DNA of 60,047 bases from a virus. A program made the position numbers and the translations under genes. Positions within the stretch are counted from its first letter, which is position 1. Each line of letters opens with the position of its first letter. Below are positions 1 through 60,047 of the stretch, one piece after another. The stretch lies in the IMG/VR virus record IMGVR_UViG_3300044823_000503, positions 1 through 60,047 of that record; one strand, written 5' to 3'. Below the pieces are notes generated by a model. It saw only the letters and a list, made by a program, of their open reading frames with translations, had not been told where the DNA came from and ran no database searches.

Positions 1-1
1 C

Positions 2-628
2 CGCCTGCTCGGCCTCTACACGCGGGTGGGGAGCCCCGATGACCCCGTCCACCACATCCAGGTGTACGGCGGCCCAGTCGGCGAGGTGGACGAGGACCCC
101 GTGATGGTGGCGTACCACGAGTACGGCCACCTCATCTACGACGACCCCGACCACCAGGGGGTGAGATTCGAGACCGCCTTCGGGGTGATCATCTCCGAGA
201 CCGAGATGGAGACCCGGCTGCGGGCCTCGGGGCAGCTCGGCGCGGAGCACGCCCCCGGGTGCGGCGGCCCGACCTGCCAGCTGGAGGGCGAGCTCGCCCG
301 TTCCATGGCGGCCCTGGACGGGCTCCGCCAGCGCGCCCACATGCAGCACAAGATCCCGCTTGGCCTGGGTGGGCGCATCCCCGAGACCCGGGATCGCCTC
401 GAGGTGGCCCGGAGCTGGTTGTCGCAGGCGGGGGCGCTGATGCCCGACCGCCAGGGCCAGGTGCGGAGCATCGAGCGCCTGATCTCCGCCTCCCAGGAGG
501 CGCTCACGGGCGAGGAGCTGGGTCCTGACGATGTCGGCCGGGCGTATGCGGCCGTGTACCGGGCCTGGGACGCCTCCTATGACTTCGCCCATGCGTACCA
601 GCTCCGCACCAGGTACGGGATCGGCTGA
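2..628 (+). CDS. HExxH putative metallopeptidase (5' truncated by window edge)
   Basis: The frame is open to the left edge, so the true start lies outside; a GTG at 26 is only the first visible start codon. HEYGH near residue 39 is a HExxH zinc-peptidase signature, with Glu as the expected general base. The C-terminal half (RQRAHMQHKIPLGLGG, then LGPDDVGRAYAAVYRAWD) is clearly homologous to the gene at 26018-26637, and a third relative with HEDWH lies at 39393-39782. Nothing shows a signal peptide in the visible part. The substrate is unknown; processing of viral or envelope proteins is only a guess. The next gene starts 39 bp downstream from its own -10 element. Confidence 0.6.
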   Translation, partial: RLLGLYTRVGSPDDPVHHIQVYGGPVGEVDEDPVMVAYHEYGHLIYDDPDHQGVRFETAFGVIISETEMETRLRASGQLGAEHAPGCGGPTCQLEGELARSMAALDGLRQRAHMQHKIPLGLGGRIPETRDRLEVARSWLSQAGALMPDRQGQVRSIERLISASQEALTGEELGPDDVGRAYAAVYRAWDASYDFAHAYQLRTRYGIG

Positions 629-654
629 GCCTATTCCCGTGGAGCGGGGTGGCG

Positions 655-660
655 CATAAT
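655..660 (+). promoter_or_regulatory. -10 element (CATAAT) of leaderless gene
   Basis: CATAAT ends 7 bp before the GTG at 668, so transcription would begin at or next to the start codon. The same geometry recurs at many gene starts in this window. No clear -35 box is visible. Confidence 0.4.
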
Positions 661-667
661 CGGCGCC

Positions 668-1624
668 GTGACCTCCGGTTTGATGCTGGACACTGCGGGT
701 CCGCCGTCGCCCGCGCAGTGGGTGGCGGATCTGAACGCGGCCAACGCCCAGGTCGGTGCGGTGTATCCGTGGGGCGGCGGAGGAGTGCACTACAGCGACC
801 AGCATGTGGCGTTCGCCCGGGCCGCCGGCAAGTTGATCCTCCCGATCCCAGTGCCGGGCTCCTCGCCGCCCGCGCTCGCCACCATCCTCGCCGCCTGCGC
901 GGCGCTCGGGATCGTGGGCGGGCCGATCTCCTTCGATGTGGCGATCGGCGACAACGCCTTCAGCGACTGGCCGCTGCTCGCCGCCTGGATCACCCAGGAG
1001 CTGGGACCGGGCTGGCGGGGCGGCCCGTACTGCCAGCAGTCGGTGCGGCCCAGCTGCCCCGAGGGGTGGTGGTTCGTCGCGGGCGGGACCAAGGCGCTGC
1101 CGGCGGGGGCATCCGCCTCGCAGTACGGGAAGTTCACCGGCCCGTCAGGCGTCGTGTATGACATCAGCACCATCGACCTCAGTCTCTGGTCGACCTCCGC
1201 AGGAGATGAAGCCATGTTCTATGACAGCGTCCACGGCCTCTGGTGGAGTGCCTGGGTGGGAGCCGACTCGCAGGTCTACTACCGCAAGGCCGCCACCGTG
1301 GCAGGCCTCTATACCGCCCCGCTGGCGCAGCCCACGGGCGGCGCGCCGGGGACCAAGAAGGTCCTGGGCGGCGGCGTCGACGCCTCCGGCAATGTGGCCT
1401 TCGCGTTGCACGGCGGCAATGACACGGTCTGGTACATCTCGACCCCCGACGACGGCGTGACCTGGGTGGTGGGCAATGACGCCCAGGCGACCCTGGTGCC
1501 GCCGGCGGACATGGCCCAGGTGCAGGCGGCCATCGCCCAGATCCCGGCGTCCGGCACCCCGGCGGGGCACACCCACGATCTGACCATCGACGGCGTGGTG
1601 GTCCCGACCGGCCCGGCGCAGTAG
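668..1624 (+). CDS. GH25/DUF1906-like hydrolase domain fused to beta-rich domain
   Basis: 318 aa from a GTG placed 7 bp after CATAAT. Residues 1-165 look like a TIM-barrel wall hydrolase of the Rv2525c/DUF1906 type: LMLDTAG at the first strand, PWGGGG, and ISFDVA with acidic residues near the expected active site. Residues 180-280 are beta-rich (LWWSAWVGADSQVYYR). The tail has a GHTHDLTIDG motif of the kind found in phage fibres. I infer a virion or secreted protein that combines wall binding or cleavage with a fibre-like C-terminus. No signal peptide is evident. A lectin without catalytic activity is an alternative. Confidence 0.5.
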   Translation: MTSGLMLDTAGPPSPAQWVADLNAANAQVGAVYPWGGGGVHYSDQHVAFARAAGKLILPIPVPGSSPPALATILAACAALGIVGGPISFDVAIGDNAFSDWPLLAAWITQELGPGWRGGPYCQQSVRPSCPEGWWFVAGGTKALPAGASASQYGKFTGPSGVVYDISTIDLSLWSTSAGDEAMFYDSVHGLWWSAWVGADSQVYYRKAATVAGLYTAPLAQPTGGAPGTKKVLGGGVDASGNVAFALHGGNDTVWYISTPDDGVTWVVGNDAQATLVPPADMAQVQAAIAQIPASGTPAGHTHDLTIDGVVVPTGPAQ

Positions 1625-1633
1625 CGGGCGAGA

Positions 1634-1810
1634 ATGGACCCGGTGATAGCGGAGGTGGGGACGTTTGTGCCCCCGCCCGCCTATCACAGCAATCGAGAGA
1701 TACGCGAGCGCGACCGTGGGCGGCGGCGCCTGGACGGTCACCAGAAGCAGCGGGCCGAGACCGCCCGGCAGAGAGCGGAGGCGCAAGAACGCAAGGGAGG
1801 ACACCGATGA
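1634..1810 (+). CDS. Small basic protein
   Basis: 58 aa, ATG at 1634. It starts MDPVIAEVGTFVPPPAYHSN and becomes strongly Arg-rich and helical (RERDRGRRRL, QRAETARQRAEAQERKGG). Its stop overlaps the next start as ATGA at 1807, which supports it as a genuine translationally coupled gene. Function unknown; nucleic-acid binding would suit the charge. Confidence 0.5.
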   Translation: MDPVIAEVGTFVPPPAYHSNREIRERDRGRRRLDGHQKQRAETARQRAEAQERKGGHR

Positions 1811-2103
1811 GTTTCGCGATCAGGGTCAAGGCGGGCGCCGATGACGTCGTGAAAGCACTCCAGGGGGAGTGGAACCGGCTGGAGGGAGTGGCCCCCGCCA
1901 CCCTCCAGCACGCCCAGGACGGCATTGACGCGGTGGAGAAGCTGATCTCCCTGGGCCACCTGGGGAGCCGGTCGGGGGAGCACCTCGAGGTGTCGGTCGC
2001 CGGTCACGCGGGCACGGGCCCGGCGGCGGGCGACCCGTCGTCGCTCACTGTGACCGTGCATGAGGTGCCCGCTCCGGCGCCTACCACGGAAGTGCCGGCA
2101 TGA
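1807..2103 (+). CDS. Small hypothetical protein
   Basis: 98 aa. The N-terminal 45 residues are predicted helical (VKALQGEWNRLEGV) and the C-terminal half is beta/Pro-rich (LTVTVHEVPAPAP). It is coupled to both neighbours by 4-bp ATGA overlaps at 1807 and 2100, so it is one of a run of co-translated small genes. No family recognised. Confidence 0.55.
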   Translation: MSFAIRVKAGADDVVKALQGEWNRLEGVAPATLQHAQDGIDAVEKLISLGHLGSRSGEHLEVSVAGHAGTGPAAGDPSSLTVTVHEVPAPAPTTEVPA

Positions 2104-2582
2104 TCGGCCCCGAAGACGAGATCACGGTCGGGGCGCGAGAGCCCGTCTCGCCGCCGCCGGAGGCCGCCAGCGCACCGCCGGAGGAGGCGCCGGAGCGCCT
2201 GCATCCCACCCGTGCCGAGGCGCTGGGAGTCCTGTCCGGGGCGGTGGCGGCGGTCAGCGTGGGGGTAGGGCAGGCCATCGCCGACCGCATCCGTGGCCCT
2301 GTGCCCCCCGACCGCAGCGTCCCGGTGCCCGGGAGCATCCTCTGTCGTGGCTGCGCGGAGGATCTCCGCAGTCTGCGGATGGTCTCCGTCCGGTTGCGCG
2401 AGCACCTCGAGGTGACGGCAGAGCACGACCCCTGGCCGCTCGGTCTGCAGATGGCCCTGGATGATGTGGACCGGAGTCTCAGCAACGTGGCGGCGGGCCT
2501 GCGCCATCTCCACGCCATCCAGGGGCTGACCGCCCCGGCGGAGCCAACATCCCCAGCCGCCGCGTCAGAGGTCTCCGCATGA
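2100..2582 (+). CDS. Hypothetical protein with CxxC pair
   Basis: 160 aa. A disordered Pro/Glu-rich N-terminus (to about 40) is followed by a hydrophobic stretch near 42-58 (LGVLSGAVAAVSVGVGQAI) that could be a membrane segment, then CRGCAEDLRSL and a helical region to about 145. A single CxxC is not enough for a zinc ribbon. Overlaps both neighbours by 4 bp. Function not recognised. Confidence 0.5.
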   Translation: MIGPEDEITVGAREPVSPPPEAASAPPEEAPERLHPTRAEALGVLSGAVAAVSVGVGQAIADRIRGPVPPDRSVPVPGSILCRGCAEDLRSLRMVSVRLREHLEVTAEHDPWPLGLQMALDDVDRSLSNVAAGLRHLHAIQGLTAPAEPTSPAAASEVSA

Positions 2583-2788
2583 TGCTGATCCGCCTGACCG
2601 ACAAGGAGGACGGGACCCCGATCCTGCTCAACCGGGACCTGATCCTGGCCGTCGACCCGGGTGAGGATGTCCCTGGGCTTGAGGGGACCATGGGCAGTTC
2701 GGGGGTGGTGGTCGAGATGGTGAACGGCACCCAGATCACCGTCAGCGAGGAGTTCGAGACGGTCGCCGAGATCGTACGGGGCGACTGA
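2579..2788 (+). CDS. FlbD/YlzI-like small protein
   Basis: 69 aa starting MM. The order of elements (LIRLTDKEDG, ILLNRDLILAVD, VVVEMVNGTQITVSEEF, VAEIVRGD) matches the FlbD/YlzI family: two-stranded motif, N/LNxDLI, then an NG-turn and V-E-E helix. FlbD proteins are linked to flagellar gene control in bacteria; the role of a viral copy is unknown. Last gene of the coupled run, followed by a hairpin at 2797. Confidence 0.5.
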   Translation: MMLIRLTDKEDGTPILLNRDLILAVDPGEDVPGLEGTMGSSGVVVEMVNGTQITVSEEFETVAEIVRGD

Positions 2789-2796
2789 GTGGTGAA

Positions 2797-2818
2797 GGGC
2801 GGCCCGTCGGGGCCGCCC
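2797..2818. terminator. Bidirectional hairpin between convergent genes
   Basis: GGGCGGCC - 6-base loop - GGCCGCCC, a perfect 8-bp GC stem between the + gene ending at 2788 and the - gene ending at 2830. It fits a shared terminator; there is no long T tract on either side. Confidence 0.6.
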
Positions 2819-2829
2819 TCCCAATTAGA

Positions 2830-3240
2830 TCAGGCGGGCTCAGCCTCGGGAGCGGCCTCGGGGGCTGCCTCAGCGGGGACCACGACCGGAGCCGGGGCGT
2901 CCGCGAAGCTGGCAGTGACGGTGACGGTCGCCGCATCGCCGCCCGCGACGACCGCGACCGCGAAGGGGGGCGAGAGCTTGACGTTGCCGTCCGGGTCGGT
3001 GGCGATGGCGGCCACAAAGGCGCTGCCCGCCGCCACGGCGGTGGCGGTGCACGAGGTGCCCGAGCCGGCCAGGGAGCTCAGCACACCGCTAGCCGCGGCG
3101 ATGCCGGTGCTGTTGCCGTCGGCGTCCACGGCGCCGTCGACCTCGGCCCAGGTGATGACGGCGAGCGCGTCGTCCTGCCCGGCCGCGTCATCGGCGACGG
3201 CCAGAAGGGTGAGTATCTGTCCAGTGCGTCCAGCGAGCAT
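2830..3240 (-). CDS. Ig-like/beta-sandwich repeat protein
   Basis: 136 aa. I use the ATG at 3240 because GGAGG stands 9 bp upstream; the longer frame upstream is low-quality. The sequence (ILTLLAVADDAAGQDDALAV, GTSCTATAVAAGSAFVAA, ATVTVTASFAD) alternates strands as in bacterial Ig-like (Big) modules, and the tail is Pro/Ala/Glu-rich. Probably an exposed structural or decoration protein. It is convergent with the FlbD-like gene and divergent from 3371. Confidence 0.5.
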   Translation of the reverse strand: MLAGRTGQILTLLAVADDAAGQDDALAVITWAEVDGAVDADGNSTGIAAASGVLSSLAGSGTSCTATAVAAGSAFVAAIATDPDGNVKLSPPFAVAVVAGGDAATVTVTASFADAPAPVVVPAEAAPEAAPEAEPA

Positions 3241-3355
3241 GATGCGGAACCTCCAGCGGCGCCGATGCCAGGGGAGGTGGCGGGCGTGGCGGCGCAGCAC
3301 GGGGCGAACATAGCACGGCCCGCAGCCCCCCGATACGGATCGGTGCTGGGCGGCG

Positions 3356-3361
3356 TACCAT
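3356..3361 (+). promoter_or_regulatory. -10 element (TACCAT) of gene 3371
   Basis: TACCAT lies 9 bp before the ATG at 3371 in a divergent intergenic region of about 130 bp. This is near-leaderless geometry. Confidence 0.4.
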
Positions 3362-3370
3362 CCCGGTTGC

Positions 3371-4054
3371 ATGGCTGGCTACCCGCCGGGGACGAAACTG
3401 CGTTGCACGGGCTGCGGTCGCGAGGACTATGCCGCCCGCATCCTCCGCCACCAGGGCAACACGAAGAACTGTGAGAACGCGGAGGTGGAGGTGGTGCGGG
3501 GACCGATGCAGCGGGGCCGGCCGCTGGGGGTGCCCAGCACCCTGCCGGAGCAGATCACTGGCGAGAGCTCGGGCGGCGCTGCACCTGATCCGCCGCCCGA
3601 GCCACCCGACGACCCGCCCGCGACAGCGCCGCCCCCCCGTCAGCAGGGGCCTCGGCCGGCCAGTGAGGCGCCGCCCCGGGTGCCGCTGAGCCGCTCCTCC
3701 GCGAAGGGCCGCGACGACGACGACGAGCCGAGTGGGGCGATGGGTGTGCAGGGCAAGCTCCACACCGAGTCCTGGCCGGTCGCCGAGGATGCCCGGGTGC
3801 GGATCACCTGCTATGTCCTCCCCGAGACATTTGCCCTGATAAACGCGATCATGAAGGCCGGTGAGGATCTGCCCATCCTGGACGAGGTCAGCTATGGCGG
3901 TGTGTTCGACGCCGTCATGGTCGGATTCATGGCCCAGGCGGGCGGCGTGGATGCGGAGGGCAATGTGTACGGGTATGAGGTGGGTCTGATCCGTCAGCTG
4001 ACGGCGCGGCGGCCGCTCGTGGTGGCGCCGGCGGGAGCGAGGTTGCCGATATGA
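3371..4054 (+). CDS. Zinc-ribbon protein with disordered linker
   Basis: 227 aa. An N-terminal treble-clef-like pattern (LRCTGCGRED, then H and C of RHQGNTKNC) is followed by about 80 Pro/Asp-rich disordered residues and a folded C-terminal domain (VRITCYVLPETFALINAIMK). It overlaps the next gene by ATGA at 4051. Viewed on its own the C-terminal domain is not recognisable. Confidence 0.55.
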   Translation: MAGYPPGTKLRCTGCGREDYAARILRHQGNTKNCENAEVEVVRGPMQRGRPLGVPSTLPEQITGESSGGAAPDPPPEPPDDPPATAPPPRQQGPRPASEAPPRVPLSRSSAKGRDDDDEPSGAMGVQGKLHTESWPVAEDARVRITCYVLPETFALINAIMKAGEDLPILDEVSYGGVFDAVMVGFMAQAGGVDAEGNVYGYEVGLIRQLTARRPLVVAPAGARLPI

Positions 4055-5157
4055 GCGAGCCCAGGGTCAAGCGCTGGCTGCGCGACCGGCCTCTCTTCCC
4101 GATGGTGGATGCCACCCAGGCCGGGCCGGTGATCCCGGTGGCCGCGGGCCCCCCCCCGCAACTGTCGGCGCGGGAGTTCCGGGAGCAGCAGCGTGCTGAG
4201 GACGAGGCCGAGGAGGAGGCCGCTGAGCGCGCTGGCCGCCGCCGCCTTCGCCAGTTGGAGCAGCGGGTGGCCGAGGCCCGCGCCCTGAAAGCGCTGGAGC
4301 GCATGAATGGCGACGCCGATCCCCAGGGGGGCGCCATCGCCCAGATGCTGGGCCAGGTGCTGCAGGAGATCCGCTCGGACCGCCAGGCGCTGACGGAGAC
4401 GATCAAGGGCTTCACCACGGGCCAGCAGGACGCCCAGGTCCGGACCCTTCAGACGGGCATGGACAAGCTGGACGCTCGCTTGGCGGAGTTGCTCACCGGC
4501 CGCACCACGGCGGCGGCCCAGGTCTCGCCCATCCAGGCGCTGACGGCCAACGCCGCCGAGATGAAGCAGGCCAAGGACGCCCTCCTGGAGGTGTTCGGGC
4601 TGACCCCGGCGGTCGGTGAGGGTGCGCCGGGGGGGGCGAGCGGCGATGTCCGGACCATGAACCGCGAGGATGCGATGCGCTGGCTCTCCATCGAGGAGGA
4701 GGTCGCGGACAGGCGGGCGGAGCGGATTGAGCGACGGGAGCAGCGGGACTGGGAGAAGGAGCAGGTGCGCAAGGAGTTCGACCTCAAGCGCGATCGGCTC
4801 GACCGCGCCTTTGGCAAGCTCGATCAGATCGCCGTGCCGGCGCTGGCGCTCCTCTTGGGCGACCGGGTCAAGGGACTGTTCGGTCCCAAAGGCGAGGCCG
4901 CCGCGGAGGCGGATGGCGAGGGTGGCGAGCCCATGGGCCGCTGGCAGTGCGACAACTGCGGGCTGATCCAGCCCCACCGCTTGAGCGACACCGAGGTCAG
5001 CTGCACCCAGTGCGGGCAGCCGTCCACGCTCCGTCCCCGGGACACCCCGCCGTCAGCTGCGCTCCAGGTGGTGGACGGGGGCCAGGCATCCCCGCCGCCG
5101 GCAGCGCCACCGCCACCCGAGGTCGATGACGGCGACGATGGCTGGACCGGCCAGTGA
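4051..5157 (+). CDS. Coiled-coil protein with C-terminal zinc ribbon
   Basis: 368 aa. Residues 30-100 (QQRAEDEAEEEAAERAG) and 205-255 (RRAERIERREQRDWEKEQ) are highly charged and predicted coiled coil. A hydrophobic patch near 260-275 follows. CDNCG and CTQCG about 24 residues apart near 298-325 form a zinc ribbon. The tail is Pro-rich and acidic. The architecture suggests scaffolding or an adaptor; no family is recognised. Coupled to genes on both sides. Confidence 0.55.
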   Translation: MSEPRVKRWLRDRPLFPMVDATQAGPVIPVAAGPPPQLSAREFREQQRAEDEAEEEAAERAGRRRLRQLEQRVAEARALKALERMNGDADPQGGAIAQMLGQVLQEIRSDRQALTETIKGFTTGQQDAQVRTLQTGMDKLDARLAELLTGRTTAAAQVSPIQALTANAAEMKQAKDALLEVFGLTPAVGEGAPGGASGDVRTMNREDAMRWLSIEEEVADRRAERIERREQRDWEKEQVRKEFDLKRDRLDRAFGKLDQIAVPALALLLGDRVKGLFGPKGEAAAEADGEGGEPMGRWQCDNCGLIQPHRLSDTEVSCTQCGQPSTLRPRDTPPSAALQVVDGGQASPPPAAPPPPEVDDGDDGWTGQ

Positions 5158-5345
5158 TGGTGACCCTCATCCTGGTCGCGGCGGGCATGGGCGTGCTCAT
5201 CCTGGTGGGCCTGGACTGGAGCACGGAGGGTCACCCGCGGGCGGTGCGCTGTAACCGCTGCGGCTGTGTGCTCGAGGGCTGGCCGGAGCCACGACCGGGC
5301 GGGATCATCTGCGCGCGGTGCTCGGCGATGGATGGGCCAGGGTGA
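5154..5345 (+). CDS. Membrane-anchored zinc-ribbon microprotein
   Basis: 63 aa. One N-terminal transmembrane segment (TLILVAAGMGVLILVGL), then CNRCG and CARC about 25 residues apart as a short zinc ribbon facing the cytosol or the virion interior. The same architecture is seen at 9590-9883. Coupled to its neighbours by ATGATGG and GTGA overlaps. Confidence 0.55.
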   Translation: MMVTLILVAAGMGVLILVGLDWSTEGHPRAVRCNRCGCVLEGWPEPRPGGIICARCSAMDGPG

Positions 5346-5845
5346 GGGCGGCCGTCCGCCTCAACCTCGGGTCAGGGGATCACCCGGCGCCTCCGCCCTG
5401 GATCAACATCGACATCAATGAGGAGTGCCATCCCGATCTGGTCGCCGACTGCCGTGCGCTGCCGTTTGCGACGGGGTGTGCGGAGCGGGTGTACTGCGGG
5501 CATTTCCTGGAGCATCTCCCGCTTGACGAGGTGGGGCCGACGCTGCGCGAGGTGGCGCGGGTGCTCGACCCGGTGGGCGGCCAGCTGTGCGTGGTAGGGC
5601 CCGACTGCGACCGGGCGCTCGCCTTCGATCCCGAGACCGCGCTGGGGGCGCTCTGGGGCGCCCACCGCTGGGCGGGTGACGAGCACCGCTGGGCCTGCAC
5701 CGAGGAGCGCCTCCTCCGCCTGGTCCTCGCGGCGGTGCCCTCGGCGGTGGCCGTGCCCATCGCGGAGGTACCCGACGGCTGGCCGGTGACCAGCCGGATC
5801 GGCTGGCAGTGCGCGGTGCTGGCTCCGGTCAGGCTGCGCACATGA
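5342..5845 (+). CDS. SAM-dependent methyltransferase (class I)
   Basis: 167 aa from the GTG at 5342, which overlaps the previous stop (GTGA). Motif I is LNLGSG at about 7-12; INIDINEE then ALPF and FLEHLP follow the class I order, and VVGPDCDRA is a late strand. It is a paralogue of 6473-6961. Genes of this type in sugar cassettes methylate glycans or sugar nucleotides, so the likely substrate is a virion or cell-surface glycan. The acceptor is not shown by sequence. Confidence 0.75.
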   Translation: MRAAVRLNLGSGDHPAPPPWINIDINEECHPDLVADCRALPFATGCAERVYCGHFLEHLPLDEVGPTLREVARVLDPVGGQLCVVGPDCDRALAFDPETALGALWGAHRWAGDEHRWACTEERLLRLVLAAVPSAVAVPIAEVPDGWPVTSRIGWQCAVLAPVRLRT

Positions 5846-6432
5846 TCCCGAAGATCCTCCACCGCGTGGTTCCCGCCCAGACGAGCGACGAGATCGAGGG
5901 ATGGTGGCGGGGCTGGCAGGAGCTCCACCCGGGCTGGGAGTTCCGCACCTGGCGGGATCTGCCCAACGCGGAGGAGTTCCCGCTCACCACGCCGTACATG
6001 GACGAGCGCTGCCTCGGCATCCAGCGGACCGACCTCATCCGCCTCGAGGCGCTCCTCATCCACGGTGGCATCTACCTGGACGACGACGTGGCCCCGGTGC
6101 GCCCGCTCGATCCCCTGCTCAGCCTGCAGGGCTTCAGCGCCTGGGAGAGTTCAAGCATCGTCTGCACTGCGGTGCTGGGGGCTGAGCCTGGCCATCCGGC
6201 CATCGCCGAGGCGATGCGCCGTGCCATCCAATGTGTGGAAGACGGTCGGGGGGCGTGGCAGACGGGCCCGGGCACGGCCACCGAGGTGTACCCGAACCGC
6301 ACCGACTGGCTGGTCCTGCCCCCCGCCACCTTCTACCCGTACTACATCGATGAGAGGTGGCGGCGGGGCGAGGACTTCTCGAAGCTCCCCTGGTGCTTTG
6401 GCGTTCACCACTGGTTTGGGTCATGGCTGTGA
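5842..6432 (+). CDS. GT32-family glycosyltransferase
   Basis: 196 aa, ATG at 5842 overlapping the previous stop (ATGA). IPKILHRVVP at the start, then TDLIRLEALLIHGGIYLDDD: the DxD motif (about residues 78-81) and the preceding GGIY are the hallmark of the Gly_transf_sug (GT32) family. It would move a sugar from a nucleotide donor with a divalent cation bound by the DxD. Sits between two paralogous methyltransferases, so it probably builds the glycan they act on. Confidence 0.8.
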   Translation: MIPKILHRVVPAQTSDEIEGWWRGWQELHPGWEFRTWRDLPNAEEFPLTTPYMDERCLGIQRTDLIRLEALLIHGGIYLDDDVAPVRPLDPLLSLQGFSAWESSSIVCTAVLGAEPGHPAIAEAMRRAIQCVEDGRGAWQTGPGTATEVYPNRTDWLVLPPATFYPYYIDERWRRGEDFSKLPWCFGVHHWFGSWL

Positions 6433-6472
6433 AGTTGAACCTTCAGATGCTTTTCCAGGTGCGACCTATACC

Positions 6473-6961
6473 ATGAGATTGAATATTGGAAGCGGCACGC
6501 ACCCGACGCCGGAGGGCTGGATCGCCATTGACAGCCTGCCCCAGCCAGAGCGCGTGGACGTCATCGCCGACGCTGGCGATCTACCCTTCCCGGACGGCTG
6601 CGCGGAGCGCCTGTACGCCGGCCATCTCCTGGAGCACATCCCGCTCGATCACCTGGGCGCGGTGCTCGGCGAGTGGCGGCGCGTGCTGGCACCCGGCGGC
6701 ATCCTGGGGGTGGTTGGGCCCGACATCGACCGCGCCGTCAGCCAGGGCGAGTCGCAGGGCCTGCTGGAGGCGATCATCGCCCATGGCGAGGGGCCGGGGG
6801 GCCACGCCTGGACCTGCAGCGCCCGTCTTGTCGACTACCTCCTCCGCCTCCACGGCTGGACGCCCGAGGAGGTCCCGGTGGCGACCCTCTACCCGCCGGA
6901 GTGGCCCAACCCCGTGCCCGGCGCGGGCTGGCAGCTCGCCTTCCTGGTCCGGCCCGCATGA
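6473..6961 (+). CDS. SAM-dependent methyltransferase (paralogue of 5342)
   Basis: 162 aa, ATG at 6473. LNIGSG is motif I, followed by DAGDLPFPDGCAERLYAGH, LLEHIP and VLAPGGILGVVGPDID, nearly position-for-position like the 5342 protein. A 40-bp gap of lower GC separates it from the GT32 gene. Presumably methylates a sugar of the same glycan. Confidence 0.75.
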   Translation: MRLNIGSGTHPTPEGWIAIDSLPQPERVDVIADAGDLPFPDGCAERLYAGHLLEHIPLDHLGAVLGEWRRVLAPGGILGVVGPDIDRAVSQGESQGLLEAIIAHGEGPGGHAWTCSARLVDYLLRLHGWTPEEVPVATLYPPEWPNPVPGAGWQLAFLVRPA

Positions 6962-7740
6962 GCGTCGTCGCCGTGGGGACCGTCCGCGACGAGGCCGACA
7001 TCATCGGCACCACCGTGGTGCACATGCTGGCCGAGGTGGACCTGGTCATCCTCGAGGATCACCTGAGCGTGGATGCGACGCCGCACATCCTGGCGGCACT
7101 CGATCAGATCTACCCGGGCCGTCTCCTGCTCCAGCGCGACCCCTCACCGCTCTTCGACCAGGCGGGCCGCATGAACGCCCTGGCACGGCTCGCCCGCGAT
7201 CGCGGCGCCGACTGGATCGTGCCCTTCGACGCCGATGAGATCTGGTACTCGCCCACCGGCCGGCCGCTCCGCGAGCTGCTGCCGGAGTTGCCAGCGGATG
7301 TGTGTGCGGCGACGGTCTGGGAGCACACCCCCGACGCTGCCGACCCGACCGCCATCTTCCGGCGCCGCCATGTGCTGCCCTGGCCGTGGGTGAAGGTCTG
7401 CTACCGCCCCACCTACGACACCCGGCTCTGGATCGGCCAGCACGGCGTGGACGGCGCGGGCGAGCGGGTCGATCACGATGCCGTGGCGATGCGCCACCTC
7501 CCCTGGCGCAGCGAGGCCCAGGCGCGCCGGCGCGTCCACCGCGACGCCACCGACGAGCTGGGCGGTGCGGCCGGCCTGCACACCCTGAACACCTCGCTGT
7601 ATCGCGGATATGTCGAGGACGAGGCGCAGTTCCTGGGACTCTGGGCCACCGTCACGACGGCGCCCTGGACCGACGATCCCGTACCCGTGCGCCTCCCCGC
7701 CCTCGGCACCAGCTACGGCGCTGGCGACGACCTGGCGTGA
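6958..7740 (+). CDS. GT2-type glycosyltransferase
   Basis: 260 aa, ATGA overlap with the methyltransferase. The N-terminus (VAVGTVRDEADIIG) and ILEDHLSVDATP match the Glyco_tranf_2_4 type, and FDADEIW near residue 91 is the metal-binding DxD. No transmembrane segment, so probably soluble. Coupled by ATGA to the next, intein-containing gene. Confidence 0.75.
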   Translation: MSVVAVGTVRDEADIIGTTVVHMLAEVDLVILEDHLSVDATPHILAALDQIYPGRLLLQRDPSPLFDQAGRMNALARLARDRGADWIVPFDADEIWYSPTGRPLRELLPELPADVCAATVWEHTPDAADPTAIFRRRHVLPWPWVKVCYRPTYDTRLWIGQHGVDGAGERVDHDAVAMRHLPWRSEAQARRRVHRDATDELGGAAGLHTLNTSLYRGYVEDEAQFLGLWATVTTAPWTDDPVPVRLPALGTSYGAGDDLA

Positions 7741-9593
7741 TGCGTTTCATCCATCCCTACACCCGTCTCCGCGAGGAGGTGACGGCACGCCTGGAGGCGA
7801 GCGGCCACCCCTTCGAGCGCTGCGACCTCTCGGGATCGATCTTCGACTACTCGGCGCTCATGGAGGGCCTCTGGCAGCCGTCCACCCCGGGCGTCGTCCT
7901 CGTGGAGCACGACGTGGTGATCGAGCCCGGCGCCATTGACGAGTTGCTCGCCTGCCCAGAGGACTGGTGCGCCTTCCAGGTCACCTACCTGGGCCAGGAG
8001 GGAGGGCACCCCGGTCTCGGCTGCGTGAAATTCTCCCAGGCTCTCATCGCCCGCCACCCCGACGCCATGGAGCTGGCGGGGCAGATCTGGGATCAAGAGC
8101 ATCAGCCCCGGCATTGGTGCCTGACGCCCGATGCACGCGTATTGACAGCGGATCTGCGCTGGCTTCCCCTTGGCGAGGTGAAGGTGGGCGATCATCTCAT
8201 CGGAGCCGATGAGGAACGCAGCCACGCCCCGATCCGCCCCTACCGCCGTTACCAACCCTCCACCGTGGAGGCCGTCGCCACCACGACGGCGAAGGTTCTG
8301 CGCATCATCCTAGACGACGGTACCGAACTCCGGGCAACGGCGGATCACCGCTTTCTCGGGAGCCGTACCCAGACGCGGGGGGAGATGCGTTGGCTTCGTG
8401 TGAAGTGGAAGGCGGCTCGCGACCTAGAGCCTGGACGCGATCTCCTCTATCGCTATCTGACGCCTGCGGCAGCTCTGGCGACGCGGGATGCGGGCTACCT
8501 GGCTGGCCTGTTCGATGGCGAGGGCACGATGAGTCGCTCCAGCAATGATCTTGGCTTCTCTCAACTCCCCGGGCCCACGCTGGATGCGGCGGTCGCGACC
8601 ATGTCCCGTCTCGGCTTCCGAGTGCATGTCGCTCCCAACGGGGTGGGCCCAAGGTTCGGGCGGCGAGTGCAGGTGGCCAAGATCAACGGGGGCATGGCCG
8701 AGCGTTTGCGTTTCCTCGCGGCGGTAAGGCCAGAGCGGCTCATCGCGAGGTTGGACATCCAAAGGCTCGGGTGGCTGGAGGCGCATGAGCGTCTCCGCGT
8801 GGTGTCGGTGGAGCCCGCTGGGGAGCAGGACGTGGTCCAGATGCAGACCAGTTCGGGGACCTATCTCGCAGAGGGCTTTCTTTCCCACAACTGCCGGATC
8901 GACGCCTGGCTGCAGCAGCTCGTGCTCCCCGGCGTGCCCGCGTCGGCGCTGGGGGCCAACGGCTTCATCCCCGACCCTGCCGCCCCAAGGGAGACCCAGC
9001 ACATCCACGGCCCGCCACTCCTTCACCTCCGGGACGGCACCGGGCCGCCCATGCCGGCGCACGGCTGCGGGCCCAAGGTGGGGGCCATCTTCGCCACTGA
9101 CGGCGAGCTGATGCCGAGCCGGTTTGTGGGGTCGCTGGTCAATGTCCAGCTGCCGCTCGGTGGCTGGCACAAGGCGGTCGCCATGGATCCGTCGGGCACG
9201 GGTGTCGGCATGGCCACCGCCGTCCACGGCTTCCTCAACATGCCCGGCTGGACGCGGCTCATCCTCTGGCATCCCTCCGTGATCGGCCAGCCCGACTGTA
9301 TCATCCGCCACGCCGCCCACACCGTTGCCGTGGTCACCGGCATGGAGAGAGAGACCGAGCGTGCCGACTTCGGCATGGTCAGCTTCGAGCGCTCCATCCT
9401 GGAGCGCTGGCCGACCGATGCGCTGCGCCTGCTGGGCATCCACCGCGGCCACCCCGACCCCGAGGCGGTCATCACCACCACCCGTCTGCTGGGCGGCGAT
9501 GTCCAGAAGGACACCGAGATCCCTCTGGTGCACGTCGCCCCCGAGGCCCGCAGCAACATGCTCCTCCTGCCCGGCCGGGACTTCCACCGATGA
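7740..9593 (+). CDS. GT-like protein interrupted by an intein
   Basis: 617-aa precursor. The exteins (residues 1-126 and 385-617) join into a 359-aa protein. The first part (VVLVEHDVVIEPGAIDELL) resembles GT-A proteins with an EHD in the DxD position; the second part contains VGSLVNVQLPLGGWHKA. An intein sits at 8118-8891 between W and C. The gene is coupled by ATGA to the GT2 gene upstream and to 9590 downstream. The glycosyltransferase assignment of the exteins is moderate and rests partly on context. Confidence 0.65.
   Translation: MRFIHPYTRLREEVTARLEASGHPFERCDLSGSIFDYSALMEGLWQPSTPGVVLVEHDVVIEPGAIDELLACPEDWCAFQVTYLGQEGGHPGLGCVKFSQALIARHPDAMELAGQIWDQEHQPRHWCLTPDARVLTADLRWLPLGEVKVGDHLIGADEERSHAPIRPYRRYQPSTVEAVATTTAKVLRIILDDGTELRATADHRFLGSRTQTRGEMRWLRVKWKAARDLEPGRDLLYRYLTPAAALATRDAGYLAGLFDGEGTMSRSSNDLGFSQLPGPTLDAAVATMSRLGFRVHVAPNGVGPRFGRRVQVAKINGGMAERLRFLAAVRPERLIARLDIQRLGWLEAHERLRVVSVEPAGEQDVVQMQTSSGTYLAEGFLSHNCRIDAWLQQLVLPGVPASALGANGFIPDPAAPRETQHIHGPPLLHLRDGTGPPMPAHGCGPKVGAIFATDGELMPSRFVGSLVNVQLPLGGWHKAVAMDPSGTGVGMATAVHGFLNMPGWTRLILWHPSVIGQPDCIIRHAAHTVAVVTGMERETERADFGMVSFERSILERWPTDALRLLGIHRGHPDPEAVITTTRLLGGDVQKDTEIPLVHVAPEARSNMLLLPGRDFHR
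8118..8891 (+). other. Intein with LAGLIDADG-type endonuclease domain (258 aa)
   Basis: In-frame insert starting CLTPDARVLT (Cys1, block A). ATADHRFLG supplies the block B His. LAGLFDGEGTM is a LAGLIDADG/DOD motif. It ends GTYLAEGFLSHN before Cys+1 (blocks F and G; penultimate His, terminal Asn). All residues needed for protein splicing are present. Only one clear LAGLIDADG motif is visible, so the homing function may be reduced. Confidence 0.9.
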
Positions 9594-9883
9594 CCCCGGG
9601 CGACGCCATCTGGATCGTGGCCGGCGTCCTGCTCGCCATCGTGGCCTGTGTGTGGGTCTCGCGGGGCAGGACCCACCGCAGCCCGATCAGCTTCGCCAAC
9701 CTCGAGCAGCGGCCCTGCGCCTTCTGCGGCGCGCCCATCCCCCCCGGGGTGCCGCCATCGGTCGCCACCTGCGAGGCCTGCGCGGTGGCGCTCTCGGAGC
9801 TCGTGTGCTGGTGGCGGGGGCAGTCCGAGGGCACCCGCCACTACCGCCTGGCCGCCTGGCGCAAGGGGGTCCGGGGGCGGTAA
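9590..9883 (+). CDS. Membrane-anchored zinc-ribbon protein
   Basis: 97 aa. One N-terminal transmembrane segment (AIWIVAGVLLAIVACVWV), then CAFCGAP and CEAC about 24 residues apart, and a basic C-terminus. Same layout as 5154-5345. Starts in an ATGA overlap with the intein gene and ends the left + operon before a hairpin. Confidence 0.55.
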   Translation: MTPGDAIWIVAGVLLAIVACVWVSRGRTHRSPISFANLEQRPCAFCGAPIPPGVPPSVATCEACAVALSELVCWWRGQSEGTRHYRLAAWRKGVRGR

Positions 9884-9915
9884 CCGACGGACGGCCAGTG
9901 GTACCCTGGGGAGCA

Positions 9916-9970
9916 CCTGGCCGGGCGGTGTATCGGCTGTCACGGCGGTACTCTGTCCCGCCCGGCCAGG
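9916..9970. terminator. Perfect 13-bp inverted repeat (hairpin)
   Basis: CCTGGCCGGGCGG at 9916-9928 and its exact complement at 9958-9970, with a 29-base loop, lie after the operon ending at 9883 and just before a late-type promoter. The loop is long for a terminator, so an operator is possible. Confidence 0.5.
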
Positions 9971-9981
9971 CTCGCGGCTCC

Positions 9982-10016
9982 GATCTCCCAACGGCCCCAC
10001 CGCGACGGGGTACCCT
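9982..10016 (+). promoter_or_regulatory. Late-type promoter: GATCTCCC-21-TACCCT
   Basis: GATCTCCC 9982-9989, 21-bp spacer, TACCCT 10011-10016, then 6 bp to the GTG at 10023. One of eight sites with the same arrangement in this window. Confidence 0.7.
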
Positions 10017-10022
10017 GCCCAC

Positions 10023-10364
10023 GTGGCGACGCTCTATGACATCGGCAAGGCGGCATCGCTGCGCCCGCCGTCCGGCCAGGGGTTTACGCTCAAGTGGAGC
10101 CAGCTGCTGGGCCAGGGGCCACCCTCTCAGAAGGCATACGCCGACCGCATCGGCATCGGAGTCTGGGTGGTGGTTGGGCTCACTCTCGGCGACCCGCCCC
10201 AGCCGGAGCAGGTGGCGGAGGAGATGATCTCCGCCGGCATCGCCACCGGCGTGTACGAGATGGAGATCTGGGAGCAGGATCAGACCATCCTGGGCACCGG
10301 TGCGATCAATTTCTGGTACATCACCATCTATGCTCCCGGGCCCAACGCAGGAGAGGCTTCCTGA
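10023..10364 (+). CDS. Hypothetical protein, first gene of structural-type operon
   Basis: 113 aa from the GTG 6 bp after the -10. It has a mixed helix/strand pattern with a hydrophobic segment (IGIGVWVVVGLTLG) and an aromatic C-terminus (GTGAINFWYITIYAPG). No family recognised. It leads a set of small membrane proteins under a late-type promoter, so a virion or assembly role is inferred. Confidence 0.5.
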   Translation: MATLYDIGKAASLRPPSGQGFTLKWSQLLGQGPPSQKAYADRIGIGVWVVVGLTLGDPPQPEQVAEEMISAGIATGVYEMEIWEQDQTILGTGAINFWYITIYAPGPNAGEAS

Positions 10365-10849
10365 TGCCAGCATTGCCGATCGGCGCGATCATCCTCGCCA
10401 TCTTCGCCATCGCCATCCTCGATCCCGCCGTGCAGAAGCGGATCGAGTCGGTGCTCTCCGGCTTCGGCAGCGCCGCCGCCAGCGGCCCGATCTCGACGGC
10501 GACCAAGTGGTGGCTGCTCGCCGCCGGCGCCGTGGGGGCGCTCGGGGTGGGGTGGTGGGTGGTCCAGACCAAGATCGCCAAGCACGAGGGGTACGATGTG
10601 GCCCCGCCGCCGGTCGAATCCATCGGGGTGCCCGCGCCGCCCACCTTCGGGGCCTCGGGTGGCTTCACCGCCAGCAGCCAGGGCGGCATCGGCCTGAAGC
10701 AGGAGGTCACCGCCACGGGCGGCGGCACCACGGGCCGGGGCGGCTTCGGCCAGGTGACCAAGCGCGAGGCCAAGCCCAAGGCCGAGCCTCCAGTTGCGGC
10801 CCCGATCACGCCGTCCCGGCGCAGCGGTCTGGGCGGCCGGGCCGCCTGA
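10364..10849 (+). CDS. Two-TM membrane protein with Gly-rich tail
   Basis: 161 aa; the ATG shares a base with the previous stop (TGATG). Transmembrane segments at about 4-20 (PIGAIILAIFAIAILD) and 45-63 (WWLLAAGAVGALGVGWWVV); the remaining 95 residues are Gly/Pro-rich and basic. Likely a minor membrane protein of the particle or envelope. Confidence 0.5.
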   Translation: MPALPIGAIILAIFAIAILDPAVQKRIESVLSGFGSAAASGPISTATKWWLLAAGAVGALGVGWWVVQTKIAKHEGYDVAPPPVESIGVPAPPTFGASGGFTASSQGGIGLKQEVTATGGGTTGRGGFGQVTKREAKPKAEPPVAAPITPSRRSGLGGRAA

Positions 10850-10867
10850 GAGGATCGCGAGGATCGC

Positions 10868-11047
10868 ATGGACCGCCGCCGCGATCTCGCCGTCTTGGGC
10901 ACCGGGGTGATGCTGGGGGTGATCGCTCTCGAGGCGCACTTCCTGATCCGCCAGGCGGCCCGGGTCTGGATCCCGACCCTGCTGGGCCGGCGGTTGGAAG
11001 CTGGCACCATCCGGCTGCCGATCTCCCGCAGCGCCGCCCCCCCGTGA
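10868..11047 (+). CDS. Small single-TM protein
   Basis: 59 aa, ATG at 10868. MDRRRDLAVLGTGVMLGVIA gives a basic N-terminus and one hydrophobic segment; the C-terminus has a second amphipathic helix. Its 3' end contains the GATCTCCC box of the next gene's promoter. Confidence 0.45.
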   Translation: MDRRRDLAVLGTGVMLGVIALEAHFLIRQAARVWIPTLLGRRLEAGTIRLPISRSAAPP

Positions 11048-11053
11048 TGTAAT
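11020..11053 (+). promoter_or_regulatory. Late-type promoter: GATCTCCC-20-TGTAAT
   Basis: GATCTCCC 11020-11027 (inside the preceding small gene), 20-bp spacer, TGTAAT 11048-11053, 7 bp to the ATG at 11061. Confidence 0.65.
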
Positions 11054-11060
11054 CGGGGCC

Positions 11061-11492
11061 ATGCGAAAGCTCGACTTCGTCCCACCGCTTCTGGGCGTGG
11101 GCACCGGCCTGGCCGACGGTGCCGTGGTGGAGTGGCTCACCCCCCACTTCGCGCAGGCCCCGGGCGTCTTCCGCCTGGCGGAGTTGCTGGTCGGCGCTCT
11201 GGGCCTTGGCCTGGAGTGGGATGACGACCTCAGCTACGGGCTCATCACGGTCGCGACCAACCGTCTCGCCGGTCAGGTGATCCCCGCCATCGCCCAGCGC
11301 AACGCGGGCACCCTGCTGGCCGCCGACATCACGCCGGCCCGTGGCCGCGGCGTGCGGGTGACCAAGCCCACGGGTGCCCGGGCCGCCGGCTGCACCAGCT
11401 GCGGCGATGTGGCCTCCCCGCCACCGGTTCCGGTGGTCGTGAACCGCCCCTACCCGGGCGGCGACATGATCTCGCAGCCAGGGCTGCTCTGA
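11061..11492 (+). CDS. Membrane protein with SxPGLL C-terminal tail
   Basis: 143 aa, leaderless ATG. Hydrophobic segments around 8-24 and 42-56, then a Gly/Arg-rich region, a CTSCG pair and the tail ISQPGLL. The tail is shared with the proteins at 11676, 21153, 43088 and 43485. I infer a virion membrane protein. A CxxC without partners may form a disulphide. Confidence 0.55.
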   Translation: MRKLDFVPPLLGVGTGLADGAVVEWLTPHFAQAPGVFRLAELLVGALGLGLEWDDDLSYGLITVATNRLAGQVIPAIAQRNAGTLLAADITPARGRGVRVTKPTGARAAGCTSCGDVASPPPVPVVVNRPYPGGDMISQPGLL

Positions 11493-11554
11493 GCTGTCCC
11501 CCCTCAAGGGGCCGGGTAAGTTCTCCACCCGGCCCCGAACGGGAACTCCGGGGC

Positions 11555-11588
11555 GATCTCCCGCAAACCGAAACGGCCTGGGTACCAT
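11555..11588 (+). promoter_or_regulatory. Late-type promoter: GATCTCCC-20-TACCAT
   Basis: GATCTCCC 11555-11562, 20-bp spacer, TACCAT 11583-11588. Unlike the other sites it is about 87 bp from the next full-size start (11676), giving a leader with a hairpin. Confidence 0.65.
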
Positions 11589-11596
11589 CGGGTGGT

Positions 11597-11647
11597 CACG
11601 CTTTGGGAGAGCGCATCCGGTCTCGGCCAAACCCGTCCCAAAGCGTG
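11597..11647. promoter_or_regulatory. Leader hairpin (12-bp perfect inverted repeat)
   Basis: CACGCTTTGGGA at 11597-11608 and its exact complement at 11636-11647 fall in the leader between the 11583 -10 box and the 11676 gene. A mini-frame starting GTG at 11592 and stopping at 11648 spans it (18 codons), so attenuation or mRNA stabilisation is possible. Confidence 0.5.
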
Positions 11648-11675
11648 AGGCCTCCGGGGAAGCGGCTCCCAGAGC

Positions 11676-12164
11676 ATGGCGACATATCAGCCATCGCCAA
11701 CTGGAGGTCGTGGGGCCGTGTACCGCTTCCCATTCGCCGTCCTCGGCACCGAGGCCGTGCTCGGCGTCGGCAAGGGCGTCTCCACATCCTGGGACATCGA
11801 TCGCTGGCAGCGCAATCCTGCCAACACCACGGGCACGCCGACGCCGCCACTCTCGTTCATCGAGAACTCGGGGCTGGATGTCGGCATCGGCGCGCTGCTC
11901 TTCGGTCTGGTCGGCCAGATCGCCGAGTGGCCGCACTCCGACGTCTCGGAGTCGCTCATGGGTGGAGGCGCCCTGATCCTCTCTGAGGTCATCACAACGG
12001 CCGTCGCCCAGCGCGGCAACAAGGGATACATCACCCCGTCGACCGGCACCGGGGCTCGCCTCGCGGGTCGCGCCGGCCACGGCCACGGTGAGCGGGCGGC
12101 GGGCCTCGCGGCTCCGGCCGCGCGCAGCGCGTTCCTCCAGGTCAGCCAGCCCGGCCTCCTCTGA
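11676..12164 (+). CDS. Membrane protein with SxPGLL C-terminal tail
   Basis: 162 aa. Hydrophobic segments at about 17-28 and 66-84 (GLDVGIGALLFGLVG), a third near 95-105 (GGGALILSEVI), a basic Gly-rich stretch and the tail LQVSQPGLL, identical in its last six residues to the preceding protein. Lies directly before the two capsid-like genes. A membrane-associated virion protein is inferred. Confidence 0.55.
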   Translation: MATYQPSPTGGRGAVYRFPFAVLGTEAVLGVGKGVSTSWDIDRWQRNPANTTGTPTPPLSFIENSGLDVGIGALLFGLVGQIAEWPHSDVSESLMGGGALILSEVITTAVAQRGNKGYITPSTGTGARLAGRAGHGHGERAAGLAAPAARSAFLQVSQPGLL

Positions 12165-12255
12165 GCAGGGTTCTGCACAACGTCACCCATCCGACACCGC
12201 CACGCCCGGTGATCTCAGAGGCACTCACCGGCAACGGGGCTGAGGACATCTGACC

Positions 12256-12849
12256 ATGACCCTGATCGCGATCACGCCAGAGGCGAGTCTCAACCCGGGC
12301 CAGCTGAAGCTGCTCCGGGACACGGCCTGTTCTGTGGCCCAGAGCTCGGCGCGGGGTGCGTCCAACGCGGACCTGACCACGCGCCCGATCACCCCGACCG
12401 ACTGGTACGGGACCCAGTCGGCCGTCTTCGGCAACGGGGTGGCGGTCATCGCCAACACCCCCACCGTGGACACCGCGGTGGCCCGTGTCCCGCAGGCGAC
12501 CTCCTGGGTCGTCTTCGGGTACGGCGTGCTGTACCCGTCCGCGAGCAACCTGCCCTCCATCCAGGAGATCTGGATCGGCACCGGCTCCCAGGTCTTCGCC
12601 AAGATCCGGCTGGACCCGCTGCACGCCGAAGGGGCGTTCACGACCAGCCGTGGCCGGATGGGGTACTTCGACCCCATCTACTTCATCGCGAACTCGAAGC
12701 CGACGATCACCTACGTGACCAGCAACAGCCTCTTGGCGGCCAACGCCGAGACCTACGCCCTGGTCGGGATCATCGCCGAGCCTCCGATCACGGTGGTCAA
12801 CCAGCCGGCGGTGGCGCCGGGCCAGCCCGCCAGCCAGGCGGCCGGCTGA
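12256..12849 (+). CDS. Candidate capsid protein A (197 aa, beta-rich)
   Basis: 197 aa. Predominantly beta strands (SWVVFGYGVLYP, EIWIGTGSQVFAKIRL, GYFDPIYFIA, TYALVGIIAEPPITVV) with no transmembrane segment. It is homologous to 44800-45492 over its length: both have GYFDP[IV]Y and IAEPP. Paired with a 270-aa beta-rich protein and followed by a strong hairpin, as expected for a highly expressed virion gene. The sizes resemble the two single-jelly-roll capsid proteins of P23-77-type membrane phages, but that is inference from size, order and strand content only. Confidence 0.5.
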   Translation: MTLIAITPEASLNPGQLKLLRDTACSVAQSSARGASNADLTTRPITPTDWYGTQSAVFGNGVAVIANTPTVDTAVARVPQATSWVVFGYGVLYPSASNLPSIQEIWIGTGSQVFAKIRLDPLHAEGAFTTSRGRMGYFDPIYFIANSKPTITYVTSNSLLAANAETYALVGIIAEPPITVVNQPAVAPGQPASQAAG

Positions 12850-12867
12850 GCCTCCTTTCGCACTGAA

Positions 12868-12909
12868 GCCGACCAGCCAGCCCCCCGCCGCGGGGGTGCT
12901 GGCGTCGGC
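12868..12909 (+). terminator. GC-rich hairpin after capsid-like gene
   Basis: GCCGAC...GTCGGC outer arms with an inner CCAGCCCCCC / GGGGGTGCTGG stem. It sits between the two capsid-like genes, so it may attenuate the downstream gene rather than stop transcription entirely. Confidence 0.5.
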
Positions 12910-12941
12910 CGTTCACAACCAGGATTCACGAGGTAGCGTCG

Positions 12942-13754
12942 ATGCGATCGACTGGACGCGAGCGATTTTTCCGTGGCGGATGGAACACCCTCGAGCCGGG
13001 TGACCTCTGCATCCTGGTGGACGGCACCGCATGGAGCGGCCTCCCCGTCTATGACGTGGTCCAGGCCCGGGGCCTCAACTCGCTGGGCGAGTCCCCGGGC
13101 GGTGTCACCGTGATCTGGGCGGTGAGCTCGCCGTACCCCCCCTACAAGCTCGACCCCAAGGCCAACGTCGGTCAGCTCGGCGCGGGCGGGCAGACCCCGC
13201 TCATCGCTCCCGACGCCTTCCAGCTCCAGACCAATGAGCTGGTGCAGGCCCGCTTCAAGATCAAGCTCATCGACACGATGGCGGGCAGCGGCGCCAAGGT
13301 CGGCAACTTCGACCTGAACGGCTATCTGCCGGGCGCCAGCCTGTACTGGGGCACGACCCAGACCACCGCGCCGCTCAACGCGCGGATGCAGATGCCCGAT
13401 CCCGCCGACGCCATCTCGCTGCCGGTGCAGGACGCCAACATGGCGCTGCCCTCGGGGTACGCCCACGACGACGGCTTCCTGTTCGCCGAGACCACCGAGA
13501 TGTTCTGGCAGTACAACATCATCCCCCAGTTCCGCCTGACCTGGAACGGGGCCGCCGCGACCCCGGCCGGGATCGCGGTGGCGCTCGAGGTGCAGGGGTA
13601 CGACTACATCCTGCGCCCGCGTGGGGGCAGCACCCAGGGCCGCAACGCCGTGATCGGCGGGGTGGCCGTGAGCGTGCCCGATGGCGTCTCCCAGGACGAC
13701 ATCATCCCCATCCCCGTCCAGGCGCTGGCTGGCTCCGCCGCCCGCGGGCAGTAA
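12942..13754 (+). CDS. Candidate capsid protein B (270 aa, beta-rich)
   Basis: 270 aa, ATG at 12942 with GAGG upstream. Soluble, strand-rich sequence (GDLCILVDGTAWSG, QARFKIKLIDTM, NIIPQFRLTWNG, GIAVALEVQGYDYIL) with many aromatic and Asn/Gly turns, as in jelly-roll capsid proteins. It directly follows the 197-aa protein. A major virion protein is likely from context; the exact fold is not provable here. No paralogue seen in the window. Confidence 0.5.
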   Translation: MRSTGRERFFRGGWNTLEPGDLCILVDGTAWSGLPVYDVVQARGLNSLGESPGGVTVIWAVSSPYPPYKLDPKANVGQLGAGGQTPLIAPDAFQLQTNELVQARFKIKLIDTMAGSGAKVGNFDLNGYLPGASLYWGTTQTTAPLNARMQMPDPADAISLPVQDANMALPSGYAHDDGFLFAETTEMFWQYNIIPQFRLTWNGAAATPAGIAVALEVQGYDYILRPRGGSTQGRNAVIGGVAVSVPDGVSQDDIIPIPVQALAGSAARGQ

Positions 13755-13761
13755 CCGGCCG

Positions 13762-14250
13762 ATGAGCATCTCGCCCCCCCCGCGGGCACGTCCACCGTTC
13801 CCCGCCGCCGCCGCCCGGGCGCTGGAGGCGGCCGGAGTGCCAGCCGCCCCCACCGGCGGTCCTGCGGCGGTGGAGGTGCGCCTTCCCGCCGACCTCATGG
13901 CCCTGCTGCGCCACTACTTCGCCATCGCCGCCGACGGGGAGACCCGCGCCGCCACCCTCAACGACGGCCTGCCGCGTCAGATCGCGTTTCTCAATCGGAA
14001 GAGGGTGGCCCTCGGGATCTTTCCGGTCACCAGCGGGGCTTCGGTCTTCTGGGGTTTCTCCGACGCCGTGACAGCGGCACCGACCGGTCGGATGCCGGGC
14101 ATCCCCATCCCCGTCTCCGGCGGCTACATCTACGGGTCCGCCTACATCGGCCCGGTGTGGCTGGTCGCCGCCGCCGGTTCCGCCTTCCCGCTGGATGTTC
14201 GCGTCGTGGAGCACTCCGAGGTCGAGTACGATCCGCTGACAGGGCGGTAA
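13762..14250 (+). CDS. Beta-sandwich structural protein
   Basis: 162 aa, ATG at 13762. Pro/Ala-rich N-terminus, helix (LMALLRHYFAIAADG), then RKRVALGIFPVTSGASVFWG and IGPVWLVAAAGSAFPLDVRV. This resembles small phage structural proteins of the 'RVALLIQNTS...GPVYLIAASG' type. Likely a virion decoration or spike-base protein. Confidence 0.5.
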   Translation: MSISPPPRARPPFPAAAARALEAAGVPAAPTGGPAAVEVRLPADLMALLRHYFAIAADGETRAATLNDGLPRQIAFLNRKRVALGIFPVTSGASVFWGFSDAVTAAPTGRMPGIPIPVSGGYIYGSAYIGPVWLVAAAGSAFPLDVRVVEHSEVEYDPLTGR

Positions 14251-14257
14251 CCGAACC

Positions 14258-14884
14258 ATGGGAGGCGCACTTCAGGTCGTCCCCAGCCCCAATCTGGGGT
14301 TGCCCGCCGACCTGGGTGGTGCCACCGCCCCCACCCGTTACGTGGGTGGCACGGTCTCCGGTGCCCCCACCTCGGGAACCTTCCAGGCACGTGACTTTGT
14401 GGTCGACGGGTCGGGTGCGATCTGGGTTTGCACCACGGCCGGGTCGCCGGGGTTGTGGAACAACGCCGGCGACGCTGCCAACCTGGTGACATCGGTCTTC
14501 ACCCGGACCGGGCCCGTGGTTGCCACGGCTGCCGACTACGCCGCCTTCTACCCGGCTCTGGGCGCTACGGCGAGCGAGGTGGAACTCACCGCGGTCACCC
14601 CCACGAACGTCGTCACCCTCACCCCCGCCGGCGCCGGGAACTTCCGCGTCGGCATCTATTTCCGCGTGGTGACCGCGACCACCACGGTGACGCTCACGGT
14701 CAGCTGGACCGACGTCACCGGAGCCCAGACGCTCACCCTCCTGAACGGGGTATCCGAGGTGACCGGGTCGTATGCGCTCGCCGAGTTCATGGTCAACTCG
14801 GTCGCGGCCAACGCGATCACCGTCACCTTCACGGCGGGCACCGTCAACCGGGTGTACGCCTCCGCCTCGATCCAGCAGGGCTAG
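14258..14884 (+). CDS. Fibre-type protein
   Basis: 208 aa. N-terminus VVPSPNLGLPADLGG, then ARDFVVDGSGAIWVCTTAG, a motif common in phage fibres, and a C-terminal beta-sandwich (FRVGIYFRVVTATTTVTLTV). Probably trimeric and receptor- or base-plate-associated. The similar jelly-roll at 14888 suggests they assemble together. Confidence 0.55.
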   Translation: MGGALQVVPSPNLGLPADLGGATAPTRYVGGTVSGAPTSGTFQARDFVVDGSGAIWVCTTAGSPGLWNNAGDAANLVTSVFTRTGPVVATAADYAAFYPALGATASEVELTAVTPTNVVTLTPAGAGNFRVGIYFRVVTATTTVTLTVSWTDVTGAQTLTLLNGVSEVTGSYALAEFMVNSVAANAITVTFTAGTVNRVYASASIQQG

Positions 14885-14887
14885 CCG

Positions 14888-15304
14888 ATGGCTGCTGCCA
14901 CCCTTCTGGACGTCGCCACCCCGGCCCCGGCCTTGGCCGCTGCGGCGGGGAGCACCGGCACGGCGCCGCCGACCATCCTGGTCGCGGGCGCGGCGGTGAC
15001 CATGACCACTGCGGGCACCGGGTACAACCTCAACTCCATCTCCCTGGGCGCTGGGCTATGGGCGGTGGTCGGCATCGGGGGGGTCACCTCGGCGGGCACG
15101 ATCACCGCGTACTTGAACGCAGCGACCGGGACAGCCGCCAACTCCTGGCCCACGGTGACGACGGGGACAGGCGTAGAGCCTGCGACCGTGACGATCGCCG
15201 CCGTGATCCGCCTCACCACGACCACCACGGTGTACCTGAATGCCACTTCTGGAGCCGCTGCGGAGACCGGGTACGGCATCCTCCGAGCGGTGCAGATCGG
15301 TTAG
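14888..15304 (+). CDS. Beta-sandwich protein related to the 14258 C-terminus
   Basis: 138 aa. Ala-rich start, then alternating strands rich in Thr (GAAVTMTTAGTGYNLNSISL, LTTTTTVYLNATSG). The strand pattern resembles the C-terminal domain of the preceding protein. Probably a virion surface protein. Confidence 0.5.
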   Translation: MAAATLLDVATPAPALAAAAGSTGTAPPTILVAGAAVTMTTAGTGYNLNSISLGAGLWAVVGIGGVTSAGTITAYLNAATGTAANSWPTVTTGTGVEPATVTIAAVIRLTTTTTVYLNATSGAAAETGYGILRAVQIG

Positions 15305-15357
15305 CTGAGAGGACGTACCTGTGTCGATCTCTCCTTCCGCTTCCGGCCTGGTGGACG

Positions 15358-15795
15358 GTGAGCGCTGATCCCACCACCTCACTCGCGGTTGCGGACAGCC
15401 TGCTCGCCCAGGCGGCGGCGGCGTCCGACGAGGGCGACTGCATGGAGCTGCTCGCGGCCGCGAGCCAGGCGCTGGCCGACGCCGGCGCCGACCTCGAGGC
15501 GGCGGGCGACATCTCCCAGGCCGATCAGGCCCGGTCGCTCGCCAGTGAGCTCTCCCGCCTGGTGGCCGCTTCCACCCTCCCCGGCTGCCTGACCCTCCGT
15601 CAATTCCAGAGCCAGGTGGTCGCCGCCATCGCGACCGACGCCGCCCGCATCTCGCCATCGGCGGCGCAACTGGGCGTGCCCGGTGGTCCCGGATCCGGGC
15701 TGGCGGCCGCGCTCGGCCTGGGCGGCGGCGCGCTCGCCATCCTGCTGATCGGGGTCGCGTCCCGGCGGCAGCGGCAGGACCGCTCGAGGGGCTGA
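15358..15795 (+). CDS. Small protein with C-terminal TM; paralogue of 41366
   Basis: 145 aa from a GTG at 15358; the start is uncertain, since a 15-codon mini-frame from GTG 15321 overlaps it. Helical domain with two Cys (CMELLAAASQALADAGADLE ... CLTLRQFQSQ), then one TM near 115-135 (LAAALGLGGGALAILLIGV) and a basic end. Similar to 41366-41905 in CLTLRQFQSQ / MSLADFQSQ and in topology. Confidence 0.5.
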   Translation: MSADPTTSLAVADSLLAQAAAASDEGDCMELLAAASQALADAGADLEAAGDISQADQARSLASELSRLVAASTLPGCLTLRQFQSQVVAAIATDAARISPSAAQLGVPGGPGSGLAAALGLGGGALAILLIGVASRRQRQDRSRG

Positions 15796-15796
15796 G

Positions 15797-16867
15797 GTGT
15801 CGCTGGCCGGCCCCATCATCGCGCTCACCTCAGGCGGCACGGCCCCGATCCCCGCCCCCAAGGTCTCGACGCCCCCCTGCACCGCGCTGCTCCAGAATGT
15901 CTCGCCCTTCGCCCTCCAGGCGCAGGTGCAGGGCGGCACCATCTGGGTCGCCCCCTACGTCCAGCAGTCCGTCCCCTGGTCCAACGCGGTGGGGATCACG
16001 GTCACCGCTGAACCCATCATCACGAGCCCGGTTGGAGCTCCCGCGACCCTCCTGGTCACCTTCTACGACCAGGGCGAGGCCGTCCCCGCCAACGGGCCCA
16101 TCACCGGCTACACCTCGATCAGCGGCGCGACCATCAACGCGAGCATCGCCGGGCCCCTCACCGTGAGCTTCGCCCCCGGCACGACCGTCTCCATCGGCGG
16201 CTCGGTGGCGACCACCATCGACACCTCAGGCGGCCCCGTGCTGATGACGGGGACCGTCGCCATCAGCAGCGGGACGGTCAACGTCGGCACCATCGCCGGG
16301 GCCGTCTCCATCGCCGCCAATCAGGTGGTGGCGGTGCAGAACACCTCGGGCGGGACGGTCCAGGTCGGGGGCACGGTGGCGATCAGCTCCGGCACGGTGA
16401 ATGTGGGCACCATCTCGGGCTCGGTCACCATCGCGAGCGGCAGCGTGAGCGTCTCCGGCACCGTGGCCATCTCCTCGGGGACCATCAACATCGGCACCAT
16501 CTCGGGAGCGGTGTCGCTGACCAGCGGCACCACCATCATCACCGAGACCGGCTCGCTCACCGACATCACTCCATCCGGCAGCTATTCGGTTTCGTACGGC
16601 ACCTCGGGCGGGACGGGCAACTGGTACCAGGTTCTTGCCGCCAACGGCAACCGTAGAGGGCTGCTCATCTTCGCCAACTGGAGCAACGCGGTACAGGTGG
16701 GGGTGGGCCTGGGGACGACCGGCTATTTCAGCATCGTCTTGAACCCCGGCGACTACTGGGAGATGCCCGCCCCCATCTGGACTGGCATCATCTTTCTCTT
16801 CTGGTACGGCGGAACCCTCTCTGGCGGCTTCGTCAACAGCTACTACATTCTCACCGAGATAACCTGA
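15797..16867 (+). CDS. Repetitive beta-helical fibre protein
   Basis: 356 aa, GTG one base after the previous stop. Residues 150-250 consist of about five repeats of the type GTVAISSGTVNVGTI, expected to form a triple beta-helix shaft. The N-terminus (SPFALQAQVQGGTIWV) is a globular base and the C-terminus (GTSGGTGNWYQVLAANGNRR) is a globular tip of about 90 residues. Fits a trimeric fibre. Confidence 0.65.
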   Translation: MSLAGPIIALTSGGTAPIPAPKVSTPPCTALLQNVSPFALQAQVQGGTIWVAPYVQQSVPWSNAVGITVTAEPIITSPVGAPATLLVTFYDQGEAVPANGPITGYTSISGATINASIAGPLTVSFAPGTTVSIGGSVATTIDTSGGPVLMTGTVAISSGTVNVGTIAGAVSIAANQVVAVQNTSGGTVQVGGTVAISSGTVNVGTISGSVTIASGSVSVSGTVAISSGTINIGTISGAVSLTSGTTIITETGSLTDITPSGSYSVSYGTSGGTGNWYQVLAANGNRRGLLIFANWSNAVQVGVGLGTTGYFSIVLNPGDYWEMPAPIWTGIIFLFWYGGTLSGGFVNSYYILTEIT

Positions 16868-17155
16868 ATGTCGATGACACCGTTCGGCCCAGGGCACACC
16901 TGGATGTTGGCATCGCAGGAGGCACTGCCACGCGGTGGCGCGCGTCTGGTCGCGGCATGGTCGAGTTGCGCTCGCTGCGCTGGGGGGTGGGCACCGTCAG
17001 AGCCAGCCCATTGCGCCGCAACGGCGGAGTGGCTGACGGAGCATCCAGGCGACGACGGGGCCTGTCACTGCCGCCAGCACAGCGGCGTGGACGCGGCGAG
17101 GGTCACCGTCATCGGTACCTTCGCGCCTCCGTCCGCGCAGGGAGGTGGGAGATGA
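16868..17155 (+). CDS. Cys/His-rich small protein
   Basis: 95 aa, ATG immediately after the previous stop. CARCAGG, AHC, then TAEWLTEHPGDDGACHC and H form a probable zinc site. The block AHC-(x)n-TAEWL-x2-HPGDDGACHC-x2-H is repeated in 18768-19283. Unknown function, sandwiched between fibre genes. Confidence 0.45.
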   Translation: MSMTPFGPGHTWMLASQEALPRGGARLVAAWSSCARCAGGWAPSEPAHCAATAEWLTEHPGDDGACHCRQHSGVDAARVTVIGTFAPPSAQGGGR

Positions 17156-18771
17156 CCCAGGTCATGGTCTCCGTCACCCCGGGAATGAACTGGCTGGGCC
17201 CGTGGTCCGCCACCACCGCGTACGCGCCGACCAACGTCGTGAGCTTCGCCGGCAGTTCCTATCTCTGCATCGCCGCCAACACCAACCAGCAACCCCCCAA
17301 CGCGACATATTGGAACCTCGTGGCGGCGTCGGGTGCAGGGGGAACGCCGGCGACCTCAGTCACTGGCCCGGACGCCTTCGGCGCTTCCCCCGTCGTGGGC
17401 GTGGGGACCGCCTTCGCCCGCCAGGATCACGATCACGGCCTGCCGTCTGCACCCGCCGACCTCCCCCTCGCCGGCGGCACCATGAGCGGGGCCATTGCCA
17501 TGGGGGCGCACAAGATCACCGGGATGGCCAACGGGGCGGCGGCGCAGGACGCGGCCACCTTCGGCCAGCTGCCGAGCGTCCCCGGCCCAGCCGCCTCCGT
17601 GACCGGCCCGGACGCCTTCGGGGCCTCCACGGTGGTCGGGATCTCTGCAGCCTACGCCCGCCAGGATCACGACCATGGCCTGCCCGCCTCGCCATTCAAC
17701 TGGCTGGGGGCCTGGTACAGCGGCACTGCGTACGTGGCGGGCGACGCCGTCGGCAGCGGTGGCTCCTCGTACATCTGCATCCTCGGCAACACCAACGAGG
17801 TGCCTCCGAACGCCACCTATTGGAACCTCCTGGCCCAGGAGGGGACCGCGGGAGTGCCGGCGACCTCGGTCACTGGCCCGGACGCCTTCGGCGCCTCAGC
17901 GGTCGTGGGCGTGGGGACCGACTTCGCCCGCCAGGATCACGGCCACGGGCTGCCCGCAGCGCCCGCGGACATTCCACTCTCCACCGTCACCGCTGCGGGC
18001 GATCTGATCCAGGGGACAGGTTCGGGGGCGGTGGCCCGGCTTGCGCTGGGCACCCTCCACTACATGCTCGCCGCCGGGGCTACCGCTGTGGGCTGGGTGG
18101 CCTCGGCGGTCTCGACCCTCACGACGGCTGGCGACCTCCTCTATGCGAGCGCGGCGAACACCCTGGCGCGGCTGGGAATCGGCGTGACGGGGCAGGTGCT
18201 GACCGTGGTATCGGGAGCCCCAGCCTGGTCCGGCGGCACAGTGAACGGCGGCCCTCCGAGCGGCTCCGGCGCCTATGCGGGCGAGCAGATTCAGGACACC
18301 AAGTACGGCGTGGTCTGGTGGTGGGACGGGAGTGCCTGGCACGCCAACGGACCAGGGCTTATCAAGGCCGAGATGTACCGCAATGCTGCCTGGACGCCAG
18401 CGAACAGCGGCATCGCCATTCCTTATGACACCCCGTTCAGCGACCCCCTGAGCCTTATTACGATCGCCAGTCACTACTTCAAGTGCCCCATCGCTGGGGA
18501 TTATCGAGTGGCTGCCGATGTCTCCCAGTCAACCGCAGGCGCAGCCACGTACATTCAGTTGTTGTGTAGCGGTTCTTCAGTGTCAGGCAGCAGGGTTTTT
18601 GCAGGGAGCACAAGCGGGGTGGTGGGTGACTACGGCGGGACAGCGGGGACGGTGCGAGTCTCGTGCGCCGCTGGTGATGAGTTGACGATCCTCTTCTACT
18701 GGAGCAACGCCTACGCCATGCAGGTGGGTGCTGAATGGGCCTGGGCACAATTCGAGTTCGTGTCCTCATGA
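17152..18771 (+). CDS. Receptor-binding fibre with CBM-like modules and C1q-like tip
   Basis: 539 aa, ATG in an ATGA overlap. Two modules of chitin/carbohydrate-binding type (WSATTAYAPTNVVSFAGSSY and the matching WYSGTAYVAGDAVGSGGSSY, each followed by PPNATYWNL). Three copies of GPDAFGAS ... ARQDH(D/G)HGLP, where HxH may bind metal. A C1q/TNF-like C-terminus of about 135 residues. No transmembrane segment. Best read as a trimeric host-recognition fibre. Confidence 0.75.
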   Translation: MTQVMVSVTPGMNWLGPWSATTAYAPTNVVSFAGSSYLCIAANTNQQPPNATYWNLVAASGAGGTPATSVTGPDAFGASPVVGVGTAFARQDHDHGLPSAPADLPLAGGTMSGAIAMGAHKITGMANGAAAQDAATFGQLPSVPGPAASVTGPDAFGASTVVGISAAYARQDHDHGLPASPFNWLGAWYSGTAYVAGDAVGSGGSSYICILGNTNEVPPNATYWNLLAQEGTAGVPATSVTGPDAFGASAVVGVGTDFARQDHGHGLPAAPADIPLSTVTAAGDLIQGTGSGAVARLALGTLHYMLAAGATAVGWVASAVSTLTTAGDLLYASAANTLARLGIGVTGQVLTVVSGAPAWSGGTVNGGPPSGSGAYAGEQIQDTKYGVVWWWDGSAWHANGPGLIKAEMYRNAAWTPANSGIAIPYDTPFSDPLSLITIASHYFKCPIAGDYRVAADVSQSTAGAATYIQLLCSGSSVSGSRVFAGSTSGVVGDYGGTAGTVRVSCAAGDELTILFYWSNAYAMQVGAEWAWAQFEFVSS

Positions 18772-19283
18772 GCGCGATATACGGCATCCCCGGCCATGTC
18801 TGGGAGTTGGACGCAGCCAAGCTCACGGCGGCGATGGTGCGGTCCACGCCACCAGCCGCATCCGATGGCGTGCGGCGCCCGACGGTTCCTTCCGGCGCCG
18901 CCTACATCGACATGGAGGCTGCCGATCCGTGGTTGGGATGCAGGCGGTGCGGCGCCCCGTATCCGGGCAGGGCCGGGGTGATGCCGGCGCACTGCCCGCC
19001 GACCGCTGAATGGTTAGCCCGGCATCCCGGCGACGATGGCGCCTGCCACTGTGCAGAGCATGATCCACCGGCGCCGCCGCCCAGCATGTCTGAGGCGACG
19101 TCGATCCACACCGCGGGCTGGCTCGCCGAACTCGGTGACCTCTACCAACTGCAGGATCACGACGCCCCCACAGTGGTGCAAGAGGCGGTAGCGGGCCGCA
19201 TCGCAGAGATCGTGGCGCTGCTCGCGTCCAGCCCGGGCCAGGGCAACTTGCCGGCGCCATCCGCTGATGCCCCTCTGGGATAG
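18768..19283 (+). CDS. Cys/His-rich protein with shared HPGDDGACHC block
   Basis: 171 aa, ATGA overlap with the fibre gene. CRRCGAP then AHC, TAEWLARHPGDDGACHC and EH match the block in 16868-17155. The C-terminal third is helical (VVQEAVAGRIAEIVALL). Possibly a fibre chaperone or accessory given its position; this is a guess. Confidence 0.5.
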   Translation: MSAIYGIPGHVWELDAAKLTAAMVRSTPPAASDGVRRPTVPSGAAYIDMEAADPWLGCRRCGAPYPGRAGVMPAHCPPTAEWLARHPGDDGACHCAEHDPPAPPPSMSEATSIHTAGWLAELGDLYQLQDHDAPTVVQEAVAGRIAEIVALLASSPGQGNLPAPSADAPLG

Positions 19284-19288
19284 CCCCG

Positions 19289-19837
19289 ATGTCGCCGCTC
19301 TGGCACGCGAACAGGCCCAACGTCAGAGGCAACGCGGGACCGCCGGCTGGGGCCACCACGGGATATCTGGTGCCAGTCGGGGATACGGGATTCATGGTGT
19401 GGGCGGCGGCGGTGGGGTTTCTCATCCCTGCGGGTCTGAGCGGACCCACCATGACCATCTCCGGCGTCGGGTTGTATTTGCGCGGGGCGGTCGGAGCGAC
19501 CGCATCTGGCTGCCTGTGGTCCAACACCCATACCCTCATGGCCTCCGGTCCCGCCGTCGCCCTTCCCGCCTCCATCGGCTGGGTGTGGTTGCCCGTCGCG
19601 TGGAGGGGAGCGCAGAGTCTCGCTCCGGCGTACACGGGGTGCTGGATCGTCGGCTCCTTCTCCATCCAGAACTACGGCGTCCCGGGGCCAGCCTATATCG
19701 AGGCCACCGCGAGCGCCACACCAGGCAACCTTCCCGGTACCTTCCCCGCTGCCGTCGACAACTTCCCCGACTACTACATCTGGAAGTACCCGATTCAGAT
19801 GCGCCAGCGCGCCCTCGGCAAGGCGACCCACCCGTGA
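19289..19837 (+). CDS. Beta-rich virion-type protein
   Basis: 182 aa. Strand-rich with aromatic/Gly turns (GYLVPVGDTGFMVWAAAVGF, GWVWLPVAWRG, AYTGCWIVGSFSIQNYG). No TM of clear length despite hydrophobic strands. Last of the fibre block. Family not recognised. Confidence 0.45.
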   Translation: MSPLWHANRPNVRGNAGPPAGATTGYLVPVGDTGFMVWAAAVGFLIPAGLSGPTMTISGVGLYLRGAVGATASGCLWSNTHTLMASGPAVALPASIGWVWLPVAWRGAQSLAPAYTGCWIVGSFSIQNYGVPGPAYIEATASATPGNLPGTFPAAVDNFPDYYIWKYPIQMRQRALGKATHP

Positions 19838-19844
19838 AGGGCGT

Positions 19845-20135
19845 ATGATCCGCTCCGTGCCAAAGACGCGCGGAGCGCCCCCAGGGCCATCGGCGGGCAG
19901 TCACCCAGTCCCCGCCCCTGCCGCGTCGGCAGCGCCGGGCGTCACCATCCCGCCCCGCCTCGCCCAGCAGATCGGGCGTGAGCATCTCCAGCACCTCAAT
20001 GAGCGGGGTGACCTCGAGGCGCAGATTGAGCAGCTCCAGATGAGGCTGATGATCTCGGAGCGTCGGTGTGCCGACCTGGAGGCGCAACTCGCGCCGCCCG
20101 AGAGCACTGAGTCGCCGCCGGAGGAGCCCAGATGA
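19845..20135 (+). CDS. Short coiled-coil protein
   Basis: 96 aa from ATG 19845. A GTG at 19857 stands 7 bp after TATGAT (19844-19849), so the leaderless start may be 12 bp further in. Disordered Pro/Ala-rich head, then a coiled coil (LNERGDLEAQIEQLQMRLMI) and an acidic tail. ATGA overlap with 20132. Confidence 0.5.
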   Translation: MIRSVPKTRGAPPGPSAGSHPVPAPAASAAPGVTIPPRLAQQIGREHLQHLNERGDLEAQIEQLQMRLMISERRCADLEAQLAPPESTESPPEEPR

Positions 20136-20500
20136 GATGGGCCTTCGGTGCCAGCACGAAGGCGGGGGAGACCATCGACCAGACCCTCCGCACCACCTGG
20201 GCCAACCTCAAGACGACGCACTGCCTCAGCCCTTCGGCACTCACCGAGAGCCATGTGACCGAGGCCATCCAGGGGGCGCTCGCCCTCATCGGCACAGGTC
20301 TCTTCGGCACCCGGCACTCGGTGGGGGTGGGGGGCACGACGGTCGAACCCGGGGATCCGGTGAGCGTGCCGCCGGAGTTGCACCAGATCATGGTCTCGGT
20401 GGCCCAGCTTCCCGATCTGCCTGCCGCATCTGCTGTGTCGGTGGCGGCACCCCCGACCCCAGCGCCGATAACCGCACCGCCAGCCGCTCCCGCCGGGTGA
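20132..20500 (+). CDS. Hypothetical protein
   Basis: 122 aa. An amphipathic N-terminal half (ETIDQTLRTTWANLKTTHC, VTEAIQGALALIGTGLFG) and a Pro/Ala tail. Coupled to the coiled-coil gene. No family recognised. Confidence 0.45.
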   Translation: MRWAFGASTKAGETIDQTLRTTWANLKTTHCLSPSALTESHVTEAIQGALALIGTGLFGTRHSVGVGGTTVEPGDPVSVPPELHQIMVSVAQLPDLPAASAVSVAAPPTPAPITAPPAAPAG

Positions 20501-20527
20501 AGGTAGTCGCCGGGCCGCCCGGCCGGG

Positions 20528-20533
20528 TACGAT
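20528..20533 (+). promoter_or_regulatory. -10 element (TACGAT) of gene 20542
   Basis: TACGAT ends 8 bp before the ATG at 20542. It has leaderless geometry without the GATCTCCC box. Confidence 0.4.
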
Positions 20534-20541
20534 AGCCGCCG

Positions 20542-20742
20542 ATGAAGCCCCGGTGTGAGGCGTGCCAGGCCCCCGACCCCGTCGCCCTGCGCCAGCTCCT
20601 GGAGCTCGGCCTGCAGGAGAAGCCCGACCCCGAGGGCTCCGCGTTCAAGGCCCCCGACCTCTGTCCCCGCCACCGTCGCGCCCTGGCCGCCTTCGCCGCC
20701 CGGCTGGGCGAGGATGGCCGGCTGCTGTCGGGCACCGCGTGA
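20542..20742 (+). CDS. Zinc-binding microprotein
   Basis: 66 aa. CEAC near the N-terminus and CPRH about 38 residues later could ligate zinc; the middle is helical (VALRQLLELGLQEKPDP). Coupled by a GTGA overlap to the SCP2-domain gene. Confidence 0.5.
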   Translation: MKPRCEACQAPDPVALRQLLELGLQEKPDPEGSAFKAPDLCPRHRRALAAFAARLGEDGRLLSGTA

Positions 20743-21071
20743 GCCCCCTCACCCTCCCCGAGATCGTCAGCCGGCTGGACGCCCGGCTCGGCCGCGCCCC
20801 GCGCGCCAAGGCGCAGCGGCTCGCCTCCCTCCATTTCCACCTCACCGGGCCCGGCGGCGGTGACCTCTACGTGGCCGTCGGCAATGGCCTGGCCATGGCC
20901 AGTCAGAAGAAGGGCCCCCTCCCCGTCGACTGCACCATCCAGTTGACCATAGCGGACGCTGAGGACCTCCTCGAGGGGCGGCTGGACGCCGTCAAGGGGT
21001 ACTTCAGCGGCAAGATCAAGATCACGGGAAGCAGGGACCAGGCGATGCGCCTGGGTGATCTCCTGCGCTGA
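20739..21071 (+). CDS. SCP2 sterol-carrier-like domain protein
   Basis: 110 aa from GTG 20739 (GTGA overlap). The order of elements matches the SCP2 family: LHFHLTGPGGGDLYVAVGNG, the acidic/Leu segment IQLTIADAEDLLEGRLDAVK and FSGKIKITGSRDQAMRLGDL, the last being the typical SGK[IL]K[IV]xG box. SCP2 folds bind lipids or acyl chains in a hydrophobic tunnel. In a virus with many membrane proteins a lipid-handling role is attractive but unproven. Confidence 0.7.
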   Translation: MSPLTLPEIVSRLDARLGRAPRAKAQRLASLHFHLTGPGGGDLYVAVGNGLAMASQKKGPLPVDCTIQLTIADAEDLLEGRLDAVKGYFSGKIKITGSRDQAMRLGDLLR

Positions 21072-21152
21072 TCCCGTGAGCTCCGCGCCGTGCTGGCCCG
21101 CACAGCGTCACGGAGCGCACTCCGCTTACCGCCTTCGCCCACTCTGGTGCGA

Positions 21153-21707
21153 TCAGAGGATGCCAGGTGCCGAGACGACCATCCCCGTAACCCCCGGGCA
21201 GGCCGTCCCACAGGCGCAGCCGCCGATCCCGTTGAGGCAGAAGACGCACGAGCCGCCGACGATCCCCGGGCCCACGCCACCACCCGGGCAGCACTGCGCT
21301 TGGCACCCGGTGATCTCAGGCGGCGTCCAGGTGGTGGAGGTGCAGCCCGGCTGGCCCGCGAAGTGGATCGAGCCGGGGGGGCAGCAGCCCCAGAGGTTGA
21401 GACCCGGCCCCATGTCGCTGTACGGGCCGCTGTAGTCGCCGCAGTCGCCCGTGCCGGTGCACTCGCAGGGGCAGGGGTACGGCTCGTCGGCGGCGAGCGC
21501 GCAGACCGGCCCCATCTGCTCATACGTTTGCCCGGGAACATTGACTCCGGTGCCGACCTGTTCCCCGGTGTAGACCTGGCCCTCGGGGCAGCAGCCGCCC
21601 GGGGGCGGAGAGGGCGGCGCGGCACCTCCGCTGATCGCCGCCGCGGTCACCAGGACGGCCACTAGCGCCCCCCCTCCGATGAGGGCGCCCTTCTCCACGC
21701 GATCCAT
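21153..21707 (-). CDS. Cys-rich membrane-anchored protein, SxPGIL tail
   Basis: 184 aa from ATG 21707, chosen because TAGCGT stands 7 bp upstream; GTG 21716 is possible. One N-terminal TM (ALIGGGALVAVLVTAAAI), then an extracytoplasmic-type region with about 20 Cys (CCPEGQVYTGEQ, CPCECTGTGDCG) likely disulphide-bonded. It ends VVSAPGIL, the tail shared by five membrane proteins. Convergent with the SCP2 gene. Confidence 0.6.
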   Translation of the reverse strand: MDRVEKGALIGGGALVAVLVTAAAISGGAAPPSPPPGGCCPEGQVYTGEQVGTGVNVPGQTYEQMGPVCALAADEPYPCPCECTGTGDCGDYSGPYSDMGPGLNLWGCCPPGSIHFAGQPGCTSTTWTPPEITGCQAQCCPGGGVGPGIVGGSCVFCLNGIGGCACGTACPGVTGMVVSAPGIL

Positions 21708-21714
21708 GTTCCGC

Positions 21715-21748
21715 ACGCTACCAGCCGCCCCATAGCGGCAGGGAGATC
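21715..21748 (-). promoter_or_regulatory. Late-type promoter: GATCTCCC-20-TAGCGT
   Basis: On the minus strand GATCTCCC (21741-21748), 20-bp spacer, TAGCGT (21715-21720), 7 bp to the ATG at 21707. The pentad repeat array begins just upstream. Confidence 0.7.
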
Positions 21749-21770
21749 GGAGGACGGGTTGGGCCGGTTC

Positions 21771-22114
21771 GTCGGAGAGGGCAGGACCGGATCGTCAGCA
21801 TGGAGAGACATGGTGCGTCGGCATGGGTATGGCATGGACTGTCGGGCCGGGCGGGGGTTGGAACGGAGCGTCGGGTGTGGAGAGGAAGGGGAGGGATCGT
21901 CGGGGCGGGACGGCTTGGATCGTCGGGATGGGTGGGGGTGGTGCGTCGGGATGGTTCGGCAGGGACTGGCGTGGACCGTCGGCTGGGTGTGGACAGGTTC
22001 GTCGGGTAGGGGCGGGTTGAGACGGTTTGTCGGATGTGGTATGGCATGGATCGTCGGATGGGGTCGGATGGGGCAGGTCGGGTGCGTCGGGTGCGGCGTG
22101 GGCTGGAGCGTCAG
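21771..22114. repeat. Pentad repeat array, left copy (14 GTC anchors)
   Basis: Fourteen GTC trinucleotides start at 21771, 21794, 21817, 21841, 21870, 21899, 21922, 21945, 21978, 22001, 22029, 22053, 22086 and 22110. Intervals are 23-24, 28-29 or 33. Between anchors the sequence runs in pentads of form NNNGG with the N bases variable, for example GTCGG CTGGG TGTGG. The last GTC overlaps the stop codon of the RAMP gene. Not a CRISPR array, as no conserved repeat block exists. Confidence 0.85.
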
Positions 22115-22761
22115 ACCGGCCCGAAGCTGTCGATGGTGAAGGTGCCCGACCCCTGCGAGCGGTCACTGCCGATGCCGTTGAACCTCATGTACTCCAGCAT
22201 CGCCTCCAGCTGCTCCTGCGACCCCACCTTGCTGACGCCGTCGTCCAAAACCCGGATGGTGAACGTGAGCGGCACGTTGTCGGCGTACTCGAAGCGCTTG
22301 ATCGAGGTCCGAGGCCCCTGCATGGTCATCACCGTGAGCGGCCTGTCGTCCACCTGGACCGGAACGGTGATCGCGACCACCTTCTCCAGCACGAAGATCC
22401 GCTCCGCCACCTTGGACCGGAACGCCTTGACCCCGAGCGCATCCTTCAGGATGTTGGCCGCCTCTTTGAGCGCCCCCTTGAGGCAGCGCCCCTCGTACCC
22501 GGGGGTGCCGTCCGGGAGGCGGTAGAAGACCACCCCGTGGATCTCCTCGGCGCTCAGTTGGGCGGCCGTGGCGGCGTGCTCCTCGCGGGCCGACGACGGC
22601 GTGAGCGGCACGTCGGCGAGCTCCGCCGGCATCTCGGCCGGCACCTTCATGCGGGCCGCTCGCGCCTCCAGCCAGCTGTCCAGCATCTTCTCCTTGGCGG
22701 GCACGCCGGCGACCAGGCGGTCGACGGTGATGCTGAGCGAGTAGTCGATCCAGGTGAACAT
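22111..22761 (-). CDS. Orphan RAMP-superfamily (Cas7-like) protein
   Basis: 216 aa with a strong ribosome site (AAGGAGG) before ATG 22761. Middle: GYEGRCLKGALKEAANIL, like the thumb/[S]LKGALR segment of RAMP proteins. C-terminus: FNGIGSDRSQGSGTFTI, the Gly-rich loop (GIGxDRSxGxG) of the RRM-fold RAMP superfamily. There are no other cas genes. Known relatives bind RNA; some phages carry single Cas7-like proteins of unknown use. Its stop codon sits inside the pentad repeat array, which makes an RNA or DNA partner in that array a testable idea. Confidence 0.6.
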   Translation of the reverse strand: MFTWIDYSLSITVDRLVAGVPAKEKMLDSWLEARAARMKVPAEMPAELADVPLTPSSAREEHAATAAQLSAEEIHGVVFYRLPDGTPGYEGRCLKGALKEAANILKDALGVKAFRSKVAERIFVLEKVVAITVPVQVDDRPLTVMTMQGPRTSIKRFEYADNVPLTFTIRVLDDGVSKVGSQEQLEAMLEYMRFNGIGSDRSQGSGTFTIDSFGPV

Positions 22762-22799
22762 GGTTTCCCTCCTTGGGAGATTGAGGATCTGGGCCGGGG

Positions 22800-23153
22800 T
22801 CAGTCCCCCGGCGCCTCCGAAAAGTCAGGGGACAGGCTCGCCGTCCAGAGCCCGAGATCCTCCACATGGCAGCTAAACCCGCTGCTCTGCAGGGGGCCGG
22901 GTGACACCAGCCTCACCACGGGCTCTCCAGGAACGACCAACCTCCCAAAGCTGCCTTCGCTCCAGGAATCTGGCGCGGCGAGCGATGCGACGATGACCCG
23001 CAGGCCGACCACGGCGCCGGGCAGCAGCCCCAGGCTGCGCATGTCTGCACACCGCTGACAGCCATCCTCTGGGCTCGGCTCTGGGCCGCCGTATGATCTC
23101 TGGCCGCACTCGGTGCAGTGGGTTGTCCATTGGCGACCGACCTCAAGAGACAT
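22800..23153 (-). CDS. Zinc-ribbon protein upstream of RAMP gene
   Basis: 117 aa. CTECGQRSYGG and CQRC about 20 residues later form a zinc ribbon; the rest is strand-rich (FGRLVVPGEPVVRLVSPG). It overlaps the 3' part of 22913-23554 by 241 bp in another frame and ends 38 bp before the RAMP start, so the three form one leftward operon. Confidence 0.55.
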   Translation of the reverse strand: MSLEVGRQWTTHCTECGQRSYGGPEPSPEDGCQRCADMRSLGLLPGAVVGLRVIVASLAAPDSWSEGSFGRLVVPGEPVVRLVSPGPLQSSGFSCHVEDLGLWTASLSPDFSEAPGD

Positions 23154-23554
23154 GACCTCTGCATCCTCCCTATATCACGGTTCCCCGACTCCTCAGCCTG
23201 AGGGACGTTGTCGTCCGGATGCGCCTCCTGGATCGCCTGCAGGCCAGCCGCGAGGCCGCCCTGGTACGCCCGCTCCCACGATTCCTGGGCGGCGCGCCGC
23301 GCACCGCTCTCAGTCGCCAGCATGGCCTCCACCGTGAGAGTTGGCGGCACGATACCGAAGAGGAGGGCGAGCACCTCATGGCCGGCCTGGTCGAACGCCC
23401 TCAGGTACGGCCTCAACTCCTCGGGGCAACGGTCGAATGTATCGAGGAACAACCCGCCCGTTTGGACGTGCAGCACGCTCCCTACGGTGTCCAGGAATTT
23501 GTGCCGGCTGGCCTCGAAGCTCTGGATCACCAGCATACGGTCGTGGTCGGTCAT
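22913..23554 (-). CDS. Hypothetical protein with doubtful C-terminus
   Basis: 213 aa as read. Residues 1-130 look genuine (MLVIQSFEASRHKFLDTVG, FDQAGHEVLALLFGIVPP, ESWERAYQGGLAAGLQ). From about 135 the sequence overlaps the zinc-ribbon gene and looks like non-coding translation. A frameshift or an unusually long overlap are both possible. Function unknown. Confidence 0.5.
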   Translation of the reverse strand: MTDHDRMLVIQSFEASRHKFLDTVGSVLHVQTGGLFLDTFDRCPEELRPYLRAFDQAGHEVLALLFGIVPPTLTVEAMLATESGARRAAQESWERAYQGGLAAGLQAIQEAHPDDNVPQAEESGNRDIGRMQRSCLLRSVANGQPTAPSAARDHTAAQSRAQRMAVSGVQTCAAWGCCPAPWSACGSSSHRSPRQIPGAKAALGGWSFLESPW

Positions 23555-23666
23555 CGGATCGTCTCCATTGCTCGAAAGGGCACGATCTCCCGGCGTCGGG
23601 AAACGCTCGGTGACCGCACCCCCGCCTCATCATCCATCCCGATCTCTCCCAAAGCGTCGGATTTTA

Positions 23667-23697
23667 CCGTCGGGAATCATAGCGCACTCCCCGACGG
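23667..23697. promoter_or_regulatory. Inverted repeat CCGTCGGG / CCCGACGG
   Basis: Perfect 8-bp arms 15 bp apart in the divergent intergenic region 23555-23846, upstream of the right pentad array. The arms contain the same GTCGG core as the array anchors. Operator or hairpin. The region also holds a GATCTCCC at 23584 without a matching -10. Confidence 0.5.
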
Positions 23698-23744
23698 ATT
23701 GCCGTACACTTTCGGCCGTGAAGGCTCACCCCGCTCCTCACACC

Positions 23745-23854
23745 GACTCTCCCAGCCACCCCACGCCATTCCAGGACGACGTACCGCCCCGCCCCATCCC
23801 AGGCCGACTATCCGACCCGACCCGGACTGACAGACCGCCCCACTCCATGCCGAT
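23745..23854. repeat. Pentad repeat array, right copy (inverted)
   Basis: GAC anchors at 23745, 23778, 23806, 23829 and GAT at 23852 (spacing 33, 28, 23, 23) separated by pentads NNNCC, for example GAC GTACC GCCCC GCCCC ATCCC AGGCC. This is the reverse complement of the left array's rule. The last pentad (ATGCC) contains the start codon of the next gene. Confidence 0.8.
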
Positions 23855-24029
23855 CCGCCCCGGGGGTCGCCCCGGCCAGGTCGTCCCGCGCAGCGGCATC
23901 TACGGCGCCGGGGGCCGGGAGACAACGCTCCGGCGCGGCGTTCGCTTCCCCCCCTGCCCCCCGGGGCTGACCTGGGAGCCGGTGCGCGTCACCGGCGCAG
24001 AGCAGCATCGCCAACCCCCGGCTGGCTGA
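23847..24029 (+). CDS. YjzC-like small protein
   Basis: 60 aa. RPGQVVPRSGIYGAG ... ETTLRRGVRFPPCPPG follows the pattern of the YjzC family (PGxxVPxSGxY, then GxxFPPC). The start lies in the last pentad of the right array; the stop overlaps the next start (TGATG). Family function is unknown. Confidence 0.55.
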   Translation: MPIRPGGRPGQVVPRSGIYGAGGRETTLRRGVRFPPCPPGLTWEPVRVTGAEQHRQPPAG

Positions 24030-24868
24030 TGGCGGCCGATACCTCCACTGCGGCCCACCCGCGGCGATACACCGAGGCGGAGCTCGTCCAGATGCTCCGC
24101 AAGCGCCACGCCCGGCTGGGCAACGGGGGATCGGGGGAGTACGCCTTCCTGACCCAGGTGCGCGACGCGGCCGGCTTCTACGGCTCCCGGACCCTGGACG
24201 TGGTCACCCTCAGCCTCTGGCCGTCGCGGGGCATGGAGCTCCACGGCTATGAGGTCAAGGTCAGCCGGGCCGACTGGATCCGCGAGCTCCATGAGCCCGC
24301 CAAGGCGGAGGCGTTCGTCCAGCGGCTCGACCGCTTCTCCCTGGTCGTCGCCGACGAGGCCATGGTGGCTCCCGGGGAACTACCGCCCGGCTGGGGGCTG
24401 ATGGCAGTGCGGGGCGGCCGCCTGGTCACTGTGGTGCAGGCCCCCAATCTCCGCCGGGGAAAGGAGCCGCCGCCGGTCAGCCGCTCCTGGCTGGTCTGTC
24501 TGCTCCGTGCTGCCGGCGCCGTCCCCGAGGTCGACCCTGCCGAAGCCCGGGCCGCCCGCGATGAGGGCTTGGCGGCGGGGCGCTCTCAGGCGGAGCGTGA
24601 GGTGGTCAACCTCCGGGCGGAACTCGGGAATGAGAGAGGGCGGAGGGAAGAGGAGGCCGCCGCCCGCCGCGCCGTCTTCCAGGCGCTGGGCATCGGCGGG
24701 ACCGGAGGCCATGAGGTGGAGGCGCTCCAGGCCATCGCCAGCGCCGTCCGCACCGTGGTGGTCGCCGATCACGGCGTGGAGACGGCCAGGGCGCGCCTCG
24801 AGGGCCTCGCGAGTGTCGCTGAGGACTGCGCCCGCCGACTGCGCCAGGGGATCGAGGCCGCACAGTGA
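24029..24868 (+). CDS. MmcB-like nuclease-fold protein with C-terminal coiled coil
   Basis: 279 aa. Residues 10-150 match the MmcB/DUF4942-like nuclease fold: GYEVKVSRADWIRELHEPAK (ExK with acidic residue), DRFSLVVADEAMV, GELPPGWGLMAV. These are PD-(D/E)xK-type cores linked to DNA repair in bacteria. Residues 175-240 are a charged coiled coil (RAELGNERGRREEEAA). Coupled by GTGA overlap to the recombinase gene. Confidence 0.6.
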   Translation: MAADTSTAAHPRRYTEAELVQMLRKRHARLGNGGSGEYAFLTQVRDAAGFYGSRTLDVVTLSLWPSRGMELHGYEVKVSRADWIRELHEPAKAEAFVQRLDRFSLVVADEAMVAPGELPPGWGLMAVRGGRLVTVVQAPNLRRGKEPPPVSRSWLVCLLRAAGAVPEVDPAEARAARDEGLAAGRSQAEREVVNLRAELGNERGRREEEAAARRAVFQALGIGGTGGHEVEALQAIASAVRTVVVADHGVETARARLEGLASVAEDCARRLRQGIEAAQ

Positions 24869-25458
24869 GCCTCATCGGCTACGCCCGCGTGAGCAAGGAC
24901 GATCAGAACATCAACCTCCAGGTGGACGCGCTGCGCGCCGCCGGCTGCGACGCCATCTTCACCGAGTGGGCGAGCGGCGGCGACCTCAAGCGTCCCCAGC
25001 TGCGCCTCTGCCTAGAGACGGTCGGGCCCGGCGACACCCTGGTCGTCTGGAAGCTCGACCGCCTGGGCCGCTCCCTGCGCCAGCTCATCTTCCTGGTCCC
25101 GGAACTGGACGCCCGAGGGGTGAAGGTGCGCTCGCTCACCGATCCGTTCGACACGAGCAACGCCGCCGGCCGGTTCCAACTCGGGATGCTCGCTGTCCTC
25201 GCCGAGTATGAGCGCGACCGAATCCGTGAGCGCACCAAGGCCGGCCTCGAGGCGGCCGCCCGCCGCGGCCACCGGCCCGGGCGCCACCGGGTGATCTCGG
25301 ATCGGCGGCTTCAGGTGGCCCAGGAACTCATCGCACGCGGCCAGTCGGTGGCGGAGGTGGCGCACTCCATCGGGGTGGCCCGCACTACCCTCTACGACGC
25401 CCTCAGACGCTCTCTGGAGGGCAATGATATACATGGCTCACCCGGTGCTGGGCTATGA
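24865..25458 (+). CDS. Serine recombinase (resolvase/invertase family)
   Basis: 197 aa. GYARVSKDDQ gives the nucleophilic Ser at about 10; KLDRLGRSLR and AEYERDRIRERTKAGLEAAA are the conserved catalytic and dimer helices; a C-terminal HTH (SVAEVAHSIGVARTTLYDAL) binds DNA. Length is typical of Pin/Tn3-type enzymes rather than large integrases. It may resolve multimers or invert a segment. No obvious crossover sites were found nearby. Confidence 0.9.
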   Translation: MSLIGYARVSKDDQNINLQVDALRAAGCDAIFTEWASGGDLKRPQLRLCLETVGPGDTLVVWKLDRLGRSLRQLIFLVPELDARGVKVRSLTDPFDTSNAAGRFQLGMLAVLAEYERDRIRERTKAGLEAAARRGHRPGRHRVISDRRLQVAQELIARGQSVAEVAHSIGVARTTLYDALRRSLEGNDIHGSPGAGL

Positions 25459-26018
25459 TAGGGCCTCCCGTGCGACGGTGGCAGGAATCCGAACGTGGAG
25501 ACCCCCACTCTTTCTATGAGGTACCGAGGAGCCTGATGCCGCGCATCCCCGATGTCCACCTCCAGTCGGTGGTGGCCGAGAAGCGCGGATTCAACCCGTC
25601 GACCCCTGGGGTGGACTGGGAGAGGTACGGACGCGAGGTCGAGTACCGGATGGGCCAGGGGCAGATGCCGGCGACCCCTGACCAGGTCAAGGGGGTCATG
25701 AGTGGACAGCAGGGGGTGCAGCCTCCGAAGGCGGCCGCGAGCACTCCCCAGATGACGTCACGAGCACGCCCCGTGCGCCCCCCTGCTTTCCCCTCTCCTC
25801 CGACCAAGGAACCCCGGCGGGTCAGGATCGGGGGTTTTGAGGTCCGTGTGATCGAAGATCCCCGGGCAGCCAACCGGCCCCAGCGACACCACCACAAGGG
25901 CCAGACGACCTCTGGGTACTACCGGCGCAACGGCAAGCTGACCGTCGCCGGCGAGCTGGAGCGCCGCCGCCGCCAGGCGAGGAAGCAGCCGCGGCGCGGT
26001 GACGGCACCTTCCGGTGA
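25455..26018 (+). CDS. Basic hypothetical protein
   Basis: 187 aa from ATG 25455 (ATGA overlap); a later ATG at 25536 (MPRIPDVHLQSVVAEKRGFN) would also fit. Disordered Pro-rich middle, then RVRIGGFEVRVIEDPRAA and a strongly basic C-terminus (ERRRRQARKQPRRGDG). Possibly nucleic-acid binding. No family recognised. Confidence 0.5.
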   Translation: MIGPPVRRWQESERGDPHSFYEVPRSLMPRIPDVHLQSVVAEKRGFNPSTPGVDWERYGREVEYRMGQGQMPATPDQVKGVMSGQQGVQPPKAAASTPQMTSRARPVRPPAFPSPPTKEPRRVRIGGFEVRVIEDPRAANRPQRHHHKGQTTSGYYRRNGKLTVAGELERRRRQARKQPRRGDGTFR

Positions 26019-26637
26019 TGCGGATCGTCAACCGGACCCCGTACCCGGTGGCGACCGTCCGCCGCATCATCCTTGCCGCGATGCCGGCACGGGGGCGTTC
26101 TCCAATCGTGGTGGTCGCGTTGAGGACCACGTGTCCGAGATCGCGCTCCACGAGGTGGGCCATCTCATCGACCCCGAGGGCAACCCCGACTACGCCGCCG
26201 AACTGGCCGTGGCGCCCATCGAGGAGGACCCCGCCGATGTGGTGGCGACCCTCCAGGGCGTGGATGCCCACTGCCACTTCTGTGAGGCCTCCAATGGCCT
26301 GGCCATCTGCACCATGGACATGGACGGCACCCGCCAGCGCGCCCACCTGCGCCACCAGGTGCCCCGCGGCCTGGGCGGCCTGATCCCGGCCACCCGCAAG
26401 CGTCTCCTGGTCGTCCTCCACGAGCTGGACGAGGCGGAGCCGCTCCTCCCTGGACGCTCCGGACAGTTCGACATGGTGAGAGAGATGATCGGGGATTGCC
26501 AGGTGGCGCTCTCCGGCAATGCGCTCGGCCCCGATGACATTTCCCAGGCTCACAAGCTACTCTACAGAGCGTGGGATGCGAACTTCGATCTGGTCTGGGC
26601 CTACTACATGCTGGTCCTGTACGGACAGGCGGAGTGA
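26018..26637 (+). CDS. HExxH metallopeptidase-like gene with internal frameshift
   Basis: The frame from ATG 26018 (ATGA overlap) reads RIVNRTPYPVATVRRIILAA ... IVVVALR and then loses similarity near 26120, where the -1 frame continues with ALHEVGHLIDPEG and the conserved C-terminal domain to 26637. The N-terminus matches 39393-39782 (NRTGYPTAEVRAIV) and the C-terminus matches 2-628. About 30 residues present in the relatives are missing at the join, so a small deletion with frameshift is likely. If translated intact in the second frame only, the start is unclear. Confidence 0.5.
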
Positions 26638-26638
26638 C

Positions 26639-28276
26639 GTGGGCGGCCTGATCGCGGCGATCCTCGCCTGGATCGCCCGGCTCTTCGGCCGGACGCCTGC
26701 ACCCAAGCCCGCTCCGGTGCCGGTTCCGGTACCAACACCTCCTCCGGCACCGACCCCCGTGCCGACACCGGCCCCGGTGCCCGTTCCCTCGCCTCCGACC
26801 CTCGCCAGCGCCAGGTTGACAGCCTCCATGACCGGCACCACCGGCATGGCGGTGCTCCTGTTCGTCGACTCGGCGGGCGACCAGACGGAGCCGCCCGCGG
26901 GCGTGGAGGGGGTCTTCACGAGCGCCAGTCCCTCCCTCACGGTGGGAGCGGCGGCGATCGTCGCGGGCAGCGATACCCCGTGGGACGATACCCTCCAGGC
27001 CCCGCTCGCCGTCGCGTCCGGAACCGCCCCCGGTCAGTACAGCGTGGGCATCGCCGCCCTCCTCACCGGCCCCGGTGGATCGCCGCTCTCGCTCGCCAGC
27101 GGGCAGCCCTTCCCGCCACCGGCACCGGCCGAGGCCAGCTTCACCGTCCCCGAGCCGGTTCCACCTCCCCCGGTGATCGTGCCCGGCGAATCCGGCATCG
27201 ACGCCGAGATGATCGACACCCTGCCGGCTGGCATCCTGGCCGCCGCGAACGTGCTCTTCTTCTACGGCTCCCCCTTCGGGTCGACCCAGGGGCCGGCCCG
27301 GGTCACTCCGGCCGCCTTCGTCAACGGCCAACTCGCGAGTGGCAAGCCCTGCTGGGGCATCTATTTCCCGGGCTGCGACCCCGCCCAGGCGTACGCCCAG
27401 GCGATGTCCGCCCCCGCCGACACCGGTGTCGTCATGGACCTGGAGCCGCAGCACGAGCAGGACGCCCAGAGCCTCCTCTGGTGCCAGCAGTTCGGTGCCT
27501 ACATGCTGGCGCACGGCATGCCCTGTGCCATCTACTCGCACCAGGCGACCTGTGAGGCGCTCGCCGCCTATTACGACGCCCAGTGGTGGGATGGTCAGGG
27601 TCAGCCGACCGTCGTGCCGGTGAGGACCGCGATCCAATACGGTCAGCAGGTGGTGGGCGGGACGCCGTATGACACCTCGGCCTGCGACACCTACTTCCTG
27701 ACCGCTGCTCCGGCTCCGCCTCCGCCCCCCAGCCTCATCTCTCTGGCCGCCTTCGTCGCCCAGGACAACGGCCAGCTGGTGACCGTGCCGGGCTGGCCGA
27801 CCGAGCCCGAGTGCACCGACCTGGCGCTCTCCTGGCTGATGTCCCAGGGCATCTCGGGGGGTTCCGTGCACGGCAACGCCGTGCAGTGGGCCTCCGAGAG
27901 CATCCCGGGCTGCCAGTGGATCCCCAACTCCCCGACCAACATGCCGGCCCCTGGCGATGTCCCGGTCTGGGGCCCGTACGCACCGCTCGGGGTGGGTGCC
28001 GACGGTCACGTGGACATCGCGTACCAGGCGATCGCCGTGATGAGCTTCCTCGGTTTTGATCAGAACTGGCCGACCGGCAGCCTGGCCCACCTGCAGACTC
28101 ACTCGTACGGTGGCGTGCTGGGCTGGCAGCACCCGACGACCGGTCTGGGACGTGCCATCCTGCGCCTCATCGTCCGCCCACAGCGGGACCGGGCGGTCTG
28201 GGTGCCCTACCCGGAGTGCCGCAAGGACGCGCTCTGGGTTCCCGACGCCAAACTCTCGAGGAGGATCGCGGCGTGA
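26639..28276 (+). CDS. Modular endolysin: TM, linker, Ig-like, GH25-like, CHAP
   Basis: 545 aa from GTG 26639. N-terminal hydrophobic segment (LIAAILAWIARLFG), Pro/Val-rich linker (20-55), Ig-like region (57-175), GH25/DUF1906-like barrel (about 182-355; GIDAEMIDTLPAG, GVVMDLEPQ, AIYSHQATCEALA), then a CHAP amidase/endopeptidase: ECTDLALSW with nucleophile Cys near 390, APGDVPVWG, GHVDIAY with His near 456. It would cut glycan strands and stem peptides. The N-terminal anchor suggests membrane or virion retention. Confidence 0.75.
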   Translation: MGGLIAAILAWIARLFGRTPAPKPAPVPVPVPTPPPAPTPVPTPAPVPVPSPPTLASARLTASMTGTTGMAVLLFVDSAGDQTEPPAGVEGVFTSASPSLTVGAAAIVAGSDTPWDDTLQAPLAVASGTAPGQYSVGIAALLTGPGGSPLSLASGQPFPPPAPAEASFTVPEPVPPPPVIVPGESGIDAEMIDTLPAGILAAANVLFFYGSPFGSTQGPARVTPAAFVNGQLASGKPCWGIYFPGCDPAQAYAQAMSAPADTGVVMDLEPQHEQDAQSLLWCQQFGAYMLAHGMPCAIYSHQATCEALAAYYDAQWWDGQGQPTVVPVRTAIQYGQQVVGGTPYDTSACDTYFLTAAPAPPPPPSLISLAAFVAQDNGQLVTVPGWPTEPECTDLALSWLMSQGISGGSVHGNAVQWASESIPGCQWIPNSPTNMPAPGDVPVWGPYAPLGVGADGHVDIAYQAIAVMSFLGFDQNWPTGSLAHLQTHSYGGVLGWQHPTTGLGRAILRLIVRPQRDRAVWVPYPECRKDALWVPDAKLSRRIAA

Positions 28277-29172
28277 CCTACGTACCCTTCCACACCCCGG
28301 TCACCTCCACCAAGTTCGGCCACGTGGCGATCGCCCGGCCCACGCGGCCGGAGAGGATGTACCTCTTCAACGGCGACCCGACGACGCTTCGGGTCTCGGA
28401 TTGGGAGTCTCCTGTCCCAGTTCTCGACCAGGAGGACCTCATCGAGCAGGGCATCTCGACCAACCTGCTCATCCCCGGAGCCCCCCGGGTGGACGCGCTC
28501 GGCTCCTGCACCTGCAACGGCGGGGCGGCCCATTTGGGCGAACGGCTGCACGCGGCAGGGGCCGCGGCGTCGGTCGCGGCTGTGGCAGGTCAGCAGCTCA
28601 GCTTCACCGACCCGGTGCAGGCCGAGCGGTTCGCCATCTGCACCTATCACGCCGTCACTGACCTGACCGGGCAGCCCTCCGAGGAGTGGCCGCCCACGGA
28701 CTGCGGCTCCAATGAGTACTACGTGGGGCAGTACTTCCAGCGCCTCAATTTCATCCAGGGCAGCCAGGAGCCGACCACGCTCGCCTCGCTGCTCTCCCTG
28801 CTCCAGACCGGCTCGGTGGCGGTGGGTGGGCCCTGGCTCAACGCTTGGATGACCCCCAACGCCCAGGGATTTGTGGATGGGGACGGGTCGCTGGAGGCCT
28901 GGCAGGCGGCGCTCGCCTCGGGGGTCGCCGGCGGCCACGAGACGCTCATCTCGGCGATCGAGGCGATCGCCATGCTGACCCTCAGTCAGGTGGACCTGAC
29001 CAAGACCATCCTTCGGTGCCGGAACTCCTGGTCCAAGAGCTTCGGCGATCAGGGCTCATACCGCCTGCACGCCTCGACGTACAGCTACGCGTTGGCCCAG
29101 TGGCAGTTCGACCGCTTCACGGTCGCCGCTCGGCCCCGGCCCCAGCCGGCACCGCTCCCGGTGGCGGCATGA
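28273..29172 (+). CDS. Papain-like (C1A) cysteine peptidase
   Basis: 299 aa from GTG 28273 (GTGA overlap). GSCTCNGGAAHL holds the nucleophile Cys, GGHETLISAIE the His and CRNSWSKSFGDQGSYRL the Asn plus the signature RNSWGxxWGxxG-like box. No clear prodomain; the N-terminal 60 residues may be a short cap. Next to the endolysin, so a role in host-surface or virion-protein processing is inferred. Confidence 0.75.
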   Translation: MTYVPFHTPVTSTKFGHVAIARPTRPERMYLFNGDPTTLRVSDWESPVPVLDQEDLIEQGISTNLLIPGAPRVDALGSCTCNGGAAHLGERLHAAGAAASVAAVAGQQLSFTDPVQAERFAICTYHAVTDLTGQPSEEWPPTDCGSNEYYVGQYFQRLNFIQGSQEPTTLASLLSLLQTGSVAVGGPWLNAWMTPNAQGFVDGDGSLEAWQAALASGVAGGHETLISAIEAIAMLTLSQVDLTKTILRCRNSWSKSFGDQGSYRLHASTYSYALAQWQFDRFTVAARPRPQPAPLPVAA

Positions 29173-29282
29173 GGCGCCTGACCAGGTTCTCGCTCGGCAT
29201 CACGCTCGCCTTCGCGGATGGTCTCCTCGAGGGCTGGCTGGAGATGGTGGAAAGGCGACGCAAGGAGACACGACATGAGTAG
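29169..29282 (+). CDS. Micro-protein (37 aa), amphipathic
   Basis: ATGA overlap with the peptidase. RRLTRFSLGITLAFADGLLE is a basic then hydrophobic helix, followed by charged residues. Could be a small membrane-active (holin- or spanin-like) peptide beside the lysin genes; not proven. Confidence 0.4.
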   Translation: MRRLTRFSLGITLAFADGLLEGWLEMVERRRKETRHE

Positions 29283-29421
29283 GCGACGTGACCTCGTGAT
29301 CGGCATGGCGGCGGGTGCCTATCTGGCCCACCGGGTGGGCCGGGCGCTCCGGCGCTTCGCCAGGGCACAGATGAGGGCCCTTACCCTTCGGAGGAAGCGG
29401 CCACCGAGGGGCGGCAGGTAG
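29275..29421 (+). CDS. Micro-protein (48 aa), TM plus basic tail
   Basis: Overlaps the previous micro-protein by 8 bp. RRRDLVIGMAAGAYLAHRVG and an Arg-rich C-terminus (RRKRPPRGGR). Small membrane-active candidate in the lysis cassette. Last gene before the low-GC island. Confidence 0.4.
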   Translation: MSRRRDLVIGMAAGAYLAHRVGRALRRFARAQMRALTLRRKRPPRGGR

Positions 29422-29456
29422 GCGGCTCAGGGTTCGTTGTCGACTATCCGACAGGT

Positions 29457-30365
29457 GTGACCGATTGGCGCGTTCGGTATGTAGTCACCTGTAAGCACGT
29501 TGTTGAGGGGGGCGGCCATTGGGTGCGGCTCAACCATCAGACGGGCACGCATATCGTTCACATACCTCCCGTACCTCCCGACGGCCCTAACCCTGACCAC
29601 TGGGTGCCCGCTCCAGGCGACGATGACTTTGAGGTTGCCCCCCTTCGGCTTCCCAGCCATGTCGCGCCGTACGCACTTGAGTTGGATGTTGTCGCTCTGA
29701 CTCAGGAGAAGGCCGTCGCCTTGAAGGTTGGTCCTGGTGACGAGGTGTACATGGTTGGTAGGCTTCTTGCGCACGCTGGGCGGGTTACTAACAATCCCGT
29801 AGCGCGCTTCGGGAACGTCTCCCTCATGCCCAACGTAAAGGAACTGGTGCGCGACGGTAGGGGAAAGGACGTTGAGGCGTACCTGATCGAGATGCGGTCA
29901 CATGCCGGCTTCAGTGGCTCTCCAGTCTTTCTCCTTATCCCGCAGGGGACGTTCCGGGGCGAGATCGGTGATACCTCATTGGAGGATCAGTACACGCGCT
30001 TTCGCCTGTTGGGGATTGACACGGGGCACAAGCTGGATCACCTAGATGTGCTCTCCCGCACGTCAAGCGGCTGGGAGAAGCGCCCTGATCTCGACGTGGA
30101 GCACTTCACGGACGTTGCGGTCGTGGCGCCGATTTGGAAGGTGGTGAATCTGTTGGAACGGGGGGACTTCGCTACGGAACGCCTACGAATAGGAAGAGAA
30201 ATGGAGAGATTGCGTGGCAATGAGCGGGCCGTCTCGGATGTGGCTTCCGATGGCTCCGAGTTCGCTCGGTTCCAAGAGTTGACGAGCAAGCTCCTGGAGG
30301 TCCCGAAGACAGAGCTGGATGCCAAACTGCGAGCGGAGAAGGGTGACGATTCTAGCGCCCAGTAA
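29457..30365 (+). CDS. Trypsin-like serine peptidase (possibly 5' truncated)
   Basis: 302 aa from GTG 29457. Triad candidates: TCKHVV (His), LELDVVAL (Asp), GFSGSPVF (Ser). The upstream frame is open and still reads like the family (SGFVVDYPTG) but has no start codon, so the gene probably lost its 5' end at a junction near 29423. GC content and codon use look lower than in the flanks. Its 3' end overlaps the transposase 3' end. Confidence 0.65.
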   Translation: MTDWRVRYVVTCKHVVEGGGHWVRLNHQTGTHIVHIPPVPPDGPNPDHWVPAPGDDDFEVAPLRLPSHVAPYALELDVVALTQEKAVALKVGPGDEVYMVGRLLAHAGRVTNNPVARFGNVSLMPNVKELVRDGRGKDVEAYLIEMRSHAGFSGSPVFLLIPQGTFRGEIGDTSLEDQYTRFRLLGIDTGHKLDHLDVLSRTSSGWEKRPDLDVEHFTDVAVVAPIWKVVNLLERGDFATERLRIGREMERLRGNERAVSDVASDGSEFARFQELTSKLLEVPKTELDAKLRAEKGDDSSAQ

Positions 30366-31275
30366 GCTCCGCGTAGGTGAGGCGTCGGCCAGCCGCCATG
30401 CTCAGGACGGCGGCGAACCTGCCCAGGTCGGTGAGGTCACGCATGTTGTATGTGAACACGCGCTCATCCAGATACCGAAACAGATGGAAGGGCTCGACGC
30501 TCACGTAGGTACCGTGCAGACCCCGCTTGAGCAGGCTCCAGAAGTTCTCGATCCCGTTGGTGTGAACCTGGCCGCGGACGTAGCACTCGGCATGATCGAC
30601 GGTCTCGTGGGTGAACTCGCCAGCGAGACCAGTGTAGGAGTCGAGCGCGTCCGTGTAGACGGTGGCACCGGGAGCGACGTGCTGCTGGACGTGGCGGTGC
30701 AGGGTGGCCCTGGTGCGGTCCGGGATCACGGCAGCGCGGACCGCGCCGGGGCGCTGGAGAACGCCCGCGACCGCAGCCTTGTCCATCCCGCCCGTGCCGT
30801 GGATCTTGCGGATGCGGTCGGTCTTGTGCATGTTCCGGGCCTTGCCACCGATGAAGGTCTCATCGACCTCAACGGTGCCGTCGAACTTGTCGAAGCTGCC
30901 GGTCTGCATCGCCAGCCGGATGCGGTGGAGCATGAACCAAGCCGACTTCTGAGTGACCCCAAGAGCGCGGGCCAACTCGTGCGACGAGATGCCGTTCTTG
31001 GAGTTGGCGATCAGCCAAACGGACGGAAGCCACTTGTCCAGGCCGAGCGGCGAGTCCTCGAAGATCGTGCCCACCTTGACCGAGAACTGCTTCTTGCACG
31101 CCTTGCACTTCCACAGGCGGCGGGTGCTTAGGTATGAGAGCGCCGTCCCGTCGCAGCGCGGGCAGACCGGGCCGGTCGGCCAGCGGAGGCCAGCCAGGAA
31201 CTCGGTGCCAACGTCCGGGTCCGAGAAGTAGCGGATCGCCTGGAGGAGGGTGGTGGGGAGGTCTTTCCTTGCCAT
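30352..31275 (-). mobile_element. IS1595-family (ISXO2-like) transposase
   Basis: 307 aa, intact. N-terminal zinc ribbon (CPRCDG ... CKACKK), HTH (GVTQKSAWFMLHRIRLAMQ), then DDE core: VEVDETFIGGK, TVYTDALDSY and HTNGIENFWSLLKRGLHG, followed by the family's C-terminal LFRYLDERVFTYN. It cuts and pastes the element. Clear terminal inverted repeats or a target duplication could not be fixed by eye; the ends lie near 30340 and 31320. Confidence 0.9.
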
Positions 31276-31394
31276 ACGGTGAGTTTACTACGTCGCCGCG
31301 GGTGTGTCAACTATATCGTTCCCCTCTGGAGGCTGGGCAGGACGGTCCGACGGGCTGACTGCGGATCACCGTCACTCCGAGACCGATGCGCAGC

Positions 31395-31622
31395 TCATGC
31401 CGCGTCGCCGGCGGGCGGGGGCAGGATCTCCTCGAGGGGGACGCCCAGCGCTCGGGCCACCGCCATGGCGTAGGCGACCAGCGGCTGACGCTCGCCACGC
31501 TCCCACCTGGAGATCACGGAGCGATCCACGTGCGAGCGCCGGGCCAGTTCGACGGTGGTCCAGCCGCGCGCCGTCCGGAGCGCACGCAGTCGGTTCGTGG
31601 CGACTTCCATGGGCGTCATCAT
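31395..31622 (-). CDS. XRE-family transcriptional repressor
   Basis: 75 aa from ATG 31622. A compact HTH (LRTARGWTTVELARRSHVDR, SVISRWERGERQPLV) and short C-terminus. Divergent from 31735. A 13-bp palindrome lies 16 bp upstream and overlaps the divergent promoter, as expected for autoregulation and a switch role. Confidence 0.8.
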   Translation of the reverse strand: MMTPMEVATNRLRALRTARGWTTVELARRSHVDRSVISRWERGERQPLVAYAMAVARALGVPLEEILPPPAGDAA

Positions 31623-31637
31623 ACCGATACAGTGTGT

Positions 31638-31670
31638 CACTTGACAAGTGCCACCTCCAGGGCTTAGGGT
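31638..31670 (+). promoter_or_regulatory. Divergent promoter with palindromic operator
   Basis: CACTTG-A-CAAGTG (31638-31650) overlaps the -35 TTGACA (31641-31646). The -10 is TAGGGT (31665-31670) after an 18-bp spacer, close to actinobacterial TTGACN / TAGRRT. Repressor binding would block the rightward promoter. Confidence 0.65.
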
Positions 31671-31734
31671 CGTGTCAGTTGACCAAGAGGCAAGCGCCGG
31701 CCCCCCAACCACGGCGCAGAAGAGGCATGGAACC

Positions 31735-32193
31735 ATGACAGATAACGTCACCGGGATCGCCCCGAAGGGGGAGGCGAGCGTACCCGTTACCCACCTACAC
31801 CGGGCCCGGTTCGATCGCAAGACGTCGGCAGCGCTCTGGATTCTGTGCTTCGGCGACGTGCCGGCGGACACCCAGACTGTGCGCGCCGTCCATGACCGTT
31901 GGACCGACCGTGACCAGGTAGGCTCCTGGCCCGGCTGCCCGCTGCGCGGCGAGCACGAGCCGGTCGAGATCGTTCCCCTGGCTGGCGGCTACTTCGAGCC
32001 GGCCGCCGAGCGCGAGGCCAGCGAGCAGGAGGCCGCCGGACTGGCGGAGTTCCACTCGCACTTCGACCAGCCCTGCGAGTTCCCCACCTGCGCGGGGTGC
32101 GGGGGTTGCACCGAGGAGGGCGGCCACCGCCACGCGGGCCGCGCCTACTGTGGCAACTGCGGCGAGAAGCGCGTCCTCGAGGCGGCGCAATGA
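31735..32193 (+). CDS. Zinc-finger hypothetical protein
   Basis: 152 aa, ATG 31735 with AGAGG upstream. N-terminal folded region (HLHRARFDRKTSAALWILC), acidic helix, then CAGCGGC ... CGNCG zinc binding at the C-terminus. First gene under the XRE-controlled promoter. Function not recognised. Confidence 0.5.
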   Translation: MTDNVTGIAPKGEASVPVTHLHRARFDRKTSAALWILCFGDVPADTQTVRAVHDRWTDRDQVGSWPGCPLRGEHEPVEIVPLAGGYFEPAAEREASEQEAAGLAEFHSHFDQPCEFPTCAGCGGCTEEGGHRHAGRAYCGNCGEKRVLEAAQ

Positions 32194-32387
32194 AGCGCCT
32201 CGCCCTCATCTCGCTGCTCGCCCTGGTCGGAGGTTTCGCCTCGGTCAACGTCTTCGCGACGGAACTGGATGGGCTGAACGCCCTGCCGGCTGTGTCAGTC
32301 CCGGCCGCCGGCATCACGCAAGTGAGCGGGCCGCTGTGCGGGACGTTCGCGGATGCCATCGAGCACGTCACGGAGTGCTGGACATGA
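32190..32387 (+). CDS. Small secreted protein
   Basis: 65 aa. MKRLALISLLALVGGFASVN is a signal peptide or TM anchor; the mature part has two Cys. ATGA overlaps on both sides. Confidence 0.5.
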   Translation: MKRLALISLLALVGGFASVNVFATELDGLNALPAVSVPAAGITQVSGPLCGTFADAIEHVTECWT

Positions 32388-32761
32388 CCGCCCTGGACTG
32401 GCCGCCCCCTCAGCCGGAACCCGACTTCACCATCACGCTCACCTCGCGGCCACCCGTCCGCATCGTCAAGGCGCAGTGGCCCATCCTCGCCTCCTCCACC
32501 CATTGGATCGAGGTCGGGGGGAAGACGGCGGTGTCCCTCACGGTCCGCCAGCGCATCGACGGGACCGGGGCCATCGTGTACGGAGTGCTCCTCCCCGGCG
32601 ACCTCCCCGGCCGTCGCCGGGGGGTGCTCCTGCAGCGCCCCCTCATCATCCCGACCGCCTGCCGGGGGGTGGCCATGGACCTCCTCCCCGACCACGCTCA
32701 GATCGCCTCCGACCTCGCCGAGGCCGTGATCGCGAAGCTCCCGGCGGAGAGGCTGCCATGA
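32384..32761 (+). CDS. Beta-rich hypothetical protein
   Basis: 125 aa. Strand pattern (FTITLTSRPPVRIVKAQW, TAVSLTVRQRID) then a helical C-terminus (IASDLAEAVIAKL). No family recognised. Coupled to both neighbours. Confidence 0.5.
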   Translation: MTALDWPPPQPEPDFTITLTSRPPVRIVKAQWPILASSTHWIEVGGKTAVSLTVRQRIDGTGAIVYGVLLPGDLPGRRRGVLLQRPLIIPTACRGVAMDLLPDHAQIASDLAEAVIAKLPAERLP

Positions 32762-32871
32762 CCGCCCTGGCCGCCACCGCCGCCCTCCTCATCACCACCG
32801 CCGTCGGCCTCGCCGCCACGCTCATCACGGCACTCGCCGTGCTGGATCGGCGGCTGGCCCACCACCACTGA
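32758..32871 (+). CDS. Single-TM micro-protein (37 aa)
   Basis: MTALAATAALLITTAVGLAA with a second hydrophobic run, ending in DRRLAHHH. A membrane micro-protein; holin-like possibility, but far from the lysin. Confidence 0.45.
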   Translation: MTALAATAALLITTAVGLAATLITALAVLDRRLAHHH

Positions 32872-32880
32872 GGCACAAAG

Positions 32881-33585
32881 ATGTTCAAGATCCTCACCGG
32901 AATCCTCCTCGCCGGGCTCGCCCTGGCGGGCTTCAACCTGGTTGGCGGCAAGCCGCTGCTCCAGCCCTTCTACACCGGGCCCCTGCCCGTGCTGAGCAGC
33001 CCCGCCGCGACGCCAACGCCCACCCAGGCGCCCGCCGCCCCTCGGCTGCTCACCCCCACGGCCGCAGCCTCGCCAACCGCGACGCCGACCGCCTGCCCGG
33101 GCGACTGCTCCACCGATGAGGGGGGCGCCGGAATCACGGCATCTCCCACCGCCACGCCGACGCCAGCAGCCGCGCCGACGACCGTCACATGGACGGCGGC
33201 GGACTGCTCCTGGGCGGCCACCACCCTGGCCCAGGATGCCGGCCTGGACAGCGCCGAGGCGGCCGCGCTGCAGGCGGGCACCGACACCCGCTATCCCCTC
33301 TCCGATGTCCCGTACTACCGCGCCGAGGCCGCCGACTGGACGACGCTGGCGGTATGGATCGCCACCGCCTGCGCCAGCACCACCGCGCCCCCCGCGAGCG
33401 AGATCGCTCAGGGCGAGGGCTGGCTGGAGGCGGCATACCAGAGCCACGTGGCTGACGCTCTCCAGAATCCCGGGGACGCCGCCTGGGACACGCAGTGGGA
33501 GCAGAGCTACCAGCGGCTGATCGGGATGCTGGGCACCGCCGTCAATGACGACTGTGCCGACGGCGCGGCCTGCGCGGCGGCGTGA
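32881..33585 (+). CDS. Secreted/anchored protein with TP-rich linker
   Basis: 234 aa. N-terminal signal or TM (ILTGILLAGLALAGFNLVGG), Thr/Pro/Ala linker with TATPTAC, then a helical domain with several Cys (DCSWAATTLAQDAGLDSAEA). Extracytoplasmic localisation is likely; role unknown. Confidence 0.5.
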   Translation: MFKILTGILLAGLALAGFNLVGGKPLLQPFYTGPLPVLSSPAATPTPTQAPAAPRLLTPTAAASPTATPTACPGDCSTDEGGAGITASPTATPTPAAAPTTVTWTAADCSWAATTLAQDAGLDSAEAAALQAGTDTRYPLSDVPYYRAEAADWTTLAVWIATACASTTAPPASEIAQGEGWLEAAYQSHVADALQNPGDAAWDTQWEQSYQRLIGMLGTAVNDDCADGAACAAA

Positions 33586-33590
33586 CGGTG

Positions 33591-34085
33591 ATGAAGATGC
33601 GCCACATCCTCGCCGCCACCCTGGCCGCCCCCGCTCTCTTCATGGCGGGCTGCGCACTTTGGCCCGTCAGCCCCACGCCCATCACCGCCACGCCCGCACC
33701 CACGGCCGCGACCACTATCGCCACCGCGTCCCCGGTGGTGCCGCCGGCCACCTTCATGGCGCCGCCGCCTCCCACGCCGACGCCTCTGCCGCTCGTGGAG
33801 TGCATCGATCTCCAGACGCAGACGGGGGTCTTCTGCGCTGGGGACTCAACGTGTGCCAACTGGTCAGGCTGGACGGCCGGGGACCCCATCCCCGCCTGCA
33901 TGACCACCGTCGTGGTGTGCCTCTCCTGGCCGCCGCCCACCGGCTCGGAGCCGTGTGAGGGCATGGTGCTGCCCACCCCGCCCAATGCCCTGTACAGCCC
34001 TCCTGGGGTACCCTCGCTGATCGCCATCCCCCCGGTGCCCACCCTGGCGCCGCTCCCCTCTCCCACGCCAACTCCATCGCCGTGA
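33591..34085 (+). CDS. Lipoprotein
   Basis: 164 aa; GTG 33582 is an alternative start. LAATLAAPALFMAGC is a signal peptide with lipobox (FMAGC). The mature part is Pro/Thr-rich with paired Cys (CIDLQTQTGVFCAGD). Would be lipid-anchored at the outer face of the host membrane; superinfection exclusion is a possibility only. Confidence 0.65.
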   Translation: MKMRHILAATLAAPALFMAGCALWPVSPTPITATPAPTAATTIATASPVVPPATFMAPPPPTPTPLPLVECIDLQTQTGVFCAGDSTCANWSGWTAGDPIPACMTTVVVCLSWPPPTGSEPCEGMVLPTPPNALYSPPGVPSLIAIPPVPTLAPLPSPTPTPSP

Positions 34086-34094
34086 CGGAGAGAA

Positions 34095-34280
34095 ATGATG
34101 GAACAGAGAGACAGGGACAGACCCTGCGCGTGGTGCGGCCGGCGAGCCTCGCTCCGTTTCCGCTGGATCGCGCCGCCCGCCCAGGGGCCGCACCCGTGGC
34201 GGCCCATATGCGACAGCTGTCTCCGTGGCCTCGAGGAGGTCGCGCCGACCGCCAACCGCTGGGAGGTCGCCCCACTATGA
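34095..34280 (+). CDS. Zinc-ribbon microprotein
   Basis: 61 aa starting MM. CAWCGR and CDSC about 24 residues apart. ATGA overlap with 34277. Unknown role. Confidence 0.5.
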   Translation: MMEQRDRDRPCAWCGRRASLRFRWIAPPAQGPHPWRPICDSCLRGLEEVAPTANRWEVAPL

Positions 34281-34423
34281 AGGTGCTGCTCCTGCCTGTC
34301 CGGCGCCCCCGCTGGCGACGCGACGCCATCATCGGCTGGGTCGGTGCGATCCTCTTCGGCATCGTCTTCTGGACCGCCCTGATCTGGGCGATCATCTGGT
34401 GGGTGCACGGAGGAGCCTCATGA
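34277..34423 (+). CDS. Small TM protein (48 aa)
   Basis: Basic N-terminus (RRPRWRRDA) then a long hydrophobic Trp/Ile-rich segment (GAILFGIVFWTALIWAIIW). ATGA overlap with the ASCH gene. Confidence 0.5.
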   Translation: MKVLLLPVRRPRWRRDAIIGWVGAILFGIVFWTALIWAIIWWVHGGAS

Positions 34424-34869
34424 AGGCGCTGACGATCATCCAGCCGTGGGCCTCGCTGATCGCGGCGGGGGCCAAGACCATCGAGACGCGCTCCTGGTCG
34501 ACGCGGTACCGTGGCCCGCTCGCCATCCACGCGGCCAGTGGGCGCCCCACCTCTGCCTACTTCGACGCTCAGAGGGATCTCGCCCGGCGGCACATGGGGG
34601 TGGAGGCCGACCAGCTACCGAGCGGCCAGGTGGTCGCCGTGTGCATGCTCTTCCGCTGCCTCCCCATCGATGATCCCTCTGTCCGCCAACTCCTGGCCCG
34701 CCGCCCGCCCGAGCGGCCGCTGGGCGACTACAGCCCCAACCGGTGGGCCTGGGTGTTGAGCGACATCCACCGCCTGGACGCGCCAATCCCGGCCACGGGC
34801 CATCAGCGGCTCTGGAAGTGGACGCCGCCCGACGGCCTGCTCCTGACGTGGACGACGCACCATGGGTGA
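34420..34869 (+). CDS. ASCH-domain protein
   Basis: 149 aa with GGAGG before the ATG. MKALTIIQPWASLIAAGAK, IETRSW and YRGPLAIHAA are the classic ASCH/PUA-like start; WAWVLSDIHRL and QRLWKW complete the fold. ASCH proteins bind RNA or modified bases; phage copies often accompany DNA modification genes. Confidence 0.85.
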   Translation: MKALTIIQPWASLIAAGAKTIETRSWSTRYRGPLAIHAASGRPTSAYFDAQRDLARRHMGVEADQLPSGQVVAVCMLFRCLPIDDPSVRQLLARRPPERPLGDYSPNRWAWVLSDIHRLDAPIPATGHQRLWKWTPPDGLLLTWTTHHG

Positions 34870-35248
34870 CATGCTCCCACCGCACCAGTGCGGGCGGCAC
34901 GGGTCGTGCGCGGACGGTATCCACATCGACCACATCTGGGTGGCCACCCGTACCGACTCCGAGGGCACCTTCGCGCTGCCCACCCCGGAGCAGTGGCATG
35001 AGCTCGGCACCCTGCTGATCCAGCGCGAGGGCGTCTTCCCGATCCTGCTGGAGCTGCTGCCCAACATGACCGTCCCGCCGGGGACTCCGGTGGGATCGGT
35101 GTGCTGGCGCGTCACCTACGCTCACGACCTCGAGGTGGCGCGCCGGCGCGCCGCCTACCTTTCCCAGGCCGGCCTCGGGGACGGCTACAGCTTCCCGGCA
35201 GAACCCGACACGGAGGATCCTCATGGGCATGTACAACCTCGTCTTTGA
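34862..35248 (+). CDS. Hypothetical protein
   Basis: 128 aa, overlaps the ASCH gene by 8 bp. His/Cys-rich start (HQCGRHGSCADGIHIDH) and a helical middle (WHELGTLLIQREGVFPILLE). Not recognised. Confidence 0.5.
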   Translation: MGDMLPPHQCGRHGSCADGIHIDHIWVATRTDSEGTFALPTPEQWHELGTLLIQREGVFPILLELLPNMTVPPGTPVGSVCWRVTYAHDLEVARRRAAYLSQAGLGDGYSFPAEPDTEDPHGHVQPRL

Positions 35249-35777
35249 GAAGCACGGCGGCGAGGATGTCCTCGCCCTGCTGGGGCTGACCGCCCCCGGC
35301 GTGGGCCGCTTCCGTGACGCCTGGGTGGAGCGCACCGAGACGGGCCGGTTCCGGATCGCCGTGTACACCCGCAACGGCGGCGACAACCGCACCCACTGGG
35401 AGCACACCTACGACCTCAACACCGAGGGTCCCGGGTGCCCCTGCCCTGGCTGCATCATCACGTACCGCCTGCCCCACCACCCCTGCTACCTGAGCGACCG
35501 GGACGGCGATTTGGACAACACCTATGCGACTGTCTACTTCCGCCTGCCCACCCCGGCCGAGTGGGCGGAGATGGGGCTGCCGGCGGGCGTGGATATCGGC
35601 CAGCTGGCGGCGCAGATTGCCCGCCCGGTGGTGGACATGGACAGGGAGTGGAAGGAGCGCCTGGCCGCCCTCCAGTCGGGGGCGCCGCTACCGCCCGGTC
35701 TGAAGCACCTGGGCGAGCGCATCACGCTGGCCATGGACGACCCCGAGGGAGGGTCGGTCATGGTGGGGGAGCCGTGA
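35223..35777 (+). CDS. Hypothetical protein with CPCPGC cluster
   Basis: 184 aa, overlapping the previous gene by 26 bp. An N-terminal alpha/beta region (YNLVFEKHGGEDVLALLGL), a CPCPGC...HHPC metal-type cluster near 73-90 and an acidic helical C-terminus. No family recognised. Confidence 0.5.
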   Translation: MGMYNLVFEKHGGEDVLALLGLTAPGVGRFRDAWVERTETGRFRIAVYTRNGGDNRTHWEHTYDLNTEGPGCPCPGCIITYRLPHHPCYLSDRDGDLDNTYATVYFRLPTPAEWAEMGLPAGVDIGQLAAQIARPVVDMDREWKERLAALQSGAPLPPGLKHLGERITLAMDDPEGGSVMVGEP

Positions 35778-36061
35778 GCGGCCCCGAGATCTCCCGTCAG
35801 GGGGTCGTCTCGCCACCCGCCGCCTGGCCCCGTAACGACGACGGCGTCCAGGTGCCACGGCGCACCCAAGGCAGCATGGCCCACGGGTACAGCGCCCACG
35901 ACTTCGCGCTGGTCTGCCGGGTCTGCGGCGATGAGTGGGAGAACAATGAGCCCATCGGCATCGTGGCGGCGCATTTCCACCAGCACCACTCGGCGGTACC
36001 CAAGGTCACCTTCGCGCTGCTCTGGCTGGGCCGAGGCCCGGCGCCCGGCTCGCCACGATGA
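35774..36061 (+). CDS. C2H2 zinc-finger-like protein
   Basis: 95 aa from GTG 35774 (GTGA overlap). LVCRVCGDEW ... AAHFHQHH is a C2-H2-type finger near residues 48-72. Likely nucleic-acid or protein binding. Confidence 0.55.
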   Translation: MSGPEISRQGVVSPPAAWPRNDDGVQVPRRTQGSMAHGYSAHDFALVCRVCGDEWENNEPIGIVAAHFHQHHSAVPKVTFALLWLGRGPAPGSPR

Positions 36062-36414
36062 CCCCGCAACCGCGCGCCATCTGTCGGCCTGCGCGCTGCC
36101 ATGGCTGCGGCGCCACGATCACCGAGTACGTCAAGCTCACCTTCAGCCTGTGCTCACCGGATCTCCGGCGGGACTATAGGCCGCGCATCGTCTGCCCCGA
36201 CTGCATCGGTAGGCCGAGCGGGGAGCTGCTCGGAATCACGGTCCTGGTGAAGAGCGACATGCACGCCGCTGCCGGGGACTTCGTGGCGGACATGACGGGA
36301 GGATCCGACGATGCTCGTGCCCAGGGGGATGGCCGAATCCGAGTACGCTCCGGCGGTGGAGACGTGACCTTTCGTGCTGATAACACCGATTCGACGGGAG
36401 CTAGCGATGTCTGA
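36058..36414 (+). CDS. Cys-rich hypothetical protein
   Basis: 118 aa. CHGCGATI and CPDC about 30 residues apart, then LGITVLVKSDMHAAAG and a hydrophilic end. ATGA overlap upstream; the 3' end overlaps 36407 by 8 bp. Confidence 0.5.
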   Translation: MTPQPRAICRPARCHGCGATITEYVKLTFSLCSPDLRRDYRPRIVCPDCIGRPSGELLGITVLVKSDMHAAAGDFVADMTGGSDDARAQGDGRIRVRSGGGDVTFRADNTDSTGASDV

Positions 36415-37015
36415 AACTACGCATAGGTACGTCTGCGAGAGTTGCGGGTGGGCCTGCGTCGCCCAGGATGACATGGAGTTTCCAGAGTGCGACAACTGCG
36501 GCGACCCGTTGGAGCGTGAGGACGAGCCGGAGCCGGTTCGTGCTGGCGCTCCAGATCGCGGCCGTGATGAACGCGCCGACTGCGATGGGGATGGCCCATC
36601 GACCGATCTTCCACCACCACGAGGCAGACCGAAGCCTAGAGCGGGCGGCGAGGTCATTCTGACGGTCGTCGTGGACGGCCACGTGGTGGCCACGTATCAT
36701 CCCGCCTACCCCAACCTCATCATCGGAGACACCGACAAGCCGTACCCGCCCAACGTCGCCGGTTGGGAGATCCGCATCTGGAGGGGGCCACTAGAGTTGT
36801 GCCAGCCGCCGAGCGGCAGCTGGACACTGACCAGCGACCCCACAAACCGAGTCGGCATCAGCTTCCCCGCTGCGTACGACGATGTCCACGTCCTCATGGG
36901 AACGATGGACAGCCTGCCCAGCGACGATCAGGTGCGGGACTTCGTCCTGTGGCGCATCGAGCAGTGTCGAAAGGCGGGCCTCGACAAGGTCAACTCAGCA
37001 CCCGCCGCTACCTGA
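36407..37015 (+). CDS. Rubredoxin-like zinc-ribbon protein carrying an inverted gene fragment
   Basis: 202 aa from ATG 36407 with GGGAG upstream. RYVCESCGW and CDNCGD form a rubredoxin-type ribbon; then VILTVVVDGHVVATYHPAYP and a C-terminal domain. Residues 126-148 (LCQPPSGSWTLTSDPTNR within) are encoded by DNA that is about 90% identical to the reverse complement of the GT gene at 9110-9176. Function unknown. Confidence 0.55.
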   Translation: MSETTHRYVCESCGWACVAQDDMEFPECDNCGDPLEREDEPEPVRAGAPDRGRDERADCDGDGPSTDLPPPRGRPKPRAGGEVILTVVVDGHVVATYHPAYPNLIIGDTDKPYPPNVAGWEIRIWRGPLELCQPPSGSWTLTSDPTNRVGISFPAAYDDVHVLMGTMDSLPSDDQVRDFVLWRIEQCRKAGLDKVNSAPAAT

Positions 37016-37026
37016 CGGTGGCCTTG

Positions 37027-37215
37027 ATGACGGCACGCCCCGGCCCGGAGCGCTGCCCGTGCGGGCAGTCCCTCCACTACACCGACCCCCGGAATCAGGC
37101 TGCGGTGGAGACGATCATCGCCCAGCTGGGACCGACGATCACCGTGCAGGTCGGCGGCCACTCATACCAGGTCCCGGGCTCACCCCTTACTCACACTCAC
37201 ACGAAGGAACAATGA
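37027..37215 (+). CDS. Small Cys/His protein
   Basis: 62 aa from ATG 37027. CPCGQSLHYTD at the start, then IIAQLGPTITVQVGGHSY. Possibly a minimal zinc site. Overlaps 37212 by ATGATG. Confidence 0.45.
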   Translation: MTARPGPERCPCGQSLHYTDPRNQAAVETIIAQLGPTITVQVGGHSYQVPGSPLTHTHTKEQ

Positions 37216-37694
37216 TGGCAGATACACCGACCGAAGCGACCGAGACAGAATCCTGGTGGCAGGATAAAGCCGTCTTCAAGGGATTTGGGAGTTTAGGACG
37301 GAGAGGGCAATTCACAATCGAAAAATGCGATTACTTAGGCGGTTATTCGGAGAAGCCGAAGCCGCGCAAGCTTAGCAACGCCTTCATGAGGCTCAGCCAA
37401 GACGGGATATTTCACAGGGCGGGAATCCACACCTTCACGATCCCGTGGGAACAGGTGGCCTCCATTGAGATCGAGGGGCCAGATCAAGCTGGACAGCGAG
37501 TAACCTTGACACGGGTGCTCGCGATCGGCATTTTTGCGCTTGGAGCGCAGAAGAAGCAAAAGTCTGCGGTAATCGTCGTGGGGCTCAGGGATGGGAGCGA
37601 AGCTTACTTTCAGACCCGCGAATACATGGCGTTTGACCTTCAGGCTCGGCTGGGGCCGATCATCAATCGGCTTCACCGCGCCGAAGGTACCTGA
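37212..37694 (+). CDS. Bacterial PH-like domain protein in low-GC island
   Basis: 160 aa starting MM. Strands FTIEKCDYLGG, GIHTFTIPWEQVASIEIEG and SAVIVVGLRDGSEAYFQT with a C-terminal helix match the YokE/bPH-type fold seen in actinobacterial genomes. The gene is clearly less GC-rich than its surroundings, so recent transfer from a host is likely. Confidence 0.55.
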   Translation: MMADTPTEATETESWWQDKAVFKGFGSLGRRGQFTIEKCDYLGGYSEKPKPRKLSNAFMRLSQDGIFHRAGIHTFTIPWEQVASIEIEGPDQAGQRVTLTRVLAIGIFALGAQKKQKSAVIVVGLRDGSEAYFQTREYMAFDLQARLGPIINRLHRAEGT

Positions 37695-37790
37695 TCGGAG
37701 CGGAGGATCGAATGGGGTCTGCTTAGAACCTGGGCATGTCGCGAAACTGCCCAGCACTTTCAACGGAGGGCACTACATAAGGACGCAGTT

Positions 37791-38009
37791 GTGAAGACGA
37801 CCTCGCATGCTGCCGCAGGCAGCTACCGCGATCTAATGGCTAGCCTCACGGAGCAACTACAGTCATGGATCGCTGATCCCGATTGGGACCAACCTACCAC
37901 CGATAGGTACAACGAGGGGATATCGCTCCTCGCCAAGCTTATGAACATCGACGACGAGGGCGCACGAACCCTTGTCGTGCAGCAACTTCACTGGAGTACA
38001 ACTACATGA
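37791..38009 (+). CDS. Small host-like hypothetical protein
   Basis: 72 aa from GTG 37791. Helical (YRDLMASLTEQLQSWIADPD, GISLLAKLMNIDDEG). ATGA overlap with 38006. Lies in the same lower-GC island. Confidence 0.45.
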   Translation: MKTTSHAAAGSYRDLMASLTEQLQSWIADPDWDQPTTDRYNEGISLLAKLMNIDDEGARTLVVQQLHWSTTT

Positions 38010-38215
38010 CAACTCAACTCGCTTCCGAAAAGGTCATCGTGCAAGCACCGATGAGCTACACAGGTGCCACGAAGCGCATCGTGCGTCTCGCGCGTCGCCT
38101 CGCTTCGTGGCCCAACGTTTGGGTCGCGCCACTACATCGCCCTCCACGGGCTGCGGGCCCGCGACCTTCCCCAGCTTGCCCGCGTCCACGGCTGGGCCAG
38201 GGAGAGGACACCTGA
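38006..38215 (+). pseudogene. Truncated host-like gene at island border
   Basis: The first 41 residues (QLASEKVIVQAPMSYTGATK) look like the start of an actinobacterial membrane/superinfection-type gene, then from about 38124 the frame becomes random high-GC sequence. The original 3' part is missing. Confidence 0.5.
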
Positions 38216-38225
38216 GCGCCCTTGA
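38124..38225 (+). pseudogene. Remnant of interrupted phage gene
   Basis: From 38124 a different frame reads RHYIALHGLRARDLPQLARV and stops at 38225. This is sensible coding sequence without a start, so the island boundary cut the gene's 5' end here. Confidence 0.45.
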
Positions 38226-38517
38226 GGACTGCGGGTGGCCGTGGTGCCGACGGCGGCCGTGGTGCTCCTGCCGGGTGCTGGACGGTATCGCCCAGGCCGC
38301 TGCGGTGGGGCTCCGCGAGGCCCCGGGGAATGGTCGTCCCATCCCTGAGCTCGACGCCTGGCTGCTCGAGCGGGGCGGCAGGGGCGAGGCGTTCAGCGGC
38401 AGGCCCTGCCGTGCGTGTCACGGCCGGGGCGGCTGGGTCACGCCGGGCGTCGTCGTGACGTGCGGCACGTGCGAGGGGAGCGGAACTGTCCCCAAAGGGA
38501 GCCGAGAGGAGCGGTAG
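38212..38517 (+). CDS. DnaJ-type zinc-binding protein, start unclear
   Basis: About 101 aa; no ATG/GTG/TTG start in frame near the beginning (CTG at 38212 marks the likely 5' limit). CRACHGRGGW ... CGTCEGSG are CxxCxGxG repeats of the DnaJ cysteine-rich type, binding zinc. CGWPWCRRRPWC is an N-terminal Cys cluster. Confidence 0.45.
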   Translation: MSALEDCGWPWCRRRPWCSCRVLDGIAQAAAVGLREAPGNGRPIPELDAWLLERGGRGEAFSGRPCRACHGRGGWVTPGVVVTCGTCEGSGTVPKGSREER

Positions 38518-38547
38518 GGGGCGGGCTGGGCACCCGTCCCCTCCCGG

Positions 38548-38667
38548 TCACTTGCGCTTGAACTGGCCGAGGCGGTTGCGCGCCACGCGGCTGCGCGAGC
38601 GGCCCTTCTTGGCCTTCTTGTGGCCCTTTTTCCCGAGGTGGGTGTGGGGGTGCGAGTGCCTGTACAT
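38548..38667 (-). CDS. Highly basic His/Lys/Arg micro-protein (39 aa)
   Basis: ATG 38667 with GGAGG 7 bp upstream. MYRHSHPHTHLGKKGHKKAK, then Lys/Arg-rich to the end. About half the residues are basic. A DNA-condensing or RNA-binding peptide is plausible. Confidence 0.6.
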   Translation of the reverse strand: MYRHSHPHTHLGKKGHKKAKKGRSRSRVARNRLGQFKRK

Positions 38668-38772
38668 AGACACGCCTCCGTCGAGCCCCGTCCCGGCGCT
38701 GCCCACCGGCACCGTACCACGCCCCGGCCGTCCCGTGGAGCATCGACGGTGCGGTGTACGGTCGCCTTCCGG

Positions 38773-39186
38773 CTACGGCACGTGGACCCCCGAGGCACCC
38801 GCCGCAAGGCCGCCGGCGACCCCCGCCAGCACGGCGATGATGAGCGGTACCCAGAGCTGCCAGATGAGCCGGTAGCGGTGGCTGGGGCCCGCCTGCTGGA
38901 GCTCGGTGACCACCGCGAGGAGTCCATGCACCTCGTCGCGGATGTCCCCCAGGATGCCCTTCAGGCCGATGGCGGGATCACCCACGAGGTCGCGGCGGAG
39001 CTTCTCCTGGTCGAGCCGGAGCATCCCCGTCGCGCCGTTCAGGTCGTGCTCACGCTCGAAGTGGCACTCGCTGTCCCCCTCCATGACCTCCATCCGGTAC
39101 ACCAGGTCGGCTTCGCGGGGACGCTTGGGCCGGCGATGGGGCCGGGGGGTGAGCAGGACGCCAAGGGGGGATCCCTCGCGCATCAC
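38773..39186 (-). CDS. C-terminal-TM hypothetical protein
   Basis: 137 aa. Charged N-terminal part, amphipathic helix (GDIRDEVHGLLAVVTELQQA) and a C-terminal TM (LWVPLIIAVLAGVAGGLAAG). Tail-anchored topology. Unknown function in the second structural-type module. Confidence 0.5.
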   Translation of the reverse strand: MMREGSPLGVLLTPRPHRRPKRPREADLVYRMEVMEGDSECHFEREHDLNGATGMLRLDQEKLRRDLVGDPAIGLKGILGDIRDEVHGLLAVVTELQQAGPSHRYRLIWQLWVPLIIAVLAGVAGGLAAGASGVHVP

Positions 39187-39189
39187 GGC

Positions 39190-39393
39190 TCAGCACCCGG
39201 CGTCCGTCGAATCGTCAATGGGCGGCGGGCACCGGTACCGGGATCTCTCCACCTCATCGACTGCCCGCCGGACGTGGATATCCACGCGGCGCACCCGGTC
39301 ACGGAGCTCGCGCATCACCTCATCGGCATCCCGGGCCCGGTGGGCGGCAGCCAGGGTGGCAAGGGGAACGGGGAGTCCCCAGCTCATGGGCAT
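39190..39393 (-). CDS. Small helical protein
   Basis: 67 aa from ATG 39393 (ATGA overlap with the upstream gene), preferred over the longer frame. LATLAAAHRARDADEVMREL and an amphipathic middle, ending with two Cys. Confidence 0.45.
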   Translation of the reverse strand: MPMSWGLPVPLATLAAAHRARDADEVMRELRDRVRRVDIHVRRAVDEVERSRYRCPPPIDDSTDAGC

Positions 39394-39782
39394 CAGCGCC
39401 TCGCCCGTGAACGGCCGCGCCGGCGGGCATGGCGGACGGCATGGCGCTCCGCCCGCCGCTCGCAGCTGCCGCCCCGGCACTCCTCGGTCGGGTGCTGGAA
39501 ATGCCAGTCCTCATGGCCCGCGCTCTTGGCGAGCTGCTCCTTCCAGGTCCTGGCTCCCACCTGGGGATAGGCTGAGGGCGGGTCCAACCAGATCTTGATC
39601 GGCTGGCTGCTGTCGAACGGGGTGAAGGCCATGTCGCCGGTCGGGTCGCGCTGGGGCAGCACGATCACCCGGGGGGGCTTGGCCCGCCAGCCCGCCATGC
39701 AGCGCACCACGATGGCCCGCACCTCAGCGGTCGGGTACCCCGTGCGGTTCTCGACCTCCACCCCGGGTCGCAGAAGCGGCAT
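39393..39782 (-). CDS. HExxH putative metallopeptidase (short form)
   Basis: 129 aa. VENRTGYPTAEVRAIVVRCM at the N-terminus, IKIWLDPP strand, then SAGHEDWHFQHP, a HExxH motif, and ERRAERHAVRHARR, where E or H may give the third ligand. The N-terminal half matches 26018-26637. The family seems to have three members in this window. Confidence 0.55.
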   Translation of the reverse strand: MPLLRPGVEVENRTGYPTAEVRAIVVRCMAGWRAKPPRVIVLPQRDPTGDMAFTPFDSSQPIKIWLDPPSAYPQVGARTWKEQLAKSAGHEDWHFQHPTEECRGGSCERRAERHAVRHARRRGRSRARR

Positions 39783-39794
39783 GGCACGCCTCCG

Positions 39795-40778
39795 TTAGGA
39801 CGCGGGCGCGGCGGCCCGCCGGCGGCGTGGCTTCGGGGGCTTGGCTGACGGTGCAGCCGTGCGCGGGGCTGTGGCCGCCGGCTGGACGGCGGCCCGCTTG
39901 CGGATCCGCTCCGTCATCTCCCTGGCCAGTGCTGGGTCCTCTCGTTCCGCCCAGGCCACCTGCTCGGCGTCGCGGATGGAGGTGCTGTGCGGGGCCACCT
40001 CGCGGGCGATCCGCTCCGCGTCAAGGGCGGATGTCCCGTGGCGGGTCTGGAGCACCTTGCTCATCACCTCGCGCCGCTGGTCCTGGGTGTAGTGGGGGAG
40101 CTCGATCTCGATGAAGCGGTCACGGAGTGCCGCCGACATGCGCCCTGGATCATTGGCGGCGGCGATCACGCGCAGATCCTTGGTGATCTCCTGGATGTTG
40201 CCCATCTTGGCCGTCGACACCCGCCCCAGCATCAGCTCGAGCAGCGCCTCCTGGGCGTCCCGGTCGGCCTTCTCGATCTCATCGATGAAGAGCACCCGGA
40301 CGCGCGGGTCGGCGACCACGTGGGCGAGCGCCGCCGGGGTCATCTGCTTGCCGTCGACGTACCTCCCCTCCTCGGGGAGGGCCTCGCGGGTCGCCTGCAT
40401 GAGGATCGACTTCCCGGTGCCGGGGTCACCCACCAGGAGCACCGACTGGGGCGCCTCGCCCTCCACGCACATGCGCACGATGCCGCGCTCATAGTCCAGG
40501 CCGACGACGGTGTCGAACACGCCCGCCGGCAGGGTGAGCCGCTGGCCCTCGAGGTCGGCCGCCTCCTGTTCGGCGATCACCTGGCTGCCGATGGTATCGC
40601 CCAGGTGAAGGCTCTCGGTGAGCGGTGGCAGCGGCCCGTACTTGGGCACCTCCTCGGTGACGAAGGTGCCGGTCATCCGGCCGGCGAGCGCTCCTCGAGC
40701 GGCCTCGCTGACCATCGTGAGCGCCCCACGCGTGACGAAAGTGGCAACCTCGCCGGCCGCCTCAGGATCAAGGGCCAT
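39795..40778 (-). CDS. MoxR-type AAA+ ATPase
   Basis: 327 aa. Walker A GDPGTGKS, Walker B LFIDEIEKAD, sensor AAND and Arg finger LRDRFIEIELPH follow the MoxR/CbbQ order. MoxR ATPases remodel proteins, usually with a VWA partner, which is not seen here. It starts 8 bp after a late-type promoter, so it is part of the virion-module regulon. C-terminus basic and Pro-rich. Confidence 0.85.
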   Translation of the reverse strand: MALDPEAAGEVATFVTRGALTMVSEAARGALAGRMTGTFVTEEVPKYGPLPPLTESLHLGDTIGSQVIAEQEAADLEGQRLTLPAGVFDTVVGLDYERGIVRMCVEGEAPQSVLLVGDPGTGKSILMQATREALPEEGRYVDGKQMTPAALAHVVADPRVRVLFIDEIEKADRDAQEALLELMLGRVSTAKMGNIQEITKDLRVIAAANDPGRMSAALRDRFIEIELPHYTQDQRREVMSKVLQTRHGTSALDAERIAREVAPHSTSIRDAEQVAWAEREDPALAREMTERIRKRAAVQPAATAPRTAAPSAKPPKPRRRRAAAPAS

Positions 40779-40786
40779 CGCGCCCT

Positions 40787-40820
40787 ATCGTACCCGCCAC
40801 CGCCAGAGGGCGGTGAGATC
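40787..40820 (-). promoter_or_regulatory. Late-type promoter: GATCTCAC-20-TACGAT
   Basis: GATCTCAC (40813-40820, minus strand), 20-bp spacer, TACGAT (40787-40792), 8 bp to ATG 40778. One base differs from the GATCTCCC consensus. Confidence 0.6.
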
Positions 40821-40823
40821 GCG

Positions 40824-41369
40824 TCAGCCGAGGCCGACGTCCACGTGCACCATGCCGCCCTCGGCGCCACTCTCGACCGAGGTCACCCCGGGCAGCTCCG
40901 CCAGCTCCTGCGGGAGCGACAGCGGCTCCCGCCCCGTCGCGATACTGACCGGCCCCTCGATCTTCACGGAACTGAGCGCAGGCGGCAGGGGCGGGGGAAC
41001 GGCGGGAGTGGGGGCACGGCGCACCTGGACGGCCCGCTGCAGGCAGAAGACCGCGAGCGCCAGACCGGTGCCGGCCAGGTTCACGACCTTGAGCGATACG
41101 CCCACCTGGCCGAGATTGGCCCCCACCACGGCCCAGGAGCCCTGGACGGAGAGCAGCGCCGTCTCCAGCCCGTACGAGTCGGCGGTCGCCGCCGCCTTGA
41201 CGCAGAGCGATGCCAGCGCCAAGGCCGCCGCCGCCCCGCTCACCACCTTGACCGACATCCCGAGCCCCGGCAGCTGGGCCGCCACGATGGCCCACACCTG
41301 GAGCACGACGCACAGCGCCCCCTCCGCCGACTTGAGGTCGCGGGCGATCTGGAGGCGGAGGGCGGTCAC
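40824..41369 (-). CDS. Membrane protein with internal duplication
   Basis: 181 aa. Two copies of a hairpin: VLQVWAIVAAQLPGLGMSVK ... LALASLCVKAA and VQGSWAVVGANLGQVGVSLK ... LALAVFCLQRA. The C-terminal 50 residues are soluble. Overlaps 41366 by ATGA. A multi-pass virion or envelope protein is inferred. Confidence 0.55.
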   Translation of the reverse strand: MTALRLQIARDLKSAEGALCVVLQVWAIVAAQLPGLGMSVKVVSGAAAALALASLCVKAAATADSYGLETALLSVQGSWAVVGANLGQVGVSLKVVNLAGTGLALAVFCLQRAVQVRRAPTPAVPPPLPPALSSVKIEGPVSIATGREPLSLPQELAELPGVTSVESGAEGGMVHVDVGLG

Positions 41370-41905
41370 TTCCTGGGGTAACGCAGCGCGGTCACCGGCA
41401 CCCGGCGCGCGTGGGGCGGCCGCGGGTACTTGCCCCGCCGCTCCAGGGCGTCGATGCCGAGCGCGATGGCGAGGATGCCGACGGCGGTGCCGGCCAGCCC
41501 CCAGAAGACGAGATTGTCACCCTTCCAGGCCTCCTCCTGGCCCTGCGCCCACTCCGCGATCGGCTCCAGGCGGACCTCCACGAGAGCCCCCTGGAGCGGC
41601 AGGAGCTGCTGGCTCTGAAAGTCCGCGAGGCTCATCCCACCCGGCACCGTCCCCGCCTGGGTCATCCCGCGGATCACCGCCAGCACGGAGCCGCAGACCT
41701 CCGCCGCCACCCCGAGGCCCGCTGACTGGTAGTCGGCGCAGGCCCAGCCGAGCCACTCCTGCACCTGCCAGAGCGCCGCGAAGCACTCATCCTCGTACGG
41801 GGCGTGGATCGCCTCCTCGAGGTACACCTGAGCGGCCACGAGGTCGGCGGAGGCGCCGGCCAGGGCGTCGGCGGGCAACGGCAGGACCGCCAGAGCGTCG
41901 CTCAT
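41366..41905 (-). CDS. TM protein, paralogue of 15358-15795
   Basis: 179 aa. Helical N-terminal domain with Cys (DECFAALWQVQEWLGWACAD), MSLADFQSQ as in CLTLRQFQSQ of 15358, TM near 133-152 (NLVFWGLAGTAVGILAIALG) and a basic tail. Leaderless start behind a late-type promoter. Confidence 0.55.
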   Translation of the reverse strand: MSDALAVLPLPADALAGASADLVAAQVYLEEAIHAPYEDECFAALWQVQEWLGWACADYQSAGLGVAAEVCGSVLAVIRGMTQAGTVPGGMSLADFQSQQLLPLQGALVEVRLEPIAEWAQGQEEAWKGDNLVFWGLAGTAVGILAIALGIDALERRGKYPRPPHARRVPVTALRYPRK

Positions 41906-41912
41906 GCCAGCG

Positions 41913-41947
41913 ATTGTGACAGGGTCAGAGGCGGTCAGTGGGAGATC
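41913..41947 (-). promoter_or_regulatory. Late-type promoter: GATCTCCC-21-CACAAT
   Basis: GATCTCCC (41940-41947), 21-bp spacer, CACAAT (41913-41918), 7 bp to ATG 41905 on the minus strand. Confidence 0.65.
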
Positions 41948-41971
41948 GCGGCCCCCTGGTCAGACCCTGCC

Positions 41972-42211
41972 TCAGGACGCCTTCGGAAGCTGCGGGCGGG
42001 CGGCGAGAATCCCCTTCAGGTACGTCTGGTACGGGATGCCCACGCGCGCCGCTTCGGCCTTCAGGCTGCGCAACAACTCGGGCGGCATACGCAGCCCCAC
42101 CGGGACCTAGGGGGTGGCCGACCCCTGGCGGAGCCGCGCGACGTACGCCTCGAACTCCGCGCCACTCATCGCCGCATACGGATCGTGGAACGGGTGCCTG
42201 CGTGCTCTCAT
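41972..42211 (-). pseudogene. RHH/BrnA-like antitoxin interrupted by in-frame TAG
   Basis: From ATG 42211 (GGAGGGAAGG upstream) the frame reads FEAYVARLRQGSATP, hits TAG at 42107-42109, then continues in the same frame with VPVGLRMPPELLRSLKAEAA and GIPYQTYLKGIL to 41972. The second part is a typical ribbon-helix-helix DNA-binding motif. Other genes here end in TAG, so general recoding is unlikely; the second half could restart at a GTG or ATG. No toxin gene adjoins. Confidence 0.55.
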
Positions 42212-42341
42212 CGCTTCCTTCCCTCCGGGTGTGCCCGAGAGCCAGCGCTACCACGCCCAGATGGGGAACGGCCCGCCCGCAGACAGCCAACGCCGGCCGT
42301 CCCGGCGGGCCGCGATCCTCGCCCCCAGTGTACCAGCCGGG

Positions 42342-42875
42342 TCACGCCGGCATCTGCCGCTCGAGCGTCCAACCGCCCCGGCCGGGGCCGAGCGCATAGA
42401 CGGTGGCGGGCGAGTCCCACTCCTCGTCAGTGCCCATGTCGATGTCGGCCCGGGTGAGCGCGTACGCCGCCGCCCCCGAGCAGAGAGCGGTCCCCTGGAG
42501 GCCGAAGCGCAACCGCGAGCCGGTCGCGAACATGAGCACCTCGCTGGCGATCCCGACCCAGCCGTACCCCTCACCATCGACCGCCAGCTCCTGCATGGCG
42601 GCGACACAGGCGGCCGCGCCGGAGGGGCCGTATGGCGGCATCCACGCTGCCCAGGCCACCCAGCCCTGCTCCTGATCCAGTTTCCAAGGCACGACCCCGG
42701 TGGGACGCGCCTCGATCACCTCGCCCGGTGCCACGCAGACCGCCACATGGTTCCAATACGCGGGGTCACCTGGACCCCGGGCCCGCCCGTACCGGCGCGC
42801 CTCGCCGAACCGGATCAGCGCCGGCCCCACCCCCGCGTTGCGGACGAAGATGATCGCGCCCGGGCTGACGTTCAC
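42342..42875 (-). CDS. Permuted papain-fold (YiiX/NlpC-P60-like) amidase
   Basis: 177 aa from GTG 42875 (GTGA overlap). PGAIIFVRNAG opens the fold, YWNHVAVCVAPGEVIEA provides the His, and GTALCSGAAAYALTRADIDM the Cys helix, the permuted order of YiiX/LRAT-type enzymes. Such enzymes act on amide or acyl bonds of peptidoglycan or lipids. Third type of wall/lipid-active enzyme here. Confidence 0.65.
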   Translation of the reverse strand: MNVSPGAIIFVRNAGVGPALIRFGEARRYGRARGPGDPAYWNHVAVCVAPGEVIEARPTGVVPWKLDQEQGWVAWAAWMPPYGPSGAAACVAAMQELAVDGEGYGWVGIASEVLMFATGSRLRFGLQGTALCSGAAAYALTRADIDMGTDEEWDSPATVYALGPGRGGWTLERQMPA

Positions 42876-43081
42876 TTGGCGGGGCCCGCGCGCCCCCGGA
42901 TGATGCCGCCCGAGGCGACCAGAAGCGCCGCCACCGTCCCCAGAGGGATGGCCTGCTCCACCGCCTGGCTCTCCGTCTGCGCCGGCCGGCGGGTGAACAC
43001 CCGCGCCGCCTCGAGAGCGATGAAGAACAGCCCCATCATCATCAGGCCGTCGCCCGCCACCTGCTGCCGCGTCGCCGCCAT
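42872..43081 (-). CDS. Two-TM small protein
   Basis: 69 aa. MMMGLFFIALEAARVF and IPLGTVAALLVASGGII are hydrophobic; basic C-terminus. Holin-like topology directly before a putative amidase gene, so a lysis or envelope role is possible. Confidence 0.5.
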   Translation of the reverse strand: MAATRQQVAGDGLMMMGLFFIALEAARVFTRRPAQTESQAVEQAIPLGTVAALLVASGGIIRGRAGPAK

Positions 43082-43087
43082 GGCAGG

Positions 43088-43474
43088 CTAGAGGATGCCG
43101 GCAGCGGAAAGCTGCATGGCAGGCGCGGCGCGTTCCACCATGCGCCGGGACGGCGTCACCTCGCCCGCCGCCACATCGCCGAAACCGGTCAAATTGTTCT
43201 CCGCTGCGGCGACCCCGTTCACCATCGCGGAGAGCACCACCCCGCCGATGGTCGCCGCCACCGTCCCCACCCAGTTCCACGCGCTGAGGTGGTGGCCGGG
43301 GGGCTCATCCTTCACGAGCAGCGCGATGCCGCCGCCCGCAGTGGCCAGGGAGGCGATCCCGACCCAGGCGCTGGTCGAGCTTCGACCCTCCGGCACGGCG
43401 AGATAGACGGCGTCGATCACCCCCGCGCCGGCTCCAGCCCCGAGCAGCGCCGCCCCTATCGCGTGGTGGGCCAC
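43088..43474 (-). CDS. Multi-TM protein with SxAGIL tail
   Basis: 128 aa from GTG 43474 with GAGGAG upstream. Three hydrophobic segments (IGAALLGAGAGAGVIDAVYL; AWVGIASLATAGGGIALLV; WVGTVAATIGGVVLSAM). The tail QLSAAGIL matches the SxPG[IL]L motif. Second gene after promoter 44767. Confidence 0.55.
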   Translation of the reverse strand: MAHHAIGAALLGAGAGAGVIDAVYLAVPEGRSSTSAWVGIASLATAGGGIALLVKDEPPGHHLSAWNWVGTVAATIGGVVLSAMVNGVAAAENNLTGFGDVAAGEVTPSRRMVERAAPAMQLSAAGIL

Positions 43475-43484
43475 GGCGTGCTCC

Positions 43485-44759
43485 TCAGAGGATGCCCGGC
43501 GAGGACACCGCCAGCGCCGGCGCGGCCACCATGCCCGATGCCGAGCCACCGGGGATGTGGCCCTGGCCCCAGTAGCCGACGATGTCGGTGTAGAACTCCG
43601 AGCTCGCCGCGAAGGCCATGGCCAGCGCCATCCAGCCGCGCTCCTCGATGCTCGATCCGCCGAACGCCCCGGCCCCCTCCGGATCTCCATAGATGGCGAG
43701 CCAATTCTGTTGGGTCGCCACCCAGTTGGGATCGATGGGCCGGTTGAGGATGAGCTGGAAGGCGGCCGGGATCCACTGGTACGCTCCGATCGGCTGGTAC
43801 GAGTCCGGCCCGTTGGGGGTTTCCGCCCCACAGATCCCGTATTGATCGGGGTCCGGGACCGCGATGGCGTTGCCACCAGCGGCCACGGTGATGCGGTTGA
43901 AAAACTCGCAGCCCGCGTCGGCGATGATCTCGTACGCCACGGTGGCGATGCCCGTCGAGGTCCCGATCGGCGCGTTGTAGATGTTCGTCCAGTGCTGGTC
44001 ATTGGGCTCGTTGCACGGCCAGCGACCGAGCAGCACGCGGAAGACCAGGGAGGCGATCTGCGTGCTCTCGCTGGCCCCGGCATACCAGGCGGGCGAACTG
44101 GGCGAGGTGCCGGGGTCGCTGCCCACGCACACCCCGGTCGGGGTCGGCGTGGGAGTGGCCGTGCAGAGCGCCGGCCCCAGCACGCAGGTGCTCGAGCCGT
44201 CGATGTCGGCACCCTGCGAGCACGAAGCCAGGAGCGCCTGCATGGTCGCGTCCGAGACGTTCGTGACATGGGAGGCATCGCTGCAGTACCCACAGGCCGC
44301 CAGCGCCGCCAGGGATGTGATGCCGTGCATCACTCCATTGGAGTCGACGGCATACATGCTGCCCGTGGTGGCGTCGCGGATGATGCTGCCCGCCGGTGGA
44401 CAGGTGGGCGTGAGCACAGGCACGGGGATGGGCTGGCAGCCGGACTGGTCAGCGAGCGGCTCCAGGCCAGGGGCGCAGGAGAGGCACTGCGAGATGGGAT
44501 TTCCTGTAGAGCGCACCGTGCCCGACGGGCAGGGGACGCACCCCGAGGCCCCCGCCGGGAGGTACTGCCCCGGGGGACACGATGAGGGGGAGGGCTTGCC
44601 CCTCGGCCAGAGCAGCCAGGCGAGCAGCGCCGCGAGGCTCACCCCGCCCACACCGAAGGCCACCTTCTCGCCGGTGTGAGAGCTCGGCCGGTTGACCGGC
44701 TTGCGGCCACGGGACGGGGTGAGCGGCGCGGGAGCGAGGGCGACGGCCTGCGCGGGCAT
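43485..44759 (-). CDS. Large Cys-rich membrane-anchored protein, SxPGIL tail
   Basis: 424 aa from ATG 44759, 7 bp after TACCAT. Basic N-terminus, one TM (VAFGVGGVSLAALLAWLLWP), Cys repeats (CPPGQYLPAGASGCVPCPSG), a folded C-terminal domain of about 190 residues (ASLVFRVLLGRWPCNEPND ...), and the tail LAVSSPGIL. The C-terminal domain lies on the side away from the cytosol. A spike or vertex-type membrane protein is inferred. Confidence 0.6.
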   Translation of the reverse strand: MPAQAVALAPAPLTPSRGRKPVNRPSSHTGEKVAFGVGGVSLAALLAWLLWPRGKPSPSSCPPGQYLPAGASGCVPCPSGTVRSTGNPISQCLSCAPGLEPLADQSGCQPIPVPVLTPTCPPAGSIIRDATTGSMYAVDSNGVMHGITSLAALAACGYCSDASHVTNVSDATMQALLASCSQGADIDGSSTCVLGPALCTATPTPTPTGVCVGSDPGTSPSSPAWYAGASESTQIASLVFRVLLGRWPCNEPNDQHWTNIYNAPIGTSTGIATVAYEIIADAGCEFFNRITVAAGGNAIAVPDPDQYGICGAETPNGPDSYQPIGAYQWIPAAFQLILNRPIDPNWVATQQNWLAIYGDPEGAGAFGGSSIEERGWMALAMAFAASSEFYTDIVGYWGQGHIPGGSASGMVAAPALAVSSPGIL

Positions 44760-44766
44760 CGCGCCG

Positions 44767-44801
44767 ATGGTACCGCCATGCGGCGACCTCGCAGGGAGAT
44801 C
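44767..44801 (-). promoter_or_regulatory. Late-type promoter: GATCTCCC-21-TACCAT
   Basis: GATCTCCC (44794-44801, overlapping the stop codon of 44800), 21-bp spacer, TACCAT (44767-44772), 7 bp to ATG 44759. Confidence 0.7.
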
Positions 44802-45492
44802 AGGCCGGTTCCCCGCCCACCTCCTGGAGCTGGCGCCGGAAGTGCGCCTCGTCACCGGGCCGGTCGGGATCGCCCCAGTCCGGCGCCGGTTGGGCCTGGA
44901 TGCCTCCGTACCCTATCACCGGGTACTGGGGGGCCACCATGAGCGGGGGCTCCGCGATCACGCCCAGGAAACAGAACTCCTCCCGACCGGCGCGGAGGTC
45001 ACGGCTGGCCAGCATCGACAGCACGAGCCGCTGGGTGGGGGCGATGTAGACGGGGTCGAAGTACCCCACCCGCTGCGACGGGTAGCGGAGCACACCGTGC
45101 TCATCCCGCTCATCGGGGGGATATGCGTAGAGGGGGGCCAGCTGGAGCTCGGCGAAGGCCACGGCCCCCGTGCCGAGGCGCATGGCGTCGACCCGGGGCC
45201 AGCGGCTGAGCGCCTCATACCCGTACAGGACGATCGCGGCCCGGGGGTTGCCCTGCGTCCCCGGGAAGACATTGTGCGCCCAGGTGTCGGCCCGCAGCGC
45301 CACCGGGTTGCGCAGCCGCGCCACCGCCCGCTCGCCTCCGAGCAGATCGGCTGCCCCCACCGCCCGCACCGTCAGATCCTCGTAGCCGTCGCGCCCAGCG
45401 AGTTCCTGGGCCATCCTGATCGCGGTACGGCGGAGTTGCTGCACCTGCTGCGGCGTCACCGCCGCCTGCGGGACGACGATGATGGCTGGCAC
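44800..45492 (-). CDS. Candidate capsid protein paralogue of 12256
   Basis: 230 aa from GTG 45492, sharing a base with the previous TAG. VTPQQVQQLRRTAIRMAQEL aligns with LNPGQLKLLRDTACSVAQ of 12256; AIVLYGYEALS, GYFDPVYIAP and FLGVIAEPPLMVA align with its strands. So this virus carries two diverged copies of the same beta-rich protein. May form a different capsomer or vertex. Confidence 0.5.
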   Translation of the reverse strand: MPAIIVVPQAAVTPQQVQQLRRTAIRMAQELAGRDGYEDLTVRAVGAADLLGGERAVARLRNPVALRADTWAHNVFPGTQGNPRAAIVLYGYEALSRWPRVDAMRLGTGAVAFAELQLAPLYAYPPDERDEHGVLRYPSQRVGYFDPVYIAPTQRLVLSMLASRDLRAGREEFCFLGVIAEPPLMVAPQYPVIGYGGIQAQPAPDWGDPDRPGDEAHFRRQLQEVGGEPA

Positions 45493-46085
45493 TAGTGCTG
45501 CACGACGCCGACGCGCAGGAACCTGCCCGGGTCGTGCTCCAGCAGCAGCTTGGTCGAGAGCAGGGTGTCGCTTCGCGGCTGGATCACCTGGGGCACCACG
45601 CAGAGCGCGAAGGGCAGTTCGCGCCCCTCCCAGAGCGGGCTCGCGGCATAGCCATTCCACCCCGGCACCCGCCAGCGCCGGTACAGAAACTCTGGGTGCC
45701 AGGCCTCGGGGAGGGTCACCGTGAAGCACGCCCGCTCCGCAAACTCAGCGCTCTGCTCCGCCGTCAGATGGCGGAGGAGCAGGAGGCGGGCCACCTGCTC
45801 CGCATCGGCCGTCACTGGCGCACCGTGTCCCACCGCCGGCTCGAGGTGGCCCCGCAACACCTCGGGGCCGATCTCGTCAAGGGTCGGAGGCGGCCGATGA
45901 CGTAGGTGCGGCCAGCCCCAGTACGAGCACCAGTTGACGAAGGCCAGCCCAGCCCCAGCGAACGCCACGGCGGCAAGGAGTGACCCCGGCAGCGGCCACC
46001 GCGCGGTGTCACTGGCGATGCCCCCGAAGACCATCGCGGTCAAGCCCGTGCCCGATCCCAGCAGGCTCAGATCAGCCCGGTTCAT
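45492..46085 (-). CDS. TM protein upstream of capsid paralogue
   Basis: 197 aa. N-terminal Gly-rich hydrophobic region (LLGSGTGLTAMVFGGIA) and TM (LLAAVAFAGAGLAFVNWCSY), then a soluble domain of 130 residues rich in strands at the end (FLRVGVVQH). Overlaps 44800-45492 by TAGTG. Confidence 0.5.
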   Translation of the reverse strand: MNRADLSLLGSGTGLTAMVFGGIASDTARWPLPGSLLAAVAFAGAGLAFVNWCSYWGWPHLRHRPPPTLDEIGPEVLRGHLEPAVGHGAPVTADAEQVARLLLLRHLTAEQSAEFAERACFTVTLPEAWHPEFLYRRWRVPGWNGYAASPLWEGRELPFALCVVPQVIQPRSDTLLSTKLLLEHDPGRFLRVGVVQH

Positions 46086-46096
46086 CCGGTCGTGTC

Positions 46097-46324
46097 TCAG
46101 CCTCCCTGGACAGGCGCGATGATGGTCGTCTCCACGGCCTGGGGGTCGAATGCCTTGATCCTGGTGCTGACCCCCTTGCCGTAGTCGGCAAAGGCGGCGT
46201 GACCCCTGCCCATCAGACCGTCGAACACCGCCCGGGCGGCATCCACCTCCGCCGGCGCCTTGGGGTTGAAAGTGATGGGCGCGTCCCCACGACGCCCCAG
46301 GACACGGATCACATGCTCAGCCAT
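46097..46324 (-). CDS. Small conserved-type protein
   Basis: 75 aa, ATG 46324 with GGAGG upstream. RVLGRRGDAPITFNPKAPAE then FDPQAVETTIIAPVQGG; this N- and C-terminal pattern (RxGDxxxxFDP ... PPVAGG) recurs in small proteins of phages and bacteria I know of by sight, function unknown. Confidence 0.5.
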   Translation of the reverse strand: MAEHVIRVLGRRGDAPITFNPKAPAEVDAARAVFDGLMGRGHAAFADYGKGVSTRIKAFDPQAVETTIIAPVQGG

Positions 46325-47231
46325 GGTCATCCTCCAATTGATGGTTTGCTTGCGCCGCCCGGACTGCCCGCGCGACGCCGTCTGCGATGGAGATCTGCGG
46401 GCTGTAGACGCTCTGGAGAAGTGTGACGTCGGCCACCCGGTAGGGGACCCCCACCGGTCGGTCGGAGCGGTGGAGGATCGGCCTCTCCCGCCCCGCCGCA
46501 CACATGGCCAGGTTCGCAACCTCGTCCACCGATGTGCCCACTCCCGTGCCGATGTTGACCGGCCCGTCCACGCCCTCGTCAACCAGCGTGAGGACCGCCG
46601 CCACGCAGTCATCGACATGGACGAAGTCGTGGGTCTGGGTGCCATCGCCCCACACCTCGAGCGCCTCGCTGTCGGAGACGGCCCGCTCCACAAACACCGG
46701 CACGACGTGACTGGTCTCCTGGTCAGAGCCGTATACGGAGAAGGGGCGGATGACGGTCACCGGGATGCCGGCGGCGCGCACGCTACCAGCGATCACCTCC
46801 CCGGTCAGCTTGACCCAGCCGTACGTGGCGTCGGCCTGGCCGTGGTAGTCGCGGATCACGGCATCGACCTCGGACAGCGCCCGGCCCGGGCGCTGGTTGT
46901 GCAGCGGGTAGACGCAACTGGAGGAGAAGTACACGATCCTGCGCGGCCGGACGCGCAGCGCCCACTCAAAGAACGCCCCATCCAGCTGCGCGTTCATGGC
47001 TCCGATCAGCGCCGGGAACCTCGTGATCCCCTCGATCCCACCGGTGAGCGCCGCACAGTGCACGGCGAGGTCGAAGGAGCCCAGCTCGGGCAGGCGCATG
47101 CGGCAGTCCCCACCCAAGTTCAGGTCGAGCCCCACCACCGCAGCGTCCTCGTACCGCTCCCGACACGTCGCCATGAGGTGCCGGCCGATGAAACCGCCGC
47201 TGCCCGTGACCAGGATGCTGCGCGGTCTCAT
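46317..47231 (-). CDS. NAD-dependent epimerase/dehydratase (SDR)
   Basis: 304 aa. GSGGFIGRHL binds NAD; Ser/Thr near YFSSSC and the catalytic YGWVKLTGE (YxxxK) are present; TGVGTSVDEVA and a DF(V/I)HVDD box (THDFVHVDDC) mark an extended SDR for nucleotide sugars. It probably makes a donor for the glycosyltransferases at 5.8-9.6 kb. Confidence 0.9.
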   Translation of the reverse strand: MRPRSILVTGSGGFIGRHLMATCRERYEDAAVVGLDLNLGGDCRMRLPELGSFDLAVHCAALTGGIEGITRFPALIGAMNAQLDGAFFEWALRVRPRRIVYFSSSCVYPLHNQRPGRALSEVDAVIRDYHGQADATYGWVKLTGEVIAGSVRAAGIPVTVIRPFSVYGSDQETSHVVPVFVERAVSDSEALEVWGDGTQTHDFVHVDDCVAAVLTLVDEGVDGPVNIGTGVGTSVDEVANLAMCAAGRERPILHRSDRPVGVPYRVADVTLLQSVYSPQISIADGVARAVRAAQANHQLEDDHG

Positions 47232-47404
47232 GGCTTGCTCCTCGCCGCACGGTCCGCCTGGACGCCCAGGAGGTCGTGCTCCACGATCACCCGATCAACC
47301 CTCACAGTCCGAGCGTACAGGACGGCGCGGATCGCCTGGGCCTCCTCCGCGAGCAGCTCCACTGTCACCGTCCAGGTGACCGTGACCGCGATGGGGTCAG
47401 CCAT
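47228..47404 (-). CDS. Small hypothetical protein
   Basis: 58 aa from ATG 47404. VTVTWTVTVELLAEEAQAIR and RVDRVIVEHDLLGV. ATGA-type overlap with the epimerase. Unknown. Confidence 0.45.
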   Translation of the reverse strand: MADPIAVTVTWTVTVELLAEEAQAIRAVLYARTVRVDRVIVEHDLLGVQADRAARSKP

Positions 47405-47921
47405 CCGCGCTCCCTTGGATGTTTCCGACATCGCGACGCTCCTGGTCGTATAGCTGCAACGCGGCGTCGACGCGGTTGCGGAGGTGGTCAAGCCGCTGGT
47501 CGCTGAGGGCCGCAGCGGGGCCGACAATCTCCCGGATCTCCCACAGCAGCCGATCCACCTCGGTGGGCACGCGATCTGTCGGCGGGGGCTCGAGCCCGTC
47601 AAGTTCATCCCGGGTCTCGGGCACCACGGGCTTGTGGTATGAGGCGCTCACATAGAGGGCGTAGATGGTGGCGGGCATGACATAGATGGCCCCGCAGTGG
47701 GGGCACTTCACGGCGTAAGCGAAGAAGCCGTCGAAATGGCCGTCGCCGCCGCACTGGCCGCAGGTGAAGTCGAAGCACACGTCCGTGCCCTTCCACTGCA
47801 AGAAGATATCCGCCATCCCGCCTGGCGCCAGCCCGCGCTCGTCGTACTTGACGGCCACGACCTCGGCGGTCGTCCACATACCCTCTCCGCTCAGGTCGGG
47901 CGCGGTCTCGGTCTCAGTCAT
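47397..47921 (-). CDS. Zinc-ribbon hypothetical protein
   Basis: 174 aa. CGQCGGDGHFDGFF and KCPHCGAIYVMP form a zinc ribbon near 53-78; the C-terminal 60 residues are helical (LDHLRNRVDAALQLYDQERR). Typical of small phage genes of unknown function. Confidence 0.55.
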   Translation of the reverse strand: MTETETAPDLSGEGMWTTAEVVAVKYDERGLAPGGMADIFLQWKGTDVCFDFTCGQCGGDGHFDGFFAYAVKCPHCGAIYVMPATIYALYVSASYHKPVVPETRDELDGLEPPPTDRVPTEVDRLLWEIREIVGPAAALSDQRLDHLRNRVDAALQLYDQERRDVGNIQGSADG

Positions 47922-47959
47922 GCGTCTGCTCCTGGGAATCTCTGCTACGCGGCTCGTTA

Positions 47960-48679
47960 TCAGTTACCGGCGCCCACCGTTCGGTAGTCGAGAGTCCATT
48001 CCTCACCGATGACCTCGGAGACATGGACGCGGGCGGCCACCTCCTCGATGATCCGGCGCGTGGTGGCGAGCCCGAGAAGTGGCTCCTCACCGATCAGCGC
48101 GAGCAGGGCGTTGCCGACCTCCTCGGCCGCCGCTGAGTCGAACACCCCCGCGCCCTCTGGTTTCTCCCAACAGACAGAGGCGCGGCCAATGGCCTGCATG
48201 ACCGCCGACCGAAGCGGCAGCGTTCCGTCGTGCTCGCGGGTAAAGGTGAAGGTCACGGCTTCTCCCTTGGCATCTCCCGTCTCACGGTCCAAGTGCCGTC
48301 CTGCGGGCCGTGCCCACAGCTCGGCAATCTCCCTGGTCAGCCGGGTACGAGCCCTGGACGTTTGCTGCCGAGATTCAAGGTCGGTGCCGTGGTGCTCCCT
48401 CAACTCGAAGAGGTATGAGTCGAGCGCGCCCATGATCCGATCGGCCGCAGCCAGAGCCAGAGCGGCGTCGAGCGCGGCGTCCACCCTGGCGGCCGCGGCG
48501 ACGTCCCAGGGGGCGAGTTGCGACGAATTGATGGCGAGCAGGCCGCCGCTATCTAGGTCCACCCACACGCGGCCAGCTAGCGCGTTCAACACGGAACCGT
48601 CAGACATCTTGGTGATCTCGCCGCGCACCGTCCCTTTGACAGCTACCACGTCTCCAGGCTTCGGGGTCCACTCACTCAC
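47960..48679 (-). CDS. Hypothetical protein with MSEWTPKPGDVV start
   Basis: 239 aa. N-terminal SH3-like strand region (WTPKPGDVVAVKG, AGRVWVDLDSGGLLAINS) and a long helical middle. The first 12 residues are identical to those of 51402-51740. ATGA overlap with 48676. Confidence 0.5.
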   Translation of the reverse strand: MSEWTPKPGDVVAVKGTVRGEITKMSDGSVLNALAGRVWVDLDSGGLLAINSSQLAPWDVAAAARVDAALDAALALAAADRIMGALDSYLFELREHHGTDLESRQQTSRARTRLTREIAELWARPAGRHLDRETGDAKGEAVTFTFTREHDGTLPLRSAVMQAIGRASVCWEKPEGAGVFDSAAAEEVGNALLALIGEEPLLGLATTRRIIEEVAARVHVSEVIGEEWTLDYRTVGAGN

Positions 48680-48957
48680 GTTCGCTCCTCCGGTCGGGTG
48701 GCCAATCGGCGCTCGGCCTCGGCGATCATGGCCTTGGCGTCGAGATGCACAACTTGTGCTCCCTTCAACTCGGGCGGCAACACGTCCGCGATGGGTCCAA
48801 CGACTGTCGGGTATAGAAGCGACGCGCAGCCATCGCAGAGAAGCCGTGAGACATTCTCTATGCTAACCTGAATCATCCCGCCCCCACCGAAAGCTCGCCA
48901 ACACAGCGAGCAGGCTTTCCCGGCGGACACGCTCAGTGGCTCACTCACAGCGTTCAC
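48676..48957 (-). CDS. Zinc-binding hypothetical protein
   Basis: 93 aa. CSLCWRAFGG and CDGC about 25 residues apart. Its end (LATRPEERT) resembles the end of 51402-51740 (LATRPEEPTP), pointing to shared gene-end sequences. Overlaps the methyltransferase stop. Confidence 0.5.
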   Translation of the reverse strand: MNAVSEPLSVSAGKACSLCWRAFGGGGMIQVSIENVSRLLCDGCASLLYPTVVGPIADVLPPELKGAQVVHLDAKAMIAEAERRLATRPEERT

Positions 48958-48978
48958 GGCGTTCCGTCTCCCAGAGCA
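48954..48978. repeat. 25-bp direct repeat at gene end, copy 1
   Basis: Identical to 50372-50396. It encodes the last residues (LGDGTP and stop) of the beta-class methyltransferase. A shorter related stretch (GTCTCCCAGAGCA) is at 51069. Confidence 0.8.
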
Positions 48979-50375
48979 GACAGCGGTCTAGTTGCGACCT
49001 CGCAGCCCAGCCCGATCCGCTGGCGGGCCTCCTCGACGTACTCCGGCTCCCTCTCGATCCCGATGCAGGAGAACCCGTTGCCCAGGCAGGCTATTGCCGT
49101 GGTGCCTGTGCCCAGGAATGGATCGAGCACACGGCCTCCGGGCGGGGTGACCAGCTTCACCAGCCAGACCATCAGCGCAAGGGGCTTCACGGTCGGGTGC
49201 TTGCTCCTCCCCGCCATCCCCTCGGACCGCTCGGCGGGGCCGGCCTTCGCCGTGAAGTAGAAGCGAGAGGCACCGCCAGTGTCACCGTAGAAGGGTGCGG
49301 GCACGGCAGTTCCTCGGCGCGCTCCGTAGGCAACGCCGCGCCCGTACGGCTCCTCGAGGCTCGGCCCGCTCGCCCGACCCGAGGCGCCGCGCTCCTTCCC
49401 GCTCTGCTCGTCGAGCATCCGCACCGGGCAGTCCTCGGAGCACTCCCAGGCGGGGATCGTCTCCGTGCCATCGGGATCGCGGAAGCCGGGGTGCTCATGC
49501 GGAACGTCCGAGTGTGCGATGCCCTGAGTGCTGTGCCGCATCTGGTGGGCCGTTGCCCCGATCACCTTGACCTTCCGCGTCCCCACCTCCCGGCACTCCG
49601 GGGTGTGGGAGAGCACCACGTTGGCGGGCCAGCGGCCGGCCTTGGTCTGACCGTGGTACTCGATGCCGTCTTTCTCAGGTCGCCAGTTGCCGCCCGTGCG
49701 GTTTTGGGTGGCGCCGAGCTTGCGCCTGGTGACCGTGTAATCCTGCGCCTCCGTGCCCCCGAGCCGACAGGCGTCGACGTTGATGCCCCCGGTGCCGTGG
49801 GCCAGCACGTTCGCAGCGACGCTCCGCGCCGAGAGCGGCTTGCGGGCCAGGACCCAGAACTCCGCGGCCGGCTTCAACGCCGTGCCGAATCCCTGCCATC
49901 TGACCGCCTCCCCGCTGATCGCCTCCCCACTCCTGTAGCCGGAGTATGTGCCAGGGCCGTTGCCCGCTCCCCCGGGGACACGCGGGCGCTCCACTCCCGC
50001 CGCCTTGTCGATGGCCTTGGAGATGTCCAGCGACTTGGGAAAGCCCTGTCCGAACAGGTGGACGATGGTGTCCCTGATCTCGAACCCGGCATCCTCGATC
50101 GCCCCCGCCAGCCGGTGATGGGTCCGGGACCCGCCCGCCGCCAGCAGGTGTCCGCCAGGCCTGAGGACGCGCAGCACGGCCTCCCAGGTGGCCGGGTCGA
50201 AGGCCACATCACCCGTGTCCCAGGTCTTGCCCATGAAGCCGCCGGCCTGTCCCGGGACGAACCTCTTGGACGTGGTGAGGGCGTAGGGAGGGTCGGTGAC
50301 CACGGAATCGACGGAGTCCGAGGGCAGGGTGGGCATGACCTCTCGACAGTCGCCCTGGTGGATGACGACGCTCAC
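48954..50375 (-). CDS. DNA adenine/cytosine-N4 methyltransferase (beta class)
   Basis: 473 aa from GTG 50375. VVTDPPYAL (catalytic DPPY) near residue 32 precedes DPFLGTGTTAIACLGNGF near the C-terminus, the beta-class order. The middle of about 300 residues contains the target recognition region. It would modify viral DNA against restriction. No restriction enzyme gene adjoins. Confidence 0.9.
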   Translation of the reverse strand: MSVVIHQGDCREVMPTLPSDSVDSVVTDPPYALTTSKRFVPGQAGGFMGKTWDTGDVAFDPATWEAVLRVLRPGGHLLAAGGSRTHHRLAGAIEDAGFEIRDTIVHLFGQGFPKSLDISKAIDKAAGVERPRVPGGAGNGPGTYSGYRSGEAISGEAVRWQGFGTALKPAAEFWVLARKPLSARSVAANVLAHGTGGINVDACRLGGTEAQDYTVTRRKLGATQNRTGGNWRPEKDGIEYHGQTKAGRWPANVVLSHTPECREVGTRKVKVIGATAHQMRHSTQGIAHSDVPHEHPGFRDPDGTETIPAWECSEDCPVRMLDEQSGKERGASGRASGPSLEEPYGRGVAYGARRGTAVPAPFYGDTGGASRFYFTAKAGPAERSEGMAGRSKHPTVKPLALMVWLVKLVTPPGGRVLDPFLGTGTTAIACLGNGFSCIGIEREPEYVEEARQRIGLGCEVATRPLSALGDGTP

Positions 50376-50396
50376 GGCGTTCCGTCTCCCAGAGCA
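50372..50396. repeat. 25-bp direct repeat at gene end, copy 2
   Basis: Same 25 bp as 48954-48978, here forming the 3' end of the second methyltransferase gene. Confidence 0.8.
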
Positions 50397-51067
50397 ACCC
50401 TCAATCGGGTTCCGATCCAGCGGGTGTACGCGGGCGGGATGGCCTCATTCAACTCCTCGCGGCTCGTCGGCCAGTTCATGTCCATCGCTATGCGGCCCTC
50501 ACGGAGCGCGTAGGTGTGGCCGACGATGGTCAGCGTCCCCGGCAGTCGGTTGTAGCCGCTCCACGATTGGCCGGGGGCGTGCTCTGGGTGCTCTGGGTGC
50601 TCTGGGTGCTCCCAGCCGCCCAACTCAAAGGCACGGTGTCGCAGGATGGGCAGCCCGAACATCTGGCCACACAGCATGATGTCGGCGCGGAGCGGCGCCT
50701 GGGGGACGTTTTCCATCACCCACGGCAGCCCGCTGGCCATCAGCCGCTGGCGCATGGGTTCGATCAGGTCGGGATAGTTCTCAGCCACCCTCTGGTAACG
50801 GCTGATGGGAGAGAACCGCTGGCATGGCATCGAGGCGTGAATAAAGGCGAAATGGTCGAGGCCCGCCAACTGCCACCCCCAGGTGCCCCCGGCGAGCAGG
50901 CGGTCCATGAGGGCCAGGGCGTCAGCCTGGATGAACGCGTCCCCGCCGTAGTGGGGCTGCGGCTCGATGTCCACTCCGACCACCCGGAATCCCGCGCGGC
51001 GATAGCCCTCCGTTGCCCCTCCGACACCGCAGCCCAGGTCAAGTGCGATGGGGCGATCATCAAGCAT
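50372..51067 (-). CDS. C5-cytosine DNA methyltransferase (phage type)
   Basis: 231 aa from ATG 51067. LDLGCGVGGATEGYRRAGF binds SAM, PCQRFS holds the catalytic Cys and ENVPQ the conserved Glu; GTRLRVALGDGTP at the end. Short for the family, as in many phages. Contains an EHPEHPEHPEH repeat (9-bp units near 50580-50614). Confidence 0.8.
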   Translation of the reverse strand: MLDDRPIALDLGCGVGGATEGYRRAGFRVVGVDIEPQPHYGGDAFIQADALALMDRLLAGGTWGWQLAGLDHFAFIHASMPCQRFSPISRYQRVAENYPDLIEPMRQRLMASGLPWVMENVPQAPLRADIMLCGQMFGLPILRHRAFELGGWEHPEHPEHPEHAPGQSWSGYNRLPGTLTIVGHTYALREGRIAMDMNWPTSREELNEAIPPAYTRWIGTRLRVALGDGTP

Positions 51068-51114
51068 CAGCGTCTCCCAGAGCAGCCAGGGCATCGGTGA
51101 TTTCAGACGGGTTA

Positions 51115-51405
51115 TCAGGCATCGACCAACTCCCCGTCCCTGATCCACCCGTGCCAGTGGCCGATGGCATTGATGGACGGGCTCACCGTGAGGTTCGGCG
51201 GGATGCCCGTCACGTCCCACATCGCCTGGCCCTCTGCCCGGTCGGTGGTCGTCCAGATGCCAGCGGCACCGGGGAGCACGATGGCCCACGCCTCGCGCCC
51301 GTCGTCGTCACGCTCTGGGACTCGCCACATAGCGCCCCACCACTTCTCCTCGCGCCAGGGCCACCCGTAGACGGGCTGATCTACGACCCGAAGCTGGACG
51401 CTCAT
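51115..51405 (-). CDS. DUF6527-like protein
   Basis: 96 aa from ATG 51405. AWAIVLPGAAGIWTTTDR, then TGIPPNLTVSPSI and GHWHGWIRDGELV match the pattern of DUF6527, found in phages and often near ThiF-like genes (none here). Confidence 0.65.
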   Translation of the reverse strand: MSVQLRVVDQPVYGWPWREEKWWGAMWRVPERDDDGREAWAIVLPGAAGIWTTTDRAEGQAMWDVTGIPPNLTVSPSINAIGHWHGWIRDGELVDA

Positions 51406-51740
51406 GGGGTCGGCTCCTCCGGTCGGGTGGCCAGGGAGGCGGCGAGAGCGGCGTGGAGTGCCGTGTCTGCGATATCGCACGCCTGCCCCAGCGGGTTCAT
51501 CACCTCGTGGTGCGCCATGCGCCCAGATGCTTCGTCCCAGGCGGCCAGCGCCACCGCACACGCCTCGACGGCAACCTCTAGCGCCTCCAGGGCAGCTATG
51601 CGCTCGGGAAGAAGGACCTTCTCGGGGAGCGTCTGCCAGAAGTGTCCTCTGGACTCCGATGCAAGGGTGCCGTTGGGGTTCGTGACGATACGACACTCGA
51701 TCCACACGACGTCTCCGGGCTTCGGGGTCCACTCACTCAT
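51402..51740 (-). CDS. Hypothetical protein with MSEWTPKPGDVV start
   Basis: 112 aa. The first 12 residues equal those of 47960-48679, then the sequences diverge into an Ala-rich helical region (LEALEVAVEACAVALAAWDE). The tail resembles the end of 48676-48957. A mosaic gene. Confidence 0.5.
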   Translation of the reverse strand: MSEWTPKPGDVVWIECRIVTNPNGTLASESRGHFWQTLPEKVLLPERIAALEALEVAVEACAVALAAWDEASGRMAHHEVMNPLGQACDIADTALHAALAASLATRPEEPTP

Positions 51741-51753
51741 GGCTCCCCTGGGC

Positions 51754-51939
51754 TCAGTCGGGAAGCTCGACATGCACCGTCCTCCCGGTGGCGTCGTACC
51801 GATAGACGGCGCAGATGCCGTCGTCGTGGTCCACGTCGGCGACATAGGTCCATCCTTCGGGGCACACGATCTTGCTCCAGTCCTTCGCCCAATGCGGCTC
51901 GTCGGTGAAGTCCGCGAATTCTGTCTGGCTCATCGCCAC
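51754..51939 (-). CDS. Small hypothetical protein
   Basis: 61 aa (start at 51933 also possible). EPHWAKDWSKIVCPEGWTYV, strand-rich end. Unknown. Confidence 0.45.
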   Translation of the reverse strand: MAMSQTEFADFTDEPHWAKDWSKIVCPEGWTYVADVDHDDGICAVYRYDATGRTVHVELPD

Positions 51940-52112
51940 CGCCTCCTCCTGGTCGGGGCCACCACCGAGGTGAGGTGACGCTCACCCAGCGCGCGCGCCT
52001 TCGGCTTGGTCTCGGCCAGCGCATCCCATTCGCAGGAGATGCACGTGGCCCGCCAGGCCGGGAGGATCCCATGCCGGCGCAGGAGGACATAGCCGCGGCA
52101 CGGTTCGCTCAT
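51930..52112 (-). CDS. Small basic Cys protein
   Basis: 60 aa. C ... CISCEWDALAETKPKARALG and an Arg-rich end. Overlaps neighbours on both sides by short stretches. Confidence 0.45.
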   Translation of the reverse strand: MSEPCRGYVLLRRHGILPAWRATCISCEWDALAETKPKARALGERHLTSVVAPTRRRRWR

Positions 52113-52495
52113 GACGGACGCCTCAGTCCGTGGCTGCGGAGGCAGGCGCGGACATCGGCGAGGCGGGCGGCGAGCAGCTCCTCCATCGCCCCCGCGTACA
52201 GGAGGTACGTGGCACGGGCGACGAAGGGCCGGGCCTCGGCACGCTGCAGCGAACTGGCCCGCCGCCCCGCCTGTCCAGAGATCTGGTCAACACTGAGTTC
52301 CACGCGGTGGCGGAGAAGGCGCAACTCCTCACCGGGAACGCCCGAATCGCGGAAGCGGGGTGGCGCCGCCCGGCCAGCCAGCATCCGGCGCCGGCTCGCG
52401 TTGCCTTTCTGTGCCGCCTTGGAACGCTCGTGAAGGGTGGAGCGCGCCGCAGTCACGAGAAACTGCTCGGTGGGGGGTGCAGTGTCTTCGTTCAT
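52109..52495 (-). CDS. Helical basic protein
   Basis: 128 aa from ATG 52495 rather than the longer frame. EQFLVTAARSTLHERSKAAQ, then VELSVDQISGQAGRRASSLQ. Possibly DNA binding; not recognised. Confidence 0.45.
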   Translation of the reverse strand: MNEDTAPPTEQFLVTAARSTLHERSKAAQKGNASRRRMLAGRAAPPRFRDSGVPGEELRLLRHRVELSVDQISGQAGRRASSLQRAEARPFVARATYLLYAGAMEELLAARLADVRACLRSHGLRRPS

Positions 52496-52785
52496 GGCAG
52501 CAGCGCCAGGTGGGTGCCCCACTCGGCCATGGCCGGGCCGAGATCGCAGCCCGTCAAGATCACCCCGCAGGCGCAATGCACCTCCACGGAGACGATCTCG
52601 GCGCCGAAGCGGAAGGGCGGGGCGATGATGGTGCCGTCTCTCAATACGGCCCGGATGCGGTCGAGCTTGTGGCCGAGTGGCACGCAGTCGTGCTGGAAGT
52701 CCTCCCCGCAACGCGCGCAGTGGACGTGGGCCAGGATGGGGCTGCCGCCGGGTACGTCGCGCAGCAGGCTGGTATCGAAGCTCAT
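52492..52785 (-). CDS. Zinc-binding hypothetical protein
   Basis: 97 aa from ATG 52785. CARCGEDFQHDC and CACG...C supply up to five Cys. ATGA overlaps on both sides. Confidence 0.5.
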   Translation of the reverse strand: MSFDTSLLRDVPGGSPILAHVHCARCGEDFQHDCVPLGHKLDRIRAVLRDGTIIAPPFRFGAEIVSVEVHCACGVILTGCDLGPAMAEWGTHLALLP

Positions 52786-52919
52786 TTGATCCCCAGTGTC
52801 TGGGCGGCGGTATCGAGGCGGCGCCACAGCCCGTCCTCGCCCTTGCGGCCGTCGGGATGCGCCGCCTTGGCGGCCATGCGGTAGAAGGCGGCCCGGTACT
52901 CGATCCTGATGGCGGTCAC
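52782..52919 (-). CDS. J-domain-like micro-protein (45 aa)
   Basis: GTG 52919. YRAAFYRMAAKAAHPDGRKG keeps the HPD tripeptide and flanking helices of a J-domain, followed by WRRLDTAAQTLG. Only the core is present, so it may recruit Hsp70 or be a structural remnant. Confidence 0.5.
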   Translation of the reverse strand: MTAIRIEYRAAFYRMAAKAAHPDGRKGEDGLWRRLDTAAQTLGIK

Positions 52920-53284
52920 GGCGTGTCATCCCGCGACGGCGTCACCATCTGCAGGCAGCGCCGGATCCGCTCCGCCAGCTGGATCAGGAGGCGGCGGAGA
53001 TCCTCGAGGGCGGTGGCCTGCTCAGCCTCGGGGCCGAGGCTGACCGGCTTCCACCTGGCCCGGGCACCGCAGGGGCACTCCGCCGCAGCGCCCAGCGCCC
53101 CCTCGGGCAGCGCCACCGCCTGCCAGCGGTGGACATGCTCGGAAATCCCTCCGGGCGTGATCCGCACCCAGGCGGTGCTGGGCAGGAAGGTGCCGTCCAC
53201 CCAGCGGCCCTGCCGCCCCAACGGGGGCAGCTCGCGGGCCACATCGGTGAGCGTGCGGACCATCTCAGGCATCGGGCGGGCCAT
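52916..53284 (-). CDS. Hypothetical protein with CPCG motif
   Basis: 122 aa from ATG 53284. TAWVRITPGG, ECPCGARARWKP and a helical end (ALEDLRRLLIQLAERIRRCL). Overlaps 53265 by 20 bp. Confidence 0.5.
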   Translation of the reverse strand: MARPMPEMVRTLTDVARELPPLGRQGRWVDGTFLPSTAWVRITPGGISEHVHRWQAVALPEGALGAAAECPCGARARWKPVSLGPEAEQATALEDLRRLLIQLAERIRRCLQMVTPSRDDTP

Positions 53285-53531
53285 CCAGGACACGGTGCCG
53301 GTACTCGGCCCAGGCCGCCTCCACGGCGGCGGTGTGGGCGCTCCGGGCGGCCTTGTACCGGTCCTGCAGGATGATGGAGGCGCGGCTCGCATCCGAGGCC
53401 GTGAGGTACTCGACATAGGCGGCGTCGAGGGCGGCCCGCCAGGAGGTGCTGGCTGCGAAGAGGGCAGTCCGATGCCACGCCTGGAGAGGGGTGCAGGGAG
53501 GATCGGCGCCGCCGCGCTGCGGTTCCACCAC
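53265..53531 (-). CDS. Helical protein, first gene of leftward operon
   Basis: 88 aa from GTG 53531 or 53528. WHRTALFAASTSWRAALDAA, YKAARSAHTAAVEAAWAEYR. Divergent from the 53659 surface protein. Confidence 0.45.
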   Translation of the reverse strand: MVEPQRGGADPPCTPLQAWHRTALFAASTSWRAALDAAYVEYLTASDASRASIILQDRYKAARSAHTAAVEAAWAEYRHRVLDGPPDA

Positions 53532-53579
53532 CGCACTGTACCGCCCCGTAGGCACGTGGTGCAACCCCTCGCCAGAAGC

Positions 53580-53608
53580 GTGACAAACGCCCCAGATGGT
53601 GCTAGTGT
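53580..53608 (+). promoter_or_regulatory. Sigma70-type promoter GTGACA-17-TAGTGT
   Basis: -35 GTGACA 53580-53585, 17-bp spacer, -10 TAGTGT 53603-53608, then a leader with GGGAGG before the ATG at 53659. Host-like, unlike the leaderless late type. Confidence 0.65.
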
Positions 53609-53658
53609 GTCGATCTTGGGGCGGGTTAGATCCTCGCCATTCGAAGGGAGGCAGAATC

Positions 53659-54843
53659 ATGCCGAATCGATCCATGCGCATCCGGCGCTGGGCAGCGCCA
53701 CTTGCGGCGGCCCTCGCCCTGGGAGGCGGGGGCGCGCTCATCCTGGGCGGGGCGAGCACGGTCCTCGCCTGGTCGCCCGGGTCGCTGACGCTCACGGCGC
53801 TCTGCGCGCCGACGGAGTCCACCTACGCTTGGCAGATCGGGGCCACGGAGCACGAGACCAACTACAACGTCGACTTCTCGTACAACGGGGCTACCTGGGC
53901 TGCCGACACGCCGCTCGATCACACCACCCAGCCCTATTCGGTCGGCGGCTTCTATGAACTGGACACGGTGCGGACGGGCGTCACCCACTTGTGGATCCGC
54001 TGGGACAGCGACCACGACATCGTCGTCGGGCCAGTGAACGCAGACGGGGATCTCTGCGTCCCGCCGACCCCGACGCCGACCGCGACCCCCACGCCGACGC
54101 CAACCGCGACGCCGACGCCAACCCCGACCGCGACACCTACTCCGTGCCCCACCTGCACGGGAGCGGATGCGACTGAGCCGGTTGTCATCGACTACGACTC
54201 CGGTTCTGCAGTGTGCGATCCGGTCTATTCAGGAAGCCCGTGCTTCGGGCCTCCCAACACCGGACTGAACGTCGGTGACACCACCACCCTGACCGTGACT
54301 GCTGAGCAGGACGGCACGGAGAATCCCGACCTGACGACCACGCTCTCGTGGGACGGGCTGATGACCTTCGTCAGCAACGGGGATAGTTCAGCGGTATGCA
54401 CTGGCGGATCCAACAGCGAAAGCTGCACCTACACCGATGCCGCCCACCAGTACAAGAGCGATAGCTTCACCTTCACGGTGGGCGCGAACGCTCCGGGTAC
54501 TGTGGTGACTACCGATATCACGGTGCAGACAGCCTCAACCCCAGGCGGCGATGACGGATGCACGGCCACAGGTCAGGCGATGATCACCATGGCTGAGCCG
54601 GTTGCCACTCCAACACCGACCGCAACTCCGACGGCTACCCCGACGCCAAGTGCGACGGCAACGCCGACCCCGACCGCAACCCCAACGCCGGTAGCGGCGA
54701 CGGTTCCGTCAACAGGTGGCGGAAACGGCGGTGGCGGCGGCCTGATGGTCGACCTGGGCATCGTGCTCATGGTCTGCGGCCTCGCCCTGCTGGGCTTCCT
54801 GGCGCTCCGGCGCCGGGTCGGCCTGCACCCGGCGGCCATCTAA
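53659..54843 (+). CDS. Secreted surface protein with TP linkers and sortase-like tail
   Basis: 394 aa. Signal peptide (MRIRRWAAPLAAALALGGGG), beta domain with WIRWDSDHDIVVGP, TPTPTATP linker, a second Ig-like domain (about 170-315; TLTVTAEQDGTENPDL), another TP linker, then VPSTGGG, a TM (LGIVLMVCGLALLGFLAL) and RRRVG: the order of an LPXTG-type cell-wall anchor. Alone on + strand with its own promoter and terminator, like a lysogenic-conversion or adhesin gene. Confidence 0.7.
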   Translation: MPNRSMRIRRWAAPLAAALALGGGGALILGGASTVLAWSPGSLTLTALCAPTESTYAWQIGATEHETNYNVDFSYNGATWAADTPLDHTTQPYSVGGFYELDTVRTGVTHLWIRWDSDHDIVVGPVNADGDLCVPPTPTPTATPTPTPTATPTPTPTATPTPCPTCTGADATEPVVIDYDSGSAVCDPVYSGSPCFGPPNTGLNVGDTTTLTVTAEQDGTENPDLTTTLSWDGLMTFVSNGDSSAVCTGGSNSESCTYTDAAHQYKSDSFTFTVGANAPGTVVTTDITVQTASTPGGDDGCTATGQAMITMAEPVATPTPTATPTATPTPSATATPTPTATPTPVAATVPSTGGGNGGGGGLMVDLGIVLMVCGLALLGFLALRRRVGLHPAAI

Positions 54844-54860
54844 GGGCCCCCCTACTCCGG

Positions 54861-54882
54861 GGAGGGGTTCAACGCCCCTCCC
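54861..54882 (+). terminator. Hairpin terminator after surface protein gene
   Basis: GGAGGGG - TTCAACG - CCCCTCC, 18 bp after the stop at 54843. The 212 bp from here to 55094 show no further gene or motif. Confidence 0.6.
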
Positions 54883-55094
54883 TTCGGAGTTGGGACATCC
54901 GCCCAGCGGCTTCCCGAAACGCCCAGTGACGACCGGTTGCTGGTGCGGTACGGTGCCGGGTGGTGGGAGCCCGTGCTCGCGGTAGCCACCGAACGCTGAC
55001 CCGGCCTGGGGCACTGGGCGGGGATGGCGATCGGTGCGACGGGGGCGGGAGCAACCCGGAGTGCGGCTACCGCGCCCCGGGGGCACCTCCCCCG

Positions 55095-55970
55095 CTACCC
55101 GCTCCCGAGCCGTGGCCCGGAGATCATCCGCGAGGCGGTGAGCGCGGGGAGAGCGATGGAGCGGGTGAGACCGCCGCCCAGCGCCGGCACGCCGCCCGGC
55201 CGGAGCACGGCGAGGGTGTCGCGGGCCGCCCCCTGGCCCCAGCCTGTCCGGGAGACGGCATAGGCGGTGCCGACCAGGCCGGCCAGCGAGAGCAGGCCAA
55301 ACGCGACCACCGAGGCCCGGGCGAGCGGTGCCCCTGCCCCCGGCGACACCGGGATGAACGGCGGGACACAGAGCCCGCCCAGGCAGTCCCAGTCGGTCGG
55401 GCAGGAGGAGACGCACACCCCGCCGGAGCAGACCGAGCACTGGTCGCAGACGGGGCAGGGGACGATGCAGGCGCCGGAGCTGCACACCTCGGGGGCCACG
55501 CAACGGGAGACGCAGGTCCCCGACTGGCAGGAGGAGCAGGAGTCGCAGACGGGGCACGGCGGCGGCGAGGGGGGCGCCGGGCCGATGGGAGGAGGGAGGC
55601 TGGCGATGGCCGCCCGCACCGCTCCCAGGTTGCCCTGGTAGCAGCCGTCGTTATAGGTCGACCAGGCCCCGAAGGAGGTGCCGGCGTTGCTGATCGTCCA
55701 GCCGAGCGTGAAGGCGCAGCTGGGATCGACGGCGCAGCCGCTCGTCCCCGGATGGCAGGGCTGGAAGACCTGGAGCACGCCGCAACTCTGGCAGCCTGAG
55801 GAGCACCCGCAGCCGCAGCAGTCGGGGTTGCAGCCGGTCTCACAGGCGCTCCCCACCCCGCACTCGCACATGGAGATGGCGACGATCACACTCAGCGCCT
55901 CGATGGCATCGGAGTTCCGAAAGCCGGCGTCATAGGCGTGCTGAACGCGCTGCGCCACAGATACGGTCAT
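55095..55970 (-). CDS. Lysozyme/SLT-like hydrolase with Cys-rich region and TM
   Basis: 291 aa from ATG 55970 (ATGA overlap). Residues 1-125 fit a lysozyme/transglycosylase-like fold: AIEALSVIVAISMCECGVGS (Glu at active site position), GVLQVF, DPSCAFTLGW and TYNDGCYQGN, with extra disulphides. Then two CPVCDSCSSCQSGTC-type EGF-like modules and a TM (LARASVVAFGLLSLAGLVG). Membrane-anchored wall hydrolase. Confidence 0.6.
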   Translation of the reverse strand: MTVSVAQRVQHAYDAGFRNSDAIEALSVIVAISMCECGVGSACETGCNPDCCGCGCSSGCQSCGVLQVFQPCHPGTSGCAVDPSCAFTLGWTISNAGTSFGAWSTYNDGCYQGNLGAVRAAIASLPPPIGPAPPSPPPCPVCDSCSSCQSGTCVSRCVAPEVCSSGACIVPCPVCDQCSVCSGGVCVSSCPTDWDCLGGLCVPPFIPVSPGAGAPLARASVVAFGLLSLAGLVGTAYAVSRTGWGQGAARDTLAVLRPGGVPALGGGLTRSIALPALTASRMISGPRLGSG

Positions 55971-56803
55971 GCGTCGCCCCCGAACCCCTGCCCCGCCGAC
56001 GTCGCAGAGGGGGTGAGGGCCATCTCCGTGCCTGCCGTGGCCCGCCGGGCAGGGCTTCTCGACGCTCCCCCTCCCAGGCCCGGGCCTGGACGCCGACGCA
56101 CCGCTTGCCACGCCGCCAGCGCGGTCAAGGCGGCGAGCACCAGGCCGGCGGCGACCGCTGGCTCGGCGCTGGGCGTTGCGGGCGGCGGCGAAGGCGAAGG
56201 CGAAGGCGCGGGGGCGGGCGGCGGCGAGCAGAGACCCCCGGCGCAGGCCCAACCAGCCGGACATGAGGAGACACACCGGGTGCCCTGGCAGACCGAGCAC
56301 GAGTCGCAGACGGGGCTGCAGGTGGGCGGAGGCGGGGCTGGCGCCGGAGCGGGCGGCGAGGCGCTCGGGTGCTGCCAGCCCACCACGCCGTTGTAGTCGG
56401 TGTGGGTGACCACCTGGCAGCAGAGGTTGCAGCCCCAGTTGTTGGCCAGCGAGACGATCTGGGTGGGAGTGGCCGAGAGACAGAGGTCCACGTGGCCGTG
56501 ACAGCCGACCCCGTGATACCCGCTCTGGAAGACCACCAGGTCCCCCGGCGAGGGGAAGTTGCTCTGCCCGTTGGCTATCCAGGTCCAGCCCGCGTAGCCG
56601 CTCCCCTGCCAGCACACCCCGTCACAGTGATACCCGTTCCCGCCGCAGTTGCCGCAGGAGTTGCAGGGGGTGCCGAGCCCGAGGTTCCTGCACCAGAGGC
56701 AGGCGAGCGCCGTGCACTCGCCGTCCGGGAAGCCGCCGCAGCCACCCCCGACACCCGTCTGCCCCGAATACTGGGCCGCGAATTGGGCAGGCGATAGCAC
56801 CAT
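55967..56803 (-). CDS. CHAP amidase with Cys-rich linker and TM
   Basis: 278 aa from ATG 56803, 7 bp after TAGCAT. CHAP core: GECTALACLWC (Cys nucleophile), SPGDLVVFQSG, GHVDLCLSAT (His) and VGWQHP as in the 26639 endolysin. Many extra Cys. A CSVCQGTRCVSSCPAG module and Pro/Ser linker follow, then a TM (AAGLVLAALTALAAWQAV) and basic tail. Works with 55095 on both bond types. Confidence 0.7.
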   Translation of the reverse strand: MVLSPAQFAAQYSGQTGVGGGCGGFPDGECTALACLWCRNLGLGTPCNSCGNCGGNGYHCDGVCWQGSGYAGWTWIANGQSNFPSPGDLVVFQSGYHGVGCHGHVDLCLSATPTQIVSLANNWGCNLCCQVVTHTDYNGVVGWQHPSASPPAPAPAPPPPTCSPVCDSCSVCQGTRCVSSCPAGWACAGGLCSPPPAPAPSPSPSPPPATPSAEPAVAAGLVLAALTALAAWQAVRRRPGPGLGGGASRSPARRATAGTEMALTPSATSAGQGFGGDA

Positions 56804-56810
56804 GGCCCCG

Positions 56811-56844
56811 ATGCTACGGGCCACCTCGGGGTCGCGGGGAGATC
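56811..56844 (-). promoter_or_regulatory. Late-type promoter: GATCTCCC-20-TAGCAT
   Basis: GATCTCCC (56837-56844), 20-bp spacer, TAGCAT (56811-56816), 7 bp to ATG 56803 on the minus strand. Confidence 0.7.
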
Positions 56845-56862
56845 AGCCCGCGCCCGGCCTCC

Positions 56863-57291
56863 TCAGCGGCCGGCCGTCAGCCGGAAGGACGGCGTGAGGG
56901 CGTCACCCAGCATGGGCCGGCGCACCAGGCCCTCCTGGATGGCGAGCAGCGCCTCGTGGAGGTCGACGGCACTCGGCCACGCGTCGCCCCAGACGGTGCA
57001 CCCGCCCATGGCGGCGTACAACTCCACCAGGCGGGGGGGGGCCAGGGCGTTCGGCCCCTGCGTTTCGGCCAGCAACTCACAGGCCACCAGGAGCCGATCC
57101 GTGGCTTTGAGAAGGGCCCGGCGCTGGCGGCGCTGGATCTCCCCCTCTTCGGCGAAGACCAACTCCACCTGGGCGGGCTCCAGCACCTGCTTGCGCTGCG
57201 CGTGCCAGGAGCACTGACCGCCCGGGCGGAGCGACGGCCGGCCGCAGTGCGACACCCGGCACACGCCCAGCGCCTGAGCCGCCACCGTCAC
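56863..57291 (-). CDS. Hypothetical protein with N-terminal Cys/His site
   Basis: 142 aa. CRVSHCGRPSLRPGGQCSWH may bind zinc; the rest is helical (RALLKATDRLLVACELLAET). ATGA-type overlap with 57288. Unknown. Confidence 0.5.
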   Translation of the reverse strand: MTVAAQALGVCRVSHCGRPSLRPGGQCSWHAQRKQVLEPAQVELVFAEEGEIQRRQRRALLKATDRLLVACELLAETQGPNALAPPRLVELYAAMGGCTVWGDAWPSAVDLHEALLAIQEGLVRRPMLGDALTPSFRLTAGR

Positions 57292-57509
57292 CGGTCGCGT
57301 CCCGCCAGCGCCTGGAGGCGGCCCAGGGCGGAGAGGGCGGCACGAATGTCCCCCGCCGCTGAGAAGACCGCCCCGCCCGTCTGCTCGAGCGCCTCACAGA
57401 ACTCCGCCAGCTCGCCCTCCATCTTGGGGTTGGCATCCAAGAGGATGTCGACCGCCGCCTTCAGGTCACGGCGCGCCGCGGACTCTGGCTTGGGTGCAGG
57501 CCGTCCCAC
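57288..57509 (-). CDS. Small helical protein
   Basis: 73 aa. ARRDLKAAVDILLDANPKME and FSAAGDIRAALSALGRLQAL. Acidic/basic helices, unknown role. Confidence 0.45.
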   Translation of the reverse strand: MGRPAPKPESAARRDLKAAVDILLDANPKMEGELAEFCEALEQTGGAVFSAAGDIRAALSALGRLQALAGRDR

Positions 57510-57556
57510 AGCCCCGCATTGTGCGCCGCCGCTACCCTCCCGTGCACCCTTCGCTC

Positions 57557-57844
57557 TCAGTGGGTGAGCCGCCGCTCCGCCTCCTCCAGGTCCGTCTCGG
57601 TCACCATACCGCTCATCTCAGCCGCCTTCTCGGCCCGCCGTCGGGCCCGCGCGATCATCCTGGAGACCACCGGCTGCTTCACTCGCAGCAGGATGGCGGC
57701 CTCACTCACCCCCAGCCGCTGAGCCCCCACCTCCACGATGAGGATCGGCAGGATCCTGCTCTGCAAATCCCTCGCGGCGGCGAGGTATCGCTGTCGTTCC
57801 TCACCGAAGCGCTCCAGGGTCCGCTTCGGATCCGTTTTAGCCAC
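57557..57844 (-). CDS. HTH protein, paralogue of 57837
   Basis: 95 aa from GTG 57844 (overlap with the upstream stop). LGVSEAAILLRVKQPVVSRM and ARARRRAEKAA form a helix-turn-helix plus basic helix, matching VNPSTASRMISRARRRRE of 57837. Likely DNA-binding regulator of the palindromes upstream. Confidence 0.65.
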   Translation of the reverse strand: MAKTDPKRTLERFGEERQRYLAAARDLQSRILPILIVEVGAQRLGVSEAAILLRVKQPVVSRMIARARRRAEKAAEMSGMVTETDLEEAERRLTH

Positions 57845-58073
57845 CGTGCTGGGCCGTCTCACGCCGCCGACGCGCCCTGGAGATCATCCGCGAAGCGGTG
57901 GACGGGTTCACTCTCAATATCTGCGCCACTTTGGCCGCCGACCAGCGGCCCGCATCAACCTCCTCCATGACGGTGGCCAAGATCTCAGCCTGGAGCCGTT
58001 GGGCGGCCTGAAGTTCAACTCGCCGGGCCGCACCCAGGCGTTTCAACTCCGCCCGAACGTCCTCCTTTTCCAT
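57837..58073 (-). CDS. Small HTH DNA-binding protein
   Basis: 78 aa from ATG 58073. N-terminal helix (VRAELKRLGAARRVELQAAQ), then KVAQILRVNPSTASRMISRA as HTH. The palindrome cluster begins 49 bp upstream, so autoregulation is likely. Confidence 0.65.
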   Translation of the reverse strand: MEKEDVRAELKRLGAARRVELQAAQRLQAEILATVMEEVDAGRWSAAKVAQILRVNPSTASRMISRARRRRETAQHGG

Positions 58074-58121
58074 CGTGGCCGTACCCTACCACGCGCTCCA
58101 TACCCTGTGCATTCGGGGAAT

Positions 58122-58254
58122 ATAGCCAGGCTATGGCGATATAGCCAGGCTATGCATGCCCAGTGCCCAGGCTATATCGTCTCCATAGCCTGGCTATGGT
58201 GAATTCAAACCCTGCTTCCATAGCCTGGCTATGAAGGCTCCATAGCGTGGCTAT
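58122..58254. repeat. Cluster of ATAGCC-N-GGCTAT palindromes
   Basis: 13-bp sites at 58122, 58141, 58185, 58220 (perfect arms) and 58242 (one mismatch), plus a half-site near 58169. D at 58183-58199 extends to CCATAGCC-T-GGCTATGG. Centres are spaced about 19-22 bp apart, apart from a single 35-bp gap, that is about two turns, so proteins would bind on one face. Confidence 0.9.
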
Positions 58255-58502
58255 ATCGCCATCCTGACATGCCCAAACGGAGCGAACATCCTCACACCTT
58301 GGAAATCAAACGCGTCACGGTCGTATTCGGCTTACACCTTGCAACCCTTGGAAGGCATTTAAAGTGCTTACGCGCACCCATGCGGGCAGGGAGAACCGAC
58401 CAATGCTGAGAGCCGCTGCGAAGAGAGCCATTAATAGGCCCGGTCGCTGTTTTGACTGTATGCCGATCTCAGAAGGCAGCCCGTCAGGGGCCAAGGGTTG
58501 CC
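58255..58502. other. Non-coding, lower-GC stretch with short direct repeats
   Basis: No convincing gene. Repeats: ACACCTTGGAA at 58294, ACACCTTGCAA at 58334 and ACCCTTGGAA at 58344; an AT-rich patch (GGCATTTAAAGTGCT) near 58355. Together with the palindromes it could be a replication origin or control region. Confidence 0.4.
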
Positions 58503-59003
58503 CTACCGAACGGGTGGCGGGGGCTCCAGATGGGGGTTTTCGACCAGCTTTGGCAGGAACGCCTGCGGATCGCGCCAAGCGAGACCCCGCCAGTGGGTCC
58601 GATTGGCGTCCTTTCCGGAGCGAAACTGGGCGAAGCCGTATTCGTTCAGGCGCAGACCGAGGAGACGCCGAGAGGGTGGCCGGCTCGGTCTGCCGAGCCC
58701 GTTCACCGACCACCAGGCGCAGAACCGCTCCCAGACCTCGGCGGAACCGAGGTGGGAGGTGGCGTCGACCAGGCACTCCTCCTCGATGAAGCCCGCCTCG
58801 GGGTCCAGCCCCTGCTGCCGCCAGGTGAGCGGGGCGTCGGGATCTGGCTGAGTGTCGGGCGCGGGCGTCGGCGGCTTCCCGTTGCCAGCCCTCACCACCG
58901 CAACCATGGTCCGGAGCACCCCATCCCAGAGCGGCTCGAGGTCGAGCAGCTCATCGACCAGGGCATGAACCTCCGCCCGCTGCGGGGTGGTCGAGGCGGT
59001 CAC
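58503..59003 (-). CDS. D5/primase C-terminal-like winged-helix protein
   Basis: 166 aa. SAEVWERFCAWWSVNGLG, then RRLLGLRLNEYGFAQFRSG and THWRGLAWRD match the C-terminal winged-helix module of D5-type primase-helicases, but without a helicase domain. Overlaps 59000 by GTGA. May act in replication initiation or as a DNA-binding regulator. Confidence 0.55.
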   Translation of the reverse strand: MTASTTPQRAEVHALVDELLDLEPLWDGVLRTMVAVVRAGNGKPPTPAPDTQPDPDAPLTWRQQGLDPEAGFIEEECLVDATSHLGSAEVWERFCAWWSVNGLGRPSRPPSRRLLGLRLNEYGFAQFRSGKDANRTHWRGLAWRDPQAFLPKLVENPHLEPPPPVR

Positions 59004-59989
59004 CGGTATCCGGCCCGCACCCGGTACCGGCCGCCGCTCACCCGCTCCAGCCCACCGCCCTCCACCAGGGTGGAGAGGTGGGTGAAGATCCGGCTGATGT
59101 CGTCCTCCCCCAGTGCCTGGGCCACCTCATGAGCACCGAAGTTGCCCGTGAGGCTGAGGCAGGCGTCCAACACCATGGCGCGGGTGAGGATACCGCCGTT
59201 GCTCATGGTCGTGGCCCGCCGGCGCCCCGCCTCCAGCGCCAGATCGGGGAATCGCTCCGCTAGGTGGCGCGGGTCCCCGCGCAGATCGGAGAGGGCAGTG
59301 GACACGGTGGCGGCCTGGAGGGCGCGATCCCAGGCTTGCCGGCGGAGGTCAGCCGTGATCTTGTCCCCGGCACGAAACGTGACGCGATCAAGGTGGGCAG
59401 CCGCCTTTATACTGGCGCGAACGGGGGTAGCGGTCGGCGAGCGCCCTTCAGGGGCCCCTGTTGAGTGGCCCGACCGAGAAGCAAGGGCGGCGTCCTCGGA
59501 CGCGGGGGCGCCGCCCGGCTCCTGCCGGAGTGTTCCACGGGGAACATGACCGTGGATGGCCCGGAAGCGCCCCCGGGCGAGGTGGTCGATCTCCCCGGCG
59601 TCCGCGAGGGCGTTCAGGTGGACGCGCACCTCGTCCCATGCTCCGACGCTCCTGGCGCGGAGCTGCTCCGCGATGGCCATGGTCGTGAAGGAGAGTGCAT
59701 GCGTGCGGCAGGCGGCCAGGACGCGGCCCCGGCTGACCGAGGTGGGGGGGACGGGGGGCGGCTCCGGATCATCCCGGCCGCCCCCCTCATCGGCGGCCGG
59801 TGGGGTTGTGCCCGCCACCCTAGCCGCCGGCTCTATGGGATCCTCGGCCGGATCGTCGCACAGCCCCGCCTCGCCGACGCGGAGCCCGACAAACACCTCC
59901 ATGGCGCGGAGTGCCTTGTCGGCGGCATCGACCCGGGCGAGCAGGTTCTGCCACCTCGCCCTGGCCTCCACGCACTCGCGCGCATCCAT
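59000..59989 (-). CDS. Two-winged-helix protein (putative replication/regulatory)
   Basis: 329 aa from ATG 59989; an in-frame ATG at 60043 touches the window end. First wHTH near 87-150 (RGRVLAACRTHALSFTTMAI, LADAGEIDHLARGRFRAI), a middle basic domain with FRAGDKITADLRRQAWDRAL, and a C-terminal wHTH (RAMVLDACLSLTGNFGAHEV). Coupled to the D5-like gene. Function inferred from context only. Confidence 0.55.
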   Translation of the reverse strand: MDARECVEARARWQNLLARVDAADKALRAMEVFVGLRVGEAGLCDDPAEDPIEPAARVAGTTPPAADEGGGRDDPEPPPVPPTSVSRGRVLAACRTHALSFTTMAIAEQLRARSVGAWDEVRVHLNALADAGEIDHLARGRFRAIHGHVPRGTLRQEPGGAPASEDAALASRSGHSTGAPEGRSPTATPVRASIKAAAHLDRVTFRAGDKITADLRRQAWDRALQAATVSTALSDLRGDPRHLAERFPDLALEAGRRRATTMSNGGILTRAMVLDACLSLTGNFGAHEVAQALGEDDISRIFTHLSTLVEGGGLERVSGGRYRVRAGYR

Positions 59990-60001
59990 AGGGATGGATG
60001 A

Positions 60002-60043
60002 TTGCACGAAACCATACCACAACCGAGGTGGCAAAACGTGCAA
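60002..60043 (-). promoter_or_regulatory. Promoter region flanked by TTGCACG / CGTGCAA repeats
   Basis: TATGGT (60011-60016, minus strand) is a -10 candidate 21 bp before ATG 59989. TTGCACG at 60002 and its complement at 60037 flank it, as an operator pair would. Confidence 0.4.
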
Positions 60044-60047
60044 ACTA

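Follow-up and report, generated by a model that had tools for sequence, protein, structure and literature searches.

An unclassified circular genome of about 70.5 kb that may belong to a large tailless bacterial virus

Two adjacent genes on the plus strand, encoding a 197-aa protein (positions 12256-12849; here 12256) and a 270-aa protein (12942-13754; here 12942), raise the question of whether a large virus without a tail, and with a membrane in its particle, lies behind this DNA. A sequence-only reading had proposed such a virus, likening the pair to the two single-jelly-roll capsid proteins of P23-77-type phages. The window, that is, the whole stretch of DNA analysed, comprises one IMG/VR record from end to end (60,047 bp), with a GC content of about 70% and without tRNA genes; a codon-usage script called 94 genes in it and every protein was read. 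We estimate at about 50% the probability that it derives from the circular dsDNA genome, about 70.5 kb in size, of an unclassified bacterial virus with, most likely, a tailless particle. The lineage is probably one of viruses, and in that case the particle probably has no tail.

Two further contigs, IMGVR_UViG_3300040944_000171 (70,626 bp; G001) and 3300043536_000280 (59,502 bp; G002), have the gene order of the window and are roughly 70-87% identical to it in nucleotide sequence. With six more (3300018024_000368, 3300039249_000046, 3300009616_000304, 3300009639_000003, 3300039310_000426 and 3300040942_000329) they make up a close lineage of nine viral contigs, the window included. G001 carries an exact 127-bp repeat at both ends, and because of these identical termini we take it for a complete genome of 70,499 bp, either circular or circularly permuted; 127 bp is a common assembler k-mer, and the repeat is a sign of a circular or permuted molecule and does not mark its physical ends. 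The window represents 85% of the ~70.5-kb genome. It misses an 11.4-kb stretch (28,342-39,768 of G001) that encodes an array of small basic proteins together with an 860-aa P4-type primase/SF3 helicase and a Gp37/Gp68-like protein (recognised by eye). More distant relatives were looked for with alignments and with DNA patterns written by hand, and none was found; all confirmed matches belong to one close lineage and therefore no deeper alignments were obtainable. Provirus searches, run without a positive control and hence weak as evidence, gave no match for a profile of 12256 in 395 genomes of one class (largely one sample twice) or for the AAA+ protein described below in 297 genomes of the phylum. 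The lineage is real, unclassified, circular and about 70.5 kb in genome size. Within the window, a 67-bp inverted repeat (9106-9172 and 36797-36863, 94% identical) corresponds to a coding fragment duplicated in antisense.

The genes by which tailed phages build and fill their heads were searched for in the complete relative. From the 121 predicted proteins of G001, 109 were compared with Pfam, PHROGs and NCBIfam at E 1e-3, a set made up of proteins of at least 60 aa without the primase, the AAA+ protein and the products of 19204-20310 and 38717-39580, the latter two straddling locus boundaries. No terminase, portal, capsid (including HK97), protease, tape-measure or tail-tube family was matched among the families listed, which for two of the scans were the first 25 of 49 and the first 25 of 28. 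For 19204-20310, the orthologue in the window (4051-5157) was compared with Pfam and PHROGs and matched nothing significantly. A six-frame Walker-A search of the whole genome disclosed two P-loop proteins, the P4-type primase/helicase and an AAA+ ATPase (39795-40778, minus strand), and a looser Walker search of the predicted proteins made no convincing addition. The lack of terminase, portal and tape measure noted earlier for the window extends, then, to the complete 70.5-kb genome of G001; any of these genes would have spoken against the sequence-only reading. The search suggested for the rest of the genome, for an FtsK/HerA-type packaging ATPase versus a terminase, found neither. Given that the genes for building and filling a tailed-phage head are missing, yet virion-like proteins and variable fibres are present, this may be a tailless virus of unusual size.

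Another possible reading is a tailed phage in which the genes for head, packaging and tail have diverged beyond recognition. The overall homology is low, and structural proteins may be too diverged for profiles; furthermore, tail-fibre and Tail Collar domains occur in the adhesin cassettes, and a 77-aa protein (46097-46330, minus strand), about 90% conserved in the lineage, is held in common with Rctr197k, a large tailed phage from a Methylomirabilis enrichment (37% identity, E 2e-5). Rctr197k also weakly matches the intein-bearing protein 7737-9593, and no other virion-module homologue was found in the 90 kb of it examined. We regard a tailed phage as improbable, since no P-loop was found in any protein of terminase-large size and no gene is long, helical and tape-measure-like, the longest proteins being the primase, methylases, the intein-bearing protein and fibres. 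Rctr197k itself was considered as a lead to tailless membrane viruses and dropped, as it encodes terminase-like and head-morphogenesis genes.

The two adjacent frames are present exactly as first described. They are genuine genes under purifying selection, because their orthologues in two other viral contigs (G001 and G002) are 93% identical for 12256 and 85% for 12942, with dN/dS values of 0.19 and 0.22, respectively. Among all window-G001 orthologue pairs, 12256 has the top amino acid identity (93.4%) and, among shared genes, the lowest dS (0.20 against a median of 0.49). C-ending codons account for 43 of its 44 NNY codons in the window and for 42 of 42 in G001 (98-100%, the genome-wide figure being 83-85%), a codon effect that taken alone is modest once the number of genes is allowed for. 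In its conservation, low dS and codon choice, 12256 behaves like an abundant structural protein and is the best candidate for the most abundant protein of the virion, 12942 being a candidate second capsid protein. No homologue of 12256 was detected in Pfam, PHROGs, PDB, phages or plasmids, a TraU match at E 0.025 missing the cut-off, and none of 12942 in any collection searched. AlphaFold models of the two proteins were unusable, with pLDDT values of 38 (alignment of 7 sequences) and 32 (3 sequences); Foldseek retrieved nothing at E <= 0.001 with these low-confidence models, and it is from them only that a beta-rich nature of the proteins is suggested. A 162-aa protein of the same module (13762-14250, plus strand) evolves faster (57% identity, dN/dS 0.44).

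The pair recalls known tailless viruses in its layout. In P23-77, as here, a small protein gene is followed by a larger one on the same strand (VP16 of 173 and VP17 of 291 aa, compared with 197 and 270 aa), and the same order is found in SH1 with VP7 and VP4. P23-77 and IN93 (Matshushitaviridae, Helvetiavirae) share with this lineage the neighbouring small proteins, genes of lysozyme/transglycosylase type, a circular genome and the lack of tail genes. However, their genomes measure 17-20 kb (P23-77, 17,036 bp) as opposed to 70.5 kb, their plan does not include the module duplication described below, and there is no sequence similarity. Their FtsK/HerA-type packaging ATPase, moreover, adjoins the capsid genes, whereas an ATPase of this type is not detectable in the complete relative G001. 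SH1 and HHIV-2 (Sphaerolipoviridae), for their part, differ in having linear genomes of 31 kb (SH1, 30,889 bp), an archaeal host and a packaging ATPase, again with no sequence similarity. Profiles of 12256 and 12942 showed no link to VP16, VP17, VP7 or VP4, a comparison that carries no information, as the control pairs VP16-VP7 and VP17-VP4 also miss each other in it. For the ATPase the control worked: profiles from P23-77/IN93 and from SH1/HHIV-2 recognise each other with 83% probability, and the match of the AAA+ protein to the P23-77/IN93 profile is limited to 31 columns around Walker A. As no FtsK/HerA-type ATPase, a defining trait of the group, was detected, membership in the Helvetiavirae fails. 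At 70,499 bp, the closed relative also lies beyond the genome size of that group, about 16-31 kb, a range that is typical and not strictly defining. An oversized virus of the P23-77/SH1 group, in which each of the two major capsid proteins has a vertical single jelly roll, is thus distinctly improbable here, though the gene order and the wall enzymes would speak for it, and the parallel drawn with VP16 and VP17 reduces to gene size and order. In sphaerolipoviruses the shell proteins are the most conserved and the vertex and fibre proteins the least (PMC5332951). The same gradient appears here, the candidate shell protein being the most conserved and the fibre the least.

A second module, located at 38.5-46.3 kb on the minus strand, is related to the module at 10.0-16.9 kb on the plus strand. 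The two share two protein families, since 12256 has a full-length paralogue of 230 aa at 44800-45492 (36% identity, profile E 2e-90) and the helical protein with a C-terminal TM segment at 15358-15795 (plus strand) has one, also a TM protein, at 41366-41905 (profile comparison, 93% probability, E 3e-7). Each module has its own small membrane proteins, and both are carried by G001 and G002. The duplication points to a particle or surface structure that would contain two related components. On the minus strand the second module also encodes a multi-TM protein (40824-41369), a 177-aa protein of permuted-papain appearance by eye only (42342-42875), two membrane proteins with the C-termini ..SAAGIL and ..SSPGIL (43088-44759) and a 197-aa TM protein next to the 77-aa protein already mentioned (45492-46330). 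Its AAA+ ATPase (PF07728 AAA_5, E 1e-13; also MCM and RuvB_N) has the lowest dN/dS of the shared genes and is the only encoded candidate for a motor. To our knowledge, every well-studied icosahedral dsDNA bacterial virus has a recognised packaging motor. That neither such a motor nor a capsid fold was recognised here speaks against the tailless-virus reading.

Around and downstream of the pair, the plus strand encodes what appears to be the apparatus for contact with the host. Five small proteins (113, 161, 59, 143 and 148 aa; 10023-12164) precede it, several with hydrophobic segments and two ending in ..PGLL, and two adhesin-like proteins of 208 and 138 aa (14258-15304) follow, the first matching phage tail-fibre PHROGs at E 4e-5; the G001 gene list has no counterpart at this place. 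The candidate fibre or spike protein (15797-16867) is built of a conserved N-terminal region of 110 aa, a repetitive stalk and a variable distal part. The N-terminal region is 100% identical between G001 and a further relative, G003, and 80% identical between the window and G001, while the distal parts are 43-58% identical; the total length is 356, 500 and 755 aa in three relatives, and dN/dS amounts to 0.80. Next to it lies a 539-aa fibre of receptor-binding type (17152-18771; PHROG tail fibre, E 1.7e-22; CBM_5_12, E 3e-7), the place of which is taken by other genes in the relatives: in G003 it is filled by a protein with a Tail Collar domain (E 4e-13), and G001 has neither type. As judged from the sequences, a constant anchor, a variable tip and exchangeable downstream genes are the anatomy of an anchored receptor-binding fibre. 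The large tailless virus supposed at the outset is favoured by the lack of tailed-phage hallmarks, the virion-type fibre, the resemblance of 12256 to a major structural protein and a genome far larger than that of P23-77, the P23-77 parallel being the part that did not stand. The internal membrane would follow from the small TM proteins only; a crude hydropathy scan finds a hydrophobic segment in about 20-25 of the 94 predicted proteins of the window. The wall hydrolases with TM anchors were confirmed as an SLT_3 enzyme (55095-55958) and a CHAP enzyme (55967-56824) on the minus strand; a hydrophobic segment lies close to the C-terminus of both, and their C-terminal halves are homologous to each other.

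Surface adhesins and wall enzymes might, on the other hand, have been acquired from phages by a plasmid-like extrachromosomal element that forms no virion. We hold this to be the main alternative, unlikely as it is. P4-type primases are common on plasmids, capsid or packaging genes were not recognised, and the genes include those for a serine recombinase and DNA methylases, joined in G001 by one whose product resembles ParB by eye. The primase (G001 36112-38694) is 35-47% identical to P4-type primases of actinophages and plasmids over about half its length, a likeness confined to the replication module and with no bearing on the virion. However, no relaxase, coupling protein or T4SS family is among the G001 families listed from Pfam, PHROGs and NCBIfam, there is no ParA-type P-loop, 12256 and 12942 are unmatched in 72,556 plasmid records, and the anchor and tip of the fibre together with the wall hydrolases fit a virion better. 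Were the element a plasmid, it would be a warning on the calling of viral contigs. In the tailless icosahedral viruses of bacteria and archaea used for this comparison, the genome measures 17-31 kb and the packaging motor is of FtsK/HerA type; if the tailless reading is true, a 70-kb lineage without a recognised motor stretches those limits or indicates a different way of filling the capsid.

The most unusual new observation is that unrelated proteins share C-terminal tags peculiar to this lineage, of which there are two, ..SxPG(I/L)L on proteins of the membrane and virion modules and ..RRRxAPxHTHxHGGR on small basic proteins. An end of the form S-x-(P/A)-G-(I/L)-L is found on at least five otherwise different proteins of the window (11061-11492 and 11718-12164 on the plus strand; 21153-21716, 43088-43474 and 43485-44759 on the minus strand). 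Relatives retain the motif even if the protein bearing it is exchanged: at the position of 43088 G003 encodes a 305-aa protein that has no match in the window and yet ends in ..AVSAPGIL. The second tag lies in the stretch that the window misses. It is carried by nine small basic proteins of G001 (28670-34618), which combine an Arg-rich stretch with a His-rich tail, typically APxHTHxHGGR; G002 also has this set. The tails correspond in part to repeated DNA cassettes at gene junctions, and in a pattern scan of IMG/VR one form of them, HTHAHGG, was found as a protein C-terminus in this lineage only. A natural guess is that the tags serve for sorting or for DNA condensation, and they give experiments on protein sorting a direct starting point. 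It is a tentative and rather unlikely proposition that they sort many unrelated proteins into the particle of a new lineage of ~70-kb tailless bacterial viruses whose capsid protein and packaging principle have no relation to any known ones.

Taking the lineage as that of a tailless virus, we propose the following model. The 12256 protein would be a major shell protein and 12942 a second shell or vertex protein, whereas the paralogue 44800 and the 39.8-46.3 kb module would provide a second layer or a vertex. The products of 15797 and 17152 would form a spike and receptor-binding fibres, anchored via the constant N-terminus; for the small membrane proteins, a role in lining an inner membrane or as plugs of the vertices is envisaged. 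The TM-anchored lysozyme and CHAP enzymes could open the wall, the P4-type primase/helicase would replicate the genome, and the DNA might enter the particle by means of the AAA+ protein, of a host motor or of motor-free co-assembly.

The host is suggested to be an actinobacterium by the kinship of an IS1595-like transposase (30352-31275, minus strand), whose closest copies (70-80% amino acid identity) come from Actinomycetota, including several Acidimicrobiia; the hint is indirect, as such elements can pass from one host to another. An SCP2 (sterol carrier) domain protein, also part of the sequence-only reading, is encoded at 20739-21071 on the plus strand, its G001 orthologue matching PF02036 at E 3e-12. 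Glycosyltransferases, small SAM methyltransferases and a nucleotide-sugar epimerase, encoded at 5342-9593 and 46317-47231, possibly glycosylate the virion or a surface. An intein, with a LAGLIDADG-like stretch seen by eye, lies inside the uncharacterised protein 7737-9593 and is present in G001 as well. The paralogues 26-628 and 26131-26637 have HExxH-like motifs (HEYGH and HEVGH) and a common C-terminal region. Finally, a 216-aa protein encoded at 22111-22761 on the minus strand, 88% conserved and without a family match, has a Gly-rich C-terminus (GIGSDRSQGSGTF) and recalls, by eye, proteins of the RAMP fold.
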